DNA of 64,000 bases from Pelomonas sp. BJYL3 (GTDB lineage: Bacteria; Pseudomonadota; Gammaproteobacteria; Burkholderiales; Burkholderiaceae_C): contig NZ_JANZKX010000003.1 in NCBI RefSeq assembly GCF_027257975.1, positions 248,001-312,000 of the forward strand, read 5' to 3'. This document shows, in pieces, positions 1-64,000 of the stretch. The notes beneath the pieces are model-generated. The model saw only the letters and a list, made by a program, of their open reading frames with translations, did no database searches and was not told the origin of the DNA. Position 1 is the first letter of the stretch, and the number at the start of each line of letters is the position of its first letter. The translations under genes and the position numbers were made by a program.

Positions 1-2
1 AG

Positions 3-347
3 ATGACGGCCCAGCGCGACCAGGACAAGCCCTCCGACGGCGACTACCTCTCCAAGTACCGCGAATACAAGTACCAGGAAGCGCTGTTCGAGTCCTTTGC
101 CCGCCAGCTCGAGCTGGCCAAGCTGGACGAAGCCCGCGAAGGCGCGCTGATCCAGGTGGTGGACACCGCCTCGCCGCCCGACCGCCGCGCCAAGCCCAAG
201 CGTGTCATGACGGCTGCGCTGGTGTTCCTGATCAGCCTGTTCGCTGCTGGCGGCTTCGTGCTGGCCCGCCATCGGTGGAAGGAGCAGCAGAAGCGCCCCG
301 AGCAGGCCCTTCTGTGGCAGCAGTTCAAGCTCGCCTTCAAGCGCTGA
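3..347 (+). CDS. Wzz/GNVR-type polysaccharide chain-length determinant, C-terminal part (5' end outside window)
   Basis: Only the last ~114 residues are present and the frame is open to the window edge, so the gene starts upstream. The visible part has a charged, probably coiled stretch (YREYKYQEALFESFARQLELAKLDEARE), the short VVDTASPPDRRAKPKR segment that typically precedes the last membrane helix, and one hydrophobic helix (about residues 68-91 of the visible part) followed by a basic tail. This is the usual C-terminus of Wzz-family co-polymerases, which sit in the inner membrane and set O-antigen or exopolysaccharide chain length. It lies 35 nt upstream of wecB and a Wzx/Wzy set, which supports this role. 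Whether the missing part makes it a simple Wzz or a fused tyrosine-kinase type cannot be seen. Confidence 0.85.
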   Translation: MTAQRDQDKPSDGDYLSKYREYKYQEALFESFARQLELAKLDEAREGALIQVVDTASPPDRRAKPKRVMTAALVFLISLFAAGGFVLARHRWKEQQKRPEQALLWQQFKLAFKR

Positions 348-382
348 AAGAGTGACGGCCGACTGTGCGGCTGTCAGACCCC

Positions 383-1522
383 ATGAGTTCCAGCAATCCT
401 TCGCGCAAGCTTCTGTTCATCTTCGGGACCCGGCCCGAGGCCATCAAGATGGCACCGGTCGTCCTGCGAGCCCGCGCGGAACCGGGGGTCGAGGTCAAGG
501 TCTGCGTCACCGGCCAGCACCGACAGATGCTGGACCAGGTCCTGCGCGTCTTCGACATCACGCCGGACCATGACCTGGCCCTGATGCGGCCGGGCCAGAC
601 CCTGAGCACCCTCACCGCCGATGCGCTGCAAGCCTGCGAGGCCGTCATCAGCGCCGAGCGCCCGGATTACGTCCTGGTGCACGGCGACACGACCACCACC
701 TTCAGCGCCAGCCTGGCCGCCTTCTACACGCGCACGCCCGTGGCCCACGTCGAGGCCGGCCTGCGCACGGGCAATCTCTACTCGCCCTGGCCCGAGGAAG
801 CCAACCGCAAGCTGACCGGCGCGCTGGCCCAGCTCCATTTCGCACCCACGGAGACCGCCCGCCAGAACCTGCTGCGCGAAGGCGTGGACCCGGATCGCGT
901 CCACGTGACCGGCAACACTGTCATCGATGCGCTTCAGCAGGCCGTGCAGCGCCTCTCGGTCACGCCGGGGCTGGCGGACAGCATCCAGGCCTCCTTCGAT
1001 TTCCTGGACCCGGCCCTGCGCACCGTGCTGGTCACCGGGCACCGCCGCGAGAACTTCGGTGAGGGCTTCATCGGGATCTGCCGCGCCCTGCGAAATCTGG
1101 CGGCCCGCAGCGACCTCCAGATCGTCTACCCCGTGCACCTGAACCCGAATGTGCAGGGCCCCGTCTACGAGCTGCTGGCCGGGCTGACGAACGTCCATCT
1201 GATCGAGCCGCAGGACTACCTGCCCTTCGTCTACCTGCTGAACCGCTCGGACCTGGTGCTGACGGATTCCGGTGGCATCCAGGAAGAGGCCCCAGCGCTC
1301 GGCAAGCCGGTGCTGGTGATGCGCGACACCACCGAACGCCCCGAGGCCATCGAGGCCGGCACGGCACGACTCGTGGGTACGGGCGCCGCGTCCATCGAGC
1401 AGGCGGTGATCGATCTGCTGGACTCGCCGCAGGCCTACGCGGCCATGGCCACCGCGCACAACCCCTATGGCGACGGGCAGGCATCGGATCGCATCGTCGC
1501 CCGGCTCGCCCGCCATGGCTGA
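383..1522 (+). CDS. wecB: UDP-N-acetylglucosamine 2-epimerase (non-hydrolysing)
   Basis: A protein of 379 residues, the normal length for WecB (E. coli about 376). It interconverts UDP-GlcNAc and UDP-ManNAc in the cytoplasm, supplying ManNAc or ManNAcA for surface glycans. Family landmarks are visible in order: [10 protein letters not shown] near the N-terminus, [32 protein letters not shown] and [10 protein letters not shown]. The Asp, two Glu and His in the middle four motifs match the known catalytic set. ATG at 383 is preferred over GTG at 365 because the protein then starts directly before the Rossmann strand [11 protein letters not shown]. The stop overlaps the flippase start by 8 nt, so the two are translationally coupled. 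It resembles WecB more than the WbpI/WlbD epimerases. Confidence 0.95.
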
Positions 1523-2816
1523 GGCCAGCCAGGCCCTGGCCGGCTCGCATGACATGGACCAGCCGCCCGCGCGCGATCGGCGACAGCTCCTGCAGGTCGG
1601 CATCACCCTGCTGAGCTCCACGCTGGGCAATGTGCTCACCGTGCTGCTCACGGGCTGGCTGGTCCGCAGCCTGGGCGCAGAAGCCTTCGGCCGGGTCGCC
1701 ATCCTCAGCAGCGCCGCCACCGCGCTGGGCAATGTCACGGCCTCCGGCGCGGCGCTCTATGTGGTGCGCGCCACCTCCGTCGGCAGCACGGACGACACCG
1801 GCGTCGCCACGCGCAGGGCCCTGGGCGCCGCCGCGCTGGCCGGGCAGCTGTGCGCCGCCCTCTTCACCGGCGCCGGCCTGCTGCTGGCCCTGGGCCGGCA
1901 CGAGGTGCTGGGCCTGACCGAGTGGGCCCTGGTAGCCCTGGCCCTGCACATGATCACGGCTGACATCCATGCCAAGAACTGCCTGATCGGCTACCAGAAG
2001 GTGCTGGCGCTGTCCGTGGCCACGCTGATCGGGGCCGTGCTCAGCTGTCTCTGCCAGTTCACCGGCGCGCAGATCGGCGGCCCCCAGGGCTATCTGGCCG
2101 GCTTCACCCTGGGAACGGTGCTGCAGCTGCTGAGCTCGCGGCTGGTGATGGTCCGCGTGATGGGCCGGACGCCGCCGCTGGGCCTGCGCGCGCGCTGGGC
2201 CGGCATTCGCGAGCCGGCCTTCCTGCGCTTCGTGCTACCCGCCACGCTCTCGGCCAGCCTGGTGCCGGGCTCGCACTGGTGTGCCAATGCCATCGCCGCG
2301 GCCAAGGCCGGGCAGTACAGCGACATCGCCGTGCTGACCGTGGCCATGCAGTTCTTCAACATCGTGATCTTCGTGCCCACGGTCCTGAACAAGATCGTCC
2401 TGCCAAGGACCATCCGGGCCTACAACGGCCACCAGGGCATGGCGGAGACCCGCCAGCACGCCCTCGGCCAGGCGGCGCTGATGTTCGGGCTGTCGATCGC
2501 CGCGCCGCTGCTCGTGTGGATCTTTTCAGGCCCCATCCAGAAGGCCTACCTCTTCAGCGCCCCCGAGCAGCTGTGGACGCTCTACGCCTTCTGCGCCGCA
2601 TCGGCCTTCGCCTGCGCCGGCATTCCCATCTCCAACTACGTGGTCAGCCACCAGAAGATGACCTTCGGCCTGCTGACCAATGTGCTGTGGGCGGGCGCCT
2701 ACCTGCTGCTGGCCTGGATGCTGCCGGGAACCGCCCTGGCCGTGGGTCTGGCCCTGCTGATCGCCTACGTCATGACGCTCGCCGTCGCTGTTGTCCCTCT
2801 CTTCTCGCAGAACTGA
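1515..2816 (+). CDS. Wzx-type polysaccharide flippase (MATE/MOP superfamily)
   Basis: A very hydrophobic 433-residue protein with about 12 predicted membrane helices, the size and layout of polysaccharide_synt (Wzx/RfbX) flippases, which move undecaprenyl-linked repeat units across the inner membrane. The N-terminal region has the pattern [28 protein letters not shown] typical of the first MOP helix. ATG 1515 overlaps the wecB stop (ATGGCTGA); a further in-frame ATG at 1551 is possible. It is followed after 3 nt by a glycosyltransferase. A second flippase is encoded at 27405-28706 on the other strand, so each may serve a different glycan. Confidence 0.85.
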
Positions 2817-2819
2817 ACC

Positions 2820-3851
2820 ATGGAAGCCCGGAAGCGCAAGTTTTGCGTCTATTGCAAGCCCGAGGACATCAACGATGCCACCTTCCGCTACGTGGAGGTC
2901 ATTCGACGCGGGCTGCGCGAGGCCGGCGGCGAGGACCTGGGCATCACCTGGTCCGATGCCACGCTGCGCCGGGCTGACGACGTGGTCAGCATCAGTTGCA
3001 TGCCCGCGGCGCGAGTGATGTGGAAGCATCCTGGGGCCCGTCTGATCCACTGGTTCCAGGGCATCGAGGCCGTGGAGCGCCGCTTCCTGCACGGCGGCTG
3101 GCGGGGCTGGGGGCGCTACGTCATCTGGTCGGCGCTGGAGTATCTGGTCCTGCGCAAGGCGCGGCTGAAGCTCTTCGTCTCAGAGGAGATGCGTCACTTC
3201 CTGGGCGATGACAGGCTCGGCAAGGGCCGCTCCCTGTCCTTCCCCTGCTACAACGCCGACCCGCTGCCCGCACCCGTGGGCACGGCCGGCCGCTATGCCT
3301 CGCTGGACCTGGTCTATGCCGGCTCGCTCTACAAGTGGCAGCGCGTGGAAGACGTGCTCGCGACCTTCCAGCTGCTGAGCCAGGCCCGCCCCGAGGCCAC
3401 GCTCACGCTGTTCACCCGCGAGGTCGAGCGGGCCCGGGCCCTGTGCAAGGCCATGGGCCTCACGCAGGTGACGGTGGAATCCGTGAGCCCGGCGGAGCTG
3501 GTGACGGCCCTGCAGCGCTTCAGCTACGGCTTCATCCTGCGCGAGGACATCGCCATCAACCGCGTCAGCACGCCCACCAAGCTCAGCACCTACATGGCCG
3601 CCGGTGTGATCCCGGTGCTGACCGAGGCCACGCCCGCGCTGAGCCGCCTGCTGGAGCTCGTGCCCTACAAGGTCATCGTCCGCGAACCCACGCAGCACCG
3701 CGAGATCGCCGACAGCCTCCTCGACATGGCCCGGGCGGCCCCTTCGCCGGCGCAGGTGCATGCCGCCTTCGCCACGGTGTTCAGTGCGGACTTCAACGAC
3801 GCGGTGCATGCACGGCGCATCGCTGAAGCCCTGGCCGCGGACCTGCGCTGA
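2820..3851 (+). CDS. Glycosyltransferase, GT-B fold (GT1/GT4-like)
   Basis: 343 residues. The C-terminal half shows the GT-B donor-site layout: LDLVYAGSLYKWQRVEDVL (start of the second Rossmann domain), then TLFTRE and a region with STPTKLSTYMAAGVIPVLTE that resembles the loop where GT4 enzymes place their sugar-nucleotide contacts. No clear EX7E motif is visible, so the family assignment is only to the superfamily. There is no signal peptide or membrane helix; it should act at the cytoplasmic face on the lipid-linked repeat unit. It lies 3 nt after the flippase and its stop overlaps the polymerase start by one base. The sugar transferred cannot be inferred. Confidence 0.8.
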   Translation: MEARKRKFCVYCKPEDINDATFRYVEVIRRGLREAGGEDLGITWSDATLRRADDVVSISCMPAARVMWKHPGARLIHWFQGIEAVERRFLHGGWRGWGRYVIWSALEYLVLRKARLKLFVSEEMRHFLGDDRLGKGRSLSFPCYNADPLPAPVGTAGRYASLDLVYAGSLYKWQRVEDVLATFQLLSQARPEATLTLFTREVERARALCKAMGLTQVTVESVSPAELVTALQRFSYGFILREDIAINRVSTPTKLSTYMAAGVIPVLTEATPALSRLLELVPYKVIVREPTQHREIADSLLDMARAAPSPAQVHAAFATVFSADFNDAVHARRIAEALAADLR

Positions 3852-5143
3852 TGTACGGCTTCCTGCGCGTCTATCTCTACTGGAGCGTCCTCTGGGGGCT
3901 CTTCATGCATCCGGCGCTGGGCCTCAAGCCCGTGATCCCGGGCTTGCTGATCGGGATGGACAGCCTGCTGCTGCTGGTCAGCTGCGCCTACATCTGGAAC
4001 CGGCGGCCCCAGCTGGCAATGGCGCAGGACCGCCAGGTGCTGGGCCGCTCGCTGCAGCCCCTGCTGGCACTGGCCGCCTATGGTCTGACCATCACCGCCC
4101 TGCATGGCGGCTCTCTGGTGGACGCCGCGAAGTATGTGGGCGTGCTGGTGCGTCCCCTGTTCGTGATGCTGGCGCTGTTCGTGTGGACCCGCGTGGAGCG
4201 GCGCTCCCAGCCCGCCCACCTGCTGGCCACGTTGCGCCTGGACTTCGCACTGCTGGCGACGGTGCAGATGCTGATCGCCGGCCTCCAGCTCATCGACCCG
4301 GTGACGGGCGCCGAGTTCATCGCAGCCCTCAACGACAACAGCTCCGCCGTCTGGGCGCTGGAGGACGGTGACGTTTCCGGCACGTTCGCCAACTCCATCG
4401 ACCTGTCCTACTTCCTGCTGGCGACCTATGTCGTGCAGACGCTGCCGGCCTGGCAGCGGGTGCGCATGCCGTCCCTGCTGCTGACCGGGCTGTTCGGCTT
4501 CTTCATCGACGCCACCGGCAGCGATGCCGCCACCGTGTGCTTCGGCCTGTACGCCTTGTACCTGTGCCTGCGCACCCTCTCGCCGCCGACCCGGCGCGCC
4601 GTGCTGGGCGGCCTCGCCGTGCTGGTCGTGGGTTCGGTATTCAGCATGGGCGACCAGCTCATCGACCGCGTCGTTGCCAAGGTCGACAACATGATGCTGA
4701 GCCGCCTGGGCCTGCTCTTCGTGAGCGTGCCGGAGATGGTCAGCTACCAGCCGGCCAAGCTGATCACCGGCATGGGCGGGGACTTCGAGGTGGTGCTGGC
4801 CGCCCTGCGCAGCCTGCCCGAGGTGCCGCTGGTCTTCACCTACGATGAATCCGCCATCGTCATCAACGATGTGTTCTGGGTCGCCTTGACGTTAGCATTC
4901 GGCCTGCCCATGCTCACCTGGCTGCTGTGGCGCATGGCCCAGATCTTCAGGGCCTATGTCCAGGGAGGTGCATGGCCCGTGCATCTCTTCAGGCTGGACA
5001 ACATGCTGCTGCTGATCATCTTCCTGGCAGGTCTCATCAACCAGATCATCCTGGTGCGCTCCTTCTCCGTGGCACTGCTGCTGGGCCTGGTGCCCATCGC
5101 CTGCCATGCGCGCAACGCCGAGGCCCGCCTGCGCGGCGGCTGA
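3851..5143 (+). CDS. Putative O-antigen/exopolysaccharide polymerase (Wzy-like membrane protein)
   Basis: 430 residues with about 11-12 hydrophobic helices and one long polar region between late helices (about residues 280-345), the usual topology of Wzy polymerases, which join lipid-linked repeat units in the periplasm. Sequence conservation in Wzy is very low, so the call rests on topology and place: between glycosyltransferases, in an operon with Wzz and Wzx. The motif EDGDVSGTFANSIDLSYFLL resembles the GTFxNPN-type element seen in the Wzy_C/O-antigen ligase superfamily. An O-antigen ligase role is the main alternative. It starts on the last base of the preceding stop codon. Confidence 0.72.
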   Translation: MYGFLRVYLYWSVLWGLFMHPALGLKPVIPGLLIGMDSLLLLVSCAYIWNRRPQLAMAQDRQVLGRSLQPLLALAAYGLTITALHGGSLVDAAKYVGVLVRPLFVMLALFVWTRVERRSQPAHLLATLRLDFALLATVQMLIAGLQLIDPVTGAEFIAALNDNSSAVWALEDGDVSGTFANSIDLSYFLLATYVVQTLPAWQRVRMPSLLLTGLFGFFIDATGSDAATVCFGLYALYLCLRTLSPPTRRAVLGGLAVLVVGSVFSMGDQLIDRVVAKVDNMMLSRLGLLFVSVPEMVSYQPAKLITGMGGDFEVVLAALRSLPEVPLVFTYDESAIVINDVFWVALTLAFGLPMLTWLLWRMAQIFRAYVQGGAWPVHLFRLDNMLLLIIFLAGLINQIILVRSFSVALLLGLVPIACHARNAEARLRGG

Positions 5144-5146
5144 GCC

Positions 5147-6397
5147 ATGGGTGACGGCTATCTCCTCGTCTCCGCCCACCACTGCGCGCCCGACATGGGC
5201 AGCGAGCATGCGGTCGGCTGGAACCTGGTCTCGCGGCTGGCCCGCCAGCGCCCGCTGATCCTGGTCACCCAGGACAACGAGTTCCGACCGGCGGTGGAAC
5301 GGGGCATGGCCGCACTGCGGGCTCAGGGCTGCGATGTCCACGACTTCTACGTGCGGCACGGCAGCCGCACCGACGGCCGCAAGAACAGCCTGCGCCTGGG
5401 CTACTACCTGACGTACATCGTCTACCAGTGGCGCGTCTACCAGCTTGCGAAGACGCTGCGCTCGCGCTTTCGCATCGTCGCCGCCCACCACCTCAACATC
5501 GTGGGCTTCCGCGAGCCCGGTTTTCTCTGGAAGTTGGACTTGCCCTTTCTCTGGGGGCCGGTAGGTGGGCTGGTCTACACGCCGCGCGCCCTGTTCGGGG
5601 AGCTGACGCTGAAGATGCGTCTCTTCCTGAACCTCACTGAATGGATCACCCGGCTGCAGTTCCGGCTGAGCCCGCGCGTGAAGGCTGCCTACCGGGCCAC
5701 GCAGCGACCGGGCGGTGCCTTCATCGCGGCCACGCAGGACATCGGCCAGCGCTTCCAGCGGCGCTTCGGCGGCAGCTTCCACTGGATCCCCGAGACCGGC
5801 GCCGAGGACATCCCCGAGGAGCAGCTCGCGCGCACGGCCACGGGCGGTGGCGCCTCGCTGCGCCTGCTGTGGGCGGGCGCGCTGGTGGACCGCAAACCGC
5901 TGGGCATGCTGCTGGACGCCATCGCCGCGCTGCCAGCCGCGGCGCGTGAGCAGATCGAGCTGACCGTCGTGGGCGACGGCGACTCCCGTCCCCGCTACGA
6001 GGCCCAGGCCCAGGATCTGGGCATCCGCGCGACCTTCCACGGCTGGGTGAGCCACGCCCAGGCCCAGGCGCATTTCAGCCAGGCGGATCTCTTCGTGCTG
6101 CTGAGCGTCAAGGACCTCACGACCAATGTCGTCTTCGAGTCCCTGGCCCACGGCCTGCCCGTGCTGTGCCTGGACCACCATGGCTACGCCGAGATCGTGG
6201 ACGACAGCTGCGGCGTCAAGATCCCCATCGGCACGCCCGGCGGCATGCGTGCCGCCATCGGCACGGTGCTGCAGGGCTTCCTCGGCGACCGCCAGGCGCT
6301 CGCCCGGCTCGCCCCGGGCGCCCGGCAGCGTGCCCGTCAATTCACCTGGGACCGCAATGCGCTGGCCATCGGCCGCCTGCTGCCCCCGTCCCTGTAA
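5147..6397 (+). CDS. Glycosyltransferase family 4 protein
   Basis: 416 residues with the GT4 layout. The N-terminus reads YLLVSAHHCAPDMGSEHAVGWNLVSRLAR, a Rossmann start whose glycine-rich GSE element contacts the donor in this family. A second Rossmann domain begins at about residue 240 (LRLLWAGALVDRKPLGMLLDAIAAL). The donor-site region VLLSVKDLTTNVVFESLAHGLPVLCLDHHGYAEIV contains a divergent EX7E-like element ending in FESLAHGLPV. It is cytosolic, possibly peripheral to the membrane. It follows the Wzy-like gene after 3 nt and precedes another GT4 gene by 33 nt. Donor and acceptor sugars are unknown. Confidence 0.88.
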   Translation: MGDGYLLVSAHHCAPDMGSEHAVGWNLVSRLARQRPLILVTQDNEFRPAVERGMAALRAQGCDVHDFYVRHGSRTDGRKNSLRLGYYLTYIVYQWRVYQLAKTLRSRFRIVAAHHLNIVGFREPGFLWKLDLPFLWGPVGGLVYTPRALFGELTLKMRLFLNLTEWITRLQFRLSPRVKAAYRATQRPGGAFIAATQDIGQRFQRRFGGSFHWIPETGAEDIPEEQLARTATGGGASLRLLWAGALVDRKPLGMLLDAIAALPAAAREQIELTVVGDGDSRPRYEAQAQDLGIRATFHGWVSHAQAQAHFSQADLFVLLSVKDLTTNVVFESLAHGLPVLCLDHHGYAEIVDDSCGVKIPIGTPGGMRAAIGTVLQGFLGDRQALARLAPGARQRARQFTWDRNALAIGRLLPPSL

Positions 6398-6430
6398 ACC
6401 GCCGGCCGTTCCGGCCCGCCCCCTTTGAGC

Positions 6431-7663
6431 ATGCGCGTACTTCAGATCAACAACTTCGAACATATCGGCGGGGGCTCGGACCGCGTCTACCAGCTCACGA
6501 CCCGGATGCTGCTGGACCAGGGGCATGAGCTGGCAACGCTGGCCTGCGGCGACACCTCCTTCGACGCGCGCAAGACCACCGTCCTGTTGCCGCGCAACGG
6601 CTATGTCCAGCCCAATCCGCTGGCCACGCTGCGAAACTTCCGCGAGTTCATCTACAGGCCCGAGGCCGCGCAGCAGCTGGACGCCCTGATCACCGCCTTC
6701 AAGCCGGAAGTGGCGCACCTGCACATCTTCTACGGCCAGCTCAGCAACGCCATCCTGGAGGTGCTCAAGCGCCGTCAGGTGCCGACGGTGATGACGGTCC
6801 ACGAGTACCGCATGCTGTGCCCGGTCTCCACGATGTTCACGCCGGAGCTGGGCGTCTGCGAGCGTTGCGCCACCGGCAGCTACCGCCACGCCGTGCTGAA
6901 CCGCTGCAATCGCAACAGCGTGCTGGCGTCTTCGCTGTCGGCGCTGGAATGCCGCACGCGCGACCGCCGCTTCGACTACGTCAGCCACATCGACCACTTC
7001 TTCATGGTCTCGCAGTTCTGCCGAGACAAGCACATCGAGTACCGCCCCGCCATCGCGGCCAAGTCCTCGGTGCTGTACAACTTCGTCGACAGCCCCGGCC
7101 CCGCCAGCGGGCAGCCGACGCCACGCAGCTATCTCTACTGCGGCCGGCTCTCGCGCGAGAAGGGGCTGGGCATGCTGTGCCAGGCCTTCGCCCGCCGCTC
7201 CGAAGACCAGCTCCTGATCGCAGGCGCCGGCCCCATGGAGGCGGAGCTGAGGGCGGCCTACGCGGGGCTGCCCAACATTCGCTTCCTCGGCAAGCTGGAC
7301 GCTCCTTCGCTGAAGGCGCAGATCGAGCAGGCCTGGTTCACCATCGCGCCCTCCGAGTGGTACGAGAACAATCCCATGGCCATCCTGGAGAGCTTTGCCG
7401 CCGGCACGCCCGTGATCGCGGCGCGCATCGGTGGCATTCCCGAGCTGGTCATCCCCGGCCGCACCGGCCTGCTGTTCGAGCCCTCCGACCAGCCCGGCCT
7501 CGCCGCCCAGCTGGACCAGGCCGGCCGCATGGCGCCCGCGGAGCGCCAGGCCCTGGCCGAGGGCGCACGCGGCCTCATCCGCAGCCAGCACCTGGCCGAG
7601 CACCACTACGCGCTGCTCATGGACGGCTACCAGGCGGCCTGCCGCGCATCCCGGGAGCCTTGA
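6431..7663 (+). CDS. Glycosyltransferase family 4 protein with cysteine-rich insert
   Basis: 410 residues. GT4 hallmarks are clear: the N-terminal MRVLQINNFEHIGGGSDRVY with the glycine-rich loop, SYLYCGRLSREKGLGMLCQAF opening the donor domain, and PSEWYENNPMAILESFAAG with the EX7E spacing. A cysteine-containing insert (CPVSTMFTPELGVCERC, then NRCNRN, about residues 134-165) is typical of one GT4 subgroup and may bind a metal or form a structural cluster. ATG 6431 is preferred over the TTG two codons upstream. The gene sits 33 nt after the previous transferase and 3 nt before the next, within the same operon. Confidence 0.9.
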   Translation: MRVLQINNFEHIGGGSDRVYQLTTRMLLDQGHELATLACGDTSFDARKTTVLLPRNGYVQPNPLATLRNFREFIYRPEAAQQLDALITAFKPEVAHLHIFYGQLSNAILEVLKRRQVPTVMTVHEYRMLCPVSTMFTPELGVCERCATGSYRHAVLNRCNRNSVLASSLSALECRTRDRRFDYVSHIDHFFMVSQFCRDKHIEYRPAIAAKSSVLYNFVDSPGPASGQPTPRSYLYCGRLSREKGLGMLCQAFARRSEDQLLIAGAGPMEAELRAAYAGLPNIRFLGKLDAPSLKAQIEQAWFTIAPSEWYENNPMAILESFAAGTPVIAARIGGIPELVIPGRTGLLFEPSDQPGLAAQLDQAGRMAPAERQALAEGARGLIRSQHLAEHHYALLMDGYQAACRASREP

Positions 7664-7666
7664 GGC

Positions 7667-8728
7667 ATGGCGACGATTGCCTTCATCGGATCCGCCGGCA
7701 TCCCCAACCGCTACGGCGGCTTCGAGTCCTTCGCCGAGCACTGCACGCCCGCCATGGTGGCGGCCGGGCATGAGGTCATCGTCACCTGCGACGCCCGCCT
7801 CTACCCCGACCGCGCGCCCGACTTCAACGGCGTACGCCGACTCTTCCTGGACACGCCAGCCAATGGCGCGGCCTCGGTGCTGCACGACCTCTTTGCCTTC
7901 TTCAAGGTCTTCCTGCGCAGCAGCCACATCGTGGTCCTGGGCGTCTCGGGCGGCCTGTGGTTCCCGCTGTTCCGCCTGCTGTGCGGGCTGTCGGGCAAGC
8001 GGCTGCTGGTGAATGTGGACGGCATCGAGTGGCGGCGAGACAAGTTCAGCCCCCGCAAGCGGCGCCTGCTCAAGGTGCTGGACAGCCTGGCCCAGCGCTT
8101 CGCCCACCGCATCATCTACGACAACGAAGGCCTTGCGCCCTTCCTCGTTCCCAGCTGCCGCGGCAAGTCGCATTGCATCGCCTATTCGGGCGACCACGTC
8201 CTGCGCGTGCCCGGCACCGCCGTCGAGCCGGGCACGGCCCTGACCGTGTGCCGCATCGAGCCGGAGAACCAGCTGGAGCTGATGATCGAGGGCTTCCTCG
8301 CCTCGCCGCTGCAGCGCTACACCCTCATCGGCAACTGGAACCACAGCCCCTATGCACGCCAGCTGCGCGCCCGCTATGCCCACGAGCCGCGGCTCGCCCT
8401 GCTCGACCCCATCTACGACCCGCACGCACTGGCTCAGCACCGCGAGCGCTGCGCTGTGTACCTGCACGGCCACAGCGTGGGTGGCACCAACCCCTCGCTG
8501 GTGGAGATGCTGTTCTATGACTGCGAGCTGCTGTGCTTTGACGTCAGCTTCAACCGCCACACGGCCCAGGACTGCGCCCGCTTTTTCGCAGACGCGCCTG
8601 CGCTGACCGCGCTGCTGCGCCAGCCTCGCCCACCCGAGGCCGGCCGCCAGGCCCTGCGCCGGGCGTACAGTGCGCAGCACATCGCCGGCCTGTACCTGCA
8701 GCAGATCCTGCACGGTCAGTCCGCCTGA
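7667..8728 (+). CDS. DUF1972-type glycosyltransferase (rhamnosyltransferase-like)
   Basis: 353 residues starting MATIAFIGSAGIPNRYGGFE, the signature opening of the DUF1972 N-terminal domain, which is found fused to GT4 donor domains in capsule and O-antigen loci; members have been annotated as rhamnosyl- or galactosyltransferases. The second half shows ALTVCRIEPENQLELMIEGFL (donor-domain start) and HGHSVGGTNPSLVEML, the canonical donor-site motif of this subfamily. The protein is about normal length. It follows the preceding transferase by 3 nt and is separated from the FkbM gene by 38 nt. Substrate cannot be read from sequence. Confidence 0.88.
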   Translation: MATIAFIGSAGIPNRYGGFESFAEHCTPAMVAAGHEVIVTCDARLYPDRAPDFNGVRRLFLDTPANGAASVLHDLFAFFKVFLRSSHIVVLGVSGGLWFPLFRLLCGLSGKRLLVNVDGIEWRRDKFSPRKRRLLKVLDSLAQRFAHRIIYDNEGLAPFLVPSCRGKSHCIAYSGDHVLRVPGTAVEPGTALTVCRIEPENQLELMIEGFLASPLQRYTLIGNWNHSPYARQLRARYAHEPRLALLDPIYDPHALAQHRERCAVYLHGHSVGGTNPSLVEMLFYDCELLCFDVSFNRHTAQDCARFFADAPALTALLRQPRPPEAGRQALRRAYSAQHIAGLYLQQILHGQSA

Positions 8729-8766
8729 GATCGCGGCCTGTTGCCCTCCACCCGCACCTCCACCGC

Positions 8767-9585
8767 ATGATGAAGATCAAACGTCTGTTGACCGCCCTGC
8801 AGAGGCGGCTGTCACGCCTGACGGACTGGCGGCTCGTGCGCTGGAACCGGCTGGCCAGCCACCAGCAGCGCTGGTATCTGCGGCGTTTCCTGAAGTGGCA
8901 ACCCATCGACCTGGTCCTCGACGTGGGCGGCAATGCCGGGCAATTCGCCCAGCTGGTCCGCGCGGCCGGCTACCAGGGCTGGATCATCAGCTTCGAACCC
9001 CTGCCCGACATGGCGGCGCAGCTGCGCCGCCTCGCCGAGGCCGACGGCCGCTGGCAGGTGGTCGAGAAGGCCCTGGGCGAGCAGCCCGGGCGGGCCAGCC
9101 TGCAGGTCACCAGCACCTCGCCGATGAGTTCCCTGCTGGAGCCCGTGCAGGATCCCAGCAGCGCGATGGCGCAGTTCAGCGAGGTGAGGCGCCGCCTGGA
9201 CGTCGAGCTGATCACCCTGGACGACTTCCTCCGCGAGGATCCCCGGGCCCAGGCGGCACAGTCCATCTACCTCAAGCTGGATGTGCAGGGCTTCGAGATG
9301 CCCGTGCTCAACGGCGCGCGCCGCAGCCTGGGCAAGGTCGCGGCCATCCAGGCGGAGCTGGGCGTCGCCACCGTTTACCATGGGCAGACGCAGTACCGCG
9401 AGCTGCTGGCCTGGCTGCACGAGGCGGGCTACGTGCCCTCCCTGTTCACGGCGCATGACTACGAGCTCTTCCCCGAAATGATCGACTTCGACGCCCACTT
9501 CGTCCGCGCCGACATCCTGGCCGCCTCGCTGCAGGCCCGCCAGGCCCAACGTGCCGCCGCGGGTCTGCGCCAGCTGGACGCCTGA
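8767..9585 (+). CDS. FkbM family methyltransferase
   Basis: 272 residues. The SAM-binding Rossmann motif DVGGNAGQFAQ (about residues 53-63), the acidic post-strand II element SFEPLPDM and the family-typical LKLDVQGFEMPVLNGA (about residues 175-190) are present in order, which defines FkbM O-methyltransferases. In polysaccharide loci such enzymes methylate a sugar hydroxyl, sometimes as a chain-ending cap. It is the last gene of the glycan block: only 3 nt separate its stop from the ATG of gspF, so the secretion genes are almost certainly co-transcribed with it. An ATG-ATG start leaves one residue of uncertainty. Confidence 0.9.
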   Translation: MMKIKRLLTALQRRLSRLTDWRLVRWNRLASHQQRWYLRRFLKWQPIDLVLDVGGNAGQFAQLVRAAGYQGWIISFEPLPDMAAQLRRLAEADGRWQVVEKALGEQPGRASLQVTSTSPMSSLLEPVQDPSSAMAQFSEVRRRLDVELITLDDFLREDPRAQAAQSIYLKLDVQGFEMPVLNGARRSLGKVAAIQAELGVATVYHGQTQYRELLAWLHEAGYVPSLFTAHDYELFPEMIDFDAHFVRADILAASLQARQAQRAAAGLRQLDA

Positions 9586-9588
9586 GCC

Positions 9589-10806
9589 ATGGCCTTCGAC
9601 TACACCGCCATCGACGCTGACGGCCGCCAGCTCAGCGGCACCCTGCCGCAAGACAGCGAGCCGGAGGCCCTGGCCGAGCTGAACAGGCAAGGCCTGACCC
9701 CCATCCGCCTGGACCGCAGCCGCGCCAAGGCCCCGGGCTCGGGTGCGCGCCGCCAGAAGAAGATCCCCCCCGGTGTGGCCGCCGTGCTCTTCATCCGCGA
9801 GCTGGCCTCCCTGCTGCAGGCGGGGGTGACGCTGGAGGAGTCGCTGCGCACGCTGCTGGAAGGCCGCAAGGGCTCGGCCCAGGAGACCGTGCTGACGGCC
9901 ATCCTGTCCGACGTCCTGGCGGGCGAGCGCTTCTCCAGTGCGCTGCGCACGCACGCGGCGCCCGGCAGCCTGCCGCTGCCGAACTTCGTGCTGGCCCTGG
10001 TGTCCGCCGGCGAGTCCACCGGTGACCTGCCCGCCGCGCTGGGCCGCGCCGCCGACCAGATGGAATTCGACGACCAGATCCGAGCCGAGACCTCCGAGGC
10101 CCTGGTCTACCCCGCCATCCTGATCATGGCGGGCGCCGCCGCCGTGCTCTTCGTCTTCTCCTTCGTGGTACCGCGCTTCTCCACCCTGCTGGCCGGCAAG
10201 CGGGCGGACCTGCCCTGGCTGTCCGCGGCGGTGATGAGCACCGGCGAGTTCGTCAACCAGCACAGCGTCGCGCTGCTGATGGCCGCCGCTGCCCTGGTCG
10301 CGGGCGGCCTGGCACTGCGCAAGGCACTGGGGCCCGAGCGCATCCGCAGTGCGGCCGCCGAGCTGCCGGTGATCGGCCCCTGGCTGCAGCAGCAGGAGCT
10401 GTCCCGCTGGACCGGCATGCTGGCCCTCATGCTGCAGAGCCGGGTGCCCATCCTGACCTCGCTGGACCTCACGGCCGCCGCCGTGTCCCTGCCCGAGGTC
10501 GCGACCAAGCTGCGCCAGACCCTGGCTGACATCGGCCGCGGCGAAAGCATCTCCAGCTCACTCTCGGAGCGCGGATTGCTCCCGCCCAGTGCGCTGAGCA
10601 TGGTGCGCGTCGGCGAGCGCACCGGCCAGCTGGGCCAGATGATGGGCCATGTGGCGGCCTACGCCCTGGAGCAGAACCGCCGGCAGCGTCGCCGCCTGGT
10701 GGCGCTGATCGAGCCGGCGGCAATTCTGGTGCTGGGCGGTATCATCGCGCTCGTCATCGTGGGGGTGGTGCTGGCCCTCACATCCCTGTCCGAGGTCAAG
10801 TTCTGA
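9589..10806 (+). CDS. gspF: Type II secretion system inner-membrane protein GspF
   Basis: 405 residues, the standard GspF/PilC length. The N-terminal ~65 residues (FDYTAIDADGRQLSGTLPQD) form the cytoplasmic lead domain; two T2SSF domains follow, each ending in hydrophobic helices: around IMAGAAAVLFVFSFVVPRFS (about residues 180-200), then VALLMAAAALVAGGLAL, and finally the C-terminal LVLGGIIALVIVGVVLALTSL. The conserved FIRELASLLQAGVTLEESL and LALVSAGESTGDL elements are present in domain 1, and RVGERTGQLGQMM in domain 2. GspF is the polytopic platform protein that contacts the GspE ATPase and GspL. It opens a compact F-to-D gene run; gspE is displaced to 20603. Confidence 0.97.
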   Translation: MAFDYTAIDADGRQLSGTLPQDSEPEALAELNRQGLTPIRLDRSRAKAPGSGARRQKKIPPGVAAVLFIRELASLLQAGVTLEESLRTLLEGRKGSAQETVLTAILSDVLAGERFSSALRTHAAPGSLPLPNFVLALVSAGESTGDLPAALGRAADQMEFDDQIRAETSEALVYPAILIMAGAAAVLFVFSFVVPRFSTLLAGKRADLPWLSAAVMSTGEFVNQHSVALLMAAAALVAGGLALRKALGPERIRSAAAELPVIGPWLQQQELSRWTGMLALMLQSRVPILTSLDLTAAAVSLPEVATKLRQTLADIGRGESISSSLSERGLLPPSALSMVRVGERTGQLGQMMGHVAAYALEQNRRQRRRLVALIEPAAILVLGGIIALVIVGVVLALTSLSEVKF

Positions 10807-10808
10807 AC

Positions 10809-11267
10809 ATGCGTAGCTCCCGTCACCCGTCGCGTTCGCGCGGCTTCACGCTTCTCGAAATGCTGGTGGTGCTGGTCATCATCGGCCTGATCGCCGGCCT
10901 GGTCGGGCCCCGCCTGTTCGCCAAAGTGGATTCCTCCAAGGTGCAGACGGCGGGCGTGCAGATCAAGCTGCTGCGCGGCGCCATCGAGTCCATGCGCCTG
11001 GATCTGGGGGCCTATCCCACGGCCGAGCAGGGCCTGGACCTGCTGGTCACCGCCCCAACCGACGCCAAGCTGCGCGAACGCTGGAAGGGCCCCTACCTGG
11101 ACGAGGCGGTGCCCGCCGATCCCTGGGGCAACCCCTACCAGTACCGCATTCCCGGCGAGGACGGCCGGCCCTTCTCCATCGTCTCCCTGGGCGCCGATGG
11201 CAAGCCCGGCGGTGAAGGCAACGACGCCGACATCGGGCTTGGCAAGCGTGGTGAAGCGGGCAACTGA
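10809..11267 (+). CDS. gspG: Type II secretion system major pseudopilin GspG
   Basis: 152 residues, normal for GspG. A short basic leader (RSSRHPSRSRG) precedes the prepilin cleavage site G/FTLLEMLVVLVIIGLIAGLVGP, with the essential Glu at position +5. Downstream are the GspG landmarks TAEQGLDLLV, WKGPYLDEAVPADPWGNPYQY and FSIVSLGADGKPGGEGNDADI, the last being the calcium-binding acidic loop region. The protein forms the shaft of the periplasmic pseudopilus after processing by the prepilin peptidase, which is not encoded in the window. It starts 2 nt after the gspF stop, and the next pseudopilin overlaps its 3' end. Confidence 0.98.
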   Translation: MRSSRHPSRSRGFTLLEMLVVLVIIGLIAGLVGPRLFAKVDSSKVQTAGVQIKLLRGAIESMRLDLGAYPTAEQGLDLLVTAPTDAKLRERWKGPYLDEAVPADPWGNPYQYRIPGEDGRPFSIVSLGADGKPGGEGNDADIGLGKRGEAGN

Positions 11268-11712
11268 GCGGCAGGTTCGCGCTCCCGCCGGACTCTCTGC
11301 ATCCCGGGGCTTCACCCTGCTGGAGGTGGTGATCGCCTTGAGCATCATCGGCCTGCTGACGGCCGTGGCCGTCCCTGCGCTGGCCAAGCGGCTGGAGTCC
11401 GCCTTCGAATCCGCCGACCTGGCCCAGGTGCGCAGCAGCGCCGAGCTGCTGTCCACGCGTCTGGCCACGCTGGGCGTCGAGCTGCGGCTGGACGCCAAGT
11501 CCCAGGCCCGCCTCCTCCCCGACGGCCGCCCGCCCCTGGATCTGCCTCCCGGGTGGACCCTGGACAGCAAGGCCCCGCCCGTCTTCGGCCGCCTGGGCGC
11601 CTGCGAACCGGGCGAGGTGCAGATCAGAGATCCGCGTTCCCAGCGCCAGTGGCGCCTCCAGTTCGCCGCCATCAGCTGCACCGCCAGCTTCGCCGCCACC
11701 GAGTTCCAATGA
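11251..11712 (+). CDS. gspH: Type II secretion system minor pseudopilin, GspH position
   Basis: About 153 residues with a leader ending ASRG/FTLLEVVIALSIIGLLTAVAV, including Glu +5, so it is a class III prepilin-type protein. The body is short and divergent with two cysteines (LGACEPGEV and ISCTAS) that could pair. The name GspH rests mainly on its place between gspG and gspI. GTG codons at 11248 and 11251, both overlapping the end of gspG by less than 20 nt, give a leader of normal length; an ATG at 11197 would force a 71-nt overlap and an unusually long leader. The 3' end overlaps the next start by 4 nt. Confidence 0.82.
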   Translation: MKRATERQVRAPAGLSASRGFTLLEVVIALSIIGLLTAVAVPALAKRLESAFESADLAQVRSSAELLSTRLATLGVELRLDAKSQARLLPDGRPPLDLPPGWTLDSKAPPVFGRLGACEPGEVQIRDPRSQRQWRLQFAAISCTASFAATEFQ

Positions 11713-12155
11713 CCCACACGCAGCAGCGGGGCATCTCCCTGATCGAGGTCATCGTGGCCCTGGTCGTCATCTCGGGCTTCGGCGCCGCCCTGTTCGTGTG
11801 GGCGGGGCAGACGCTGAAGACGGCGAGCCGGGCGATGGCGGTGCTGGATGAGATCGCGCTGGAGAGCAATATCACGGAGTTTGCGGTGAGCCTGAATCCC
11901 GCCGTAGCCGGGCAGGGCCGCATGGACCTGGGCAGCCAGGTCTACGAATGGAGCTCGAAGCTTGAGCGCGACCCTGCAGACCATGTGCGCCACCCCGCCG
12001 GTATCAGCCCCTACCAGGTCTCTGTCTATGCGGTGAAGGTGCGCGTGCTGGACAAGCAGAGCGGTCGCCTGCTCGGCCAGGGCGAACGCCGGGTAGCCGG
12101 CTACAAGCAGGTGCGGGTGCGCCCATCGGGCCCACCCGGCTTCAACACGCCATGA
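11709..12155 (+). CDS. gspI: Type II secretion system minor pseudopilin GspI
   Basis: 148 residues. A very short leader (MTHTQQRG) is followed by ISLIEVIVALVVISGFGAALFVWAGQ, a prepilin N-methylation site with Glu +5 and the hydrophobic stem helix. The rest matches the size and character of GspI, which with GspJ and GspK forms the tip complex of the pseudopilus. The start ATG overlaps the upstream TGA by 4 nt (ATGA), and its own stop overlaps gspJ the same way, showing strict translational coupling. Assignment as I rather than another minor pseudopilin follows gene order and size. Confidence 0.88.
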   Translation: MTHTQQRGISLIEVIVALVVISGFGAALFVWAGQTLKTASRAMAVLDEIALESNITEFAVSLNPAVAGQGRMDLGSQVYEWSSKLERDPADHVRHPAGISPYQVSVYAVKVRVLDKQSGRLLGQGERRVAGYKQVRVRPSGPPGFNTP

Positions 12156-12802
12156 AACCCTTGCGCACCAGGCGGCGGGACCGCGGACTGTCCTTGCTGG
12201 AGGTGATGGTCACCGTCGCCATCTTCGCCATGCTCTTCGGCGTGCTGATGGCCGGCTGGCATCAATCCATGAAGGCGCAGACGCAGCTGAGCAGCGCCGC
12301 GGACGCCATCCAGCGCCGGCAGCACCTCAACACCCTGCTGCGTCAGGTCGTCGCGGAAGCCATCAACCCCGGCTACCAGAGCGGGCTCAAGTTCATGGGC
12401 AGCAACACCGGTTTCGCGATGGAATCGACGACCTCCCTGTTGCCTTCCATCGGCAATGCGCCGGTGGACATGGAGCTCAAGCTGGTGACCGGCCCGGAGG
12501 GCGCGCGGCTCAATGTCACCCACCAGGGGCAGGCCGGCGCCGCCTTCGATTGGGTATTCGACCGCTTCGATGTGCGCTATGTGGATCATGCAGGCGCCCT
12601 GCACGAGGCCTGGCCGCCGGCCCGTCGCAGCGACCGCCCGGTCTCGACCACGACCGACACCGAGCAGTTGCCCGCCCTCCTGGTCTTCGCCTACCGCTTG
12701 CGCGGCGAGAGCACGGAGCAGCTCCTGCTGGCCGCCCCGCGCAATTCCGCCTGGGAATTGGCGGAACCGTCCACTCCCTTGACCGGCATGGGGCTGCAAT
12801 GA
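12152..12802 (+). CDS. gspJ: Type II secretion system minor pseudopilin GspJ
   Basis: 216 residues, typical for GspJ (about 200). The leader KPLRTRRRDRG precedes LSLLEVMVTVAIFAMLFGVLMAG, a class III prepilin signal with Glu +5. The downstream region AQTQLSSAADAIQRRQHLNTLLRQV is the amphipathic stem helix, and the C-terminal half is beta-rich as expected for the tip protein. It is coupled by ATGA overlaps to the preceding and following genes. The family is recognised by position, length and leader rather than strong internal motifs. Confidence 0.88.
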   Translation: MKPLRTRRRDRGLSLLEVMVTVAIFAMLFGVLMAGWHQSMKAQTQLSSAADAIQRRQHLNTLLRQVVAEAINPGYQSGLKFMGSNTGFAMESTTSLLPSIGNAPVDMELKLVTGPEGARLNVTHQGQAGAAFDWVFDRFDVRYVDHAGALHEAWPPARRSDRPVSTTTDTEQLPALLVFAYRLRGESTEQLLLAAPRNSAWELAEPSTPLTGMGLQ

Positions 12803-13794
12803 AGCAGGACCAGGGCTTTGTGCTGCCTGTCACCGTCATCATGCTAGCCCTGGTCAGCGTGGGCATCGCGCTGATGTCGCATCGCAGCGACGAGACCCGG
12901 GCGCTGGTGATCGAGGCCCGCGAGGAGCAGAAGGCGGTGCAGCTGGTGGAGCGGACCCGAGCCGAGGCGCTGTACCTCAGCAGCGCCCTGTACCGCCGCC
13001 TCGACAGCCTGGGCACCATCAAGCTGGACGGCCGCTTCTACCGCACCGAGGACGGCGTGATGGTCAGCTACCAGGACGGCGGATCGCTCTTCAACCTGCG
13101 TCGCGCGCGGCGTGACGAGCTGCTTCATCTGTTCCAGGCCGTGGGCTTCACCGATGGCCTGCAGATGGACCAGCTCGCCGATCGCCTGCTGGACTACACC
13201 GACACGGATGATCTCCAGCACATCAACGGCGCCGAACGCCCGGACTACCAGCAGGCCCGAATGCCCGTGCCCCGCAACGAAAGGCTGGCCACGCCCTCCG
13301 AGCTGCAGCGCCTGCTGGGCTGGAAAGATCTGCCCGAGGGGCCCAGGCAGGCCTTGCTGGACCATGTCTATATCGGCCCCCAGCGCACGGTCAACCGCTA
13401 CACCGTGACGGCACCGGTGCTGTCCGCCATCAGCGGGATGGACCCTGCCGCCGCGCAGCAGCTGGTCGACCAGCGAATTCCTGGTACGCCGGTGCGAATA
13501 GAATCCGCCATCTCGCAGACAGGCGGCAGCTACCTGGCCGAAGGGCGTTACATCATCGTGCCTTCGTCCACGCTGCTGGTCAGGATCTGCGTGCCAGGCC
13601 GGGCCTGGTGCCAGCACCTGAGCATGACCAGCACCGGAGAAAGTCCGAACGGTCCCTGGCATGCGGACTACGGCTACCGGCTCCCGCGTACGAAGGACCT
13701 GCCTCCCGCCAAGGATGTGGAGGCGCTGCCCAACCAGTTGCCGGACAAGCCGCCACCGCCCCTGTATTCACCCTTTGCCAACAGCCTCCCGTGA
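12799..13794 (+). CDS. gspK: Type II secretion system minor pseudopilin GspK
   Basis: 331 residues, the long pseudopilin at the pseudopilus tip. The N-terminus KQDQG/FVLPVTVIMLALVSVGIALM is a prepilin-like leader in which position +5 is Val, not Glu; absence of Glu +5 is a known trait of GspK. The middle contains FYRTEDGVMVSYQDGGSLFNLRRA and QMDQLADRLLDYTDTDD, matching the GspK pattern of a DGGSLFNLN-like strand followed by a saposin-like helical domain. An ATG at 12799 overlapping the previous TGA is chosen; a longer upstream reading would lack a leader peptide. The next gene starts with GTG inside its stop codon. Confidence 0.92.
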   Translation: MKQDQGFVLPVTVIMLALVSVGIALMSHRSDETRALVIEAREEQKAVQLVERTRAEALYLSSALYRRLDSLGTIKLDGRFYRTEDGVMVSYQDGGSLFNLRRARRDELLHLFQAVGFTDGLQMDQLADRLLDYTDTDDLQHINGAERPDYQQARMPVPRNERLATPSELQRLLGWKDLPEGPRQALLDHVYIGPQRTVNRYTVTAPVLSAISGMDPAAAQQLVDQRIPGTPVRIESAISQTGGSYLAEGRYIIVPSSTLLVRICVPGRAWCQHLSMTSTGESPNGPWHADYGYRLPRTKDLPPAKDVEALPNQLPDKPPPPLYSPFANSLP

Positions 13795-14933
13795 GCCTAC
13801 AGATCTCCGACCTCTGGCCCTCCAGGCGCCAGCCCGCAGAGCCGGTCGCCCGCGCCAGGCTGCAGGCCCTGCGCCTGAAGCTGCCCGGCCTCAAGCGCGC
13901 GCAGCAGCTGGCGGCGGTGCGCCTGCAGCTGCTGAGCTTCTACCCGAAGGGCCACTTCGCCTTCGCCTGGCGGGAACTTGCGCCAGGCGATGTCTCGGTC
14001 TGGGCCTGGGCGCTGGAAGACAAGGACGGCACCGCTCGCCGCCCGAGCCAGCAATGGCCCGAGACCCTGCTGGAGTCCGACGGCAACGGCCTGCACCTGC
14101 TGCAGCGCCAGCCCGGTTTCGAAGGCCAGCACTGGGCTGATGGCCAGCTCCAGAGCAGCCAGTGGTGGCCGCATCTGCCCTCCGAGGCCGAGTGGGCCCG
14201 CTTCGCCCGGGCCACCGGCCATGACGCGGACGAGCAGCCCCGTCCCACCCCCAGGCAGCGCACGCAGCAGGCTGAGCCACCCCGGCAATGGCTGCGCGGC
14301 GACAACCTCCCCAAGCCTGATCCCTGGCAGGGCTGGCACTGGCAGGCCGCCCTGCTGGTACTGGGCATGGCGATCAGCGCCGCCCTGGGCATCCACCTGC
14401 AGACCCGCAGCCAGCTCGAGCACGACAGGCAGCTGCTCGCGGATCTGCGCAAGCAGCGCGAGACCTCGCTGTCGCAACGCTCCCAGTACGAGCAGCTGCG
14501 CGAGGACCATGAGGCCCTGCTGAGCCTGGCCCCCCAGCTGACCCAGCTGGAGCTGCTGGACCGCGTGATCAGCAGCGGCGTGCTGGCCGTGCCCGTCACC
14601 CAGGCCGGACTGGCTTCGCAGGCCAGCGCCACGGCAGCGCCCACGGCGGGCAATGCCTTCACGGCGCCGGCACCGGGCGCCGTCCCGGCGACCGTTCCCA
14701 CGCCGGTCCTGGCCGAATGGGACTACCGCAATGCCCAGCTCAAGATGACGCTGGACATCCCCGAAGGTGACATCGCGATGCTGGACACCACCCGCCGCAT
14801 CGAGCAGCTGGCCAATATCTCCGGGCTGAAGATCGGCCTGGAGTCCAGCAACAACAGCCTGACCCTGAGCATGCGGGTGGACGACGCCAAGCCTGCGAAA
14901 TCCGGCGGCACCGCAGCCGCCAGCAAACCATGA
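13791..14933 (+). CDS. gspL: Type II secretion system assembly-platform protein, GspL/PilN-like
   Basis: 380 residues, starting GTG at 13791 within the gspK stop (GTGA). A cytoplasmic N-terminal part of about 180 residues, Gln/Pro-rich towards its end, precedes one membrane helix (HWQAALLVLGMAISAALGI, about residues 183-201). A charged coiled-coil (LEHDRQLLADLRKQRETSLSQRSQYEQLREDHEALL) and a periplasmic ferredoxin-like domain follow, the layout of GspL with a PilN-like C-terminus. The N-terminal half shows no obvious actin-like ATPase motifs, so the gspL call relies on topology and place between gspK and gspM. In other systems GspL links the GspE ATPase to GspM. Confidence 0.78.
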   Translation: MSLQISDLWPSRRQPAEPVARARLQALRLKLPGLKRAQQLAAVRLQLLSFYPKGHFAFAWRELAPGDVSVWAWALEDKDGTARRPSQQWPETLLESDGNGLHLLQRQPGFEGQHWADGQLQSSQWWPHLPSEAEWARFARATGHDADEQPRPTPRQRTQQAEPPRQWLRGDNLPKPDPWQGWHWQAALLVLGMAISAALGIHLQTRSQLEHDRQLLADLRKQRETSLSQRSQYEQLREDHEALLSLAPQLTQLELLDRVISSGVLAVPVTQAGLASQASATAAPTAGNAFTAPAPGAVPATVPTPVLAEWDYRNAQLKMTLDIPEGDIAMLDTTRRIEQLANISGLKIGLESSNNSLTLSMRVDDAKPAKSGGTAAASKP

Positions 14934-15589
14934 CCGCCCTCTCCCGCGCCTGGCAGCAGCTGCGCCAGCAGAAACTGGACAAACGCGTCCTGTGGCTCCT
15001 CGCCGCGGGCGCGCTCACCGTGGCCGGCGAGCTCTCGCTGCGCGCCTGGGACGCCCACCAGAAGCTCGCCGCCGAACTCAAGACCGTGCGCGGCAGGGTC
15101 CAGCTGCTGCAGAGCTCCGCTGACAAGATCGACTGGGCCCAGCGCACTCAGGCCCTCGGCGCGGCGCACGAAGCGCTGCAAGGCCAGCTGTGGCACGCCC
15201 CCAGCGAGGCCCAGGGTCAGGCCATGCTGCGGGACTGGCTCAGCAGCGTGCTCAAGGACGAGAGTCTCAAGCGGGTCAGCATCGCGCTGCAGCCCCCTGT
15301 AGCGGCCGCCGCCTCTGCCCTGAACCCCGACAAGGACAAGGACGCGTCACCCGCCCAGGCCGGAAAGGGTCTGCGCCTGGCGATGCAGGCCATCCGCGTG
15401 CGCGCCACGGTGACTTTCGAGCTGGCACCCGGCGCCATGGAAACTGCGCTCCAGCGAATCGAGCGCGGCGGCCAGCTGGCCAGCGTAGACACCCTCACCG
15501 CCTCCCGACGCAGTCGCCGGGTGGAGCTGACCGTGTCCCTGCCCGTGATCGTCGATGCCGCGCCGAGCGGCGCGAGCCAGAAGCCATGA
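14930..15589 (+). CDS. gspM: Type II secretion system assembly-platform protein, GspM-like
   Basis: 219 residues. A short cytoplasmic start (TALSRAWQQLRQQKLDKR) leads into one membrane helix (VLWLLAAGALTVAGELSL, about residues 20-37), a predicted coiled-coil (AHQKLAAELKTVRGRVQLLQ) and a periplasmic alpha/beta domain. This bitopic layout, the length and the place directly after gspL fit GspM, the partner of GspL in the inner-membrane platform. Primary sequence conservation in this family is weak. Overlap with both neighbours is 4 nt. Confidence 0.8.
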   Translation: MTALSRAWQQLRQQKLDKRVLWLLAAGALTVAGELSLRAWDAHQKLAAELKTVRGRVQLLQSSADKIDWAQRTQALGAAHEALQGQLWHAPSEAQGQAMLRDWLSSVLKDESLKRVSIALQPPVAAAASALNPDKDKDASPAQAGKGLRLAMQAIRVRATVTFELAPGAMETALQRIERGGQLASVDTLTASRRSRRVELTVSLPVIVDAAPSGASQKP

Positions 15590-16056
15590 ACATCGCCCTA
15601 AGAATCCTCATCGCCCTGCTCTGCTGCAGCCTGGCAGGCGCACTGGGCTGGCAGCTGGGCCGGCCGGCCGCGCTGGCCGGCCGCGCCGCGCCTGCCGAGG
15701 CCGGCGAGGCGCTGGAACAGAAGGTCCTCGGCAGCCTGGACGATGACGACACCCTGTCCCGCCGCATCAGCGCCGCCGACCCCTTCGGCCTGACCCGCAA
15801 TGCGCCGCTGGCCGCCCAGCCGGGTGCAGCGGCGGCCAGCGCCGGTGGCGACCTGATCACCTGGCGCCTGGGCGCCCTGGTGGTCCGCGGCCCCGAGCGC
15901 TACCTGGTGCTGACCGCCGCGGGCCAGAAGCCCCTCAAGTTGAATGTGGGCGACAAGCTGCCGGACGGCGACAAAGTCAAGGCCATTGAACCCACCCATG
16001 CCGTGATTCAAGGCGCCCGCGGCAAGACCCGAACGATTTACCTGACCGAGCCATGA
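15586..16056 (+). CDS. Type II secretion GspC-like protein without PDZ domain (GspN/XpsN position)
   Basis: 156 residues. One N-terminal membrane helix (ALRILIALLCCSLAGALGWQLG) is followed by an Ala-rich linker, the segment ISAADPFGLTR and an HR-like domain (ITWRLGALVVRGPERYLVLTAAGQKPLKLNVGDKLPDGDKVKAIEPTH-like, about residues 85-155). In GspC the HR domain contacts the N0 domain of the secretin. The protein ends right after this domain and lacks the C-terminal PDZ or coiled-coil region, as in the short GspC-like proteins encoded immediately before gspD in some Xanthomonas-type systems. Gene order (M, this gene, D) supports the role as inner-to-outer membrane connector. Confidence 0.78.
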   Translation: MNIALRILIALLCCSLAGALGWQLGRPAALAGRAAPAEAGEALEQKVLGSLDDDDTLSRRISAADPFGLTRNAPLAAQPGAAAASAGGDLITWRLGALVVRGPERYLVLTAAGQKPLKLNVGDKLPDGDKVKAIEPTHAVIQGARGKTRTIYLTEP

Positions 16057-18512
16057 TCCAAACCCCTGCCCCGCTTTTCGCTCCGGCCCGCCTGGCCAGG
16101 CCCCTGATCGTGGCCGCGGTGTCCGCGCTGTGCGGCTGCACGCATTGGTCGCCCACCATCCTGCCGGACCGTCCGGCCGAGGCCCTGCCCAAGGCGCCGG
16201 GCAATGCGCAGCCGCTGCCCCCCGTGGCCGCCGCACCCAGCGCTGCGGCCAGCGACGCGGATGGCGGCAAACCAGCCACGCGCAGTACAGGCACCAACCG
16301 CCTGTTCCAGACGCCGCCCATGCCTGCGGCCGAGCGCAATGCAACCAGCGCCCCGGCGCCCTCCGTGAGCGGCGGCGCCGAGCAGGAAAGCGCAGTGGCG
16401 CTGGACCAGATGCCGCTGCCACTCTTCATCGAGACGGTCTACACCACCATTCTCAAGAAGAACCTGTCCATGGACCCGGCGATTGCACAGCGCAAGGAGC
16501 TGGTGTCGCTGAAGTCCGGCAAACCGCTGTCCGCCACGGCGTTGTCGCAGACGGCGCGGGGCGTGCTGAAGTCCTACGGCCTGACCGTCACCGAATTCGA
16601 CGGCCTGGTCCGAATTACGCCCACCAACGGCAACACAGGCTACTTGCCCGAGCTGATGCGCGGGCGCAGCCTGCCCGACGTGCCGGCGAGCTTGCGGCCC
16701 ATCTTTTTCCTGGCGGAGATGAGCAGCGTCTCGCCCACCAATGTGTCGTCCTGGTTGCGCACCCTGTTTGGCCAGCGCGTCAATGTGCAGGAAGATGTCG
16801 CGCGTCAGGCCGTACTGCTGAGCGGCTCGTCCGACGACATCGCCGCCGCGCTGGAGGCCATCGACGTCCTGGACCAGCCCATGATGCGCGGGCGCGTCAG
16901 TGCGCGTGTAGCCCCTCTGTTCTGGTCGGCTGACGAGTTGGCCAAGCGCTTGTCCGAAGTACTCCAGGCCCAGGGCTACAACGTAGGGACCAGCGCGGGG
17001 GCGCAAGCACCTCTGGTTCTCCTGCCCATCGGGCCCTTGAATTCGGTCATCGTCTTTGCCGCCGACGACGGTGTCCTGAACCATGCCCTGCGCTGGGCCA
17101 CCGAGCTCGACCAGCCGGCCAGCGGCCGAGGCACGGCGGGCTACTTCACCTACCCCGTGCGCAATATGGACGCCGCGGATCTGGCCAAGACGCTGCAGGA
17201 TGTGATGAACCCAGCGGGCGCGACGAACAACGCCAATGCCGTCCGTTCACGGGTGGTGGTCAACGCACCCACCAACACCCTGATCATCCAAGGCAACCCA
17301 ACCGAGTATCAGCAGTGGTTCGGGCTCCTCCAGGAGCTGGATCGCCCTGCACGCACGGCGCTGATCTCCGTGACCATTGCCGAAGTCCGTCTGACCAATA
17401 CAGAGCAGATGGGCTTCGACTGGCTCCTGCGGCAATTCACTGTGGGCGGCTTCAACGTCAATCTGCGAAACAAGACCGGCCAGTCGGATACGGCCGGCAA
17501 CTTCGTGGCCACGATCAAGAGCAACGGCAGCAGCACCAATGCCCTGCTCAACGCCCTCGCCGCCACCAACAAGGCCCGCATCCTGGCCAACCCCAGCGTC
17601 ATGGCCCGCAACGGCGAACAGGCCTCGATCCAGGTGGGCCAGGATGTGCCCATCATCACCCAGCAACAGCAGGGCGTCGGCTCCACCTCCACGGTCCCGG
17701 GCGGCGTGGCCCAGCAGAACATCCTGCAGACCATCCAGTACCGCAACACAGGCGTGATCCTGAAAGTGAAGCCTGTCATTCACGCCGGCGGACGCATCGA
17801 CGTGGACGTGGACCAGGAAGTCAGCACGGTGCTCAAGACATCGGTGGGCGTCACCAGCACACCCACCATCCAGAACCGCAAGCTCAGCACCAAGCTGTCA
17901 GTCAGCGACGGCACCACGGTGCTGCTAGGCGGCCTTATGCAGGAAGAGAACAAGCTGGATGACTCGGGCGTGCCTTGGCTCAAGGACATCCCGTTGGCCG
18001 GCCATCTGTTCAAGAATTCCACCGATACCCGGGACCGCACCGAACTCGTGATCTTGATCACACCCTATGTGATTTCCAATGAGTTCGAGGCCCAGGCCAT
18101 CACCGAAGCCTTCCGCAATCAATTCCGCTGGGACTCCACGGGCAGCGGTCAGAAGCTGCGTACGCCACAGGAGCAAGCGGCCCCGCAAGCCCCTGTCGAT
18201 GGCAGCTTGTCAAATGATCCAAATCAAATCCCGGCAAAGCCTTATGTGCTTCCGGCACCTGACGTCAAGCAGCAGCCGCTGAGCGAGCGTCAAAAACCCC
18301 GTCAATCCGTCGTCAGGAAGCAACAAAACCCTCCGGACTTTCCCCTGGAACCAAGCGTTACATCACCAGGCGCGGCGGCATCGAATAACGTTGCGGGGCA
18401 GGGTTCCGCGATCGGTGCCCCGACCGGCAAGAACAAGCTGGGCGACGGCAAGACCGTGGAAGATCCACAGATACTGAAGGAGCTTATGGATGCATTGAAC
18501 AAAAAGCGTTGA
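16053..18512 (+). CDS. gspD: Type II secretion system outer-membrane secretin GspD
   Basis: 819 residues. The N-terminus has a hydrophobic stretch ending SALCGCTHWSP; the cysteines make a lipoprotein signal possible though the lipobox is not ideal. After an Ala/Pro-rich linker come the N0 domain (about residues 125-190) and N1-N3 ring domains. The secretin domain is unmistakable: NPSVMARNGEQASIQVGQDVP, then VKPVIHAGGRIDVDVDQEVS and DGTTVLLGGLMQEE, with the terminal LAGHLFKNSTDTRDRTELVILITPYVI. The last 110 residues are a polar, Pro/Gln-rich tail with more A/T-rich codons, probably an S-domain-like or disordered extension. No gspS pilotin gene is seen nearby. It closes the compact F-to-D operon. 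Confidence 0.97.
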   Translation: MIQTPAPLFAPARLARPLIVAAVSALCGCTHWSPTILPDRPAEALPKAPGNAQPLPPVAAAPSAAASDADGGKPATRSTGTNRLFQTPPMPAAERNATSAPAPSVSGGAEQESAVALDQMPLPLFIETVYTTILKKNLSMDPAIAQRKELVSLKSGKPLSATALSQTARGVLKSYGLTVTEFDGLVRITPTNGNTGYLPELMRGRSLPDVPASLRPIFFLAEMSSVSPTNVSSWLRTLFGQRVNVQEDVARQAVLLSGSSDDIAAALEAIDVLDQPMMRGRVSARVAPLFWSADELAKRLSEVLQAQGYNVGTSAGAQAPLVLLPIGPLNSVIVFAADDGVLNHALRWATELDQPASGRGTAGYFTYPVRNMDAADLAKTLQDVMNPAGATNNANAVRSRVVVNAPTNTLIIQGNPTEYQQWFGLLQELDRPARTALISVTIAEVRLTNTEQMGFDWLLRQFTVGGFNVNLRNKTGQSDTAGNFVATIKSNGSSTNALLNALAATNKARILANPSVMARNGEQASIQVGQDVPIITQQQQGVGSTSTVPGGVAQQNILQTIQYRNTGVILKVKPVIHAGGRIDVDVDQEVSTVLKTSVGVTSTPTIQNRKLSTKLSVSDGTTVLLGGLMQEENKLDDSGVPWLKDIPLAGHLFKNSTDTRDRTELVILITPYVISNEFEAQAITEAFRNQFRWDSTGSGQKLRTPQEQAAPQAPVDGSLSNDPNQIPAKPYVLPAPDVKQQPLSERQKPRQSVVRKQQNPPDFPLEPSVTSPGAAASNNVAGQGSAIGAPTGKNKLGDGKTVEDPQILKELMDALNKKR

Positions 18513-18639
18513 CCCAGCCCCTAGCTTCAAGGCGTTGCAACGCTGATCGAAGCCAACCGTAAGTCGTTCCGTGGGCCCCAGGCCCGACCTTCAGTAGGTC
18601 CCAAGCAACAAAACCTCAAAAGCCACGCCGATACACCGA

Positions 18640-18667
18640 TTGCGGCCCATAAATGAATGGGTATACT
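18640..18667 (+). promoter_or_regulatory. Probable sigma-70 promoter of the 572-residue secreted protein gene
   Basis: TTGCGG (18640-18645) and TATACT (18662-18667) are separated by 16 nt, close to the sigma-70 consensus. This would give a leader of about 100 nt before the ATG at 18776, which has a strong Shine-Dalgarno (GAGGAA, 18765-18770). Two short hairpins without T-runs (GGGCC/GGCCC at 18573-18585, GACCT/AGGTC at 18586-18600) lie between gspD and this promoter; no clear terminator was found there. Confidence 0.55.
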
Positions 18668-18775
18668 GCGCCCCAGCTGTCACATCAACCACTGGTGCAG
18701 CGGCCGCTGGAAGCAACATCAGTGCACCGGCGTGCTTGTTGAGGTGTCAACTTCATACAATCTCGAGGAAATTCA

Positions 18776-20494
18776 ATGAAACAAAAGCTTCTTTCTGCAC
18801 TGCTGATGAGCGCTTTCGCTGGCGTGGCCACCACCGCTAGCGCTGGTGTGATCCAGGCTTCCTACAAGAACTTCGCTGCAGAAGCCTTCGGTGCGGACAT
18901 CTCCATGGTGGCCCCCACCATCGGTTACTCGCTGGCCCTGCCCCTGACCGGTACCGCCAGCAACCCGAACAGCTTCGTGGTGACCTACACCCTGACGGCT
19001 GGTGAGTGGGATGCCGCCGACAAGCCGGGCGCCACCCTGGTCAGCACCAACAATGCTGACTTCCTGGATGCTGCTGCTGGCGTCATCGACCCGACCGACA
19101 AGCGCAAGATCACGTTCTCGTTCACTCTGAACAACGGCGTGACCTTCCCCACCGGCTCGACGATCGTGCTGGGCACCAACAACGTCGCTGGTTCCGTGAA
19201 CCAGCCCGTTGGCGGTCCTCCCGCTGTCGTGGCTGACGAAGTCACCCAGGGTAACGGCAAGATCAAGAAGGTCTACACCACCCTGCAAGTGCCGGCCCTG
19301 ACCGCGAACTATTGCAACCCGACCACCGCTGAAATCGGCGTGTCGATCAAGCTGACGAACGCTGCTGGCGTCGAATTCGACTCCAATTTCTCCAGCGCTC
19401 CTCTGAAGAACGACACCCCGATCCTGCAGTCGGGCGTGGCCACCAAGTCGGTCATCACCCCCAGCAGCGCGTTCGCCACTGCCGCCACTCGCGAATCGTC
19501 GCGCGTTGACGTGCTGGTGGGCTCGCTGGGCATGCTCTTCACCGCTTCGGAAGAAGGCGTTGCTGACGTTACCGACGCCACCGCTCCGGTCAAGCAAGTG
19601 CTGAATGTGGGCTCCGTTGAAATCGCTGACCGCGCAGCTCTGTACGACACCGACGGCGTCAAGATCTACGGCGTGGCTACCGGCTTCGACGCTACTGACG
19701 TCGCTGCTGACGGCAAGATCTCGCAGAACGGCCTGACCTTCAAGCTGGCTGGCAACTTCGTTGCTGGTGGCCTGGTCACGCTGAACAGCGCAGCTAACTG
19801 CGCTGCCGGTACTGATCTGGACACCGCCGCGAACACCACCACCTTCAACGCTGGTCTGACCGAAGCCACCATCGCTATCGATGCAGCTCACCTGGCCAAC
19901 AACAAGAAGGTCTACGTGTGCTACACCGTGCCTGGCGACGCCGTGATCCCGGTTTCCCAGTTCGCTGTGACCAGCGGCACGCTGGCTCGTGGTACCGCTT
20001 CGAAGGAACTGGCTACCCCGATCTGCCCGGCCAATATGTACAACCTGACCGCCAATGGCGTTCGCGTGGATGTGCGTAACTACATCCCCGCAATCGTCGA
20101 GGCTCCGTCTGGTGGCTGGAAGAACGTGATTCGGGTGATCAACACCGACGAATCGCAGCCGTCCGTCGATGTGTACGGTACCGCTCTGCTGCGTAGCGGC
20201 AAGCTGGGCGCCACCGCCGTCATCGCTGCCGGCATGAAGCCCCGTGAAGTGCGTTACCTGTCGGGTGCGACTATCGACGCCAAGCTGAACGCCGCGGCTA
20301 CCGCCGCCAAGCCGACCTTCGGCGCTGACGACATCGATGCCAACGCTCGCCTGCGCATCACCGCTGCTGCTTCGTCGATCCGCGTGCAGAACTACCACTT
20401 CAACCCGGCCACCGGCAACTACCTGGAAGCTTCCGCTGCCCAGGGTGACGAGGGTCCGGACTACGTGCGTGCTCGCGATCGCGACAACAAGTAA
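18776..20494 (+). CDS. Abundant secreted protein of unknown family; candidate T2SS substrate / surface-layer protein
   Basis: 572 residues with a clean Sec signal peptide (MKQKLLSALLMSAFAGVATTASA, cleavage after residue 23). The mature part is rich in Ala, Thr, Val, Asp and Asn, lacks membrane helices and looks beta-rich; four cysteines (180, 342, 382, 417) could form two disulfides. A C-terminal region from about residue 425 (VRVDVRNYIPAIVEAPSGGWKNVIRVINTDE ... RVQNYHFNPATGNYLEAS) looks like a separate beta-sandwich. Codon use departs from all neighbours: many GCT, GGT and GTT codons, as in very highly expressed genes. It has its own promoter, a strong ribosome site and a strong terminator. 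Lying between gspD and gspE, with glycan operons on both sides, it is the best local candidate for the main cargo. Function is inferred, not recognised. Confidence 0.75.
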   Translation: MKQKLLSALLMSAFAGVATTASAGVIQASYKNFAAEAFGADISMVAPTIGYSLALPLTGTASNPNSFVVTYTLTAGEWDAADKPGATLVSTNNADFLDAAAGVIDPTDKRKITFSFTLNNGVTFPTGSTIVLGTNNVAGSVNQPVGGPPAVVADEVTQGNGKIKKVYTTLQVPALTANYCNPTTAEIGVSIKLTNAAGVEFDSNFSSAPLKNDTPILQSGVATKSVITPSSAFATAATRESSRVDVLVGSLGMLFTASEEGVADVTDATAPVKQVLNVGSVEIADRAALYDTDGVKIYGVATGFDATDVAADGKISQNGLTFKLAGNFVAGGLVTLNSAANCAAGTDLDTAANTTTFNAGLTEATIAIDAAHLANNKKVYVCYTVPGDAVIPVSQFAVTSGTLARGTASKELATPICPANMYNLTANGVRVDVRNYIPAIVEAPSGGWKNVIRVINTDESQPSVDVYGTALLRSGKLGATAVIAAGMKPREVRYLSGATIDAKLNAAATAAKPTFGADDIDANARLRITAAASSIRVQNYHFNPATGNYLEASAAQGDEGPDYVRARDRDNK

Positions 20495-20510
20495 TCTGCT
20501 TCGGTAGATT
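20493..20510 (+). other. First UUCG-capped hairpin at the 3' end of the secreted-protein gene
   Basis: AATCTGC (20493-20499) pairs with GTAGATT (20504-20510), including one G-T pair, around a TTCG loop. It starts within the stop codon TAA and has no T-run. It sits 7 nt before the main terminator hairpin and may protect the 3' end of the transcript. Confidence 0.6.
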
Positions 20511-20517
20511 GCTGTAC

Positions 20518-20547
20518 AAAGCGGGGGTTTCGACCCCCGCTTTTTTT
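20518..20547 (+). terminator. Strong intrinsic terminator, second UUCG-capped hairpin
   Basis: AAAGCGGGGGT (20518-20528) and ACCCCCGCTTT (20533-20543) form an 11-bp perfect stem around a TTCG tetraloop, followed by T residues to 20547. The position just after the secreted-protein gene separates its transcript from gspE. Confidence 0.92.
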
Positions 20548-20602
20548 ATGGCTGAACCGGTTTGCACGGCAGCCGTCAGCCACCAGATTCCCTCTCGATT
20601 TC

Positions 20603-22294
20603 ATGAAGATCGGCCAACTCCTGATCCAGAAGCAACTGCTCGATGACACCGGCCTGGCCCAGGCCCTGACCGAGCAGTCCCGCAGCCCGACGCCGCAAAA
20701 GCTGGGGGCCATCCTGGTCAGGCTGGGCCTGGTCTCCGAGGCCAGCCTGTACCAGGCACTGTCCGAGCAGCTGAACCTCCCACTGTGGTCGCACGACCCT
20801 GAGCACATCGCCCTCGCCCGCATGGCCCTGGAAGCCTCCAGAGCCCTCCCAGCGGCCCTGGCCAAGCGCTGGCAGGCCTTTGCCTATCCCTCGCCGGACG
20901 GCGCCTCCTGGCAGCTCATTGCCCGCGATCCGCTGCAGCCCGAGCTGGCCGAGTACACCCAGCGCCTGGCGGGCCCCCTGCCCCTGGCTTTGAAGCTGGC
21001 CAGCAACCAGGACCTCAGCGCCGCGCTGGAGCAGCTGTACGCCACCAAGCCGGCCGGCAGCTACAACCTCAGCACGGACCTCCGGCAGCTGGCGCAGGAC
21101 GCGCCCATCGTCGAATTCGTGGCCACCATGCTCTCGCGGGGGACGGACCAGAACGCCTCCGACATCCACGTGGAGCCCACCGAACAGGGCTTCGTGGTGC
21201 GCTACCGCGTCGACGGCCATCTGCGCGCCACCGAGACCCATGGCCGCGAACGCTTCGACGCCGTGGTCAGCCGCATCAAGCTGGTCAGCGGCCTGGACAT
21301 CGCCGAGCGCCGCCTGCCCCAGGACGGCCGCTTCTCCACCCGCGCGGCCGGCATCGACACCGAGATCCGCGTTTCCGTGATCCCCGGCGTGCATGGCGAA
21401 TCCATCGTCATGCGCCTGCTGCCCAAGACGGCTCACCGCCGCTTCAAGCTAGAGGCCCTGGGCTTCGAGCCCGACCACCTGGCCGCCCTGCAGGCCAGCC
21501 TGCAGGAACCCGACGGCATCATCCTGGTGACGGGCCCCACGGGCTCCGGCAAGAGCACCACGCTCTACGCCGCCCTCGCCGCCACGGACACCGACAGCAC
21601 CCGCGTGCTGACCGTTGAGGATCCCGTCGAATACCAGCTGCCCGGCATCACCCAGTTCCAGGTGCAGTCGGACATCGGCTTCACCTTCCCGGCGGCTCTG
21701 CGCGCCATCCTGCGCCACGACCCGGACACCATCATGATTGGTGAAATCCGGGATCCCGAGACCGCCGGCATCGCCATCCAGGCCTCGCTGACGGGCCACA
21801 AGGTGCTCTCCACCCTGCACACCAACGACGCGCCCTCGGCCTTCGTGCGCCTGATCGACATCGGCGTGGAACCCTTCCTGCTGGCGGCCAGCGTGCGAAC
21901 GGTCATCGCGCAGCGCCTGATCCGGCGCCTGTGCCCGCATTGCGCCCGCAGCCTCCCGCAAGTGGAGCTGGGTGATCAGATGACGGCCATGGCCCGGCGC
22001 CTGCACCTGGACGCCGGCGAGCCTTATCTGGGCCGTCAGGCCATGGGCTGCGAGCAATGCAGCGGCACGGGCTATCGGGGCCGCGTGGCCGTGCACGAGG
22101 TGCTCAGCGTGACGCCCGAACTGCGCCACCAGCTGACCGCTCCTGGCCTGTCCGACCAGATGATCCGGGAACGTGCGCCGGCCAACTTCCGTACACTTCA
22201 GGAAGACGCGCTGCTGAAATTTTGGCGAGGCGATACCAGTCTGGCCGAGGTGCTGTCGCTGGCAGGTACCCATGCGATGGCGGATATCAGCTGA
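20603..22294 (+). CDS. gspE: Type II secretion system ATPase GspE
   Basis: 563 residues. An N-terminal MshEN/T2SSE_N domain (about residues 1-140: KIGQLLIQKQLLDDTGLAQALTEQ, LGAILVRLGLVSEASLYQALSEQL) precedes the ATPase core. Visible motifs are the Walker A GPTGSGKST (311-319), the Asp box region LTVEDPVEYQ, the Walker B-like MIGEIRDPETA and the His box TGHKVLSTLHTNDA. A tetracysteine zinc element (LCPHC ... GCEQC, about residues 440-495) lies between the His box and the C-terminal domain, characteristic of GspE/PilB. The hexameric ATPase drives pseudopilus growth through GspF/GspL. It is separated from the F-to-D operon by the secreted-protein gene and its terminator, so it probably has its own promoter, not identified. 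Confidence 0.97.
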   Translation: MKIGQLLIQKQLLDDTGLAQALTEQSRSPTPQKLGAILVRLGLVSEASLYQALSEQLNLPLWSHDPEHIALARMALEASRALPAALAKRWQAFAYPSPDGASWQLIARDPLQPELAEYTQRLAGPLPLALKLASNQDLSAALEQLYATKPAGSYNLSTDLRQLAQDAPIVEFVATMLSRGTDQNASDIHVEPTEQGFVVRYRVDGHLRATETHGRERFDAVVSRIKLVSGLDIAERRLPQDGRFSTRAAGIDTEIRVSVIPGVHGESIVMRLLPKTAHRRFKLEALGFEPDHLAALQASLQEPDGIILVTGPTGSGKSTTLYAALAATDTDSTRVLTVEDPVEYQLPGITQFQVQSDIGFTFPAALRAILRHDPDTIMIGEIRDPETAGIAIQASLTGHKVLSTLHTNDAPSAFVRLIDIGVEPFLLAASVRTVIAQRLIRRLCPHCARSLPQVELGDQMTAMARRLHLDAGEPYLGRQAMGCEQCSGTGYRGRVAVHEVLSVTPELRHQLTAPGLSDQMIRERAPANFRTLQEDALLKFWRGDTSLAEVLSLAGTHAMADIS

Positions 22295-22368
22295 GGCCCA
22301 CCTCAAGTTCCCCTCGCCTCTAGGGCCCGTCTTTCCTTATTCAGTCTCGACTTATCCAAGTGCAACGC

Positions 22369-23172
22369 ATGACCATGCTTCATTTTCGTCGTTCTGCCCT
22401 GCTGTCGCTGCTTGGCGCCGCCCTCGCGAGTCTTGTCGCGCTGCCTGCCACTGCTGCCGCAAAGCCCAGCCCCAAGCCCGGCCCTGCAGTCTCCGCCCCC
22501 CAGGCCGACCTCCCGCCCCCGAAGGAAGCGCCCGTCGAGCTCCAGGCCTGGGAGAAGCGCCGCCTGGCCTATGCGGAACTTACCCGCAAGCTTCAGAGCG
22601 GCGATGCTTTAGCGCGCAAGGAGTTCGAGATGCGCATGCGGCAGTTCGAGAAGTCGCCCTTCGATCTGACGCCGCTAGAAAGCATGGACATCATCGGCTC
22701 CGTCTTCGTGCCTCAGGCCGGAGTGGAAAAGATGCTGCCGCTGATCGCCGCGCAAGCCGCCCTGGGACTCTATGACGCCTACCGCTTCTCCAGCAATATC
22801 GGTCAGACTGAGCTGACGTATGGCGAGCGCTTTCTGCCCCGTCCGCTGACGTTGGCTGGCAAGGAGCAGGCTGCCGCCTCGCGCAAGTACCTGCAGGAGC
22901 ATCCGCAGCGCGCCGCCGAGCTGGTGCGCCAGGGCATTGCGCTGGCCGATGGCGAACGTCTCGCGCCCGCCTACGACCCCAAATGGATCACCGCCCTCGA
23001 CCGCAGCCGCGAGTTCTGCCCGCCGGGTGCGTCCTGCCCCAAGTTCGAGCCGCCGGCCCGCGAGGAATGGCCCGCCATCTGGGCCCGTGTCGTCAAGGAA
23101 GTCACCGACTACTACCAGGTCGAGCCCGAGCAGGCCCCGGCGCCTGCCGCGCCGGCCTCGGCCGCCCGCTGA
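22369..23172 (+). CDS. Secreted protein of unknown function
   Basis: About 267 residues; ATG 22369 or 22375 are both possible (a GTG at 22360 is less likely). A signal peptide is evident (basic start HFRR, hydrophobic SALLSLLGAALASLVAL, cleavage near PATAAA/K). The mature N-terminus is Pro/Lys-rich, followed by a helical charged region (LQAWEKRRLAYAELTRKLQSGDALARKEFEMRMRQFEKSPF), and a segment beginning LTPLESMDIIGSVFVPQAGVEKMLPLIAAQAALGLYD. Two cysteines (FCPPGASCPKFE) could form a disulfide. No known family was recognised. It lies 74 nt after gspE on the same strand and ends at a clear terminator, so a link with secretion is possible but unproven. Confidence 0.75.
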   Translation: MTMLHFRRSALLSLLGAALASLVALPATAAAKPSPKPGPAVSAPQADLPPPKEAPVELQAWEKRRLAYAELTRKLQSGDALARKEFEMRMRQFEKSPFDLTPLESMDIIGSVFVPQAGVEKMLPLIAAQAALGLYDAYRFSSNIGQTELTYGERFLPRPLTLAGKEQAAASRKYLQEHPQRAAELVRQGIALADGERLAPAYDPKWITALDRSREFCPPGASCPKFEPPAREEWPAIWARVVKEVTDYYQVEPEQAPAPAAPASAAR

Positions 23173-23197
23173 TCCTGGCGGAAGCCCAGTCTTCCAA

Positions 23198-23222
23198 GCC
23201 CGCGCCCAGCGCGGGCTTTTTT
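23198..23222 (+). terminator. Intrinsic terminator between converging operons
   Basis: GCCCGCGC (23198-23205) pairs with GCGCGGGC (23209-23216) around CCA, followed by six T residues. It ends the gspE/secreted-protein unit just before the convergent sugar-transferase stop codon at 23233. Confidence 0.88.
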
Positions 23223-23232
23223 GCGTCCGCGA

Positions 23233-23826
23233 TCAGCCGCTGATCGAGCGGACCGTGCGCCAGATGATGGCCAGATCCCGCGCCAGCGAGGCCTCGCGCA
23301 CATAGGCGCAGGACAGCGCCAGCTTGCGTGGCAGCAGCACCTCGACGTACGCGCGCTCGGGATCCGCCGCCGCGGCCAGCACGCTGCTCTCGTCACGGAA
23401 TTCCAGCGAGGCCGGATCGGTGATGCCCGGCCGCACGGAGAGCACCAGCTCGCGCAGCTCGGCTGGGTACAAGGCCACATAGCGCGGCACCTCGGGCCGG
23501 GGCCCGACCAGACTCATCGCGCCGCGCAGCACGTCCCACAGCTGAGGCAGTTCGTCCAGCTTGCTGCGCCGGATGAAGCGGCCGGAACGGGTAATGCGCG
23601 GGTCCTCGCCGATGGTGATCTGCGGCCCCAGCGCCGGCGCATCCACCCGCATGCTGCGGAACTTGTGGATGAAGAAGGGCCGGCCGAAGCGACCCACACG
23701 CTCCTGGCGGAACATCACCGGGCCGGGCGAATCCCACTTGATCCACAGCGCCACGCCCAGCAGCAGCGGGGACAGCAGCAACAGCCCCAGCGCGGAGGCC
23801 AGGATGTCGAAGAGGCGCTTGGCCAT
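23233..23826 (-). CDS. Monotopic phosphoglycosyl transferase (PglC-like sugar transferase)
   Basis: 197 residues, the size of the minimal PglC-type bacterial sugar transferases that start a glycan by moving a sugar-1-phosphate onto undecaprenyl phosphate. One N-terminal re-entrant/membrane helix (LFDILASALGLLLLSPLLLGVALWIKWDSPGP) is followed by the family motifs FRQERVGRFGRPFFIHKFRSMRVDA, DELPQLWDVLRGAMSLVGPRPE and VRPGITDPASLEFRDE. The Asp-Glu catalytic pair lies in DELPQL. It is the last gene of the - strand glycan operon, 17 nt after the aminotransferase gene, as in pgl-like arrangements where a 4-amino sugar is the first sugar. Confidence 0.93.
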   Translation of the reverse strand: MAKRLFDILASALGLLLLSPLLLGVALWIKWDSPGPVMFRQERVGRFGRPFFIHKFRSMRVDAPALGPQITIGEDPRITRSGRFIRRSKLDELPQLWDVLRGAMSLVGPRPEVPRYVALYPAELRELVLSVRPGITDPASLEFRDESSVLAAAADPERAYVEVLLPRKLALSCAYVREASLARDLAIIWRTVRSISG

Positions 23827-23843
23827 GGACTGCCCTGCCCGCT

Positions 23844-25022
23844 TCAGCGCAGCGCGATCTCGCGCACGGCAGCGATCACGCGCTGGACGTCCGCGTCCGT
23901 CATGGCCGTGTACAGCGGGATGCTGAAGGTGCGCTCGTAGGCCTTCTGCGAATGCGGGAACTGCTCCGGCGTGAGCTGGTAGCGCTCACGCCAGTAGGGC
24001 TGCTGGTGCAGCGGGATGTAGTGCACGCTGCAGCCGATGCCGCGGGCGAACATCTGCTCGATGAAGGCGTCCCGCTCCACCGCGCATTCGTCGGCCAGGC
24101 GCAGCACATAGAGGTGCCACGAGTGTGTGTCCCCTTCGATGGGCTGAGGCGGCAGGATGAGCGGCAGGTCCGCGAAGGCCTCGTTGTAGGCCTGGGCGAT
24201 CTGCTCGCGCCGCGCCTGGAAGCCCCTCAGGCGCTTGAGCTGGTGCAGGCCCAGGGCCGCGGCGATGTCGGTCAGGTTGTACTTGAAGCCCGGCGCCACG
24301 ATCTCGTAATACCAGCTGGGCACCTTGGCGGTGAAGCGGTCGAAGGCATCGCGGTTGATGCCATGCAGGCGCATGACCTTGGCGCGTGCCGCGATCTTCG
24401 GGTTGCGGGTGACCAGCATGCCGCCCTCGCCCGTGGTCATGGTCTTGTTGGCGTAGAAGCTGAACACCGTGGCGTCACTGCCCATGGTGCCGATCAACTC
24501 CTTCTCCAGCGTGGTGGGCAGGGCATGCGCGGCGTCCTCCACCACGCGCAGGCCGTGCTTGCGGGCGATGTCCAGGATGGCCAGCATGTCCGCCGCCAGC
24601 CCGGCATAGTGCACGGGCACGATGGCTTTCGTTCGCGGCGTGATGGCGGCCTCGATGAGGGCCGGGTCGATGTTGAGCGTGGCGGGGTCGATGTCCACCA
24701 GCACCACGTCGGCGCCCAGGTAGCGCACCACCTCGGCGGTGGCGGTGAAGGTGTGGGTGGTCGTGATGACCTCGTCCCCCGGGCCCACGCCGATGGCCTC
24801 CAGCGCCAGGTGCAGGCCGGCGGTGGCGGAGTTGACGGCGATGCACTCGATCTCGGGCTCGCCCAGGAACTCGGTGAAGGCCTGCTCGAACCTGCGGGCC
24901 TTGGGGCCGGTGGTCACCCAGCCGGAGCGCAGGGTGTCCACGACCTCGGCGATCTCCTCCTCGCCGATCTCGGGCAGCGCGAAGGGCAGGAATGGCAGGT
25001 CGGTACCCTGGGGAGCGGACAT
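23844..25022 (-). CDS. DegT/DnrJ/EryC1/StrS-family sugar aminotransferase (PglE/ArnB-like)
   Basis: 392 residues. The PLP lysine is K193 in [17 protein letters not shown], a motif of the 4-amino sugar branch; VEDAAHALP provides the Asp that pairs with the PLP nitrogen. It should transfer an amino group from glutamate to a nucleotide-linked 4-keto sugar. Placement next to the PglC-like transferase suggests a bacillosamine-like or 4-amino-4,6-dideoxy sugar as first sugar, though no 4,6-dehydratase or acetyltransferase of that pathway is evident nearby. The start ATG at 25022 ([19 protein letters not shown]) is chosen because family members begin shortly before this strand; longer readings are low-quality sequence. 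Confidence 0.92.
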
Positions 25023-25074
25023 GGCGGCGGTCTTTCGAAACGGGGGATCGGTGGGAATTGTCGGCGAGCGCGAC

Positions 25075-26307
25075 TCAGGGCGCGCCGGCGCCGCGCAGCG
25101 CATCGATGAAGCGCTGCGCCAGCACCGGGTAGGTGTGCTGTGCCAGCACGAAGGCACGGCCGCGTTCGCCCATGGCCGCGCGCTCGGCAGCGCTCAGGGC
25201 CAGCAGGCGCTGCACGCCGGCGGCCACGGCGGCCGGGTCCTCGGGCGGCACGGTGAGGCCGGCGCCGGCCTCCGCGACCGGGTCGTTGCCTGCCTCCACG
25301 GAGTGCAGCACCACGCGGCGCGCCATCAGGTAGTCCATCAGCTTGTTGGGCGCGATGCCGAAGCGGTAGATGGGCGTGCGCTGCCAGCCGATGTAGGCGA
25401 TGTCGAAGAGGCCCAGCAGCGCGGGGATCTGGCGCTTGGGGATGGGCGGGAAGAAGCGCACGTGGCGCAGGCCCTCGGCCTCGACACGGGCCTGCAGGCG
25501 CTCGCGCTCATGGCCGTCGCCCACCAGCACCAGGGACACCGGCGCCGACTGCAGCAGGCGCGAGGCGTCCAGCAGCACGTCCAGCGCGTTGGGCAGGCCC
25601 ATGGAGCCGGCATAGCCGAGCACCTGGCGGCCCGCGGCGTGCTCGGTGGCGATGTGGGCGGCGATGGCGGCGTCCACGGGCTCCTGGCGCGACTCGTCCC
25701 ACTCGTCCAGCGTGATGCCGTTGGGCACGATGTGCAGCTTCTTCAGGTCCAGGCCATGCGCGGCCATGTGCTGCTGCACCTTGGGCAGCATGGAGACGAC
25801 CACGTCGGCATCGCGGTAGGCCTCGTCCTCGGCCTTCTGGCACAGCATCGCGAACGGGTGGCGGGGCGACATGCCGGACAGCTCGATGGGAGACAGCGGC
25901 CAGAGGTCATGCACCTCGTAGACCAGCTTGGCCTTGGCGGCGCGGGCCACGCGGCGGGCCACCCAGACGTCCATGGGATAGGTGCTGGACGCGATGACCG
26001 CATCGGGCTGGAAATCGCGGGCGAGGATGTCGGCGTCCTTCCAGACCTGGCGGCAGAAGGACCAGATGTTGCGCACCCGGCCCAGGCCGTTGCCCTGGTA
26101 GGCCGGTGTGGGGTACCAGCAGTAGGAGACGCCCTCGATCTGCTGCGGCCCCACGCGCGGCTGGGTGCTGCGCACATGCGAGTGCGAGGCGGCCAGGATC
26201 AGCACCTGGTGACCGGCGCGCACCCATTCGCGCGCCAGATAGAAGGGCCGGTATTCCATGCCGTGCTCGGGCGAGCCGGCGTAATGGTTGATCAGGAGAA
26301 TGCGCAT
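25075..26307 (-). CDS. Glycosyltransferase family 4 protein (WbuB/WcaI-like)
   Basis: 410 residues. It starts [21 protein letters not shown], the typical opening of WbuB-like GT4 enzymes ([16 protein letters not shown]), continues with [22 protein letters not shown], and has the donor-domain start [21 protein letters not shown] followed by [13 protein letters not shown]. The C-terminal donor loop includes [16 protein letters not shown] rather than a full EX7E, as in this subfamily. It may be membrane-associated. It lies 9 nt downstream of the next glycosyltransferase and 52 nt upstream of the aminotransferase on the - strand. Confidence 0.92.
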
Positions 26308-26316
26308 GGAAGGAGA

Positions 26317-27408
26317 TCAGCGTGCCGGCGCGTCCAGCGCCTTCAGACGGTCGACGAAACGGCGCACGGCCGGCGGGAACAGGGCATGGCGGGCCACCCA
26401 CTCGCGGTTGACGGCCCCGACGGACTCGCCCTCCACGAGCAGTGTCTCCAGCCGGTCCAGCAAGACCTGACCCTCGGCTTCGGCGCCCTCGGCCAGCACC
26501 AGGCCGCGCTGGCCATCCGCCAGCAGCTCGCGATTGGCCGGCAGCTCGGACAGCAGGGGCAGGCACTCGTGGGCCAGGGCCTCCAGCACCGAGACCGAGA
26601 CCGAGTCGCTCGCCGGCAGGCTCAGGAACCAGCGGGCGCGGGCGTAATGCACGCCTTGCGCCTTGGGCTCGAGCCGGCCGACGAACTCCACGCGGCCGTC
26701 CAGGCCCAGGGTCTTCGCCTGGGCCTCCAGCGCGCCGCGAAGGCTGCCGTCATTGGCCATCACGAGTCGGGCCTCTGGCTTGAGCCGGGCGATGGCGGCG
26801 AAGGTGGCCAGCACACGATCGGGGCGGTAGAGGGGCTCCAGGCCACGATTGCTGAAGAACAGCCAGGGCTGCTTGCGCACGTTCTGCTTGGGCAGGGCCT
26901 CCAGTCCGAAGGGGAAGGTCATGACCTCGCCCGCGCCCAGCTCGTGCATGCGGGCGCTCATGTGCTGCGAGTCCGAGGTGCACAGCGTGCAGGCCCGCAG
27001 CACGCGCGAGGTCAGCCAGCGGTAGGCCCAGCCCTGCTGCGGCGTCACCAGGATGTCGCTGCCCCAGGCCGATCCGGCGATCTTCGCGCGCAGGCGCCAG
27101 CCCGTCTTCGCGGCCCAGGCCAGGGTGCCGTGCGAGGTGAGGTAGTGCGGGAGCAGCCAGTCGGCATCGACCTGCGCCAGCCAGTGGCCCAGCCGCGGCA
27201 ACGTCTTGAGCACGGCCACATTGCCACCGGCATGGCGCGGATCGGTGCCCAGCACCAGGCGGCACTCGGCCGGCACGAGGGCCTCGAAGGCCGGCGTGAA
27301 GCCGCGCGAGGAGGCCGCATGCAGATGCAGGCCCGGCACCGCGGACAGGGCACGCGCCCACTTGAGCAGGTGCGGGCTTTCGCCATCACCGATCAGGACC
27401 AGCTTCAC
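26317..27408 (-). CDS. Glycosyltransferase family 4 protein
   Basis: 363 residues. The start is GTG at 27408, inside the stop of the flippase gene (GTGA), giving the N-terminus KLVLIGDGESPHLLKWARAL, a good Rossmann start. The second domain has KQPWLFFSNRGLEPLYRPDRVL and RLVMANDGSLRGAL; SDSVSVSVLEALAHECLPLLSELPANREL is the donor-site region with a Glu in VLEAL typical of GT4. GT4 enzymes of this kind occur in O-antigen and capsule loci with 2,3-diamino sugars. Contains one copy of the dispersed 15-mer (26460-26473) within its coding sequence. Confidence 0.88.
   Translation of the reverse strand: MKLVLIGDGESPHLLKWARALSAVPGLHLHAASSRGFTPAFEALVPAECRLVLGTDPRHAGGNVAVLKTLPRLGHWLAQVDADWLLPHYLTSHGTLAWAAKTGWRLRAKIAGSAWGSDILVTPQQGWAYRWLTSRVLRACTLCTSDSQHMSARMHELGAGEVMTFPFGLEALPKQNVRKQPWLFFSNRGLEPLYRPDRVLATFAAIARLKPEARLVMANDGSLRGALEAQAKTLGLDGRVEFVGRLEPKAQGVHYARARWFLSLPASDSVSVSVLEALAHECLPLLSELPANRELLADGQRGLVLAEGAEAEGQVLLDRLETLLVEGESVGAVNREWVARHALFPPAVRRFVDRLKALDAPAR
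26460..26473 (-). repeat. Copy 1 of the dispersed 15-mer (14 of 15 bases)
   Basis: On the + strand GCAAGACCTGACCC, followed by T instead of C; on the - strand GGGTCAGGTCTTGC, within the glycosyltransferase gene, encoding GQVLL. Confidence 0.6.
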
Positions 27409-28706
27409 GCGCGGGCTCCTTGCTGCAGGGAAGTCGGGGAAGGCACGCCGCCACGCCAGATCCAGGCCAGCAGCGCCACGAAATAGAAGGGCAGCAGCAG
27501 CGAGACCGCACCCAGCGCCTCGCGCAAGGCACCGCCCTGCCCCAGCACTAGGCCCAGGGCCGCGATGTACAGGGCATTGCCGGCCAGGCTGAAGACCAGC
27601 GCGCCGGCCTGGCGGCCCGTCACCATGGGGGCCACCGTCAGCGGTGCCGCGATGAAATGCGCCGCCACGTAGGGCGCGAACCAGCGGGCCAGCTCGCCGG
27701 ACACGCGCCACTGATCGCCCAGCAGCCAGGCGAAGAGCGCGGGGCCCGTGATCATCAGCAGCACCATGCCCGGCAGGGCCAGCCCGGCCAGGGCCCAGAG
27801 GCTGCGGCGCAGGCGCGGACGCAGGCTCTGCCCGCTGCGCCAGTCCGCCGCCAGCGTGGACAGCAGGACCTCGGACAGCGCCCCGCCGATCAGGCTGGCG
27901 GGCGCCTTCACCAGGCGCACCATCACCGCGTAGTAGCCAGCCGCCGCGGCACCCGCCCAGGCGGTGATGAAGGCCAGCACGACGGTCTCCTGCAGTGCAT
28001 TGACGAAGGCATGCGGGCTGTTGATCAAGGGGAACTGTCGCTGCCGTTCGGCCACGCGGCGCAGGTGCCGCACATGGCGCTGCCCGGCGACGAGCGTGCG
28101 AGAACGCCGCCAGCGCAGGCGCAGCCCTCCGGCCTGCAGCCACAGCGGCGCCAGCACGCTGCTCAGCAGCTGCGCCACGACCAGGGCTGAGGCGGTGGTC
28201 CAGCCCGCCAGCATGGCCAGCCCCTGCGCGGCGGCCAGCCCGCCCTGCTGCAGGACGCGCGACTGCCCGATCAGACCAAAGCGCCCCTGGCGATTGGCCC
28301 ACAGCGTCATTGCCTGCTGAAGGCCGGCCAGCGCCACCACGGGGCCCAGGGCCAGCAGGGCTGGGTTCAGCGCGGACAGCCCGGCCCAGCGCCCGCCCAG
28401 CGCGGGGGCGCCCATGATCAGACCCAGGCTCGCCGCCATCGAGAGCAGGCCCGTCAGGCCGGCGATCCACAGGGCCAGCTCCAGCAGCAGGGCGGCCTCG
28501 CCCATCCGGCGCGGCAGCAGCACGGCGTACTCGTAGCGCAGATTGGCCACCGTCGCCAGATTGGCCGCCAGCGCCGCGAAGAGGGCCCAGTGCCCCAGGG
28601 CCTCGGGGCCGAACTGGCGCGTCAGCAGGGGCGCCATCAGCAGGGGGATGGCCTGGCTGAGGGCCGCGGCCGAAGCCAGCTGCGCGAAGCGTTGACGCAG
28701 GCTCAT
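27405..28706 (-). CDS. Second Wzx-type polysaccharide flippase
   Basis: 433 residues with about 12 membrane helices and a Gln/Arg-rich cytoplasmic loop (RSRTLVAGQRHVRHLRRVAERQRQ). The N-terminus SLRQRFAQLASAAALSQAIPLLMAPLLTRQFGPEALG is the classic MOP-superfamily first helix with the R-x-FGPEALG turn. It should flip the lipid-linked repeat assembled by the neighbouring - strand transferases. Start ATG 28706 overlaps the upstream aminotransferase stop (ATGA), and the 3' end overlaps the next gene (GTGA). It shares only superfamily features with the flippase at 1515-2816. Confidence 0.9.
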   Translation of the reverse strand: MSLRQRFAQLASAAALSQAIPLLMAPLLTRQFGPEALGHWALFAALAANLATVANLRYEYAVLLPRRMGEAALLLELALWIAGLTGLLSMAASLGLIMGAPALGGRWAGLSALNPALLALGPVVALAGLQQAMTLWANRQGRFGLIGQSRVLQQGGLAAAQGLAMLAGWTTASALVVAQLLSSVLAPLWLQAGGLRLRWRRSRTLVAGQRHVRHLRRVAERQRQFPLINSPHAFVNALQETVVLAFITAWAGAAAAGYYAVMVRLVKAPASLIGGALSEVLLSTLAADWRSGQSLRPRLRRSLWALAGLALPGMVLLMITGPALFAWLLGDQWRVSGELARWFAPYVAAHFIAAPLTVAPMVTGRQAGALVFSLAGNALYIAALGLVLGQGGALREALGAVSLLLPFYFVALLAWIWRGGVPSPTSLQQGARA

Positions 28707-29938
28707 GCTGCCGCCCCCCGGGCCAGGGCGCGCAGGCCCTGCTGCTGGCGCGGGGAGAGATCGGCATGCAGGCCCAGCGGCAGGTTCAGCACCGCGCGGG
28801 CCGCCGCCTCGCCCTGCGGGCAGGCGCCGGCCTCGTAGCCGTAGCGCAGGCTGCCCGCCGGGTGCACCACGTCGTCGAACCAGACGCCGGGCACGATGTC
28901 CAGGGCCACGAGGCCGCGCATCACCGCGGCACGCTGCGCCGCATCGTCGATGCGCACGGGATAGCGCAGCAGCACCTCGCCCTCGCCATGCTGGGGCAGC
29001 GTCCAGCCCGGGGCGCCGGCCAGCAGGGCGTCGTAGGTCCGGGCCTGGCGGCGGCGCAGGGCCCACAGGGCCTCGGCACGCCGTGCCTGCTGCAGCCCCA
29101 GGGCGGCGGACCAGGGGTGCAGGCCCAAGGCATAGTCAGGCGCCGAGGCGCCGCTGAGCTCGCTGTCGGGCGTGCGGGCCACCACGCCGGCCGCGCGGGC
29201 CGGCAGGCGCAGCACGGCGCTCAGGCCCCGCATCAGGGCACCCGGCAGGGACTGCCCGAGCCGGTGCCAGACCAGGGTCAGGACTTGCCGCAAGACCTGA
29301 CCCCGCTTCGGCACGCGCAAGGCCGGCAGGCGCCGGGCCATGCGCGCGCGCAGTGACACGTCGTTCAGCACGAGCGCGCCGCCGATGCCCGTGGTGAGGG
29401 GCTTGGAGTACTCGAAGCTGAAGAAGGCCGCCTGCGCGCGGGTGCCGGCCATGCGGCCTTCGGCGTTGCGGCTGCCCCAGGCATGGGCCGCGTCCTCCAC
29501 GAAGACCACCGAGGGAAAGCGCTCGCGCAGCGTCTCGATGCCGTCCATGCACAGGCCGAAGTTGTGAGGCAGCACCACCAGGGCCGTGCGCGGCGTGATG
29601 GCCTGGGCGATGGCCTCGGCGTCGGGGTTCCAGCCGCCAGGTGCGATGTCCACGTAGCGGACCGGCAGGCCCAGGTGCAGGAAGACGTTGGGCACGACGA
29701 CGCAGGTGTAGCCCGGCAGCAGCACCTCGGCGTCCGGCGGCAGCTCAAGACCCGCCACCAGGGCATGCAGAGCGCTGCGCCCGCTGCCGAAGAGGGTCAC
29801 GCGGGCGGCGTCCAGGCCCAGGCTGGCGGCGAAGGCCGTACGGAACTTCAGCAGCGAGGCCTCGCTGTCGAGCAGGGCCTGCAGCGTCGCCGTGAGGAGG
29901 TCCCACCAGCGCAGCGCGCCGGTGACATGGCCCTTCAT
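28703..29938 (-). CDS. DegT/DnrJ/EryC1/StrS-family aminotransferase-like protein
   Basis: 411 residues, slightly longer than usual. Fold-type I landmarks are the glycine loop LFGSGRSALHALV, YTCVVVPNVF, the PLP-pairing Asp in VVFVEDAAHAWGS and the lysine K179 in FFSFEYSKPLTTGIGG. The pattern resembles a branch of the DegT family often next to polysaccharide flippases whose products are not well characterised. The C-terminal half contains WFDDVVHPAGSLRYGYEAGACPQGEAAARAVLNLPLG, the family end motif. The gene contains a 29-bp near-perfect palindrome (29275-29303), which encodes RGQVLRQVLTL in a part of the protein without catalytic motifs. It overlaps both neighbours by 4 nt. Confidence 0.87.
   Translation of the reverse strand: MKGHVTGALRWWDLLTATLQALLDSEASLLKFRTAFAASLGLDAARVTLFGSGRSALHALVAGLELPPDAEVLLPGYTCVVVPNVFLHLGLPVRYVDIAPGGWNPDAEAIAQAITPRTALVVLPHNFGLCMDGIETLRERFPSVVFVEDAAHAWGSRNAEGRMAGTRAQAAFFSFEYSKPLTTGIGGALVLNDVSLRARMARRLPALRVPKRGQVLRQVLTLVWHRLGQSLPGALMRGLSAVLRLPARAAGVVARTPDSELSGASAPDYALGLHPWSAALGLQQARRAEALWALRRRQARTYDALLAGAPGWTLPQHGEGEVLLRYPVRIDDAAQRAAVMRGLVALDIVPGVWFDDVVHPAGSLRYGYEAGACPQGEAAARAVLNLPLGLHADLSPRQQQGLRALARGAAA
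29275..29304. repeat. Palindromic double copy of the dispersed 15-mer inside an aminotransferase gene
   Basis: GGGTCAGGACTTGC (29275-29288), one C, then GCAAGACCTGACCCC (29290-29304). The arms pair over 14 bp with one mismatch, the W position, giving a hairpin with a one-base centre in DNA. It looks like two head-to-head units of the 15-mer found elsewhere in the window. Confidence 0.7.
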
Positions 29939-30489
29939 GCGGACAGCCCTTCTGCGCCGTCCAGGCGCCGCAGCGCGCGCGCCGGTGCGCCGCCATAGAG
30001 CCAGCCCGAGGCCAGGCGCCCGCTGACCACGGCATGGGCGGCCACGGCGACGCGATCCTCGATCACCGAACCCGGCAGGACCGTCACGCGGGCTCCGATG
30101 AAGACATTGCTGCCAATGCGCACCTCCGCCCGGCGGTACTGCTGGCGGAACAGGCCTGCGCCCTGCACGTCGTTGGATTCGCAGAACAGCATCAGACCGG
30201 GGCCGATGGCGACGTCGTCGCCGATCAGCAGCTGCTGCGCGCCCACGAGCAGATAGCCGCCCGGCGCCAGATGGCTGTCACGACCGATGCGGAAGCGCCC
30301 GCCCGCCGTGGCCAGGATCTGCACGCCGCGGTACAGGATGCTGCGTTCGCCGATCGCGCAGCCCTCGCCATGGCGCAGGCGGACGCCCGGGTGCACCTGC
30401 GCGCCGGCGCCCACGGCCAGGCCCAGCATGCCCAGCCAGCGGGCGCGCACGCGGGCACGCAGGGCATCGAGGCGGTAGCCCAGCAGCAT
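29935..30489 (-). CDS. Left-handed beta-helix acyltransferase (hexapeptide repeat, CysE/WcaF-like)
   Basis: 184 residues made largely of hexapeptide repeats (for example VHPGVRLRHGEGCAIGERSILYRGVQIL, LLIGDDVAIGPGLML, VRIGSNVFIGARVTVLPGSVIEDRVAVAAHAVVSG), the fold of trimeric sugar O- or N-acyltransferases. The C-terminal GGAPARALRRL is the usual end of the helix. In this operon it likely acetylates a sugar hydroxyl or an amino group made by the neighbouring aminotransferase; which one cannot be told. It overlaps the downstream aminotransferase start by 4 nt and lies 9 nt after the WbpE gene. Confidence 0.9.
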   Translation of the reverse strand: MLLGYRLDALRARVRARWLGMLGLAVGAGAQVHPGVRLRHGEGCAIGERSILYRGVQILATAGGRFRIGRDSHLAPGGYLLVGAQQLLIGDDVAIGPGLMLFCESNDVQGAGLFRQQYRRAEVRIGSNVFIGARVTVLPGSVIEDRVAVAAHAVVSGRLASGWLYGGAPARALRRLDGAEGLSA

Positions 30490-30498
30490 GGCCGGCGA

Positions 30499-31617
30499 TC
30501 AGGGCAGGGCCGCGCGCAGGGCGGCGATCACCAGGTCCTGCTGCGAGGGCTGCAGGTCCGCGCTCATGGGCAGGCTCAGCACGCGGGCCGCCGCAGCCTC
30601 GGCGCGCGGCAGCGGCGCGGGCACCCGGCAGCGCTGGGCATAGGCCGGCTGCAGGTGCAGCGGCTTGGGGTAGTGGATGGCCGTGGGCACGCCCGTGGCA
30701 TTGAGGCGCGCGGTCACGCCCTCGCGATCGGCCACCTGCAGCGTGAACTGGGCCCAGACGCAGTCGCGATCCTCACGCACGGCCAGACGCTGCACGGGCA
30801 GCCCGGCCAGCGCCTGCTGGTAGCGCTCGCCGATGGCCAGGCGCTGCGCGATCTCCCAGTCGAAGCGTTCCAGCTTGGCCAGCACGATGGCGCACTGCAG
30901 CGTGTCCATGCGGCCGCCCACGCCCAGGCGGGTGTGCGTGTAGCGCTGGCTCTGGCCATGGACGCGGATCTCGCGCGCGGCCTGCGCCAGGGTGTCGTCG
31001 TCGGTGAACAGCGCGCCGCCGTCGCCATAGCAGCCCAGGGGCTTGCTGGGGAAGAAGCTGGTGGCACCCCAGGTGGAGAGGCCGCACGACTTGCGACCCC
31101 GGTAGCTGGCGCCAAAGCTCTGGGCGGCATCCTCGATGACCGCGATGCCGCCATGCCTCGCGGCGATGGCGTTGATCTCCGCCATGTCCGCCACCTGCCC
31201 GTACAGGCTCACCGGCATGATGGCGCGGGTGCGCGGCGTGATGGCGGCCTCGATGAGGCGGGCGTCGATATTGCAGCTGTCGGGCTCGATGTCCACGAAC
31301 ACCGGCACGCCGCCCAGCAGCACGATGACCTCGGCCGTCGCCGCGAAGGTGAAGGGCGTGGTGATGACCTCGTCCCCCGGCTGCAGGTCCAGGGCCATCA
31401 GCGCGATGAGCAGCGCCTCGGTGCCGCTGGCGACCGTGATGCAGTGCTTCACGCCCGCGTAGGCCGCGAGCTTCGTCTCCAGCTCCTTGACCTCCGGGCC
31501 CATGATGTACTGGCCATGGTCCAGCACGGCCTGCATGCGCTGGGCGATGCGGTCCTTCAGGGCGGCGTACTGGGCCTTGAGGTCGATGAAGGGCAAGGCG
31601 TTGCCGGCAGTGCTCAC
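30499..31617 (-). CDS. wbpE: UDP-2-acetamido-2-deoxy-3-oxo-glucuronate aminotransferase (WbpE/WlbC-type)
   Basis: 372 residues, close to P. aeruginosa WbpE (about 359) and aligned with it by eye over most of the length: [72 protein letters not shown] and [14 protein letters not shown]. The PLP lysine is K192 in [17 protein letters not shown]. It aminates the 3-keto sugar made by the WlbA-type dehydrogenase, using glutamate. The start is GTG at 31617 within the upstream stop codon (GTGA). Directly upstream are the acetyltransferase and dehydrogenase of the same pathway. Confidence 0.94.
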
Positions 31618-32201
31618 GGGAGATTTCCTTCCTCGACCAGCACGCAGCGCTGGTCCTGCAGTTCATACACATCGCCCGTCTGCGGGCAGGTGGCGCGGCC
31701 GTCGGCGCCGAAGGTCAGGCGCTCGCCGAAGCGGCTCATCCAGCCGATGCGGCGGGCGGGCACGCCCACCACGAGGGCGAAGTCGGGCACGTCCTTCTGC
31801 ACCACGGCGCCGGCGCCCACGAAGGCGTGCGCCCCGATGGTGACGCCGCAGACGATGGTGCAGTTGGCGCCCAGCGTGGCCCCGCGTCGCACCAGGGTGC
31901 GGCGGTACTCGTTCTTGCGCGCCACCGCGGCGCGCGGGTTGTAGACGTTGGTGAAGACCATGCTGGGGCCGCAGAAGACCTCGTCCTCCAGCGTCACCGC
32001 GTCATAGACCGAGACGTTGTTCTGGATGCGGACCCCGTCGCCGATCAGCACGTCGTTGCCCACGTAGACGCCCTGCCCCAGCGCGCAGCGCGCGCCGATG
32101 CGGGCGCCCGGGCTCACGTGCGCGAAGTGCCAGACCCGGGTGCCCTCGCCCAGTTGCGCGCCGTCGTCGACGATGGCGCTGTCGTGTTTCCAGTAGCTCA
32201 T
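31614..32201 (-). CDS. wbpD: UDP-3-amino-GlcNAcA N-acetyltransferase (WbpD/WlbB-type)
   Basis: 195 residues with consecutive hexapeptide repeats ([53 protein letters not shown]) and the family motif [16 protein letters not shown]; the loop [25 protein letters not shown] is diagnostic for WbpD/WlbB. It acetylates the 3-amino group made by WbpE, completing UDP-2,3-diacetamido-2,3-dideoxy-glucuronate. A C-terminal strand pair ([21 protein letters not shown]) is the usual tail. ATG 32201 is chosen; longer readings lack repeats. It lies 10 nt after the dehydrogenase. Confidence 0.94.
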
Positions 32202-32211
32202 GCCGTGAACC

Positions 32212-33282
32212 TCAGAAGACCAGCGGGAGGCCGACGCGCTGGCCGTCGCGGGCGCTGCGGTAGGCGGCGATGAGGATCTCCAGCGAGCGCAGGCCCTCGT
32301 AGCCATCGACCTCTGCATGGGCCTCGCCGCGCAGGGTGCGGATGACGTTGTCGTAGTACAGCGGGTGGCCGAAGCCATAGACGCTGCCGGTCTCGTAGGA
32401 GCTGGCGGCGACCTGCGCGTCATCCTCGTGAGCTTCAGCGAACTGCCAGTGCTCGATCTTGTTGACGGCCGTGCCGCCGATGCGCACGGTGCCCTTCTCG
32501 CCCAGGATGGTGATCGAGCCCTCGAGGTTCTGCGGCCAGGTCAGCATGGTGACGTTGATGCTGGCCAGGCCGCCGTGGCGCAGGCGCAGGCTCATCACGC
32601 CGGTGTCCTCGGCCTCGATGTCGCGAGCCAGGGTGGCGGTGTAGGCATGGACGTTGTCCACCGGGCCCACCAGCCAGTCCAGCAAGTCCACGTAATGGCT
32701 GGCCTGGTTCATGAAGGCTCCGCCGTCGAGGTCCCAGCGGCCACGCCACTTGGCGGCGTCGTAGTAGCTCTGCGGGCGGGTCCAGAACACATTGACCGTG
32801 CTCAGGTAGATGCGGCCGAAGCGGCCCTGCTCGATGGCACGCTTGACGAGCTGCACCGTGGCGTTGAGCCGGTTCTGCTTGACGACGAAGAGCTTCACGC
32901 CGGCATCGCGACAGGCGCGCACCATGGCCATGCCTTCCTCGAACTTGGTCGCCATGGGCTTCTCGGACAGCACGTGCCGCCCGGCGCGCGCGACCTGGAT
33001 GGCCTGCTGCGGATGCAGGCCCGAGGGCGTGGCCAGCACGACCACATCGGCGTCCGAGCCCGCCAGCAGGGCCTCCAGCGAGGCGAAGCCCGGTGCGCCC
33101 GTCAGCTCGACGGCGGCCTGCAGCGCCTCGGGCCGGGTGTCGCAGACGGCCACGACCTCGGCCCGGTCCGCATGCCGTGCCAGGGCCTCGAAATGGTTCT
33201 TCGAGATGCGGCCGCAGCCGACCAGGGCGAACCGGATCTTGCGATCTGGCGAAGGCAGAGGGGAGCGGTTTTGGGGATTCAT
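32212..33282 (-). CDS. wlbA: UDP-GlcNAcA 3-dehydrogenase, Gfo/Idh/MocA family (WlbA-type)
   Basis: 356 residues. The N-terminal Rossmann motif [32 protein letters not shown] closely follows Bordetella WlbA. Also visible are the nucleotide-site [14 protein letters not shown], the Lys-Pro of [14 protein letters not shown] used in catalysis by this superfamily, and [28 protein letters not shown] with the conserved His. It oxidises C3 of UDP-N-acetylglucosaminuronate with NAD. It is the first gene of the - strand glycan operon, divergent from lysS with 88 nt between starts. The UDP-GlcNAc 6-dehydrogenase that supplies its substrate is not in the window. Confidence 0.94.
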
Positions 33283-33370
33283 GGACGACCGTCAAGGGCG
33301 AAGGGTCCGATTCTACGAGGGTGCCCTCCCCGAAAGCGCCTAAAATCGCAGCAAATTCAATGAGTTGAGC

Positions 33371-34894
33371 ATGACCCAGCACACCCCCGCCCAGCCGCAC
33401 CACGCCGCGCCCGCCCAGGACGAGAACCAGCTCATCACCGAGCGCCGCGAGAAGCTGGCCGCCTTGCGCGCCAAGACCAGCGTCCCCTTCCCCAACGATT
33501 TCAAGCCCCAGCACCGCGCCCTGCCCCTGGCCCAGCGCTATGGCGACATCGCCAACGAGGAGCTGGAGCCGCAGGCCGTGCAGGTCAGCGTGGCGGGCCG
33601 CCTGATGCTCAAGCGCATCATGGGCAAGGCCTCCTTCGGCACGCTGCAGGACGCCACGGGCCGCATCCAGCTCTTCATCACCAAGGATGGCGTGGGCGAG
33701 GAGGTCTACGAGAGCTTCAAGCACATGGACCTGGGCGACATCGTCGGCGCCGAGGGCACGCTGTTCCGCACCAAGACCGGCGAGCTGTCGGTGCGCGTCA
33801 GCGTGCTGCGCCTGCTGACCAAGAGCCTGCGCCCGCTGCCGGACAAGTTCCATGGCATGACGGACCAGGAGCAGAAGTACCGCCAGCGCTACGTCGACCT
33901 CATCACCGACGAGCACGCCCGCGCCCGTTTCGTGGCCCGCTCCAAGGCCGTGTCCTCCATCCGTGGCTACATGGTCGAGCACGGCTTCCTGGAGGTCGAG
34001 ACGCCCATGCTGCATCCCATCCCCGGCGGTGCCAATGCCAAGCCCTTCGTGACCCATCACAACGCGCTGGACCAGGAGATGTTCCTGCGCATCGCCCCGG
34101 AGCTCTACCTCAAGCGCCTGATCGTGGGCGGCTTCGAGCGCGTGTTCGAGATCAACCGCAACTTCCGCAACGAAGGCATCTCGGTCCGGCACAACCCCGA
34201 GTTCACGATGATGGAGTTCTATGCGGCCTACTGGACGCACCATGATCTGATGGACTTCACCGAGGAAGTGCTGCGCCACGCCGCGCGCGCCGCCACCGGC
34301 AACGCCCGCGTCACCTACGCCGGCAAGGAAGTGCACCTGGACCAGCCCTTCGCCCGCCTCTCGGTGCGCGACTCCCTGGTGGCTCACGCCGGCCTCAGCG
34401 AGAGCGAGGCCGACAACGCCGACGTCCTGCGCGCCAAGCTCAAGGACCTGGGCGAGGAAGCCCCCAAGCACTGGACCCTGCCCGAGCTGCAGTTCGGCAT
34501 GTTCGAGGCCGTGGTCGAAGAGAAGCTGTGGCAGCCCACCTTCATCATCGACTACCCCGTCGAGGTCTCGCCCCTGGCCCGCGCCTCGGACACCAACCCC
34601 AAGATCACCGAGCGCTTCGAGCTCTTCATCACCGGCCGCGAGTACGCCAATGGCTTCTCCGAGCTGAACGATGCCGAGGACCAGGCCGCGCGCTTCCACG
34701 CCCAGGTCGCCAACAAGGAAGCCGGCGATGACGAGGCCATGTTCTACGACGCCGACTTCATCCGCGCCCTGGAATACGGCATGCCTCCGACCGGCGGCTG
34801 CGGCATCGGCATCGACCGCCTGATGATGCTGATCACCGACTCGCCCAGCATCCGCGACGTGATCCTGTTCCCGGCGCTGCGCCGCGAGGGCTGA
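33371..34894 (+). CDS. lysS: Lysyl-tRNA synthetase, class II
   Basis: 507 residues, normal for bacterial LysS. The N-terminal OB-fold anticodon-binding domain (about residues 60-170, [31 protein letters not shown]) precedes the class II core. Core elements visible are [21 protein letters not shown] (motif 1 region), [21 protein letters not shown] (motif 2) and [12 protein letters not shown] (motif 3). It charges tRNA-Lys in the cytoplasm. ATG 33371 is taken rather than the TTG two codons earlier. A TAAAAT -10-like box lies at 33341-33346 without a clear -35. The gene ends at a strong terminator. Confidence 0.98.
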
Positions 34895-34928
34895 GGCCCC
34901 GAGAGCCTTCCAGTTCCCCCAAAGAGAA

Positions 34929-34951
34929 AGCGGCCCGCAGGCCGCTTTTTT
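34929..34951 (+). terminator. Intrinsic terminator after lysS
   Basis: AGCGGCC (34929-34935) pairs with GGCCGCT (34940-34946) around CGCA, followed by T residues to 34951. It lies between lysS and the convergent DUF4148 gene and may act in both directions because A residues flank the left arm. Confidence 0.88.
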
Positions 34952-34970
34952 CATGGCAGGAGGCGAGGCC

Positions 34971-35399
34971 TCAGTGGGCCGCCTGTACCGGCTGGCCGGC
35001 CAGTACCGGAGCGGCAGACAGCGGGCTGGCCGTGCCGCCGTTCAGGCGTGGGCCCAGCTCGGCCTGGGCGTAGTCCATCTCACCCGCCTGACGGGCGCGC
35101 TGCAGCTCGGCCTTCACGGCTTCGCGGGAAGCCGCCGGGGCAGCGGGCTGCGCCTGCTCGGGCTTGGCCGCCGGCTTGGCGTCCTTCTTGGCCACGGCAC
35201 TGTTCGCGGCGGGGGCCACGGTCTGGCCGAACAGGGCGGTGTCCTCGCTGATCATGCGGCTCAGCTCGCCGCTGGCACGCGCACGCTGGAGCTCGGCGAT
35301 CACTTCTTCACGGGTGGGCGAGGCACTGGTCTGGGCCAGGGCGGGCAGGCCCAGGGCAGCGACGAGAGCCAGGGCGAGGGTGCGGGACAGGGTGTTCAT
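34971..35399 (-). CDS. DUF4148 domain secreted protein
   Basis: 142 residues. A signal peptide (MNTLSRTLALALVAALGLPALA, cleavage near LAQ/T) precedes two copies of the short DUF4148 motif: REEVIAELQRARASGEL and REAVKAELQRARQAGEM, about 75 residues apart. An Ala/Lys-rich linker lies between them. DUF4148 proteins are small periplasmic or secreted proteins widespread in Burkholderiales, with no established function. The start at 35399 follows a purine-rich stretch (GGATCGCC region) and gives the full signal peptide. Transcribed convergently to lysS. Confidence 0.85.
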   Translation of the reverse strand: MNTLSRTLALALVAALGLPALAQTSASPTREEVIAELQRARASGELSRMISEDTALFGQTVAPAANSAVAKKDAKPAAKPEQAQPAAPAASREAVKAELQRARQAGEMDYAQAELGPRLNGGTASPLSAAPVLAGQPVQAAH

Positions 35400-35535
35400 G
35401 AGGCGATCCTTTGCAGAATGGGTTCTGGGCTTGAGACCTCCTTGCGACCGCAAGGCGTCTGTCCATGACCGTGACTGTAGGGATCGAGACCTAGTAGAAA
35501 CACCAGGGCCGCGGCAAGACTCTATTGCAGATTCA

Positions 35536-35569
35536 CAAACAATCCACCATTCGCACGATGGATTGTTTG
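35536..35569. repeat. 11-bp perfect inverted repeat downstream of the enoyl-CoA hydratase gene
   Basis: CAAACAATCCA (35536-35546) and TGGATTGTTTG (35559-35569) flank a 12-nt spacer. It is A/T-rich relative to its surroundings and starts 8 nt beyond the hydratase stop. There is no T-run, so it is not a standard terminator; it may be a 3' mRNA hairpin or a protein-binding site. Confidence 0.7.
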
Positions 35570-35576
35570 CAATACG

Positions 35577-36368
35577 TCAGCGATGCTTGAAGTCCGGCGC
35601 CCGCTTGTTCAGGAAGGCGTCCATGCCCTCCCGCTGGTCGTCCGTGCCGAACAAGGCATGGAAATAGCGGCGCTCCACGGCCACGCCGTCCAGCAGCGGG
35701 CCCTCGAAGCTGCGGTTGACCAGCTCCTTGATCAGCATCGTCGAAGGTGCGCTGAAACCGTTGATGGTCTGGGCAGCGGCCAGGGCCTCCTCCAGCAGCT
35801 TGTCGGCGGGCACCACGCGGGACACCAGGCCGCCGCGCTCCGCCTCGGCCGCGTCCATCATGCGGGCGGTCAGCAGCAGGTCCATGGCCTTGCTCTTGCC
35901 CACCGCGCGGGGCAGGCGCTGCGTGCCACCGGCACCGGGGATGATGCCCAGCTTGATCTCGGGCTGGCCGAACTTGGCGGTGTCGGCGGCGATGATGAAG
36001 TCGCACATCATGGCCAGCTCGCAGCCGCCGCCCAGGGCGAAGCCGGCGACGGCACCGATCACGGGCTTGCGGACCTGCAGGATGGTCTCCCAGTTCTTGG
36101 AGATCAGGCCGCTCTTGAAGGCGCTCATGAAGTTGTGCGGGGCCATGGTAGGGATGTCGGCGCCCGCCGCGAAGGCGCGCTCCGAACCGGTCAGCACGAT
36201 GCAGCCGATGGCCTCGTCCGCGTCAAAGGCCAGCAGGGCCTGGCCCAGCTCGTCCATCAGCTGGTCGTTCAGGGCATTGAGCTGCTTGGGGCGGTTCAGG
36301 GTGATCAGGCCGGTCTTGCGGGGACCGTCGCCGCGCACCTCGGTCAGGATGCATTCGTACTGGCTCAT
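35577..36368 (-). CDS. Enoyl-CoA hydratase (crotonase superfamily)
   Basis: 263 residues, the standard length. The oxyanion-hole elements are [13 protein letters not shown] and [18 protein letters not shown]; the two catalytic Glu of crotonase are in [28 protein letters not shown] context. The C-terminal [43 protein letters not shown] is the typical trimer-forming tail. It hydrates trans-2-enoyl-CoA in fatty-acid beta-oxidation; short-chain preference is inferred from similarity to FadB-independent EchA/PaaF-like enzymes. Upstream on the - strand are a good ribosome site (AAGGAGCT) and a TATAGT -10 box (36394-36399). It is a single-gene unit by spacing. Confidence 0.94.
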
Positions 36369-36420
36369 GGTGTAGCTCCTTGGAATTTGCGCAACTATAC
36401 GGGGCGCCGGTGCCGGGTCT

Positions 36421-37590
36421 TCAGGGCGCGGCCTGCAGCGGGGCCGACTGCAGCATCAGGTCGATCCAGGTCTGCTCGTCCTGGCGGATCATCAGCCGCA
36501 CCGGCAGGTATTGAAGCGAAGGTGCGAGCCAGACCTCGGCGCGCAGGTCGCTGCCAGTGTTCTCGGCCAGCGGGCGCAGGTGCCAGGCCGCCAGGGGGCC
36601 CATGGGGGTGTCCAGCTGCTCCTCCCCCTCGACCACATAGCGCCAGGCGTAGAGCTTGCGCGGCAGGGCCAGGGGCAGGCGGATCTCATGGCCAGGCCGG
36701 GGCGTCTCGCGGCCGGTCAGGAAGAGCCAGGTCAGCTGCACGAACTGGCTGGCGGCGTCCTGCACGCCAGGGGGAGCCCACTCACGGCGGCCGTTGGGGA
36801 AGACGAGCTCGCGGTCCAGGAACTGCAGCGTCAGCCGGCGCCGGGCGGCCAGCAGGATGCGGGTGTCCTCATCGAAGCGTTCGGGCCGGATGCCCAGAGG
36901 GGTCAGCACGCCCTCGCTGCTCATGGTGCGTGCGATCAGGGGGGCAAAACCTGGCCCCACCGCCACCTCCAGGTGCACCTGGTAGCGCCGGCCTTCGCGC
37001 AACCACTCCACGCGCGCCCGGCCGGTCACTGTGCCCCGGTAGTTGCCACGCAGCTTGTAGTCCAGCCGCGTCGAGGCGGGCCATTCGGGGCCGGGCTGGA
37101 AGTCGGCCGGAGCACTGGCCGCCGCTGCTGCCGAGGCCACGCCGACCACGGCGCTGGCGGCCTCGGCCGGGCTGGCGGGCACGGCCGCGTCTGCGGCGAG
37201 GGGCAGCTCTGCCGGAGGAGCTTCGGGGGTTGAAGCCACCGGGGCGGGCGAAGCGGATGAAGCAGATGAAGCAGATGAAGTGGATGAAGCGGGTGAAGCG
37301 GGAAATGCCGATGACGCCGCCGAGGCCGGCGCTGCGGCCGCAGGCGCGGCCCCCTTGCCGGCAGACGGCTGCGCCGGCCGGGGCACGCCCGGCCTCGCCG
37401 CAGGAGGAGCGCTGGGCGTGAGCGTGCGAACAAAAGCCGCGGAAAGCCGCGGCGGCATGGGCGCCAGCTCACGCCATCCGGCCACCTCGTCAGCGAGCTG
37501 ATCGAGCACCCAGCCATGCAGGCACAGCACGGCCAGGGCCAGCATGGCCCCGCCCCCGAGCGTGCGGCATGTCAGCCGCCCTGCAGCCAT
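36421..37590 (-). CDS. DUF3108 domain protein with low-complexity linker
   Basis: 389 residues. A membrane helix near the N-terminus ([21 protein letters not shown]) is followed by a Pro/Ala/Ser-rich linker of about 110 residues. The second half (from [34 protein letters not shown]) is a DUF3108 beta-rich domain with [27 protein letters not shown]. The family is periplasmic/envelope-associated with unknown function. The linker includes a run of Ala-Ser-Ser repeats made by a 9-bp tandem repeat (37246-37299), so its length may vary between strains. The gene starts 19 nt before the end of the upstream M61 peptidase gene. Confidence 0.88.
37246..37299 (-). repeat. 9-bp tandem repeat (six units) in the DUF3108 gene
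   Basis: Six imperfect copies of RRRTGAAGY-like units (for example GGATGAAGC, AGATGAAGC) run from 37246 to 37299 on the + strand. On the coding strand they specify Ala-Ser-Ser/Pro triplets. The period is a multiple of three, so copy-number changes keep the reading frame. Confidence 0.85.
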
Positions 37591-39335
37591 GCCCGACGCA
37601 GGCTCTGCAGCCGGGCCGGGGCCTTGTCCGTCAGGCTCAGCAGCACCGGGGCGCCTGCCGGGCGATCCAGGGGCAGGCGCAGCGGCAGGGCCAGCACGCG
37701 CTGCTCACGGCCCACCCAGAACTCCAGCCGCTGCGGCGCCTTGGGATCGAGGCTCAGCAGGGCGTCGTCCAGCTTGCGCAGGCGCCAGCCATTGCAGGCG
37801 ATGAGCTCATCCCCCGCCTGCAGACCCGCGGCCTCGGCCGCACCGCCGCTGAACACCTGCCTGACGCTGAGCACGCCCTGGGTCTCGCCCACGCGCAGGC
37901 CCAGGCGCTGCGCCAGGCCCAGCTTGTCGGCGGACCACTGCACGCCGAACTTCTCCAGCAGCGGGGCCAGGGGCAGGTCCTCGCAGCCATGGATCCAGTC
38001 CCGCAGATGGCCGGCCAGCTCGGCCGAGCCCAGGGACTCGACGGCCGCCAGCACCTGCGCCTCGCTGAGCAGGCGTTCCGGCGTCTCGCGCCAGAGCTTG
38101 CGCATCAGCGCGTCCAGGCTGGCCCCCTTGGCCCCGCCCGCACGCAGGCTGAGGTCCAGGCACAGGGCCAGCAGGGAGCCCTTCACGTAGTAGCTGACGA
38201 TGCTGTTGGGGCTGTTCTCGTCCTGGCGGTAGTACTTGGTCCAGGCCTCGAAACTGCTCTGCGCGACGGACTGGCGCAGGCGGCCCGGGCCCGCCAGCAC
38301 GGTGTTGACATTGCCCGTCAGCAGCTTGAGATAGCGGGCCTCCTCGATGAGGCCCGCGCGCACCAGGAAGAGGTCGTCATAGTAGGACGTGAAGCCCTCG
38401 AAGAACCACAGCAGCTCGGTGTAGTTCTCCTGCCCGTAATGGAACTGCGCGAAGTCGCGCGGGCGCAGGCGCTTGACGTTCCAGGTGTGGAAGTACTCGT
38501 GGCTGATCAGCCCGAGCAGACGCACATAGCCGTCGCTGGTCTCGGCCTGGCCCAGGCGGGGCAGGTCGCGGCGGGTGGCGATCAGGGCCGTGCTGGCGCG
38601 GTGCTCGAGGCCGCCGTAGCCGTCTTCCGTGGCATTGAGCAGGAAGACATAACGTCCGAAGGGAGGTGCCTCGCGCTTGCGGCCCTGCGCATGCCAGAAG
38701 TCGATCTGGGCCTCGCAGATGCGCTGGGCATCGCGAAGCAGGCGCTCGCCGTCGAAGATGGGCAGGGCGCCCGCCACCACGAACTCATGGGGCACACCCC
38801 GGGCCTGGAACTCGCCACGCCAGAAGGTGCCCAGCTCGAAGGGGTGGTCCAGCAGCTCGTCGTAGTCGGCGGCCTGGTAGAGATGTCTCGCACGGGCTCC
38901 GCCGGCCGCGGGCATGGCCGTGGCGACCTGCCAGCCGCGCGGCAGGTCCGCCAGCTGGATCTGCTGCGTCTGGTCCTGCGCGCCCTCCACCTGCAGGCAC
39001 AGGCTGCCCGCGTTGAAGAAGCCGCGCTGGGCGTCGAGGTAGGCACAGCGCACCGAGGTGTCGAAGGCATAGGCCTGGTAGCTCAGCACCAGCGGGCCCT
39101 TGCCCAGGCCGTCCACCTGCCATTCGTTCTTGCTGAGCTGGCGCACGGGCAGCTCCCGGCGGCCCTGGCGTGCCGTGATCGGTCCCAGGTGGCGGGAAAA
39201 CTCGCGCACCATGTAGCTGCCCGGGATCCACACCGGCAGCGAGAAGCGCTGGCTCGCACCAGGCGCCGGTACCGTCAGCTGGATGTCGAAGAGATGGGCA
39301 TGGAGCGCTGCGGTCGAGATGCGGTAGTGGATCAT
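37572..39335 (-). CDS. M61 family metallopeptidase with PDZ domain
   Basis: 587 residues, normal for bacterial M61 (glycyl aminopeptidase-like) proteins. The N-terminal beta domain contains the family motif VWIPGSYMVREFSRHL; the thermolysin-like core has the zinc motif HEYFH (H279, E280, H283) followed by TWNVKRLRP and FEGFTSYYDDLFLVRAGL, which carries the third ligand Glu. A C-terminal PDZ domain (about residues 480-580, LGLRVGETQGVLSVRQVFSGGAAEAAGLQAGDELIA) would bind substrate tails. No signal peptide is visible at the ATG chosen (39335), suggesting a cytoplasmic enzyme; longer upstream readings do not add one. The specific substrate is unknown. Confidence 0.93.
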   Translation of the reverse strand: MIHYRISTAALHAHLFDIQLTVPAPGASQRFSLPVWIPGSYMVREFSRHLGPITARQGRRELPVRQLSKNEWQVDGLGKGPLVLSYQAYAFDTSVRCAYLDAQRGFFNAGSLCLQVEGAQDQTQQIQLADLPRGWQVATAMPAAGGARARHLYQAADYDELLDHPFELGTFWRGEFQARGVPHEFVVAGALPIFDGERLLRDAQRICEAQIDFWHAQGRKREAPPFGRYVFLLNATEDGYGGLEHRASTALIATRRDLPRLGQAETSDGYVRLLGLISHEYFHTWNVKRLRPRDFAQFHYGQENYTELLWFFEGFTSYYDDLFLVRAGLIEEARYLKLLTGNVNTVLAGPGRLRQSVAQSSFEAWTKYYRQDENSPNSIVSYYVKGSLLALCLDLSLRAGGAKGASLDALMRKLWRETPERLLSEAQVLAAVESLGSAELAGHLRDWIHGCEDLPLAPLLEKFGVQWSADKLGLAQRLGLRVGETQGVLSVRQVFSGGAAEAAGLQAGDELIACNGWRLRKLDDALLSLDPKAPQRLEFWVGREQRVLALPLRLPLDRPAGAPVLLSLTDKAPARLQSLRRAWLQGG

Positions 39336-39373
39336 CGTGGGCGAGCGTCGGTGGCAGTCACAAGGAGGCGGGC

Positions 39374-39820
39374 TCAGGTTGCCGCGGCACCCAGGAAGCA
39401 GCACAGGGCAGCGACGGCGCTGAGCCGGAAGCGCAGGGTCAGCCACGCCCCGGCGCCGAGCCCAGGATAGTGACGGCGATCCCAGACATAGCAGGCAATC
39501 AGCATCACGCCCAGCACGACCAGCCCGGCATAGGCCTGCATGATGGCACCCACCCAGGCGCCCGTCACGGCCACCGTGCCCCAGATGAAGGGGGCCGGCG
39601 ACGGCACGGTCTGGCGCATGCCCAGTCCCCAGTGGATGCCACCCAGCATCGCGACGATCAGCGCCGCGTACTTGGACAGGCCGTCCACCACATAGGCGTG
39701 CACATCAGCCCTCACCAGCCACGCCAGCAACACCCCCAGCACGAAGGGCAGGAGGCTCAGGTGGCCCAGGCGCACGGCGATGGGGTTCAGGGGCAGCGGA
39801 CGCAGGGCCGGATCAGACAT
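39374..39820 (-). CDS. DUF3429 membrane protein
   Basis: 148 residues with four to five hydrophobic helices (LSLLPFVLGVLLAWLV, YAALIVAMLGGIHWGLGM, FIWGTVAVTGAWVGAIMQAYAGLVVLGVMLIACYVWD). The GGIHWGLGM motif is the recognisable core of DUF3429, an inner-membrane family of unknown function (TMEM69-like). It lies between dsbC and the M61 gene on the same strand with short gaps (38 nt to the peptidase start). No operon-level function can be inferred. Confidence 0.87.
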   Translation of the reverse strand: MSDPALRPLPLNPIAVRLGHLSLLPFVLGVLLAWLVRADVHAYVVDGLSKYAALIVAMLGGIHWGLGMRQTVPSPAPFIWGTVAVTGAWVGAIMQAYAGLVVLGVMLIACYVWDRRHYPGLGAGAWLTLRFRLSAVAALCCFLGAAAT

Positions 39821-39875
39821 GGCGGCGTGAAGATGAGGTGGACTGGATGGGGGCGCAGGGGCCGCTCGGCCCCCG

Positions 39876-39890
39876 GGGGTCAGGACTTGC
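39876..39890. repeat. Copy of the dispersed 15-mer at the dsbC stop codon
   Basis: GGGGTCAGGACTTGC on the + strand. It spans the last codons and the stop of dsbC, so the stop codon itself (TGA on the - strand) is part of the repeat. A GGGGCC/GGCCCC hairpin (39858-39873) lies immediately beside it. Confidence 0.65.
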
Positions 39891-40608
39891 CAGCGGGGGC
39901 CTGCAGCCTGCGCTCGACCTGCTCGGCGCTGAGGGCGCCCGGTGCGCGGGAGCCGTCCTCGAACAGGATGGCCGGCGTGCCATTGATGTGGTGACGGCGG
40001 CTGAAGGCCAGGTTGCGCTCGGTGGCGGAGTCGTCACACTTGCCCTCCGGCCTGGCGGGCAGGGTGCCGTCCAGCATCCAGGAGCGCCAGGCCGTGGTCT
40101 GGTCCTTGGCGCAGACGATGGCTCGGGTCTTCTCCACGGAATCCGGGCCAAGGATGGGGATCACGAAGGTGTAGACCGTGACGTCCTTGAGCTCCTGCAG
40201 GGTGCGCTCGAAGCGCTTGCAGTAGCCGCAGTTGGGGTCGGCGAAGACGGCAAGCTTGCGCTTGCCGGTGCCGGTCTTCCAGACCACGGCATCCTTGAGC
40301 GGCAGGTTGGCAAACTCGATGGCCGTCAGCTTGGCCACACGCTCCTCGGTGAGGTTCTTCTTGGCGCGCAGGTCAAGCATCTCCCCCTCGATGAGGTAGT
40401 TGCCCGCGGGGTCGGTGTAGCGCAGCTCGGAGCCGGTGCGCACTTCCCAGATGCCGGGCATGGGCGTGGGCCGCACCTCGTCCACCTTGAAGCCGGGCAG
40501 GCGCTCGGCCAGGGCCTTCTTGATCACCGCCTCGTTGGCCCAGCCATTCGTCGCGGCCAGGGCCAGAAGGCTGGCGGCGGCCAAGCGTGCAAAGTTCATC
40601 GCGTGCAT
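39880..40608 (-). CDS. dsbC: Thiol:disulfide interchange protein DsbC
   Basis: About 242 residues. A signal peptide (FARLAAASLLALAATNGWA/NEAV) leads into the N-terminal dimerisation domain (VIKKALAERLPGFKVDEVRPTPMPGIWEVRTGSELRYTD, LIEGEMLDL) and a thioredoxin domain with the active site ADPNCGYCKRF. A second cysteine pair (IVCAKDQ ... GKCDD) matches the structural disulfide of DsbC. A cis-Pro follows in INGTPAILFEDG. DsbC isomerises wrong disulfides in the periplasm, kept reduced by DsbD. The start at 40608 is favoured because GAGGA lies at proper spacing; 40611 and 40599 are alternatives. It may assist cysteine-containing secreted proteins such as the one at 18776. Confidence 0.94.
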   Translation of the reverse strand: MHAMNFARLAAASLLALAATNGWANEAVIKKALAERLPGFKVDEVRPTPMPGIWEVRTGSELRYTDPAGNYLIEGEMLDLRAKKNLTEERVAKLTAIEFANLPLKDAVVWKTGTGKRKLAVFADPNCGYCKRFERTLQELKDVTVYTFVIPILGPDSVEKTRAIVCAKDQTTAWRSWMLDGTLPARPEGKCDDSATERNLAFSRRHHINGTPAILFEDGSRAPGALSAEQVERRLQAPAGKS

Positions 40609-40652
40609 CATCTTCCTCTTGTGGATCGGAACCCCCGGGGGCCCGCTTGTGT

Positions 40653-41765
40653 TCATTGCCCCAAGGCTCGGGCGGTGAGCCAGCGCTTCAGCGGCGCCGC
40701 CCGGTCCAGCCATTGCAGACCCTCGTTGCGCAGCCGACGCAGGGGCGCGGCCTCGCTCGCAAACAGCTTGAGCAGACCATCGGTCAGCTCCCCCATGGCC
40801 AGGGTCGGCAAGGCCCGGGCACGTTCGTAGCGGCGCAGCAGCCGGGCATCCCCGAGGCTGCGCCAGCTTTCCTTTTCAGCGATGACCTGGCTCAGGGCCA
40901 GGACATCGGCCAGCCCCAGGTTCAGGCCCTGCCCGGCCAGGGGATGCACCAGGTGCGCGGCATCGCCCAGGAGGACCCAGCCCGGCCCGGACACCGCCCC
41001 GGCCCGGGCCAGCGCCAGGGGCCAGCTCTGGCGCTCGCCAGCCAGGCGCAGCGCGCCGGCAGCACCGCCGGTGGCTTCCGTCAGCGCGGCCTCGAATGCG
41101 TCATCAGCAAGGGCCAGCAGCTCCTGCGCCCGGGCCTCGGGCAGGGACCAGACCAGGCCGAAGGAGCAGGCCGGTTGTGGCCGATCGAAAGGCAGCAGGG
41201 CCAGCACGTCGGGCGAGCGGAACCACTGGTGGGCCACGCCCTGGTGCGGCAGGGCACTCGTCAGGCGGGCGGCAATCGCGCGATGCCCGTAGGCTTGCGG
41301 CTCGAACGCCACACCAAGCTCGGCACGGCGGCGGGACTCACGCCCTTCGCAAAGGGCTTCCAGCGCAGCCGGTACGGGCTGGCTGACCACATCCACCCGC
41401 GGCGCGTAGCGCAGGGCCTGGCCCAGCTGGCGCTCCAGCTCACCGGCATCGACGATGCAGGCGAGCTCCGACACCCCCTGCTGCCAGGCCGAGAAACCCA
41501 GCTGCGCACCCTCGGCATCGCCGCGGATGCACATGTCGTAGACGGGGCTGCGGGCGTCCTCGGGCAGGGCATCCCAGACCTTGAGCTGGCGCAGCAGGGC
41601 CACGGAGGCGGCATTGAGTGCATAGGCCCGGACGTCCTCCCCCTGCCGCTGCGGCGCCTCACGCTCGCTCAGCAGGGCCACGCGCAGGCCTTGGCTGCCC
41701 AGCTGCAGCGCCAGGCTGCGCCCGACGATGCCGCTGCCGCGGATGAGGATGTCATAGGGGTCCAT
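40653..41765 (-). CDS. UbiH/UbiF/VisC-family FAD-dependent hydroxylase
   Basis: 370 residues. The FAD-binding motif DILIRGSGIVGRSLALQLG is at the N-terminus; the ribityl-binding GDAAHLVHPLAGQGLNLGLADV near residue 280 is the UbiH/COQ6 signature. The middle carries the less conserved substrate region. Such enzymes hydroxylate the ubiquinone ring in aerobic quinone biosynthesis; which ring position cannot be told from sequence. The ATG at 41765 is chosen since longer frames upstream cross into the divergent ychF region. It lies 44 nt upstream of dsbC and is divergent from ychF with 108 nt between starts. Confidence 0.92.
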   Translation of the reverse strand: MDPYDILIRGSGIVGRSLALQLGSQGLRVALLSEREAPQRQGEDVRAYALNAASVALLRQLKVWDALPEDARSPVYDMCIRGDAEGAQLGFSAWQQGVSELACIVDAGELERQLGQALRYAPRVDVVSQPVPAALEALCEGRESRRRAELGVAFEPQAYGHRAIAARLTSALPHQGVAHQWFRSPDVLALLPFDRPQPACSFGLVWSLPEARAQELLALADDAFEAALTEATGGAAGALRLAGERQSWPLALARAGAVSGPGWVLLGDAAHLVHPLAGQGLNLGLADVLALSQVIAEKESWRSLGDARLLRRYERARALPTLAMGELTDGLLKLFASEAAPLRRLRNEGLQWLDRAAPLKRWLTARALGQ

Positions 41766-41873
41766 GCCTCGATTGTAGGCAGCCGCGCGGGTGCCGGCCG
41801 GCGAGCGAACAAGACGCCTTAAAATCAGGGTTTTGCGTCCACGCCAGCCCTGGCGCCAATCAGAAAGCCTTCC

Positions 41874-42968
41874 ATGAGCCTCAAATGCGGCATCGTGGGC
41901 CTGCCCAACGTCGGCAAGTCCACCCTTTTCAATGCGCTGACCAAGGCCGGCATCGCCGCCGAGAACTACCCCTTCTGCACCATCGAGCCCAATGTGGGCG
42001 TGGTCGAGCTGCCGGACCCCCGCCTGGCCCAGCTGGCCGAGGTGGTGAAGCCTGAGCGCGTCGTGCCCGCCATCGTGGAGTTCGTGGACATCGCCGGCCT
42101 GGTGGCAGGCGCCTCCAAGGGTGAAGGCCTGGGCAACCAGTTCCTCTCGCACATCCGCGAGACCGACGCCATCGTCAACGTGGTGCGCTGCTTCGAAGAC
42201 CCGAACGTGATCCACGTGAACGGCAAGGTCGACCCCATCTCCGACATCGAGGTCATCCAGACCGAGCTGTGCCTGGCCGACCTCTCCACCGTTGAAAAGA
42301 GCCTGCAGCGCTACACCAAGGTGGCCAAGGCCGGCGGCGACAAAGACGCCCTGCGCCTGGTCGAGGTGCTTAAGAAGTGTGAGGCCACGCTGAACGAAGG
42401 CAAGCCTGTGCGCTCCATCGACTTCAGCAAGGAAGAACTGGCCGTGCTCAAGCCCTTGTGCCTGATCACCGCCAAGCCGGCCATGTTCGTAGGCAATGTG
42501 GCCGAGGACGGCTTCGAGAACAACCCCTTCCTGGACCGCCTGAAGGAATACGCCGCCGCCCAGAAGGGCCCGGTGGTGGCCATCTGCGCCAAGACCGAGG
42601 CCGAACTGTCCGAGATGAGTGACGAGGACAAGGCCATGTTCCTGGCCGAGATGGGCCAGGACGAGCCCGGCCTGAACCGCCTGATCCGCGCCGGCTTCGG
42701 CCTGCTGGGCCTGCAGACCTACTTCACCGCCGGCGTCAAGGAAGTGCGCGCCTGGACCATCCACAAGGGCGACACCGCCCCGCAGGCCGCCGGCGTGATC
42801 CACACCGATTTCGAGCGCGGTTTCATCCGCGCACAGACCATCGCTTTTGAAGACTTCATCCAGTTCAAGGGCGAGGCTGGTGCCAAGGACGCGGGCAAGA
42901 TGCGCGCCGAAGGCAAGGACTACGTGGTCAAGGATGGGGATGTGCTGAACTTCCTGTTCAACGTCTGA
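41874..42968 (+). CDS. ychF: Redox-regulated ribosome-binding ATPase YchF
   Basis: 364 residues, exact family size. The P-loop [14 protein letters not shown] is at residues 8-21, switch region [22 protein letters not shown] follows, and [22 protein letters not shown] and the C-terminal TGS domain ([42 protein letters not shown]) are all present. YchF is an Obg-family protein that hydrolyses ATP rather than GTP and binds ribosomes. A TTAAAAT -10-like element lies at 41819-41825. The gene ends with a strong terminator. Confidence 0.98.
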
Positions 42969-42987
42969 TCCTGCCATCCAGCAGCAC

Positions 42988-43011
42988 AGGGCCCTCTCGA
43001 GGGCCCTTTTT
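42988..43011 (+). terminator. Intrinsic terminator after ychF
   Basis: AGGGCCCTC (42988-42996) and GAGGGCCCT (42999-43007) form a 9-bp stem with a very tight loop, followed by T residues to 43011. It lies between ychF and the convergent hydrolase gene. Confidence 0.88.
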
Positions 43012-43018
43012 CATGGGC

Positions 43019-44104
43019 TCATCGGCTGCCGCCCTCGCCGCCCGGCCTCGGGCGCCCCAGCGCCTCCAGCACGGCCTCGCTGAAGCGCTCGGGATGGGTG
43101 TAGAACGCAAAATGGCCCGCCCCGGGAATCAGGAAGACCTGCTTGTCCGGCGCCTCCAGCGACTGCGCGTAGGCCCGCACCAGTGAGGTGGGCGTCACGC
43201 GGTCCTGCTCGCCCGCGATGAAGTAGATGGGCGTCCGGAAGCGGGGCTGTGGGCTGGGAGCCTGCAGGGACCAGAAGCCGGCCCCCTCGTTGCGCGCCAG
43301 CTGCTGCAGGGAGAAGCGGCTGCCGCGCACGAAGTGGTAGAGGTCTCGCAGCGAATAGTCCGGGCTGCCCAGCATGCCCCGCACGAAGCGGCCGGGGCCG
43401 GTTTCGCCCTCCATCATGCCGCCGTAGGCCCACAGCTTTCCGTACTTGGTGCTCATGCCGCGGACGGTGTCGGCGTAGGGCGGCTCGCCCAGGCCGGCGA
43501 GCTCACGCTCGGCGCTGTCGTCGTGTCGGGCGCGTGCCTGAGCCTGGGCCCAGCGGTGCGACTGCCGCTCCTGCTCGAGCAGGTCGATCATCTGCCCGGT
43601 GCCCACGAAGGCATGCAGGTTCTCCGGGTGCCGCCAGGCCTCGTGGATGCCCAGGTAGGCGCCCCAGGAATGCCCCAGCAGGAAGAGGCGTTCGCGCTGG
43701 AAGCGCCGGCGCAGGTGCAGCACCAGCTCGTGGGTGTCCGACTGGAACTGCTGCACGGTCATGGACTCCGCCGGCGTGCCGGGATAGGACTTGCCGGCGC
43801 CGCGCTGGTCCCAGTGCACCACCACGAAATGCTGTTCCAGCGCCGCCTGGAACTGCTGCGCGAAGCCCATGTAGGGGCTGCCCGGACCGCCATGAAGGAA
43901 AAGCAGCAGGGGCTTGCTGCGGTCCGCCCCGCGGATCAGAAGCCACTGCCGGCTGCCGCCCAGCTGCACAGCTTCCTGTAAGGCAATGGGCGCATGGTCC
44001 GGATCGGCAGGCAGCCGCGGCACCCGACCGGTGCAGCAGGCGGCGGGGAGGAGCATCAGCGGCGGCATGGCCAGCAGACGGGCAAGGCGCACGCGCCGGC
44101 TCAT
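43019..44104 (-). CDS. Alpha/beta hydrolase, probable lipoprotein
   Basis: 361 residues. The N-terminus has a basic start and hydrophobic stretch ending LLPAACCTGRV, a probable lipoprotein or cleaved signal. The hydrolase core shows the oxyanion-hole HGGPGSPYMGF, WDQRGAGKSYPG, nucleophile elbow GHSWGAYLG (Ser) and the late Asp/His in FIAGEQDRVTP and IPGAGHFAFYTHPE. The HGGPG/DQRGAGKS motifs place it in the proline iminopeptidase-like S33 group. An export signal suggests action at the envelope or outside. It is divergent from the LysR regulator at 44373, with short palindromes in the 268-nt gap (GATGGTCCCATC at 44301-44312, ATGGATCCAT at 44345-44354), so regulation of this gene by that protein is plausible. 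Confidence 0.9.
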   Translation of the reverse strand: MSRRVRLARLLAMPPLMLLPAACCTGRVPRLPADPDHAPIALQEAVQLGGSRQWLLIRGADRSKPLLLFLHGGPGSPYMGFAQQFQAALEQHFVVVHWDQRGAGKSYPGTPAESMTVQQFQSDTHELVLHLRRRFQRERLFLLGHSWGAYLGIHEAWRHPENLHAFVGTGQMIDLLEQERQSHRWAQAQARARHDDSAERELAGLGEPPYADTVRGMSTKYGKLWAYGGMMEGETGPGRFVRGMLGSPDYSLRDLYHFVRGSRFSLQQLARNEGAGFWSLQAPSPQPRFRTPIYFIAGEQDRVTPTSLVRAYAQSLEAPDKQVFLIPGAGHFAFYTHPERFSEAVLEALGRPRPGGEGGSR

Positions 44105-44372
44105 GGCGCGCTGGGCCGCCGCAAGGCCTTCGCAGCGCCGCAGGCCGCCGTGGAGCCCGGCCTCCCATGCGGTGCCCGGGCCCGACCGCCCGGCCGGGTG
44201 GACGGACGGGTGGGCCGGCAGGCGGGTGAGCACGGGCAAGGGTGCCGGAGGGCGGAAAGTGTGCGGGGCATCACGGGGACTCCTGAAGGCCGATGGGGCG
44301 GATGGTCCCATCCGGTTTTGAACATGACAATGCGCTAAATTCGCATGGATCCATCCATTTCTGGAAGCACCG

Positions 44373-45275
44373 ATGCCTAGCAGGCCCCTGAGTTGGGACG
44401 ATGTGCGCCTGTTCCTGGCCGTGGCGGAAGGCGGCAGCGTGAGCCAGGCCGCGCGCAGCCTGCAGCTGGGGCAGGCCACCGTCAGCCGCCGCCTGGCGGA
44501 CTTGGAACTCAGCGTGGGCGAGCCCCTGGTGACCCGCCGCGCACAGGGCTGCGAGCTCACGGCGGCCGGCGAGCGCCTGCTGCCGGCCGCCCAGCGCATG
44601 GCCGAGTGGGCCCAGGAAGCCGAAACCCGCCTGACGCGGCCGACGCACCGCCTCGAGGGCAAGGTCCGCATCGCGGCGCCGCCGGGGCCCGCCTTCGAGC
44701 TGCTGGCCCCGCTCGCCGGGCGCCTGCGCCAGTCGGCACCGGGACTGCAGCTGGAGGTGCTGGCGGGGGTGGAGACCCTCAGCCTGGCGCGCGGCGAGGC
44801 CGAGCTTTCGCTGCGCCTGGAGCGCCCCAATTCGGCCGAGCTGCTGACCCTGGCCGAACTGCGCTGCCCCCTGGCCGCCTACGCCAGCCCGGACTATGCC
44901 CGCCGGTTGCCGGAGCGGCCGCGGCCTGAGCAGGTCGACTGGATCGTCTGGGCCCCGCCCTACGAGCACCTGCCGGTCAACCAGGCGCTGGCCGCCGCCA
45001 TCCCTGACTTCCGCCCCGTCTTCAGCTCGGACGACTACCTCGTCCAGCTGGCCGCCTGCCGCGCGGGCGTGGGCGCCATGGTCCTGGCGGTCGCGCCGCA
45101 TGCTCACGCCCTGACACAGGGCCTGGTCCGGCTGGCGCTGTCGCCCGGGCCGACGGTCCAGGCCGAGCTCTTCCTCGTGGCCCATCGGCGTGCCGCCGAG
45201 CTGCCACGGACCCGGTTCGTGGCGGATGCGCTCGGCGCCGTCCTCCAGGACCTTCAGCACCAGGAGGCGGGCTGA
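44373..45275 (+). CDS. LysR family transcriptional regulator
   Basis: 300 residues, standard LTTR length. The N-terminal winged helix-turn-helix is clear: SWDDVRLFLAVAEGGSVSQAARSLQLGQATVSRRLADLE (about residues 7-45), then LTAAGERLL. The C-terminal effector domain (about residues 92-290) begins VRIAAPPGPAFELLAPLAGRL, in a pattern nearer the group of LTTRs that act on a single divergent neighbour. The effector is unknown. It is divergent from an exported hydrolase, its most likely target, and is followed after 28 nt by a large histidine kinase gene on the same strand. Confidence 0.93.
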   Translation: MPSRPLSWDDVRLFLAVAEGGSVSQAARSLQLGQATVSRRLADLELSVGEPLVTRRAQGCELTAAGERLLPAAQRMAEWAQEAETRLTRPTHRLEGKVRIAAPPGPAFELLAPLAGRLRQSAPGLQLEVLAGVETLSLARGEAELSLRLERPNSAELLTLAELRCPLAAYASPDYARRLPERPRPEQVDWIVWAPPYEHLPVNQALAAAIPDFRPVFSSDDYLVQLAACRAGVGAMVLAVAPHAHALTQGLVRLALSPGPTVQAELFLVAHRRAAELPRTRFVADALGAVLQDLQHQEAG

Positions 45276-45303
45276 GCCTGCCCAGCGGCAGGCGGCTTCC
45301 ACC

Positions 45304-48300
45304 ATGACATCCAACGAGCGTTTCCGCACACTGCAGCAGACCTTGTGGCGCATCCTGGCCCTCACCCTGGGCTATGCAGGCGTGGGCCTGCTGAGCCTGA
45401 AGCTGGCCATGGCGCCGAACTACGCCATCCCCCTCTTCCCCTCGGCCGGCCTGGCGCTGGCGGCCCTGCTGTGCTGGGGGCTGCGGGTGAGCCCGGGCGT
45501 GCTGCTGGGCTCGCTGCTGCTCAACCTGGTGCTGGGGGAGGAGCGGGGGCAGATGTCCTGGATGAGCTCCAGCCTGATCGGCCTGGGCGCCATGCTGCAG
45601 GCCGTGGCCGGCACCCTGCTGGTCCGCCGCGTGCTGCCCGGCACCCTGGTGCTGGTCGATCCCTGGGACCTGCTGCGCTTCAATGTGCTCGGCGCCGGCG
45701 TGGCCGGACTGATCAGCGCCACGGTGGCGACGCTGACCCTGCGCGGCGCCGGCGCGCTGGCGCCGGACCAGACCCTGGACAGCTGGCTGTCCTGGTGGAT
45801 GGGCGACGCGCTGGGCGTGCTGATCGGTGCGCCCATCCTGCTGTGTCTGATCGGTCGGCCGCATGCGATCTGGGCACCGCGGCGGCTCAATGTCGCACTG
45901 CCCCTGCTGCTGGCCACGGTCCTGATGTCCTACGGCACCCAGCTGGTCCAGTCCTGGAACTATGACGCGGCCCGCAATGCCTTCGAGCGCGAGGCCGACG
46001 GCCTGCTCGCCACCGGCAGGCAGGCCATCCTCCAGCCCCTGGTGCCGGTACAGGCCCTGGCCCTGCAGCTGGAGCAGGCTCCCGGCATGAGCCAGCAGAC
46101 CTTCCGCCAGGTGGCCGGCCCCTGGATCGATGACACCGTAAGCGCGCTGGGCTTTGCCGCCCGCGTCGAGCGCCGCGATGCCGCCTCACTGGATCAGGCG
46201 GCCGTTCAGGACGGTCTGCCGGACTTCCGCAGCCGCGACCGCCAGCGCCGCGGCGACGTCCGGCCTCCTGCCGACGAAGCCATGGTGGTGATACGCCATA
46301 TCGAGCCCCAGCAGCTCAACCGCGCGGCGCTGGGCACCAATGTCCTGAGCATCCCCCATGCCCGCGAGGCCCTGCTCGCGGCGCTGCAGGGCCACAAGCC
46401 CGTGGCCAGCGCCGCCTTCATGCTCAGCCAGTACGAGCAGCCGACGCAGGGCGTGGTGGTCTATCGCGCGGTTCGCCCCGTGATGGCGCCGGCGGACCGC
46501 GCACCGGCCGGCGTTGTCTTCTCCACCGTGCGGCCCGACCTGCTGCTGGCCCAGGTCCCGCAGTCACCCAAGGGCCTGCTGCTGTGCCTGCTGGACCGCG
46601 GCGACGGCGCGGCGCGCCAGCTGGCCGGCGCACCGGGCTGCATCGGGCGCCGGGCCGACCTGCCGCAGCGAGAGATCCAGATCGATTTCGCCGGCCGCCA
46701 CTGGACGCTCGCCGCCTACATGCCGCGCAACGACCTCGGCACCATCGCCAGCGCCAGCAGCCTGCCTTTCGTCGTCGTGGCCCTGTTCAGCACGGCCCTG
46801 CTGGGCGCGCTGCTGCTGAGCGTGACCGGCCGCACCAGCACCGTCCAGGCCCTGGTGCGCGACCGCACGGCGGCGCTGCGCCATGAGATCGCCGAACGCG
46901 AGCGCGCCACCGCGGCGCTGAAGGATCGTGAACGCCGCTTCAGCAACATCTTCGAGCACGCCCCCATCGGCATCGTCTTCACCGAGCTGGACGGTGCCGT
47001 GCGCGAGGCCAATCCGCGCTTCTGCGAAATGGTGGGCTACCCCCTGGCCACGCTGCTGGGCCGCCGCACCCTGGACCTCACCCACCCCGAGGACCGCGAG
47101 CAGGACAAGCGCATGGGCCAGGCCCTCCTGCGCGGCGAGTTCAGCAGCTACCAGCGCATCAAGCGCTACCTGCACCGCGACGGCAGCGTAGTGGAAGTGC
47201 GCGCCCTGGTCAGCGTGCTGCGCGACGAGGACGGCCAGCCCTACAGCCTGCTGGGCGTGGTCGAGGACATTGGCGACCAGCGCCGCCTGCGCGACCTGGA
47301 GCGGGCCCGCGAAGCCGCCGAGGCCGCCAGCGCCGCGAAGAACGAGTTCCTCTCCCGCATGAGCCATGAGTTGCGCACGCCGCTCAATGCCATGCTGGGC
47401 TTTGCTCAGCTGCTGAGCCTGGAGGGCCAGCCGCCCCTGTCGCCGCGCCAGAACGAATGGACCCACCAGATCCAGCAGGCCGGCTGGCATCTGCTGGAGA
47501 TGATCAACGACACCCTGGACCTCTCCCGCATCGAGAGCGGGGCCATGCGCCTGAGCCTCGACCGGCAGGACCTGCCGGCGCAGCTGCAGGAGGTGTCGGC
47601 GCTGCTGCAGGCCCAGTGGCAGCGCCAGGGCGTGCGCATCGAGCTACGCCTGGCGGCCGGCGCACGCTGGGTGCAGGCCGACGCGACGCGCCTGAAGCAG
47701 GTGCTGAGCAATCTGCTGAGCAATGCGATCAAGTACAACAGGCAGGGCGGCGAGGTGCGCGTCAGCAGCGAGGCCGTGGCGGGAGGCCAGATCGAGATCC
47801 GCGTGCAGGACCAGGGGCCGGGGCTCACGCCTGCCCAGCAGGCCCAGCTCTTCCAGCCCTTCAACCGCCTGGGCCAGGAGAACGGCCGCATCGAGGGCAC
47901 GGGCATCGGCCTCGTGATCTCGCGCCGGCTGGCGGAGCTGATGGGCGGCAGCCTGGACTTCGAGCCCGCGGCGCGCGATGGCAGCAAGCCCGACACCGGC
48001 GGCAACGAGGGCGACAGCAGCGGCGCCTGCTTCGTGCTGCGGCTGCCGGCCGCGGAGGGGCCGCAGGCCGCCGTCCATGAGCTGCCCGGCATCGCGCGGC
48101 GCAGCTATGCCCGCCGCGGCGAGCTGCTGTACATCGAGGACAACCCGGTCAATGCAGAGCTGATGCTGGCCATGCTGGCCCAACGCCCTTCCCTGCACTG
48201 CGAGCTGCGCGCCGACGGCCGCAGCGGCCTGCAGGCCCTGCGCAGCCGGCGCCCCGACCTGCTCCTGCTGGACATGCAGCTGCCGGACATGGACGGCCTG

Positions 48301-48495
48301 GACGTCCTTCGCCAGCTCCGCCAGGAGCCCGGGCTGGCGGACCTGCCGGTCCTGGTCGTCTCCGCCAATGCCTTGCCCGAGCAGCAGGCGGCCGCCCAGG
48401 CCCTGGGGGTGCAGGCCTATCTCACCAAGCCCCTGGACCTGCAGACCCTGCTGGCACAGCTGGACGCCCTGTTCGACGACGGCACGGCCCGCTGA
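45304..48495 (+). CDS. MASE1-CHASE-PAS hybrid sensor histidine kinase with receiver domain
   Basis: 1063 residues. Domain order: a MASE1-type membrane sensor of about 7-8 helices (residues ~15-200: LGYAGVGLLSLKLA, IPLFPSAGLALAALLCWG, then AGLISATVATLTLRG and WWMGDALGVLIGAPILL); a periplasmic CHASE-like domain (~220-470) closed by a helix (FVVVALFSTALLGALLLSV); a PAS domain with PAC (~540-665, FSNIFEHAPIGIVFTELDGAV); HisKA with phospho-acceptor H688 in SRMSHELRTPLNAMLGF; an HATPase with SNLLSNAIKYN and GTGIGLVISRRLAE; and a C-terminal receiver with D990 in LLLDMQLPDMDG and K in LTKPLDLQTL. It has no output domain, so it should pass phosphate to a partner not seen here. The stimulus is unknown. 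Confidence 0.94.
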   Translation: MTSNERFRTLQQTLWRILALTLGYAGVGLLSLKLAMAPNYAIPLFPSAGLALAALLCWGLRVSPGVLLGSLLLNLVLGEERGQMSWMSSSLIGLGAMLQAVAGTLLVRRVLPGTLVLVDPWDLLRFNVLGAGVAGLISATVATLTLRGAGALAPDQTLDSWLSWWMGDALGVLIGAPILLCLIGRPHAIWAPRRLNVALPLLLATVLMSYGTQLVQSWNYDAARNAFEREADGLLATGRQAILQPLVPVQALALQLEQAPGMSQQTFRQVAGPWIDDTVSALGFAARVERRDAASLDQAAVQDGLPDFRSRDRQRRGDVRPPADEAMVVIRHIEPQQLNRAALGTNVLSIPHAREALLAALQGHKPVASAAFMLSQYEQPTQGVVVYRAVRPVMAPADRAPAGVVFSTVRPDLLLAQVPQSPKGLLLCLLDRGDGAARQLAGAPGCIGRRADLPQREIQIDFAGRHWTLAAYMPRNDLGTIASASSLPFVVVALFSTALLGALLLSVTGRTSTVQALVRDRTAALRHEIAERERATAALKDRERRFSNIFEHAPIGIVFTELDGAVREANPRFCEMVGYPLATLLGRRTLDLTHPEDREQDKRMGQALLRGEFSSYQRIKRYLHRDGSVVEVRALVSVLRDEDGQPYSLLGVVEDIGDQRRLRDLERAREAAEAASAAKNEFLSRMSHELRTPLNAMLGFAQLLSLEGQPPLSPRQNEWTHQIQQAGWHLLEMINDTLDLSRIESGAMRLSLDRQDLPAQLQEVSALLQAQWQRQGVRIELRLAAGARWVQADATRLKQVLSNLLSNAIKYNRQGGEVRVSSEAVAGGQIEIRVQDQGPGLTPAQQAQLFQPFNRLGQENGRIEGTGIGLVISRRLAELMGGSLDFEPAARDGSKPDTGGNEGDSSGACFVLRLPAAEGPQAAVHELPGIARRSYARRGELLYIEDNPVNAELMLAMLAQRPSLHCELRADGRSGLQALRSRRPDLLLLDMQLPDMDGLDVLRQLRQEPGLADLPVLVVSANALPEQQAAAQALGVQAYLTKPLDLQTLLAQLDALFDDGTAR

Positions 48496-48633
48496 GGGCC
48501 GTTGTGGATGCGGCAGCTCGGAGCGCGCATTGCGTCGCACCCCAGGGCATTTCCATTGGCGGAGGTCCGGGCGGCCTGTGCACAATAGCCGGTGAAGGGC
48601 GCCCGCGCCCGCATCGTCCCGAGAACACCGTCC

Positions 48634-49134
48634 ATGACTTCGACCGAACTCGCCCCCGCTACCGGCACCGCCCTGGTGGAAACCGACAGCCCGGCTGCCG
48701 CCCTGCAGTTCCTGACCTTCCGCATCGGCGCGGAGGAGTACGGAATAGACATCCTCAAGGTCCAGGAGATCCGCTCCTACGAGGCCCCGACCCGCATCGC
48801 CCACTCGCCGAGCTTCGTGAAGGGCGTGGTCAACCTGCGCGGCGTGATCGTGCCCATCGTGGACATGCGCATCCGCCTGGGCTGCGAGGCCGAGACTAAT
48901 GCCTTCACCGTGGTCATCGTGCTCAACGTGGTGGGCCGCGTGGTGGGCATGGTGGTGGACTCAGTGTCCGACGTGCTGGAGATGGCCCGCTCGGCCATCC
49001 GCCCGGCGCCCGAGGTGGGCTCCTCCATCGACACCCGTTTCGTGACCGGCCTGGGCACCATCCATGAGCGCATGCTGATCCTCCTGGACATCGAAGCCAT
49101 GATCGCCAGCCCTGACTTCGGGCTGATGGACTGA
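48634..49134 (+). CDS. cheW: CheW-type chemotaxis coupling protein
   Basis: 166 residues, the normal CheW size. The two SH3-like subdomains are recognisable: QFLTFRIGAEEYGIDILKVQEIRSYEAPTRIAHSPSFVKGVVNLRGVIVPIVDMRIRLG, then VVIVLNVVGRVVGMVVDSVSDVLEM and ILLDIEAMI. CheW links chemoreceptors to the CheA kinase. No cheA, receptor or flagellar gene is present; its neighbours are a hybrid kinase and rpoH. The gene stands 138 nt after the kinase gene and is probably a separate unit. Solitary CheW copies are common in Burkholderiales. Confidence 0.95.
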   Translation: MTSTELAPATGTALVETDSPAAALQFLTFRIGAEEYGIDILKVQEIRSYEAPTRIAHSPSFVKGVVNLRGVIVPIVDMRIRLGCEAETNAFTVVIVLNVVGRVVGMVVDSVSDVLEMARSAIRPAPEVGSSIDTRFVTGLGTIHERMLILLDIEAMIASPDFGLMD

Positions 49135-49178
49135 GCAAAACCGATATAAATCAAGCACTTGGGGATTTTTCTCGACGA

Positions 49179-49205
49179 TTAGCACTCCTCGCATTTGAGT
49201 GCTAA
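49179..49205. promoter_or_regulatory. CIRCE operator (HrcA-binding site) upstream of rpoH
   Basis: TTAGCACTC (49179-49187), nine bases, GAGTGCTAA (49197-49205): a perfect match to the CIRCE consensus TTAGCACTC-N9-GAGTGCTAA. It overlaps a likely sigma-70 promoter, with -35 at or near TTAGCA (49179-49184) and -10 TAATAT (49203-49208), and ends 50 nt before the rpoH start codon. HrcA bound here would block transcription under non-stress conditions. Confidence 0.96.
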
Positions 49206-49208
49206 TAT
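49203..49208 (+). promoter_or_regulatory. Probable -10 box of the rpoH promoter
   Basis: TAATAT, 17-18 nt downstream of a TTAGCA/TAGCAC -35-like element that forms the left arm of the CIRCE repeat. The start site would lie near 49215, giving a leader of about 40 nt. Confidence 0.6.
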
Positions 49209-49255
49209 GAATGGGTCGAAGCTGATAAAGGCTTCACCGAAAGCGAGAACCATCC

Positions 49256-50170
49256 ATGTCCAACCAAGCACTGACTGTTCGCGATCCCTGGGCCCTGCTC
49301 CCGTCGCTGGGCAATCTGGACGCGTATATCTCCGCCGTGAACCGCATGCCCCTGCTCACCCCCGAGGAAGAGCAGGGCTTCGCCCGCCGCCTGCGGGAGC
49401 AGGGCGACCTGGAAGCCGCCGGCCGCCTGGTGCTCTCGCACCTGCGCCTGGTTGTCTCCATCTCCCGCCAGTACCTGGGCTACGGCCTGCCGCAGGGTGA
49501 CCTGATCCAGGAAGGCAATGTGGGCCTGATGAAGGCCGTCAAGCGCTACGACCCCGAGCAGGGCGTGCGCCTGGTGTCCTATGCCATGCACTGGATCAAG
49601 GCCGAGATCCACGAGTACATCCTGCGCAACTGGCGCATGGTCAAGGTGGCGACCACCAAGGCCCAGCGCAAGCTCTTCTTCAACCTGCGCTCCATGAAGC
49701 ACAGCCTGAAGGGCGAGGCGGCGGACGGCCAGGTGCAGCGCGCCAGCCTCAGCGAGGCCGAGATCGAGCACGTGGCGCGCGAGCTCAACGTCAAGCGCGA
49801 GGAAGTCCTGGAGATGGAAACGCGCCTGGCCGGCGGTGACGTCGCCCTGGAGCCCCAGACCGACGACGACGGCGAAAGCTTCGCCCCCATCGCCTACCTG
49901 GCCGACGACAGCCAGGAGCCCACCCGCGTGCTGGAAGCCCGTGGCCGCGACTCCATGGCCGGCGACGGCATCACCCGCGCCCTCGCGGTGCTGGATGACC
50001 GCAGCCGCCGCATCGTGGAAGAGCGCTGGCTCAAGGTCAACGACGACGCCTCCGGCGGCATGACCCTGCACGAGCTGGCCGCCGAGTACGGCGTCAGCGC
50101 CGAGCGCATCCGCCAGATCGAGGTGGCCGCGATGAAGAAGATGAAGAAGGCGCTGACGGAAGCGGCCTGA
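49256..50170 (+). CDS. rpoH: RNA polymerase heat-shock sigma factor RpoH (sigma-32)
   Basis: 304 residues. Region 2 is typical: LSHLRLVVSISRQYLGYGLPQGDLIQEGNVGLMKAVKRYDPEQGVRLVSYAMHWIKAEIHEYILRNWR. It is followed by the RpoH box AQRKLFFNLRSMK that separates sigma-32 proteins from other sigma-70 members. Region 4 ends in GMTLHELAAEYGVSAERIRQIEVAAMKKMKKAL, the -35-binding helix-turn-helix. It directs transcription of chaperone and protease genes. The CIRCE operator in its promoter indicates HrcA repression, so HrcA and sigma-32 control would be hierarchical. A strong terminator follows the gene. Confidence 0.98.
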   Translation: MSNQALTVRDPWALLPSLGNLDAYISAVNRMPLLTPEEEQGFARRLREQGDLEAAGRLVLSHLRLVVSISRQYLGYGLPQGDLIQEGNVGLMKAVKRYDPEQGVRLVSYAMHWIKAEIHEYILRNWRMVKVATTKAQRKLFFNLRSMKHSLKGEAADGQVQRASLSEAEIEHVARELNVKREEVLEMETRLAGGDVALEPQTDDDGESFAPIAYLADDSQEPTRVLEARGRDSMAGDGITRALAVLDDRSRRIVEERWLKVNDDASGGMTLHELAAEYGVSAERIRQIEVAAMKKMKKALTEAA

Positions 50171-50195
50171 GCCCAAGCCCTTCCTCGCCAACGAC

Positions 50196-50220
50196 AAGGC
50201 CCCTCGCGAGGGGCCTTTTT
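50196..50220 (+). terminator. Intrinsic terminator after rpoH
   Basis: AAGGCCCCTC (50196-50205) and GAGGGGCCTT (50208-50217) form a 10-bp stem, followed by T residues to 50220. Confidence 0.9.
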
Positions 50221-50418
50221 CGTGGGCGGCGTGCGGGGGCGTGGGGCCTTGCTGCCGGGGGAGGAGCGGCTGGTGGGTACGTCGAGACGGGTGGCGATCG
50301 ACCCGGGGCGGACGGTCGGCCGACGTGAGCAGCTCGCCCAAAAGCAGTCACCAAGCGCTTACGCTGGCATCAGCGTGACACTCCACTGTCCGCCATCTTG
50401 GAAGGCCTTCCGCGAGAC
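50221..50418. other. Non-coding stretch with repeat and hairpin at the edge of a lower-GC patch
   Basis: No convincing gene. The left part is GC-rich; from about 50340 the composition falls. It holds the first copy of a 13-nt direct repeat (CAAAAGCAGTCAC, 50339-50351) and a perfect hairpin ACGCTG-GCAT-CAGCGT (50361-50376), both lying downstream of the - strand gene that ends at 50419. Confidence 0.5.
50339..50351. repeat. 13-nt direct repeat, copy A
   Basis: CAAAAGCAGTCAC; identical to 50833-50845. Each copy lies on the 3' side of one of the two small - strand genes. Confidence 0.55.
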
Positions 50419-50820
50419 TTAGGACTCGTCGCGAGGTTGTGTATGGCCGGACTCTGCTGGGCGGGACAGGTACTTGGGTGGCAATTTAACGAGGCAGAAC
50501 ACCAGCCCGAGAGTCGCCAAGACCCAAGGCCCGAGCAGCCAACCTTTGACACTTTCCATCCCGAACTGCGACAGTCGGAATGCTATGTACGCCCACCCGA
50601 GCAGTACGGCCACTGCCAATAGTCGCGACTCCCGAACAGCCGGCAGAAGCGCCCAGCCCAATGCAAAAAGGCTAACGGCAGCACTCAATGCAAGGCCATC
50701 TCTGCCACTGCCGCCGCCAAAGAAGCCTGACAGCATGGCGAAAAAGATCGATGCTGTTGCGCCAAGTGCCGCCAGAACGGCACGCCCAAGAACATGAAGA
50801 AGCGTGGTCATGAGTCGCAT
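50419..50820 (-). CDS. Small membrane protein of unknown function
   Basis: About 133 residues from ATG 50820 (ATG 50811 also possible; neither has a good ribosome site). It has four hydrophobic segments: VLGRAVLAALGATASIFFAMLSGFF, LALSAAVSLFALGWALL, LLAVAVLLGWAYIAFRL and GPWVLATLGLVFCLV, then a short polar tail. No known family was recognised. Base composition is less GC-rich than the neighbours and third-position GC bias is weak, so the gene may be recently acquired. It sits with another small membrane-protein gene between rpoH and the cox locus. Confidence 0.55.
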   Translation of the reverse strand: MRLMTTLLHVLGRAVLAALGATASIFFAMLSGFFGGGSGRDGLALSAAVSLFALGWALLPAVRESRLLAVAVLLGWAYIAFRLSQFGMESVKGWLLGPWVLATLGLVFCLVKLPPKYLSRPAESGHTQPRDES

Positions 50821-50832
50821 AAGGGTACTTGG

Positions 50833-50845
50833 CAAAAGCAGTCAC
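50833..50845. repeat. 13-nt direct repeat, copy B
   Basis: CAAAAGCAGTCAC; identical to 50339-50351. Followed by a GC-rich stretch and the palindrome GCCGTTAACGGC (50872-50883). Confidence 0.55.
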
Positions 50846-50892
50846 TGATGGCCTGCCGCTCCTGGCCGGCTGCCGTTAACGGCATTGGGTGG

Positions 50893-51129
50893 TCAGACAG
50901 TTGCCCGTCGGCCTAGCTGGCGCCATGTCGTCCATCCTGCGAGGAGTCCGGCGCAAGGAGCCATGATGCATGCCAACGCAAATGCAGCCATACCCGGGAG
51001 GTCACACTGCGCATGCTTGGACGGACAGCGAAAGGCGTACGACATGATGGTGAAGGTGCCGAGCCCCGTCGTCGGTACTGACACCAGAGTGGCCAAAGAT
51101 GCGATCAGGAAGCGTCGAAAGGTACTCAT
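50893..51129 (-). CDS. Small membrane protein of unknown function
   Basis: 78 residues: MSTFRRFLIASLATLVSVPT opens with a signal-anchor-like helix, and MAAFALACIMAPCAGLLAGWTTW forms a second helix. Three cysteines (RCPSKHAQCDLPG and APCAG) are notable for such a small protein. No family recognised. Like its neighbour at 50419 it is in a lower-GC patch and on the - strand. It could be a remnant or a real small gene; confidence is limited because of its length. Confidence 0.42.
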   Translation of the reverse strand: MSTFRRFLIASLATLVSVPTTGLGTFTIMSYAFRCPSKHAQCDLPGMAAFALACIMAPCAGLLAGWTTWRQLGRRATV

Positions 51130-51202
51130 CGTTCACGCTCCATCGAGCCACGCTCGCGAACGTCTGCCGGGCGGTCCATGAGCGCGCCAGGCGCCTCCGG
51201 AC

Positions 51203-51814
51203 TCAGCGCTTGGCTTCGGCCAGCAAGGTCATGATGTCCTGGCTCAGCGCCTCGGCCCCGCTGCCATAGCGCGAGAACACGCGGATGCGGCCTTCGGTGT
51301 CGAAGATGAAGCTGGCCGCGGTGTGGTCCATGGTGTAGGTCTCGGGCGTCTTGCCGGGGACCTTGGCGTAGTAGACCTTGAACTCCTGCGCTGCCGCCTT
51401 GAGCTGCTCGGGCGTGCCGCGCAGGGCCACGAAGCTGGGGTCGAAGCTGCCGAGGTAGGCCTTGAGCAGCTCGGGGGTGTCGCGGTCGGGGTCCACTGTC
51501 ACGAAGACGCCCTGGACCTTGTCCCCATCCTTGCCCAGCATCTTCTTCACCTGGGAGAGCTCGGCCATGGTGGTCGGGCAGACGTCGGGGCACTGCGTGA
51601 AGCCGAAGAAGACCACCACCACCTTGCCCTTGAAGTCGGACAGGCTGCGGCTGCGGCCGTCGATGTCGGGCAGCTGCAGCTCGCGGGCGTACTTGGCACC
51701 GGTGAGGTCCACGCCCTTGAAGCTGCTCTTGCTGGATTGGTAGAGGTCGCAACCCGACAGGGCCAGGCCCAGGCCCAGCGTCCCCAGGAGCAGCAGTGCA
51801 CGTTTCTTGATCAT
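51203..51814 (-). CDS. sco: SCO1/SenC-family copper chaperone lipoprotein
   Basis: 203 residues. A lipoprotein signal (LGLALSGC, lipid-bearing Cys22) is followed by the thioredoxin-like SCO domain. The copper site is complete: CPDVC (C75, C79) in FFGFTQCPDVCPTTMAEL and H164 in YTMDHTAASFIFD. DPDRDTPELLKAYL is also family-typical. SCO delivers copper to the CuA centre of cytochrome oxidase subunit II on the periplasmic side. It is the last gene of the - strand oxidase cluster, 4 nt after ctaB. Confidence 0.95.
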   Translation of the reverse strand: MIKKRALLLLGTLGLGLALSGCDLYQSSKSSFKGVDLTGAKYARELQLPDIDGRSRSLSDFKGKVVVVFFGFTQCPDVCPTTMAELSQVKKMLGKDGDKVQGVFVTVDPDRDTPELLKAYLGSFDPSFVALRGTPEQLKAAAQEFKVYYAKVPGKTPETYTMDHTAASFIFDTEGRIRVFSRYGSGAEALSQDIMTLLAEAKR

Positions 51815-51818
51815 GGTG

Positions 51819-52730
51819 TCAGGCCATCAGAGGCAGCAGGTAGTGGTCCAGCAGCAGGGCCCCGAACAGCAGGGCCAGGTGCAGGATGGAGAAACGGAAG
51901 GTCTTGCGCGCGAGGGCCTCAGAGTACTCGCGCCAGAGCTGCCAGCCATGGAGGCAGAACAAGAAACCCAGGATCAGGGCGCTGGCCAGATAGACCCAGC
52001 CGCTCATGCCGATCAGGAAGGGCAGCAAGGTGGCCGCAAACAGGATCCAGGTGTAGAGCACGATCTGCAGGCGGGTGAAGTCGCTGCCATGAGTGACCGG
52101 CAGCATGGGCAGGCCGGCGCGGGCGTAGTCCTCGGCGCGGTACAGGGCCAGGGCCCAGAAGTGCGGCGGCGTCCAGAGGAAGATGATCAGGCACAGCACC
52201 AGGGACTCCGGCCCCACCTCCCCCGTCACCGCGGCCCAGCCCAGCACCGGCGGCATGGCACCCGAGGCCCCGCCGATGACGATGTTCTGCGGCGTCATGG
52301 GCTTGAGGATCACCGTGTAGACGATGGCGTAGCCCACGAAGGTGGCGAAGGTCAGCCACATGGTCAGCACATTGGCGCCCCAGGCCAGCAGCGCCATGCC
52401 CAGGCCGCACAGCACGGCGGAGAACAGCAGGGTCTGCGGCCGGCTCAGCTCGCCCTTGGCGGTGGGGCGCCAGGCGGTGCGCTTCATCTTGGCGTCGATG
52501 TGCTGCTCGATGAGGCAGTTGAAGGCGGCGGCGGCGCCGGCCACCAGCCAGATGCCCAGGGTGCCGGCGGCGATGGCCCCCCATTGCGCGGGGCTGGGCC
52601 AGCCGGGAATGGCCAGGGCCATGCCGATCACGGCACAGAAGACGATCAGCTGCACCACGCGGGGCTTGGTGAGCTGGTAGTACTGCTGCCAGCGGGAGAG
52701 CGAGGCGGTGGATGCGAGCGTTGCGGCCAT
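51819..52730 (-). CDS. ctaB: Protoheme IX farnesyltransferase (heme o synthase)
   Basis: 303 residues with about nine membrane helices. The UbiA-superfamily prenyl-binding motifs are present: [19 protein letters not shown] (about residues 78-96), with Asn, Asp and Arg/Lys positions conserved, and the second loop [25 protein letters not shown]-like segment ([20 protein letters not shown]). [20 protein letters not shown] lies between. It adds a farnesyl group to heme b, giving heme o, which CtaA then converts to heme a. It lies 1 nt after the ctaA stop. Confidence 0.96.
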
Positions 52731-52731
52731 G

Positions 52732-53823
52732 TCAGGCGTTCAGGGTCAGGGGCTGCGTGCGGGCACGCAGCAGGGTGAGGCAAAGCAGCAGCGCTGCGGC
52801 GCCGCCAGTGTGCGCCAGGGCGGCCACCAGGGGCCAGTCCAGCACGACGTTGCTGAGGCCGCTGAGCAGCTGCCACAGCAGGATGAGAAGCAGGCGCCAG
52901 GCCCAGCGGCCCAGGCCGGCCACCTGCAGGCGCCAGGCCAGCAGCAGGACCGCGCCCGTCGCGCACAGCGCAAAGAGCCGGTGTGTCCAGTGGATGGCCA
53001 CCAGGGCCTCGAAGGGCAGCACGCTGCCGTCGTGGTGCAGGCCCAGCTCGCGCCACAGCGTGAAGCCGCGCGCGAAGTCCATGGCCGGCCACCAGCCGCC
53101 CTGGCAGGTGGGGAATTCGTCGCAGGCCAGCACGGCATAGTTGGTGCTGACCCAGCCGCCCAGGGCGACCTGCATGAGCACGATCGCCAGCACCAGCACC
53201 AGGCCGCGCCGCAGACCCTCGCCCACCAGCAGCACGCGGTCGCCCAGCCGCTGCGCCTGCCAGCCCAGCAGCATCAACAGGCCCAGGGCCAGCAGCAGGT
53301 GCAGGGTGACGATGGCGGGGAAGAGCTTCATGGTCACGGTGAGGGCGCCGAAGAGCCCCTGCACCAGCACCCAGGCCAGGCTCAGCCAGGACCAGGCCGG
53401 CGACGGCATGCCGGGCTCGCGCCGCCAACGGGTGTGCAGCACGGCGGTGACGAGGATCAGGAAGCCGACGGCGCTGGCGAAGTAGCGGTGCAGCATCTCC
53501 ACCCAGGCCTTGCTGTGCGTGACCGGGCCGGTGGGCATGGCCGTCTGGGCCTGCTGGATGTCACCGTGGGCACCCAGGGGCGAGGCGTGGCCGTAGCAGC
53601 CCGGCCAGTCCGGGCAGCCCAGGCCGGAATCGGTCAGGCGGGTGAAGGCGCCGAAGAGGATGAGCTCGAAGGTGAGCGTCATGGCCAGCACCGTCAGCAG
53701 GCGCAGGCGCTCGCGGTGCGGTGCCCCACGGCCCCGGCGCCAGGCCCAGGCCAGCGGCAGGCCGCCCAGCAGCGTGGCCATGGCCAGCATCTGCAGCAGG
53801 GGGCTGAAGTCGAATCCGATCAC
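52732..53823 (-). CDS. ctaA: Heme A synthase (COX15/CtaA)
   Basis: 363 residues with about eight helices. Family motifs are the early [28 protein letters not shown], with the conserved Glu/His environment of [14 protein letters not shown], then [21 protein letters not shown] (heme-ligand His), [50 protein letters not shown] and [11 protein letters not shown]. Four cysteines form two likely disulfide pairs on the outer face. The start is GTG at 53823, where the frame enters [12 protein letters not shown]; no ATG gives a sensible N-terminus. It oxidises the C8 methyl of heme o to formyl. It lies 11 nt after the Sco-like gene. Confidence 0.95.
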
Positions 53824-53834
53824 GGTGATGCCCT

Positions 53835-54578
53835 TCAGCGGCCGGGCCGGTCCCAGCCGGCATTGGCCTTGACCAGGCGGTCCAGGTCCTTCTTGAACCT
53901 GGAGGGATCCAGCTGGGCGGGCGAGCGCATCATCCAGCGGCCCACCGGGTCGATCAGGAACAGGTGCTCGTTGAGCTGGTGCCCGGGCGCAGGCTTCAGC
54001 CAGGCCTGCAGCTGCTCGGCCGGCACGCGCAGGGCGGTGACAGGCGTGCCCTGCGAGATCAGCGCGCGCAGCTCGGCCGAGACCGGCTCCTGGTCGGGGA
54101 TCAGCCAGAGCTTGTCGAACTTGTCGCGCTCCTTGCCCTGCATCTCGCGCAGCTGGCGCTGGGCAAACATGAGGCGGTCGCACTGCGCGTCGCAGCGGCT
54201 GGGCTGCACCACGGTCAGCAGCCACTGGCCCTTGAGCGTCTCGGCGCTGACCGGCTTGCCGTCCAGGTCCTGCAGGCTCAGGCCGACGGGCAGGTCGACG
54301 GTGGGCGTGATGAGGTCGGAATAGGCCCGGCCCTGCAGCTTCAGCACATAGAAGCTGAAGTAGGAGGCGATCACCGGCGCCGCGCAGACGGCCACCACGC
54401 CCAGCATGCGCAGGCGGCCCGCACGGGTGCGCTGCTGCTGGGCCAGCGCGGCGAGCTCACTCGCCTGCGGCTGGCTGTGGACGGTGAAGGACAGCGGGCT
54501 GTCGTCCCCGGCCGCGGCCTGCATCTCGGTGCGGAGCTCAGCGGGAGCGTCGGGGGCGGAGGACTTGGAACCAGACAT
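53835..54578 (-). CDS. Membrane-anchored Sco/thioredoxin-like protein of the cytochrome oxidase locus
   Basis: 247 residues. One membrane helix (LRMLGVVAVCAAPVIASYFSFYVL, about residues 57-79) anchors a periplasmic thioredoxin-like domain. It contains a CX3C pair, C129 and C133 (VVQPSRCDAQCDRLMFAQRQ), and H205 in NEHLFLIDPVGRWMM, the same arrangement of potential copper ligands as in SCO proteins, although overall similarity is low. It is a regular member of betaproteobacterial cox clusters between surf1 and ctaA, without an established function. A role in copper delivery or thiol reduction at the oxidase is inferred. Its start overlaps the end of surf1 by 41 nt. Confidence 0.88.
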   Translation of the reverse strand: MSGSKSSAPDAPAELRTEMQAAAGDDSPLSFTVHSQPQASELAALAQQQRTRAGRLRMLGVVAVCAAPVIASYFSFYVLKLQGRAYSDLITPTVDLPVGLSLQDLDGKPVSAETLKGQWLLTVVQPSRCDAQCDRLMFAQRQLREMQGKERDKFDKLWLIPDQEPVSAELRALISQGTPVTALRVPAEQLQAWLKPAPGHQLNEHLFLIDPVGRWMMRSPAQLDPSRFKKDLDRLVKANAGWDRPGR

Positions 54579-55263
54579 ACAAACCCAGTTGGAGGACCGA
54601 AAGCGCGGCCCATTGCGCGGCATAGCCGTAGTGCTTGTGGATATCGACCGCCGGTGCCGGCCAGTCGCGCAACAGGCCGGGCGTCGCCCCTTCATGCGCC
54701 GTCTGCAGCACGGTCAGCGGCAGCAGGGGCAGGCCGGTCTCGCGGGCGAAGGCGGCCGGGTCCAGATTCTGCCGGATGCGCCCCGCCCCTGCCTCGCCCA
54801 GCTGATACAGCCGCGAGGGCGAAGCGGCCATGCGGCCTTCGATCACGGTCTCGCCAGCCTCGGGGGGCAGCGTCGGCAGGCGGCTGCGGTCGGCCACATC
54901 ACGTGGGGCCCAGCCTCGCTGGACCAGCACGACCTCGGGCCGGCCGCTCAGGCGCAGCGGCGTCACGAGGAAGAAGCCCACACGGCCGTCCATGGGCCGG
55001 TTCTCCAGCCAGACACTGTGCTGCGCCAGCCACTGGCCCTGCAGGCGGACGCGCCGGTGCAGCCCCTGCTCACCCGCGGCGGCCAGGCCGGCGGCGTCCA
55101 GGGCAGGCGCCTGGGCGCGCTGCGCGATGGCCGCCTCCAGCGCGCGCTTCTGCCCGGCGCGGTCCAGCTGCCAGGCGCAGAGGCCGGCCGTGAGCGCGAC
55201 GCCGACCAGGGTCAGCGGCAGCAGCCAGCGGCGCTTGCGGTCGGCGGGGGAACTCGTGTTCAT
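54538..55263 (-). CDS. SURF1-family cytochrome oxidase assembly protein
   Basis: 241 residues. Two membrane helices bracket a periplasmic domain: RRWLLPLTLVGVALTAGLCAWQLDRAGQKR near the N-terminus and HYGYAAQWAALSVLQLGLYVWFQVLR at the C-terminus. Between them are SURF1 motifs: RRVRLQGQWLAQHSVWLENRPMDGRVGFFLVTPLRL, VVLVQRGWAPRD and DIHKHYGYAAQWAALS. SURF1 handles heme a insertion into subunit I. ATG 55263 is chosen; it is divergent from the DUF2909 gene with only 42 nt between starts. The 3' end overlaps the Sco-like gene. Confidence 0.94.
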   Translation of the reverse strand: MNTSSPADRKRRWLLPLTLVGVALTAGLCAWQLDRAGQKRALEAAIAQRAQAPALDAAGLAAAGEQGLHRRVRLQGQWLAQHSVWLENRPMDGRVGFFLVTPLRLSGRPEVVLVQRGWAPRDVADRSRLPTLPPEAGETVIEGRMAASPSRLYQLGEAGAGRIRQNLDPAAFARETGLPLLPLTVLQTAHEGATPGLLRDWPAPAVDIHKHYGYAAQWAALSVLQLGLYVWFQVLRPRRSR

Positions 55264-55305
55264 GCCGGGGTGATTTGTGCGGGGCGGGTGAAATAATCGG
55301 CGACC

Positions 55306-55527
55306 ATGAAAACCATCATCTTGCTCGGCTTCGTGGCCATTCTCGGCGCATTGGCTGCGGCCGGCCTTTTCATGCTGCGCCGGGGTGGCGACCGCAAGAA
55401 GCAGGGACCGCAGATGGCGCGGGCCCTGGCCGTGCGGGTGGGCGTGTCCATCGCCCTGTTCCTCGTCATCCTGCTGAGCTACCAGATGGGCTGGATCAAG
55501 CCCACTGGCGTGCCCATGGGGCATTGA
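55306..55527 (+). CDS. DUF2909 twin-transmembrane small protein
   Basis: 73 residues with two helices (TIILLGFVAILGALAAAGLFMLRR and LAVRVGVSIALFLVILLSYQMGWIKP) joined by a basic loop (GGDRKKQGPQM), the hallmark of DUF2909. It is the only + strand gene in the oxidase locus, divergent from surf1 and convergent with coxC. The family occurs almost always beside cox genes in Betaproteobacteria, so a link with oxidase biogenesis or stability is likely but unproven. Confidence 0.88.
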   Translation: MKTIILLGFVAILGALAAAGLFMLRRGGDRKKQGPQMARALAVRVGVSIALFLVILLSYQMGWIKPTGVPMGH

Positions 55528-55590
55528 GCCCGGCCGGCGCGCCCCCTGCAGCAGGCCGGGGCCCGCTCGCGGGGAGCGGCCCTCAAAGAC

Positions 55591-55617
55591 AAAGCGCCGC
55601 GGCATGCGGCGCTTTTT
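55591..55617. terminator. Intrinsic terminator between DUF2909 gene and coxC, possibly bidirectional
   Basis: AAAGCGCCGC (55591-55600) pairs with GCGGCGCTTT (55606-55615) around GGCAT, a perfect 10-bp stem, with T residues to 55617 on the + strand. On the - strand the flanking sequence has only a short T-run, so it should act mainly for the + strand gene. Confidence 0.85.
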
Positions 55618-55672
55618 CATGGCCGCTCGGCAGGGCCATGGCACGCGGTGCCGCGGCACCGCGCGTGGACGA

Positions 55673-56557
55673 TCACATCCAGTAGACGACCACGTACAGG
55701 CCCAGCCACACCACGTCCACGAAGTGCCAGTACCAGGCGGCGCCTTCGAAGCCGAAGTGGCGGTCGCTGGTGAAGTGGCCCTTCTGCAGGCGCAGCGTGA
55801 TGAACAGCAGCATCAGCATGCCCACGAAGACGTGGAAGCCGTGGAAGCCGGTCAGCATGAAGAAGGTCGAGCCGTAGATGCCCGAGCTGAGCTTGAGGTT
55901 CAGCTCATGGTAGGCATGCGAGTACTCGTAGCCCTGCACGCACAGGAAGGTGATGCCCAGCAGCACCGTGATCCACATGAAGGCGATGGTCTTGGCGCGG
56001 TTGCCGGCGATCAGCGCATGGTGGGCGATGGTCAGGGTCACGCCCGAGGTCAGCAGCAGGGCCGTGTTGATCGTGGGCAGGGGCCAGGGGCCCATGGTGG
56101 TGAAGGCCTCCACCGTGCCGGCCGGCGCGGCGGTGGCGCCGGCGGCGACGCTGGGCCACAGGGCCTTGAAGTCGGGCCACAGCAGCTGGTTCTCCAGGCT
56201 GCCCAGGGCCGGCACCGAGTGCACACGGGCCCAGTACAGCGCGCCGAAGAAGGCGGCGAAGAACATCACCTCCGAGAAGATGAACCAGCTCATGCTCCAG
56301 CGGAAGGAGACGTCGATGCGGTCGCTGTAGAGGCCGCCTTCGCTTTCACGGATGGCGTCGCCGAACCACTGCTTCAGCACGAAGGCCCACCACAGCAGGC
56401 CGAAGGCCAGCGAATAGGCGCCCCACTGGTGGTCATTGATCCACTGGCCGGCGCCCAGGATCACGAAGAACAGGCCGATGGCGGCCATCACCGGATGCCG
56501 CGAAGGGCCCGGCACGAAGTAGTAGGGGGTGCTCCCCTGGGAGGTCGCTGCCGACAT
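55673..56557 (-). CDS. coxC: Cytochrome c oxidase subunit III
   Basis: 294 residues with seven helices, normal for CoxC/CtaE. Motifs in order: YYFVPGPSRHPVMAAIGLFFVILGAGQWIND, FGDAIRESEGGLYSDRIDVSFRWSMSWFIFSEVMFFAAFFGALYWAR, LLTSGVTLTIAHHALIAGNR and FFMLTGFHGFHVFVGMLMLLFITLRL, ending in WYWHFVDVVWLGLYVVVYWM. The WHFVDVVW end is the family signature. Subunit III stabilises the core oxidase and helps proton uptake. It lies on the - strand about 43 nt after the DUF2970 gene. Confidence 0.97.
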   Translation of the reverse strand: MSAATSQGSTPYYFVPGPSRHPVMAAIGLFFVILGAGQWINDHQWGAYSLAFGLLWWAFVLKQWFGDAIRESEGGLYSDRIDVSFRWSMSWFIFSEVMFFAAFFGALYWARVHSVPALGSLENQLLWPDFKALWPSVAAGATAAPAGTVEAFTTMGPWPLPTINTALLLTSGVTLTIAHHALIAGNRAKTIAFMWITVLLGITFLCVQGYEYSHAYHELNLKLSSGIYGSTFFMLTGFHGFHVFVGMLMLLFITLRLQKGHFTSDRHFGFEGAAWYWHFVDVVWLGLYVVVYWM

Positions 56558-56600
56558 TGATGATCTCCTCGATCTTCTAACGACTCAATTCAACTCAACA

Positions 56601-56843
56601 CTAGGAGCCAGCCACGCCGCTGCCGATCACCCACTGGACCAGCAGCACGAGGCTGACCACGAATACAGCGGCCGCAATGACGCCGGCGATGATCACATGC
56701 ACCGGGTTCAGTTGCGCCACATCCTTGTCATAGCCGGCACCCTTGCGGATGCCGATGAAGGACCAGGCCACCGCCTTGACGGTGCCCAGGAAGCTGCCCT
56801 TGCGGGCGGCCGCCTCCTTCAGATCCTGACCGGCCTTGCTCAC
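56601..56843 (-). CDS. DUF2970 single-pass membrane protein
   Basis: 80 residues. It starts with GTG at 56843 inside the ctaG stop (GTGA). An amphipathic N-terminus (SKAGQDLKEAAARKGSFLGTVKAVAWSFIGIRKGAGYDKDVAQLNPVHVI) leads into one C-terminal helix (IIAGVIAAAVFVVSLVLLVQWVIG). The segment VAWSFIGIRKGAGYDKD is the DUF2970 signature. These proteins sit between ctaG and coxC in Betaproteobacteria; function unknown. Translational coupling to ctaG supports a role in oxidase assembly. Confidence 0.88.
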   Translation of the reverse strand: MSKAGQDLKEAAARKGSFLGTVKAVAWSFIGIRKGAGYDKDVAQLNPVHVIIAGVIAAAVFVVSLVLLVQWVIGSGVAGS

Positions 56844-57466
56844 AGCTTGCGCTCCTGGGCGGGCGCAGCGGCCTGCTTCTTGGCGGCGTCCTTGCCGACG
56901 TCCTTGCCCGTCACCTCGAAGAAGGTGTAGGACAGGGTGATCGTCTTGACGTCCCTGGGCAGCTTGGGGTCCACATAGAAGACCACCGGCCACTGCTTCA
57001 CCTCGCCGGGAGCGAGGGTGTATTCGTTGAAGCAGAAGCACTCGAGCTTCTTGAAATGGGACGTCGCCTGCTTGGGAGCGTAGCTGGGGATGGCCTGGGC
57101 CGACATGGTCCGGTCCTGCACATTGCGGAACTCGTACATGACGGTGGTGAGCTCGCCCGGATGCACGGTCAGGTGCTTCGTCGCGGGCTTGAAGTCCCAG
57201 GGGCCGCGGGCGTTGGCATCGAATTCGATCTCGATGCTGCGGCTGTAGTCCACCTGGGTGTTCTTCACGTCCTCGGCGCGCACCGCGTGCGTGCCTTCCG
57301 CCAGCGTGAGCACATTGATGCCCAGCGCCGTGCAGACCGCGCGATAGACCGGCACCAGGGCATAGCCAAAGCCCGACATGAGCGCGACGACGACCAGCAG
57401 CTTGCCCATCATGAGCCGGTTGTCCCGGCGCAGGAGGTCAGCGAGTTGCCAGCGTTTGTCGCTCAT
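56840..57466 (-). CDS. ctaG: Cytochrome c oxidase assembly protein CtaG (Cox11)
   Basis: 208 residues. One helix (LLVVVALMSGFGYALVPVYRAVC, about residues 23-45) anchors a periplasmic immunoglobulin-like domain. The copper-binding CFCF motif is present at residues 143-146 (KKLECFCFNEYTLAPGEVKQWPVVFYVDP), and the further family motifs PSYAPKQATSHF and ITLSYTFFEV are visible. Cox11 delivers copper to the CuB site of subunit I. The gene is between the small assembly protein gene and the DUF2970 gene, which overlaps it. Confidence 0.97.
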   Translation of the reverse strand: MSDKRWQLADLLRRDNRLMMGKLLVVVALMSGFGYALVPVYRAVCTALGINVLTLAEGTHAVRAEDVKNTQVDYSRSIEIEFDANARGPWDFKPATKHLTVHPGELTTVMYEFRNVQDRTMSAQAIPSYAPKQATSHFKKLECFCFNEYTLAPGEVKQWPVVFYVDPKLPRDVKTITLSYTFFEVTGKDVGKDAAKKQAAAPAQERKL

Positions 57467-57473
57467 GGGGGCC

Positions 57474-57590
57474 TCAGCGTCCCAGCCAGGTCATCTTGAC
57501 CATGAAGCCGACCATGAAGGCGATCGCGACCGAGGCCAGGATCAGGCCCAGGCGGCGGTTGGCCTTGCGTTGTTCAGGCGTGCTGCTCAT
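57474..57590 (-). CDS. Cytochrome oxidase small assembly protein (38 residues)
   Basis: A very short gene: ATG at 57590, TGA at 57474-57476. The protein has 38 residues: an N-terminal polar part SSTPEQRKANRRLG followed by one membrane helix LILASVAIAFMVGFMVKM and a short TWLGR end. The EQRKANRRLGLILAS pattern is typical of the tiny proteins encoded between ctaD and ctaG in Burkholderiales and annotated as cytochrome oxidase small assembly proteins. It fits exactly in the gap, 10 nt after ctaD and 7 nt before ctaG. It is easily missed by gene finders because of its length. Confidence 0.85.
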   Translation of the reverse strand: MSSTPEQRKANRRLGLILASVAIAFMVGFMVKMTWLGR

Positions 57591-57600
57591 GGCCAGTCCT

Positions 57601-59238
57601 TCAGCCGATCACCTTGGTGGCGGTGGCGTCCAGCTTGGGCGGGTTCTCGAAGGTGTGGAAGGGCGCCGGCGAGGGCACTTCCCACTCCAGGCCTTCGGCG
57701 GCTTCCCAGGGCTTCTGCGGGGCCTTCTCGCCCTTGCCGCGCATCATGGGGACGGCGACGGCAAAGAAGAAGTACACCTGCATCAGGCCGAAGCCGAAGG
57801 CGCCGATGGAGGCCACGGCGTTGAAGTCGGCGAACTGCATGGGGTAGTCAGCGTAGCGACGGGGCATGCCGGCCAGACCCAGGAAGTGCATCGGGAAGAA
57901 GGTGATGTTGAAGAAGATCAGCGAGCCCCAGAAGTGGATCTTGCCGCGGGTCTCCGAGATCATCACGCCGGACCACTTCGGGCCCCAGTAGTAGACGCCG
58001 GCGAACAGGGCGTACAGCGAGCCGGCCACCAGCACATAGTGGAAGTGGGCGACGACGTAGTAGGTGTCCTGGATCTGGATGTCGATCGGCGCCATGGCGC
58101 AGATCAGGCCGGTGAAGCCGCCCATCGTGAACACGAAGATGAAGCCCACGGCCCACAGCATGGGGGTCTCGAAGGTCATCGAACCACGCCACATGGTGGC
58201 CAGCCAGTTGAAGATCTTCACGCCCGTGGGCACGGCGATCAGCATCGTGGCGTACATGAAGAACAGCTGACCCGTCACCGGCATGCCGGTGGCGAACATG
58301 TGGTGGGCCCACACGATGAAGGACAGGATGGCGATCGAAGCGGTGGCATACACCATGGAGGCGTAGCCGAACAGGCGCTTGCGGGCGAAGGCCGGGACGA
58401 TCTGGCTCACGATGCCGAAGGCCGGCAGGATCATGATGTAGACCTCGGGGTGGCCGAAGAACCAGAAGATGTGCTGGTACATCACCGGGTCACCGCCGCC
58501 AGCGGGGCTGAAGAAGCTGGTGCCGAAGTGGCGGTCCGTCAGCGTCATGGTGATGGCGCCGGCCAGCACGGGCATCACGGCGATCAGCAGGTACGCGGTG
58601 ATCAGCCAGGTCCAGGCGAACATGGGCATCTTCATCAGCGTCATGCCGGGCGCGCGCATGTTCAGGATGGTCACGATGATGTTGATCGAGCCCATGATGG
58701 ACGAGGCGCCCAGGATGTGCATCGCGAAGATGCCGGCATCCATGGAAGGGCCCATCTGCAGGGTCAGCGGCGCGTACAGCGTCCAGCCCGCGGCGGGGGC
58801 GCCGCCGGGCATGAAGAAGGACGCCACCAGCATGATCGCGGCGGGGATCATCAGCCAGAAGCTGAAGTTGTTCATCCGCGCGAAGGCCATGTCCGAGGCG
58901 CCGATCTGCAGCGGGATCATCCAGTTCGCGAAGCCCACGAAGGCCGGCATGATCGCGCCGAACACCATGATCAGACCGTGCATGGTCGTGAACTGGTTGA
59001 ACAGCTCGGGGTTGAAGAACTGCAGACCCGGCTGGAACAGCTCGGCGCGGATGCACAGGGCCAGCACGCCGCCGATCATCAGCATCGTGAAGGCGAACAG
59101 CAGGTACAGCGTCCCGATGTCCTTGTGGTTGGTGGCAAACACCCAGCGGCGCCAGCCGGTGGGCGCGTGGTGGTCGTCGTGGTGATCGTGCCCGTGGGCA
59201 TGAACGTCATGACCGTGGGGGTCAAGCACTGCACTCAT
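57601..59238 (-). CDS. ctaD: Cytochrome c oxidase subunit I
   Basis: 545 residues with twelve helices. Hallmarks include [31 protein letters not shown] (with the heme a ligand His), [24 protein letters not shown] (CuB His and the cross-linked Tyr), [12 protein letters not shown] (the two CuB His) and [20 protein letters not shown] (heme a3 and heme a His). DSGLG-like D-channel residues lie in the early loops, and the Glu in the XGHPEVY region fits an A1-type oxidase. The N-terminus has a His-rich stretch ([19 protein letters not shown]), likely metal-binding or just a local oddity. It reduces oxygen and pumps protons in the inner membrane. It follows coxB on the - strand by 32 nt. Confidence 0.98.
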
Positions 59239-59270
59239 GTTGATTCCTCTGTTCCTTGACGTTCAAACCA

Positions 59271-60464
59271 TCACTTGCGAGCGGCCACGATCTCGGCCGG
59301 CTGCACGATCTGGCCGGTCTTGTTGGACCAGCTGTTCTTGGTGTAGGTGATGACGGCGGCGATTTCGGTGTCGCTCAGCTGCTTCCAGGCGGGCATGCCC
59401 TTGTCCAGGCGGCCGTTGAGCAGCACCTGCACCTGGTCCTCATGCTTGTCGGAGAGCACCACGGGCGAGCCGTCCAGGGCCTTGATGGGGCCGGCGCCCT
59501 TGCCGTCAGGCTTGTGGCAGGCGGCGCAGTTGGCGTTGTAGACCTTTTCGCCGCGGGCGACCAGCTCTTCCTGCTTCCAGACCTTGGAAGGATCATCAGC
59601 CTTGGCGGCGAGTTCCTTCTTCTTGCCGTCGACCCACTTGCTGTAGTCCTCGGCGGACAGCACCTTCACGTGGATGGGCATGTAAGCGTGTTCCTTGCCG
59701 CACAGCTCGGCGCACTGGCCATAGAAGTCGCCGGTCTTCTCGGCCTTGAACCAGGTGTCGCGCACGAAGCCGGGGATGGCATCCTGCTTGACGCCGAAGG
59801 CCGGCACCATCCAGGCGTGGATCACGTCATTGGCCGTGGTGATGATGCGCACCTTCTTGCCGACGGGCACCACCAGCGGGTTGTCCACGCGCAGCAGGTA
59901 GTCGTCGACGGCTTCGGGCTTGCCGGAGTCGGAGGCATTGCGCTGGTTCACGTCAAGCGTGGACAGGAAACCGATGCCCTCGCCCTCGCCCTTCAGGTAG
60001 TCATAGCCCCACTTCCACTGGTAGCCGGTGGCCTTGATGGTGAGGTCAGCATTGGTGGTGTCCTTCATGGCGACCACGACCTTGGTCGCCGGCAGGGCCA
60101 TCAGGATCACGATGATGAAGGGGACGACGGTCCAGGCGATCTCGACCTTGACGCTCTCGTGGAAGTTCGCGGGCACGGCGCCCTTGGACTTGCGGTGCTT
60201 GATGATGGAATAGAACATCACCCCGAACACCGCCACGAAGATGGCCAGGCACAGCACCAGCATCATGTTGTGCAGCCACATCTGCTCGCTGGCGATCTTG
60301 GTGACCGGCGGGTGCAGGTTCAGCTGGTTGACGGCAGGGCCGCCCGGCAGGTCCTTGACGGGGTTGGCCAAGGCGGCATGGGTGGCCAGCGTCGCGCCCA
60401 GTACCAGGCTGAAGCGGCTGCAGGCCCGCCCCATCTGGCGCACCGCTGCGTTCATCATCTTCAT
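59271..60464 (-). CDS. coxB: Cytochrome c oxidase subunit II with fused cytochrome c domain
   Basis: 397 residues. A signal peptide (FSLVLGATLATHAALA) and two helices (MMLVLCLAIFVAVFGVMFYSIIKHR, EIAWTVVPFIIVILMALPATKVVVAM) lead to the periplasmic cupredoxin domain. The CuA site is seen in IHAWMVPAFGVKQDAIPGFVRDTWF and DFYGQCAELCGKEHAYMPIHVKVL. A C-terminal class I cytochrome c domain follows, with the heme motif CAACH in VYNANCAACHKPDGKG and Met ligand in GMPAWKQLSDTEIAAVITYTKNSW. This fused form accepts electrons through its own heme. ATG 60464 is chosen. It is the first gene of the oxidase cluster. Confidence 0.97.
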   Translation of the reverse strand: MKMMNAAVRQMGRACSRFSLVLGATLATHAALANPVKDLPGGPAVNQLNLHPPVTKIASEQMWLHNMMLVLCLAIFVAVFGVMFYSIIKHRKSKGAVPANFHESVKVEIAWTVVPFIIVILMALPATKVVVAMKDTTNADLTIKATGYQWKWGYDYLKGEGEGIGFLSTLDVNQRNASDSGKPEAVDDYLLRVDNPLVVPVGKKVRIITTANDVIHAWMVPAFGVKQDAIPGFVRDTWFKAEKTGDFYGQCAELCGKEHAYMPIHVKVLSAEDYSKWVDGKKKELAAKADDPSKVWKQEELVARGEKVYNANCAACHKPDGKGAGPIKALDGSPVVLSDKHEDQVQVLLNGRLDKGMPAWKQLSDTEIAAVITYTKNSWSNKTGQIVQPAEIVAARK

Positions 60465-60930
60465 GGTCGTCACTTCTGTCTCCAATCGATCCGACAAGCC
60501 GGCATGCGCCCCTGTGGCACGCACACCCGCCCTTGCGTCCTTCCCGCCAGCCCCCATGTACTGCAGCGATGCAGTCACGGCCGGACCGGCTCGACAAACC
60601 TACAGCCTCTGAAGCCGGCTTCACCGCCGTGGCAAGTCCTGACCCCGCATGGCCTCAGCTCATCAGGAAAGTACCGGTGCCGCAGACCCCTGCTGCACCG
60701 GCCTGGCGCATGGGTGACCGCCGGGGCTGTCACGAATTGCCTCACCTGTTGACCTGACGCAAAGCGAAGCCCCAGTAAATACCCTAGGATGAAAGGGATT
60801 TGGCCTCAGAAAACCGCGGGATTTTAGCCCAGGCATCCTGAGGCCATGTGGCCTTTGTACGTCGCATTCGTGTGCCTGTTTACCCTGTAGGCAGGCAGGC
60901 CCCGCGAGCAGTGCAGGCCGGACGGGAGGG
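60465..60930. other. Intergenic region between coxB and the BioC-like gene
   Basis: 466 nt without a convincing gene; both flanking genes point left, so it must hold the oxidase promoter. No box pair convincing enough to name was found. It contains one copy of the dispersed 15-mer (60632-60646), and a less GC-rich stretch at about 60760-60860 with the palindrome CCTAGG near 60783. Confidence 0.5.
60632..60646. repeat. Copy of the dispersed 15-mer upstream of coxB
   Basis: GCAAGTCCTGACCCC on the + strand, the reverse complement of GGGGTCAGGACTTGC at 39876. The only copy in a fully non-coding position. Confidence 0.65.
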
Positions 60931-61824
60931 TCAGTCCTTGCCTGGGCGCCGCACCATGCTGCGCATGTCATCCAGGCTGACGTGGGTCTCGCCGCTCATG
61001 CGCGGGCGCGGCACCGGCTTGAAGGCATGGCCGTAGACCAGCTCCAGGCTCAGCGCGATCAGGCCGTCCGGGCCGCGCAGACCCTCCAGCGCCCCCAGCA
61101 GCTTCCGGCGCCAGCGCGGCGTGCGCAGGCCGGCGAAGCGCGCGGCCGCCACGTTCCCGCCCAGCGAGCGCAGGTCCGCCAGCAGCTTCTCGGGTTCAGA
61201 CCAGGTCAGGCGCAGGCGCTCCTGGTCCATCACCGGGTCGGCGAAGCCCGCCTCGACCATCATGTCGCCCAGGTCGTGCATGTCGACCCAGGCCGGCAGG
61301 GGGCGTCCCCAGCCCAGCGATTCATACAGGCGCACCAGCTCCACCAGGCTGTCCGGCCCCAGGCAGGAGAACATCAGGAAGCCATCGACCGCCAGCAGCT
61401 GGTGCCAGGTCTTGAGCAGGGCCGGTTTGTCGGGGGCGGCATGCAGGGCCATATTGGCCCACAGCATCTGCACCGGCTCACCGCCCTGGGCCAGCTGGGG
61501 CCCGGCGGACGCCAGCAGCTTGCGCCACCAGGGCTTCTGCAGCCGCTGCTCGGCGCGCTGGCGCAGGGTGGGCGTGGGCTCCACCCACCAGGCGCGGGCG
61601 TCGGGATAGGCCGCCTGCAGCGCGGCGAGGCTGTCGCCCAGGCCGGGGCCCCATTCGAGGTAGTCCGCAGGCTTGAGCTTAATGAAGTCCAGGCGCTCGG
61701 CCATGCGGCGGGCGACCTCGGCATGCAGCCAGGGCGCCTCCTCCCGGCGGGCCAGGCGGCGCAGCTGCTGCTGCAGGGCCTGGGCATCGATCTGATGGGG
61801 GACGGGACGCGCGGACTCATTCAT
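60931..61824 (-). CDS. SAM-dependent methyltransferase, BioC-like
   Basis: 297 residues. A divergent SAM-binding region begins YLEWGPGLGDSLAALQAAYPDARAWWVEPTP (about residues 55-85), followed by LWANMALHAAPDKPALLKTWHQLLAVDGFLMFSCLGPDSLVELVRLYESLGWG, which matches the malonyl-ACP O-methyltransferase (BioC) pattern, and WVDMHDLGDMMVEAGFADPVMDQERLRLTW. BioC methylates malonyl-ACP to prime biotin synthesis. No other bio gene is nearby, so the specific role is inferred. The start is ATG 61824, divergent from comF with 20 nt between starts. Confidence 0.82.
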   Translation of the reverse strand: MNESARPVPHQIDAQALQQQLRRLARREEAPWLHAEVARRMAERLDFIKLKPADYLEWGPGLGDSLAALQAAYPDARAWWVEPTPTLRQRAEQRLQKPWWRKLLASAGPQLAQGGEPVQMLWANMALHAAPDKPALLKTWHQLLAVDGFLMFSCLGPDSLVELVRLYESLGWGRPLPAWVDMHDLGDMMVEAGFADPVMDQERLRLTWSEPEKLLADLRSLGGNVAAARFAGLRTPRWRRKLLGALEGLRGPDGLIALSLELVYGHAFKPVPRPRMSGETHVSLDDMRSMVRRPGKD

Positions 61825-61844
61825 CAGCGTCAGTATATTGAGCC

Positions 61845-62582
61845 ATGCCCGCTGCCGCCTGGATCCGCGCCAAAGCCCTGCTGCCGCCCGCCGGCCTGGG
61901 TTTCGGCGGCCTGTGCCTGCTGTGCCGGCAATGGAGCCGGGGCCAGCTGTGCCCGGACTGCCTGCTGCATGCCGCCTGGCGTGACCCGGAACGGCGGGCC
62001 TGCGGGCGCTGCGCCCTTCCCCTGCCCAGGTTCGACAGCCCCCTCTGCGCGGCCTGCCAGCGCCGTCCACCGCCCCTGGACCACTGCCATGCCGCCCTCG
62101 ACTACCACCACCCCTGGGACCGGCTGCTGCTGGACTTCAAGTTCAATGCCCAGCCCCAGCTGGCCCGTCCGCTGGCGGCCCTGCTGCTCGAAAGCCTGCA
62201 GGGTCAGGTCTCGACCCTGGGCCGGCCGGACCTGCTGTGCTGCGTCCCCCTGTCGGCCCAGCGCCTGTGCGATCGCGGCTACAACCAGAGCCATGAGCTG
62301 GCCCGCCGCCTGGCCCGGCCGCTGCGGCTGGCCTACGAGCCCCGCCTGGTGGCCCGCCTGCCGGGCACGGCGCAGTCGCGCCTGGATGCCGAGTCGCGGC
62401 GCCGCCATGTGCGCGGGGCCTTCGTGCTCGGCCCCGGCATGGCGGCGCGGGTGCGGGGCGCCCGCGTGGCCATCGTCGATGACGTGATGACCACCGGCGC
62501 CACCCTCGATGAAATCGCCTCGACGCTCAAGCGCGCCGGCGCCACCGAAGCCTGGGGCTGGGCCCTGATGCGGGCCCTCTGA
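61845..62582 (+). CDS. comF: ComF family protein (phosphoribosyltransferase-like)
   Basis: 245 residues. The N-terminal double zinc ribbon carries CLLC, CPDC, CGRC and CAAC pairs (about residues 24-70). The second half is a phosphoribosyltransferase fold, with VPLSAQRLCDRGYNQSHELARRLA and the PRPP loop VAIVDDVMTTGATLDEIASTLKRAGA. ComF is needed for DNA uptake in competent bacteria, probably helping single-stranded DNA entry; GntX-type members act elsewhere. No other competence gene is in the window. It precedes trmL by 32 nt on the same strand. Confidence 0.92.
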   Translation: MPAAAWIRAKALLPPAGLGFGGLCLLCRQWSRGQLCPDCLLHAAWRDPERRACGRCALPLPRFDSPLCAACQRRPPPLDHCHAALDYHHPWDRLLLDFKFNAQPQLARPLAALLLESLQGQVSTLGRPDLLCCVPLSAQRLCDRGYNQSHELARRLARPLRLAYEPRLVARLPGTAQSRLDAESRRRHVRGAFVLGPGMAARVRGARVAIVDDVMTTGATLDEIASTLKRAGATEAWGWALMRAL

Positions 62583-62614
62583 TGACCGCCCGCCGGAGGC
62601 CCTAGACTGCGGCC

Positions 62615-63085
62615 ATGTTCCGCATCGTCCTGGTCCACCCCGAAATCCCGCCCAACACGGGCAATGTGATCCGCCTGGCCGCCAACACCGGCTGCGAGCT
62701 GCACCTGATCGAACCCCTGGGCTTCTCCATGGAGGATCGGCTGCTGCAGCGCGCCGGGCTGGACTACCACGAGTACACCCGGCTCAAGCGCCATGCCGAC
62801 TGGCCCAGCTTCCTGGCCGCCGAGCAGCCGGCCCCGGACCGCCTGTTCGCCTTCACCACACGCGGCAGCCATCCGCTGGCCGAGCAGGCCTGGCTGCCAG
62901 GAGACTGGCTGGTCTTCGGCTCCGAGACCGCCGGCCTGCCGCCGGCCCTGCGCGACAGCTTCCCGCCCGCGCAGCGCGTGCGCCTGCCGATGCGGCCGGA
63001 GCAGCGCAGCCTCAATCTCAGCAATGCGGTGGCCGTGGCCGTCTTCGACGCCTGGCGCCAGCACGGCTACGCCGGCGGAGCCTGA
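62615..63085 (+). CDS. trmL: tRNA (cytidine(34)-2'-O)-methyltransferase TrmL
   Basis: 156 residues, exact TrmL length. All SPOUT knot motifs are present: VLVHPEIPPNTGNVIRLAANTGCELHLIEPLGF at the N-terminus, DWLVFGSETAGLPP in the middle and LPMRPEQRSLNLSNAVAVAVFDAWRQ at the end. It methylates the ribose of nucleotide 34 in tRNA-Leu isoacceptors. It forms a probable two-gene unit with comF and is convergent with the receptor gene, with 15 nt between stops. Confidence 0.97.
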   Translation: MFRIVLVHPEIPPNTGNVIRLAANTGCELHLIEPLGFSMEDRLLQRAGLDYHEYTRLKRHADWPSFLAAEQPAPDRLFAFTTRGSHPLAEQAWLPGDWLVFGSETAGLPPALRDSFPPAQRVRLPMRPEQRSLNLSNAVAVAVFDAWRQHGYAGGA

Positions 63086-63100
63086 GCCCCGGGCAGCGCC

Positions 63101-64000
63101 CTACTCCGGCTTGAGCTTCAGCCGCCGGATCACCTGGCCCCAGCGCTCGCGGTCCTCGCGCATCTGCAGGCGCAGGCCCTCGGGCGCGGAGCCGATGGCA
63201 TTGAAGTGCTGGGCCAGCAGGCGCTCGCGGAAGGCCGGGCTGCGCACCAGGGCGCTGACCAGGCCCGCCATGCGGTCGACCAGCGCCTGCGGCGTGCCCG
63301 CCGGTGCCAGCAGCCCCTGCCATGACAGGGCCGAGAAGTCCTTCAAGCCCTGTTCGGCCAGCGTGGGCAGCTCCGGCCAGCTGGTGCTGCGCACGCTGCT
63401 GCTGAGGCCCAGGGCCCTGACCTTGCCGGCCTTCCAGGCGCCCAGGGCCATGCCCGGCACCATGAAGGCTGCCTGGATCTCGCCGCCCAGCAGGGCCTGC
63501 AGCACCTGGGGAAAGCCGCCGTAGGGCACGTGGTTGAGGGCGACGCCCGCCCGCGCGGCCAGGTCCTCCATGGCCAGGTGCGAGGCGCTGCCCAGGCCCA
63601 CCGAGCCGTAGTTGATGCCCTCGCGGCGCGTGCGCAGCAGCTGCAGGAACTCGGGGAGCGTGGCCACCCCCAGCGCCGGGGATACCAGCAGCACATTGGG
63701 CGAGGAGGCAATCAGGCTGACGGGGGTCAGGTCTTGCCTCGGGTCGTAGCCGGGCTTGCGGCTCAGCAGGTCCGCGGTGGTCAGCGGCCCCTGGATGGTC
63801 AGCAGCCAGGTATAGCCGTCCGGCGCGGCATGGGCCGCAAGGCCGGTGCCGATCAGGCCGCCCGCGCCGGGTTTGTTCTCCACCAGCACGGTCTGGCCCA
63901 GCGAGGGCCGCAGCCCGTCGGCCAGGGCTCGGGCGATGAGGTCCGGCGAGCTGCCCGGCGGAAAGGGCACGACGAGCCTGAGCGGCCGCACCGGCCAGCC
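63101..64000 (-). CDS. Bug/TctC-family periplasmic solute-binding protein, 5' end outside window
   Basis: The visible ~300 residues run from the mature N-terminus (WPVRPLRLVVPFPPGSSPDLIARALADGLRPSLGQ) to the stop; the signal peptide lies beyond the window edge. Family motifs: VVENKPGAGG-like VLVENKPGAGGLIGT, YTWLLTIQGPLTT, LTPVSLIASSPNVLLV, YGSVGLGSASHLAMEDL and VPYGGFPQVLQALLGGEIQAAF. Bug proteins bind small organic acids or amides for tripartite tricarboxylate transporters; Burkholderiales have many orphan copies. No transporter membrane genes are visible. A copy of the 15-mer lies within it at 63723-63737. Confidence 0.94.
   Translation of the reverse strand, partial: GWPVRPLRLVVPFPPGSSPDLIARALADGLRPSLGQTVLVENKPGAGGLIGTGLAAHAAPDGYTWLLTIQGPLTTADLLSRKPGYDPRQDLTPVSLIASSPNVLLVSPALGVATLPEFLQLLRTRREGINYGSVGLGSASHLAMEDLAARAGVALNHVPYGGFPQVLQALLGGEIQAAFMVPGMALGAWKAGKVRALGLSSSVRSTSWPELPTLAEQGLKDFSALSWQGLLAPAGTPQALVDRMAGLVSALVRSPAFRERLLAQHFNAIGSAPEGLRLQMREDRERWGQVIRRLKLKPE
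63723..63737. repeat. Copy of the dispersed 15-mer inside the Bug receptor gene
   Basis: GGGGTCAGGTCTTGC on the + strand. On the coding strand it specifies the family-conserved QDLTP segment, so this copy might be partly explained by protein constraint. Confidence 0.5.

Follow-up and report, generated by a model that had tools for sequence, protein, structure and literature searches.

T2SSs dedicated to an S-layer protein are already in print for VapA of Aeromonas, Slr4 and NpdA. The Aeromonas vapA gene and the sps T2SS genes lie within the O-antigen cluster, the A-layer is tethered by LPS and a vapA deletion mutant has no A-layer (PMC4413209, PMC4483657). In Pseudoalteromonas tunicata, the S-layer protein Slr4 is encoded alongside a cluster of T2SS genes for which a dedicated role has been proposed (PMC7821379), and NpdA, the S-layer of Paracidovorax citrulli, is encoded beside 12 adjoining gsp genes (PMC10765051). 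The S-layer cassette of Clostridioides difficile, in which the coat gene is accompanied by secA2 for secretion, is thought to recombine, and one of its types carries an inserted glycan cluster (PMC6254364).

We analysed a window of 64,000 nucleotides from Pelomonas sp. BJYL3, in which a gene for a 572-residue candidate coat protein is surrounded by T2SS genes. In gene arrangement, the Aeromonas A-layer locus (spsE-M, orf2, spsD, vapA) likewise has a run of T2SS genes ending in D and then the coat gene; however, gspE leads the operon there, whereas here it lies 3′ of the coat gene, and VapA has 469 residues (strain AH-1). The NpdA/nanopod locus of Delftia, Acidovorax and Paracidovorax resembles ours in belonging to Betaproteobacteria, in the signal peptide and in having roughly 12 gsp genes next to the coat gene (PMC10765051). 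Yet membership of the NpdA-like family (A4, a set recognised from its location, length, mass and signal peptide rather than by accession) was rejected: the similarity of its profile to the coat profile is 66% with signal peptides kept, limited to 89 columns in the N-terminal part, and 0.1% once they are cut, and the GspE of the NpdA-like set is on another branch. Slr4 shares an S-layer gene beside a T2SS cluster but comes from Gammaproteobacteria. The C. difficile cassette is that of a Gram-positive bacterium using accessory Sec secretion, whereas here a whole T2SS is replaced.

The T2SS gene set and the coat protein

The features of the set are as follows (all on the + strand).

9589–10806, +: gspF, inner-membrane platform (Pfam T2SSF, E 1.1e-47; TIGR02120, E 5e-82, under its cut-off)
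10809–11267, +: gspG, major pseudopilin (Pfam T2SSG, E 5.1e-37)
11197–11712, +: gspH-like minor pseudopilin (prepilin N-methylation motif, gene order; real start probably 3′ of the ORF start)
11709–12155, +: gspI-like minor pseudopilin (prepilin motif, E 9.5e-05; gene order)
12152–12802, +: gspJ-like minor pseudopilin (prepilin motif, E 4.7e-07; gene order)
12799–13794, +: gspK (Pfam T2SSK_1st, E 2.5e-10)
13791–14933, +: gspL position (no Pfam match; assigned from order and conservation in relatives)
14930–15589, +: gspM position (no Pfam match; assigned from order and conservation in relatives)
15586–16056, +: gspC-like protein (Pfam T2SSC, E 0.0038 over nearly the whole profile, under the curated cut-off)
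16053–18512, +: gspD, outer-membrane secretin (TIGR02517, E 9.3e-89, under its cut-off; Pfam Secretin, E 1.7e-47)
18776–20494, +: candidate S-layer protein, 572 residues (signal peptide about 1–23; mature protein about 56.3 kDa, pI 4.9)
20603–22294, +: gspE ATPase, N-terminal domain of MshEN type (c-di-GMP-binding) (TIGR02533, E 1.5e-149, under its cut-off; NF053729, 49.6 bits against a cut-off of 38; Pfam MshEN, 23.6 against 23.1)

The gene for the Sec-signalled protein does lie between gspD and gspE, as an earlier note on this DNA had read it. That note let the T2SS set end at this gene; gspE belongs to the set, which therefore runs beyond 20547 and occupies 9589–22294 in the order F-G-H-I-J-K-L-M-C-D-[572-residue protein]-E. 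Families are clear for F, G, K, D and E, and H, I and J are known by the prepilin motif only. Secretin D, ATPase E, platform F, pseudopilins G–K and C/L/M (L and M by order and conservation only) are thus all represented, and since D, E and F fall short of their equivalog cut-offs this is a divergent T2SS. Elsewhere in the genome, a second gspD (582 bits, over the family cut-off and higher-scoring than the gspD of the locus) with an adjoining gspE suggests that the T2SS of the locus is separate from a general one.

The N-terminus of the coat ORF reads MKQKLLSALLMSAFAGVATTASA followed by GV, the signal peptide being judged by eye. The earlier note recognised no family in the protein, and our searches agree: Pfam and the PDB gave no match and NCBIfam a single one far under its cut-off. 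Profile searches of the PDB gave no match for A3 and A4 and one for A5 (E 1.8), a search of the plasmid collection gave no match, and neither did sequence comparison with those S-layer proteins that were available, the NpdA-like family included. Among 368 other Gammaproteobacteria genomes, which may or may not include Slr4 carriers, the coat-family profile had one marginal match (E 8.8e-4). The predicted model is beta-rich (pLDDT 79.5). Of the Foldseek matches in the PDB, 36 have an E-value of 0.001 or less: 23 are bacterial adhesins, pilins or biofilm proteins (hand count) and 13 are unrelated beta-sandwich proteins, mostly eukaryotic. Query TM-scores among the matches listed do not exceed 0.21, so that, with the 13 unrelated matches, the fold gives nothing specific and a structure by analogy was set aside.

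Codon use and expression signals of the coat gene

GCT, GGT and GTT make up a share of 0.387 in the coat gene, whereas the window averages 0.048 and 25 ribosomal-protein genes (the genes around rplB, with L2 found by family search and the rest recognised from order and N-terminus) reach 0.232. The codon log-odds of the coat gene (ribosomal versus background) is 0.292, higher than the leave-one-out scores of 20 of 21 ribosomal genes with 100 or more codons; 58 further window genes of this length have a mean of −0.164 (sd 0.058) and a maximum of −0.031. Codon use is therefore ribosomal-like and unlike that of the other window genes, as had been claimed, and points to very high expression. An ordinary codon adaptation index had been named as evidence to the contrary: by log-odds the codon use is not ordinary, although the plain index alone (0.752, close to the ribosomal mean of 0.749; z 1.1 within the window) would not reveal it. 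Of 32 related loci, 30 have a GspE/GspD neighbour, and in every one of these the coat gene has the higher GCT/GGT/GTT share; so it does at 13 of 13 loci of a second coat family.

Three elements flank the gene.

18640–18667, +: promoter-like TTGCGG-16-TATACT (8 of 12 positions matching the consensus, hand count)
18674–18775 (start approximate), +: putative mRNA leader, conserved in sequence, with AGCTGTCACATC and TGCTTGTTGAG
20518–20543, +: intrinsic terminator 3′ of the coat gene (11 pairs and a T run)

The ribosome site and the terminator, both called strong in the earlier note, are present, the former as a Shine–Dalgarno GAGGA at 18765–18769, six bases 5′ of the ATG. Its near-consensus promoter stands in part: TTGC and TATACT are unchanged in all seven close orthologues (the window being one of them), but the match to consensus is partial and the consensus scan called no promoter. 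Both leader blocks are invariant in the seven close orthologues, and among 146 loci the exact motifs occur at those orthologues, TGCTTGTTGAG with one stray match (L102). A structured RNA in the leader was considered and rejected (folding against shuffles, z −0.38; thin covariation, in 3 of 21 pairs; no match in Rfam).

Linkage in relatives and the GspE lineage

T2SS genes lie near the coat homologue at 30 of 32 loci, across several gene orders, so the homologues are not, as one test of the earlier note had it, never near such genes. One of the two exceptions is on a 3.6-kb contig, with a partial GspE/GspD match, and the other is 67 bases from a contig end. The coat family follows the GspE lineage: in a GspE tree of 64 rows, of which 52 were counted with a coat label (24 of the window's family A, 14 of B and 14 of C) and 12 left out, the labels need two changes, the minimum for three states, although the tree was built by a quick method, its branches are long and any label would cluster among near-copies. 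The family-B label of L086, here and in the motif counts below, was placed by position (a partial family-B match there continues in L162), and a partial NpdA-like match in L129 makes the unlabelled row L113 probably family C. Coat and GspE distances correlate over 24 loci (r 0.55, p 0.0005, Mantel test uncorrected for species phylogeny). The second gspD–gspE pair and this co-inheritance of cargo and GspE argue for a dedicated export route.

A motif pattern taken as that of MshEN was found in the GspE of the window. By family, it occurs in 10 of 24 rows of the window's own, in 12 of 14 for B and in 8 of 14 for C; among unlabelled rows it occurs in 7 of 11, the single canonical row lacks it (0 of 1), and none of 3200 shuffled GspE N-termini has it. 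Because each row extends only as far as its match with the window's GspE, N-terminal ends may be missing from some, which would make the counts too low. Through this domain, c-di-GMP might regulate coat export; because the motif is patchy, such control need not hold family-wide.

Block replacement and a proposed coat cassette

What is new here is that three congeners carry deeply divergent T2SS–coat cassettes at one site in a nearly constant background, the outside DNA being about 86–96% identical except for one 72% stretch at an edge. The exchanged block and its border include the following.

383–9585, +: surface-glycan genes (epimerase, glycosyltransferases, FkbM, from Pfam; three of eight without a Pfam match)
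22369–23172, +: cassette-linked protein with a possible signal peptide, no Pfam match
23233–23826, −: sugar transferase at the border of the block (Pfam Bac_transf, E 3.9e-58)

Seven of the eight glycan genes have no homologue in either congener, and the eighth is 28% identical to one in G002 only. The cassette-linked protein has a homologue (52–53% identical) at three of 11 loci tried (L031, L032, L047), while the border sugar transferase is 86–87% identical and in the same place in both congeners. Block replacement was also seen in four other genera, on a single flank in one case; for the congeneric pair G079/G267, shared flanks were not found. A literature search on the exchange of T2SS–coat cassettes, with most subscription journals outside its reach, found nothing on the subject.

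The first reading of the locus, an abundant coat protein with dedicated T2SS export, is supported by these results; that it forms a surface layer, and not some other kind of abundant coat, is what we infer. We consider it likely that the protein is an S-layer (or S-layer-like) subunit, exported by its cognate T2SS and swapped as a block with glycan genes. The subunit would be made in very large amounts, cross the inner membrane via Sec and be taken over the outer membrane by the surrounding T2SS, to assemble, presumably as a lattice, on a surface glycan that would anchor it; coat, T2SS and some of the surface-glycan genes would form one cassette that is exchanged whole among related bacteria.

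The same T2SS might instead export an abundant non-crystalline surface or matrix protein, such as an adhesin, fibril or biofilm matrix component. The beta-rich model agrees with this, as do the weak structural matches, adhesins, biofilm proteins and pilins among them, and Slr4 is described both as an S-layer protein and as a major matrix component (PMC7821379); but the T2SS-adjacent protein forms an S-layer in the published systems that resemble this one (VapA, NpdA, Slr4), and we regard a non-crystalline protein as improbable. T2SS dependence of export is itself probable only, since gene linkage alone is no proof of it: the other T2SS, whose gspD does score over the family cut-off, or another route could export the protein, or it could stay in the periplasm or outer membrane. 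With the linkage kept at so many loci in several gene orders, and the coat family following GspE, a purely positional association seems very unlikely.

The difference between congeners could also reflect the usual replacement of a surface-polysaccharide locus, in which the T2SS and the coat gene travel as passengers; this would be compatible with a cognate-T2SS S-layer. The variable stretch indeed takes in glycan genes up to wza/wzz, but each comparison shows a different T2SS–coat set at the site, not presence or absence, and we think passenger status rather unlikely, if well short of negligible. For the S-layer reading, we tentatively propose, at slightly less than even chances, that the coat, its own T2SS and part of the glycan make up a ‘coat cassette’ that can be replaced at one fixed place in the chromosome, much as an O-serotype locus can. 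It would behave as a unit because a T2SS accepts no coat but its own and a coat suits the glycan that comes with it, with export perhaps under c-di-GMP control through GspE.

With this locus, one more coat-protein family is linked to a T2SS. Close relatives also provide natural cases in which a secretion machine has been swapped along with its apparent main cargo against a nearly constant background, which makes the old question of how a T2SS recognises its substrate testable. The exchange of surface structures, as for O-antigens and the C. difficile S-layer cassette, would be extended to a whole secretion system.

The T2SS gene set and its candidate coat protein

The T2SS genes of the window follow the order F-G-H-I-J-K-L-M-C-D, then the coat gene, then E.

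18776-20494 (+), coat gene (candidate S-layer protein), between gspD and gspE

The open reading frame, the Sec-type signal peptide (judged by eye) and the gsp families of its neighbours confirm the earlier note's description of a 572-residue Sec-signalled protein at this position; the T2SS set that it reported is also present, but reaches 22294, beyond the end of the interval originally noted. GspD, GspE and GspF give strong family matches, yet fall below the NCBIfam equivalog cut-offs, and the T2SS of the window is thus divergent. The Pfam match of GspC is below its cut-off, and GspL and GspM, without a match in the Pfam search, were assigned by order and conservation. A second gspD, adjoined by a gspE, is located elsewhere in the same genome (C22:484944-486857) and scores 582 bits, above the family cut-off; the window gspD scores 294 bits. 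Directly after the window gspE, positions 22369-23172 encode a protein of no recognised family, with a homologue in three of the 11 other cassettes tried.

The earlier note found no recognisable family for the C-terminal region, which holds for the whole protein in Pfam and, by sequence, in the PDB; the plasmid collection gave no match either, and the single NCBIfam match is irrelevant (12.6 bits, where the cut-off is 490). The AlphaFold2 model, with 32 relatives as input, is a beta-rich chain (mean pLDDT 79.5, pTM 0.66). The structure-database search that had been proposed, empty by sequence in the PDB, returned 36 PDB matches with Foldseek at E <=0.001 (23 of them adhesins, pilins or biofilm proteins of bacteria, the remaining 13 of other kinds), with query TM-scores of at most 0.21 among the matches listed.

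Codon use and expression signals

Codon use was compared with 25 ribosomal genes taken from the genome's own ribosomal-protein region (those other than L2 recognised by order and N-terminus). The GCT/GGT/GTT share is 0.387 in the coat gene; the window averages 0.048 and the ribosomal genes 0.232. Its codon log-odds (ribosomal versus background) of 0.292 exceeds 20 of the 21 ribosomal genes of at least 100 codons, scored leave-one-out. In line with the earlier note, it stands apart from the 58 other window genes of at least 100 codons, which have a mean of -0.164 (sd 0.058) and a maximum of -0.031. By plain CAI the gene stands out less: 0.752, close to the ribosomal mean (0.749), with z 1.1 within the window. 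In relatives, the coat gene is more biased than its GspE/GspD neighbours at all 30 loci (32 in total) that have such a neighbour; the same is true in 13/13 cases for a second coat family, family B.

The strong terminator announced after the coat gene is clear in the terminator scan. By the promoter scan, the promoter does not qualify as near-consensus, but TTGC and TATACT elements are invariant in 7/7 close orthologues (window counted), as are long blocks of the mRNA leader (18674-18775). Folding analysis of this leader gave no convincing fold.

Distribution and relationships of the coat families

Of the 399 genomes from the taxonomic family that were searched with a two-row profile, 15 (the window's own counted) carry the window family, as do 13 of the 141 genera. 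A profile of 32 rows matched 10 of the 199 relatives of genome G206, nine of them already among these 15; across the class it matched two of 369 genomes (the window's own and a marginal one, E 8.8e-4). Scanning of named genomes yielded 26 loci, among them ones in Pelomonas, Mitsuaria, Undibacterium, Variovorax and Comamonas; several of the 26 lie in genomes counted before. Homologues do occur near T2SS genes in related genomes: at least one such gene is present near the coat homologue at 30 of 32 distinct loci (window counted), taken anywhere in the retrieved stretch and in a few cases some kilobases off. Of the remaining two, one is on a 3.6-kb contig, where GspE/GspD is matched in part, and the other lies 67 bases short of a contig end.

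The window GspE was also searched in 399 genomes, and 40 stretches were hand-picked from the better full-length matches, mostly in genomes without a window-family match. Family B occurs in 14 of these (13 aligned proteins of 463-481 aa and one split over two stretches); its members at loci L082-L095 lie beside their own T2SS lineage. The NpdA-like family C, recognised by position after gspD, size and signal peptide, was sought in stretches downstream of 20 of the other loci, giving 15 proteins in 14, a partial one in a fifteenth and none in five. One locus, L128, carries a tandem pair of NpdA-like genes (4948-8745). The computed mass of one member after residue 25 (52,399 Da) is in suggestive agreement with that reported for NpdA of P. 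citrulli (52,394 Da; PMC10765051), an agreement of mass and not of accession.

With signal peptides removed, profile comparison matched the window family to family B at 92.5% probability over 152 columns, against at most 0.4% for reversed controls, so that the two are probably distant kin. Kinship of the window family with family C was not detectable (0.1%); B against C gave 0.5%.

Block replacement and proposed export route

In window coordinates (negative, upstream), the genes examined left of -2958 and right of 23233 are collinear in the two congeners G001 and G002, mostly at 84-100% protein identity; two left-flank proteins are lower (68% and 75% in G001, 59% in G002). Inside the block, identity to the congeners is 42-43% for GspD, 45-47% for GspE, 36% for GspF and 56-62% for GspG, and seven of the eight glycan genes (383-9585) have no counterpart in either. 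Left-flank DNA is 90-92% identical to that of G001 and 86-92% to that of G002, apart from one edge stretch at 72% in the latter; on the right the figures are 91-96% and 86%, respectively, the G002 match running to the limit of the fetched stretch. Within the block, in pieces of 150 bases or more, the left edge retains wza/wzz at 65-71%; elsewhere only fragments of 66-74% are found.

In four more genera, species with a window-family cassette have flanks in common with species that carry a family B cassette (the longer pieces are about 73-89% identical in DNA):

G079 and G190
G381 with G047 and G321
G166 and G023
G128 and G222 (one flank visible only)

The DegT/LysS flanks of G079 and G267 were not found to be common. 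G079, of another genus, is the only one of five genomes compared that has the window's cassette with all its glycan genes. In a quickly built GspE tree of 64 rows, with some long branches, the 52 coat-labelled rows need two changes for three states, the minimum possible (not counted: 11 rows with no coat identified, and one canonical row), and the window species, G001 and G002 sit in three different clades. The replacement pattern fits an exchange of the whole unit.

The coat protein would most likely be exported by Sec, then pass through its cognate T2SS and assemble on a surface glycan, the course reported for Aeromonas, in which LPS tethers the A-layer (PMC4483657). Export may also respond to c-di-GMP, since the window GspE begins with an MshE-type domain, a type that binds c-di-GMP (NF053729, 49.6 bits with a cut-off of 38; Pfam MshEN barely above cut-off). 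A scan of GspE N-termini for the MshEN-type motif was positive for only part of the cassette lineages; one negative is the G001 GspE, whose N-terminus may be clipped.

S-layer T2SS loci, dedicated or proposed to be so, have been published for Aeromonas, Pseudoalteromonas and NpdA bacteria, and the general claim of an S-layer-dedicated T2SS is therefore already known; the NpdA paper defers T2SS mutational analysis to future studies (PMC10765051). The literature searched, of partial coverage, yielded no report of the exchange of such T2SS–coat cassettes. New in this analysis are the coat family, the finding that it stands apart from the NpdA-like set, and the repeated replacement of the block.
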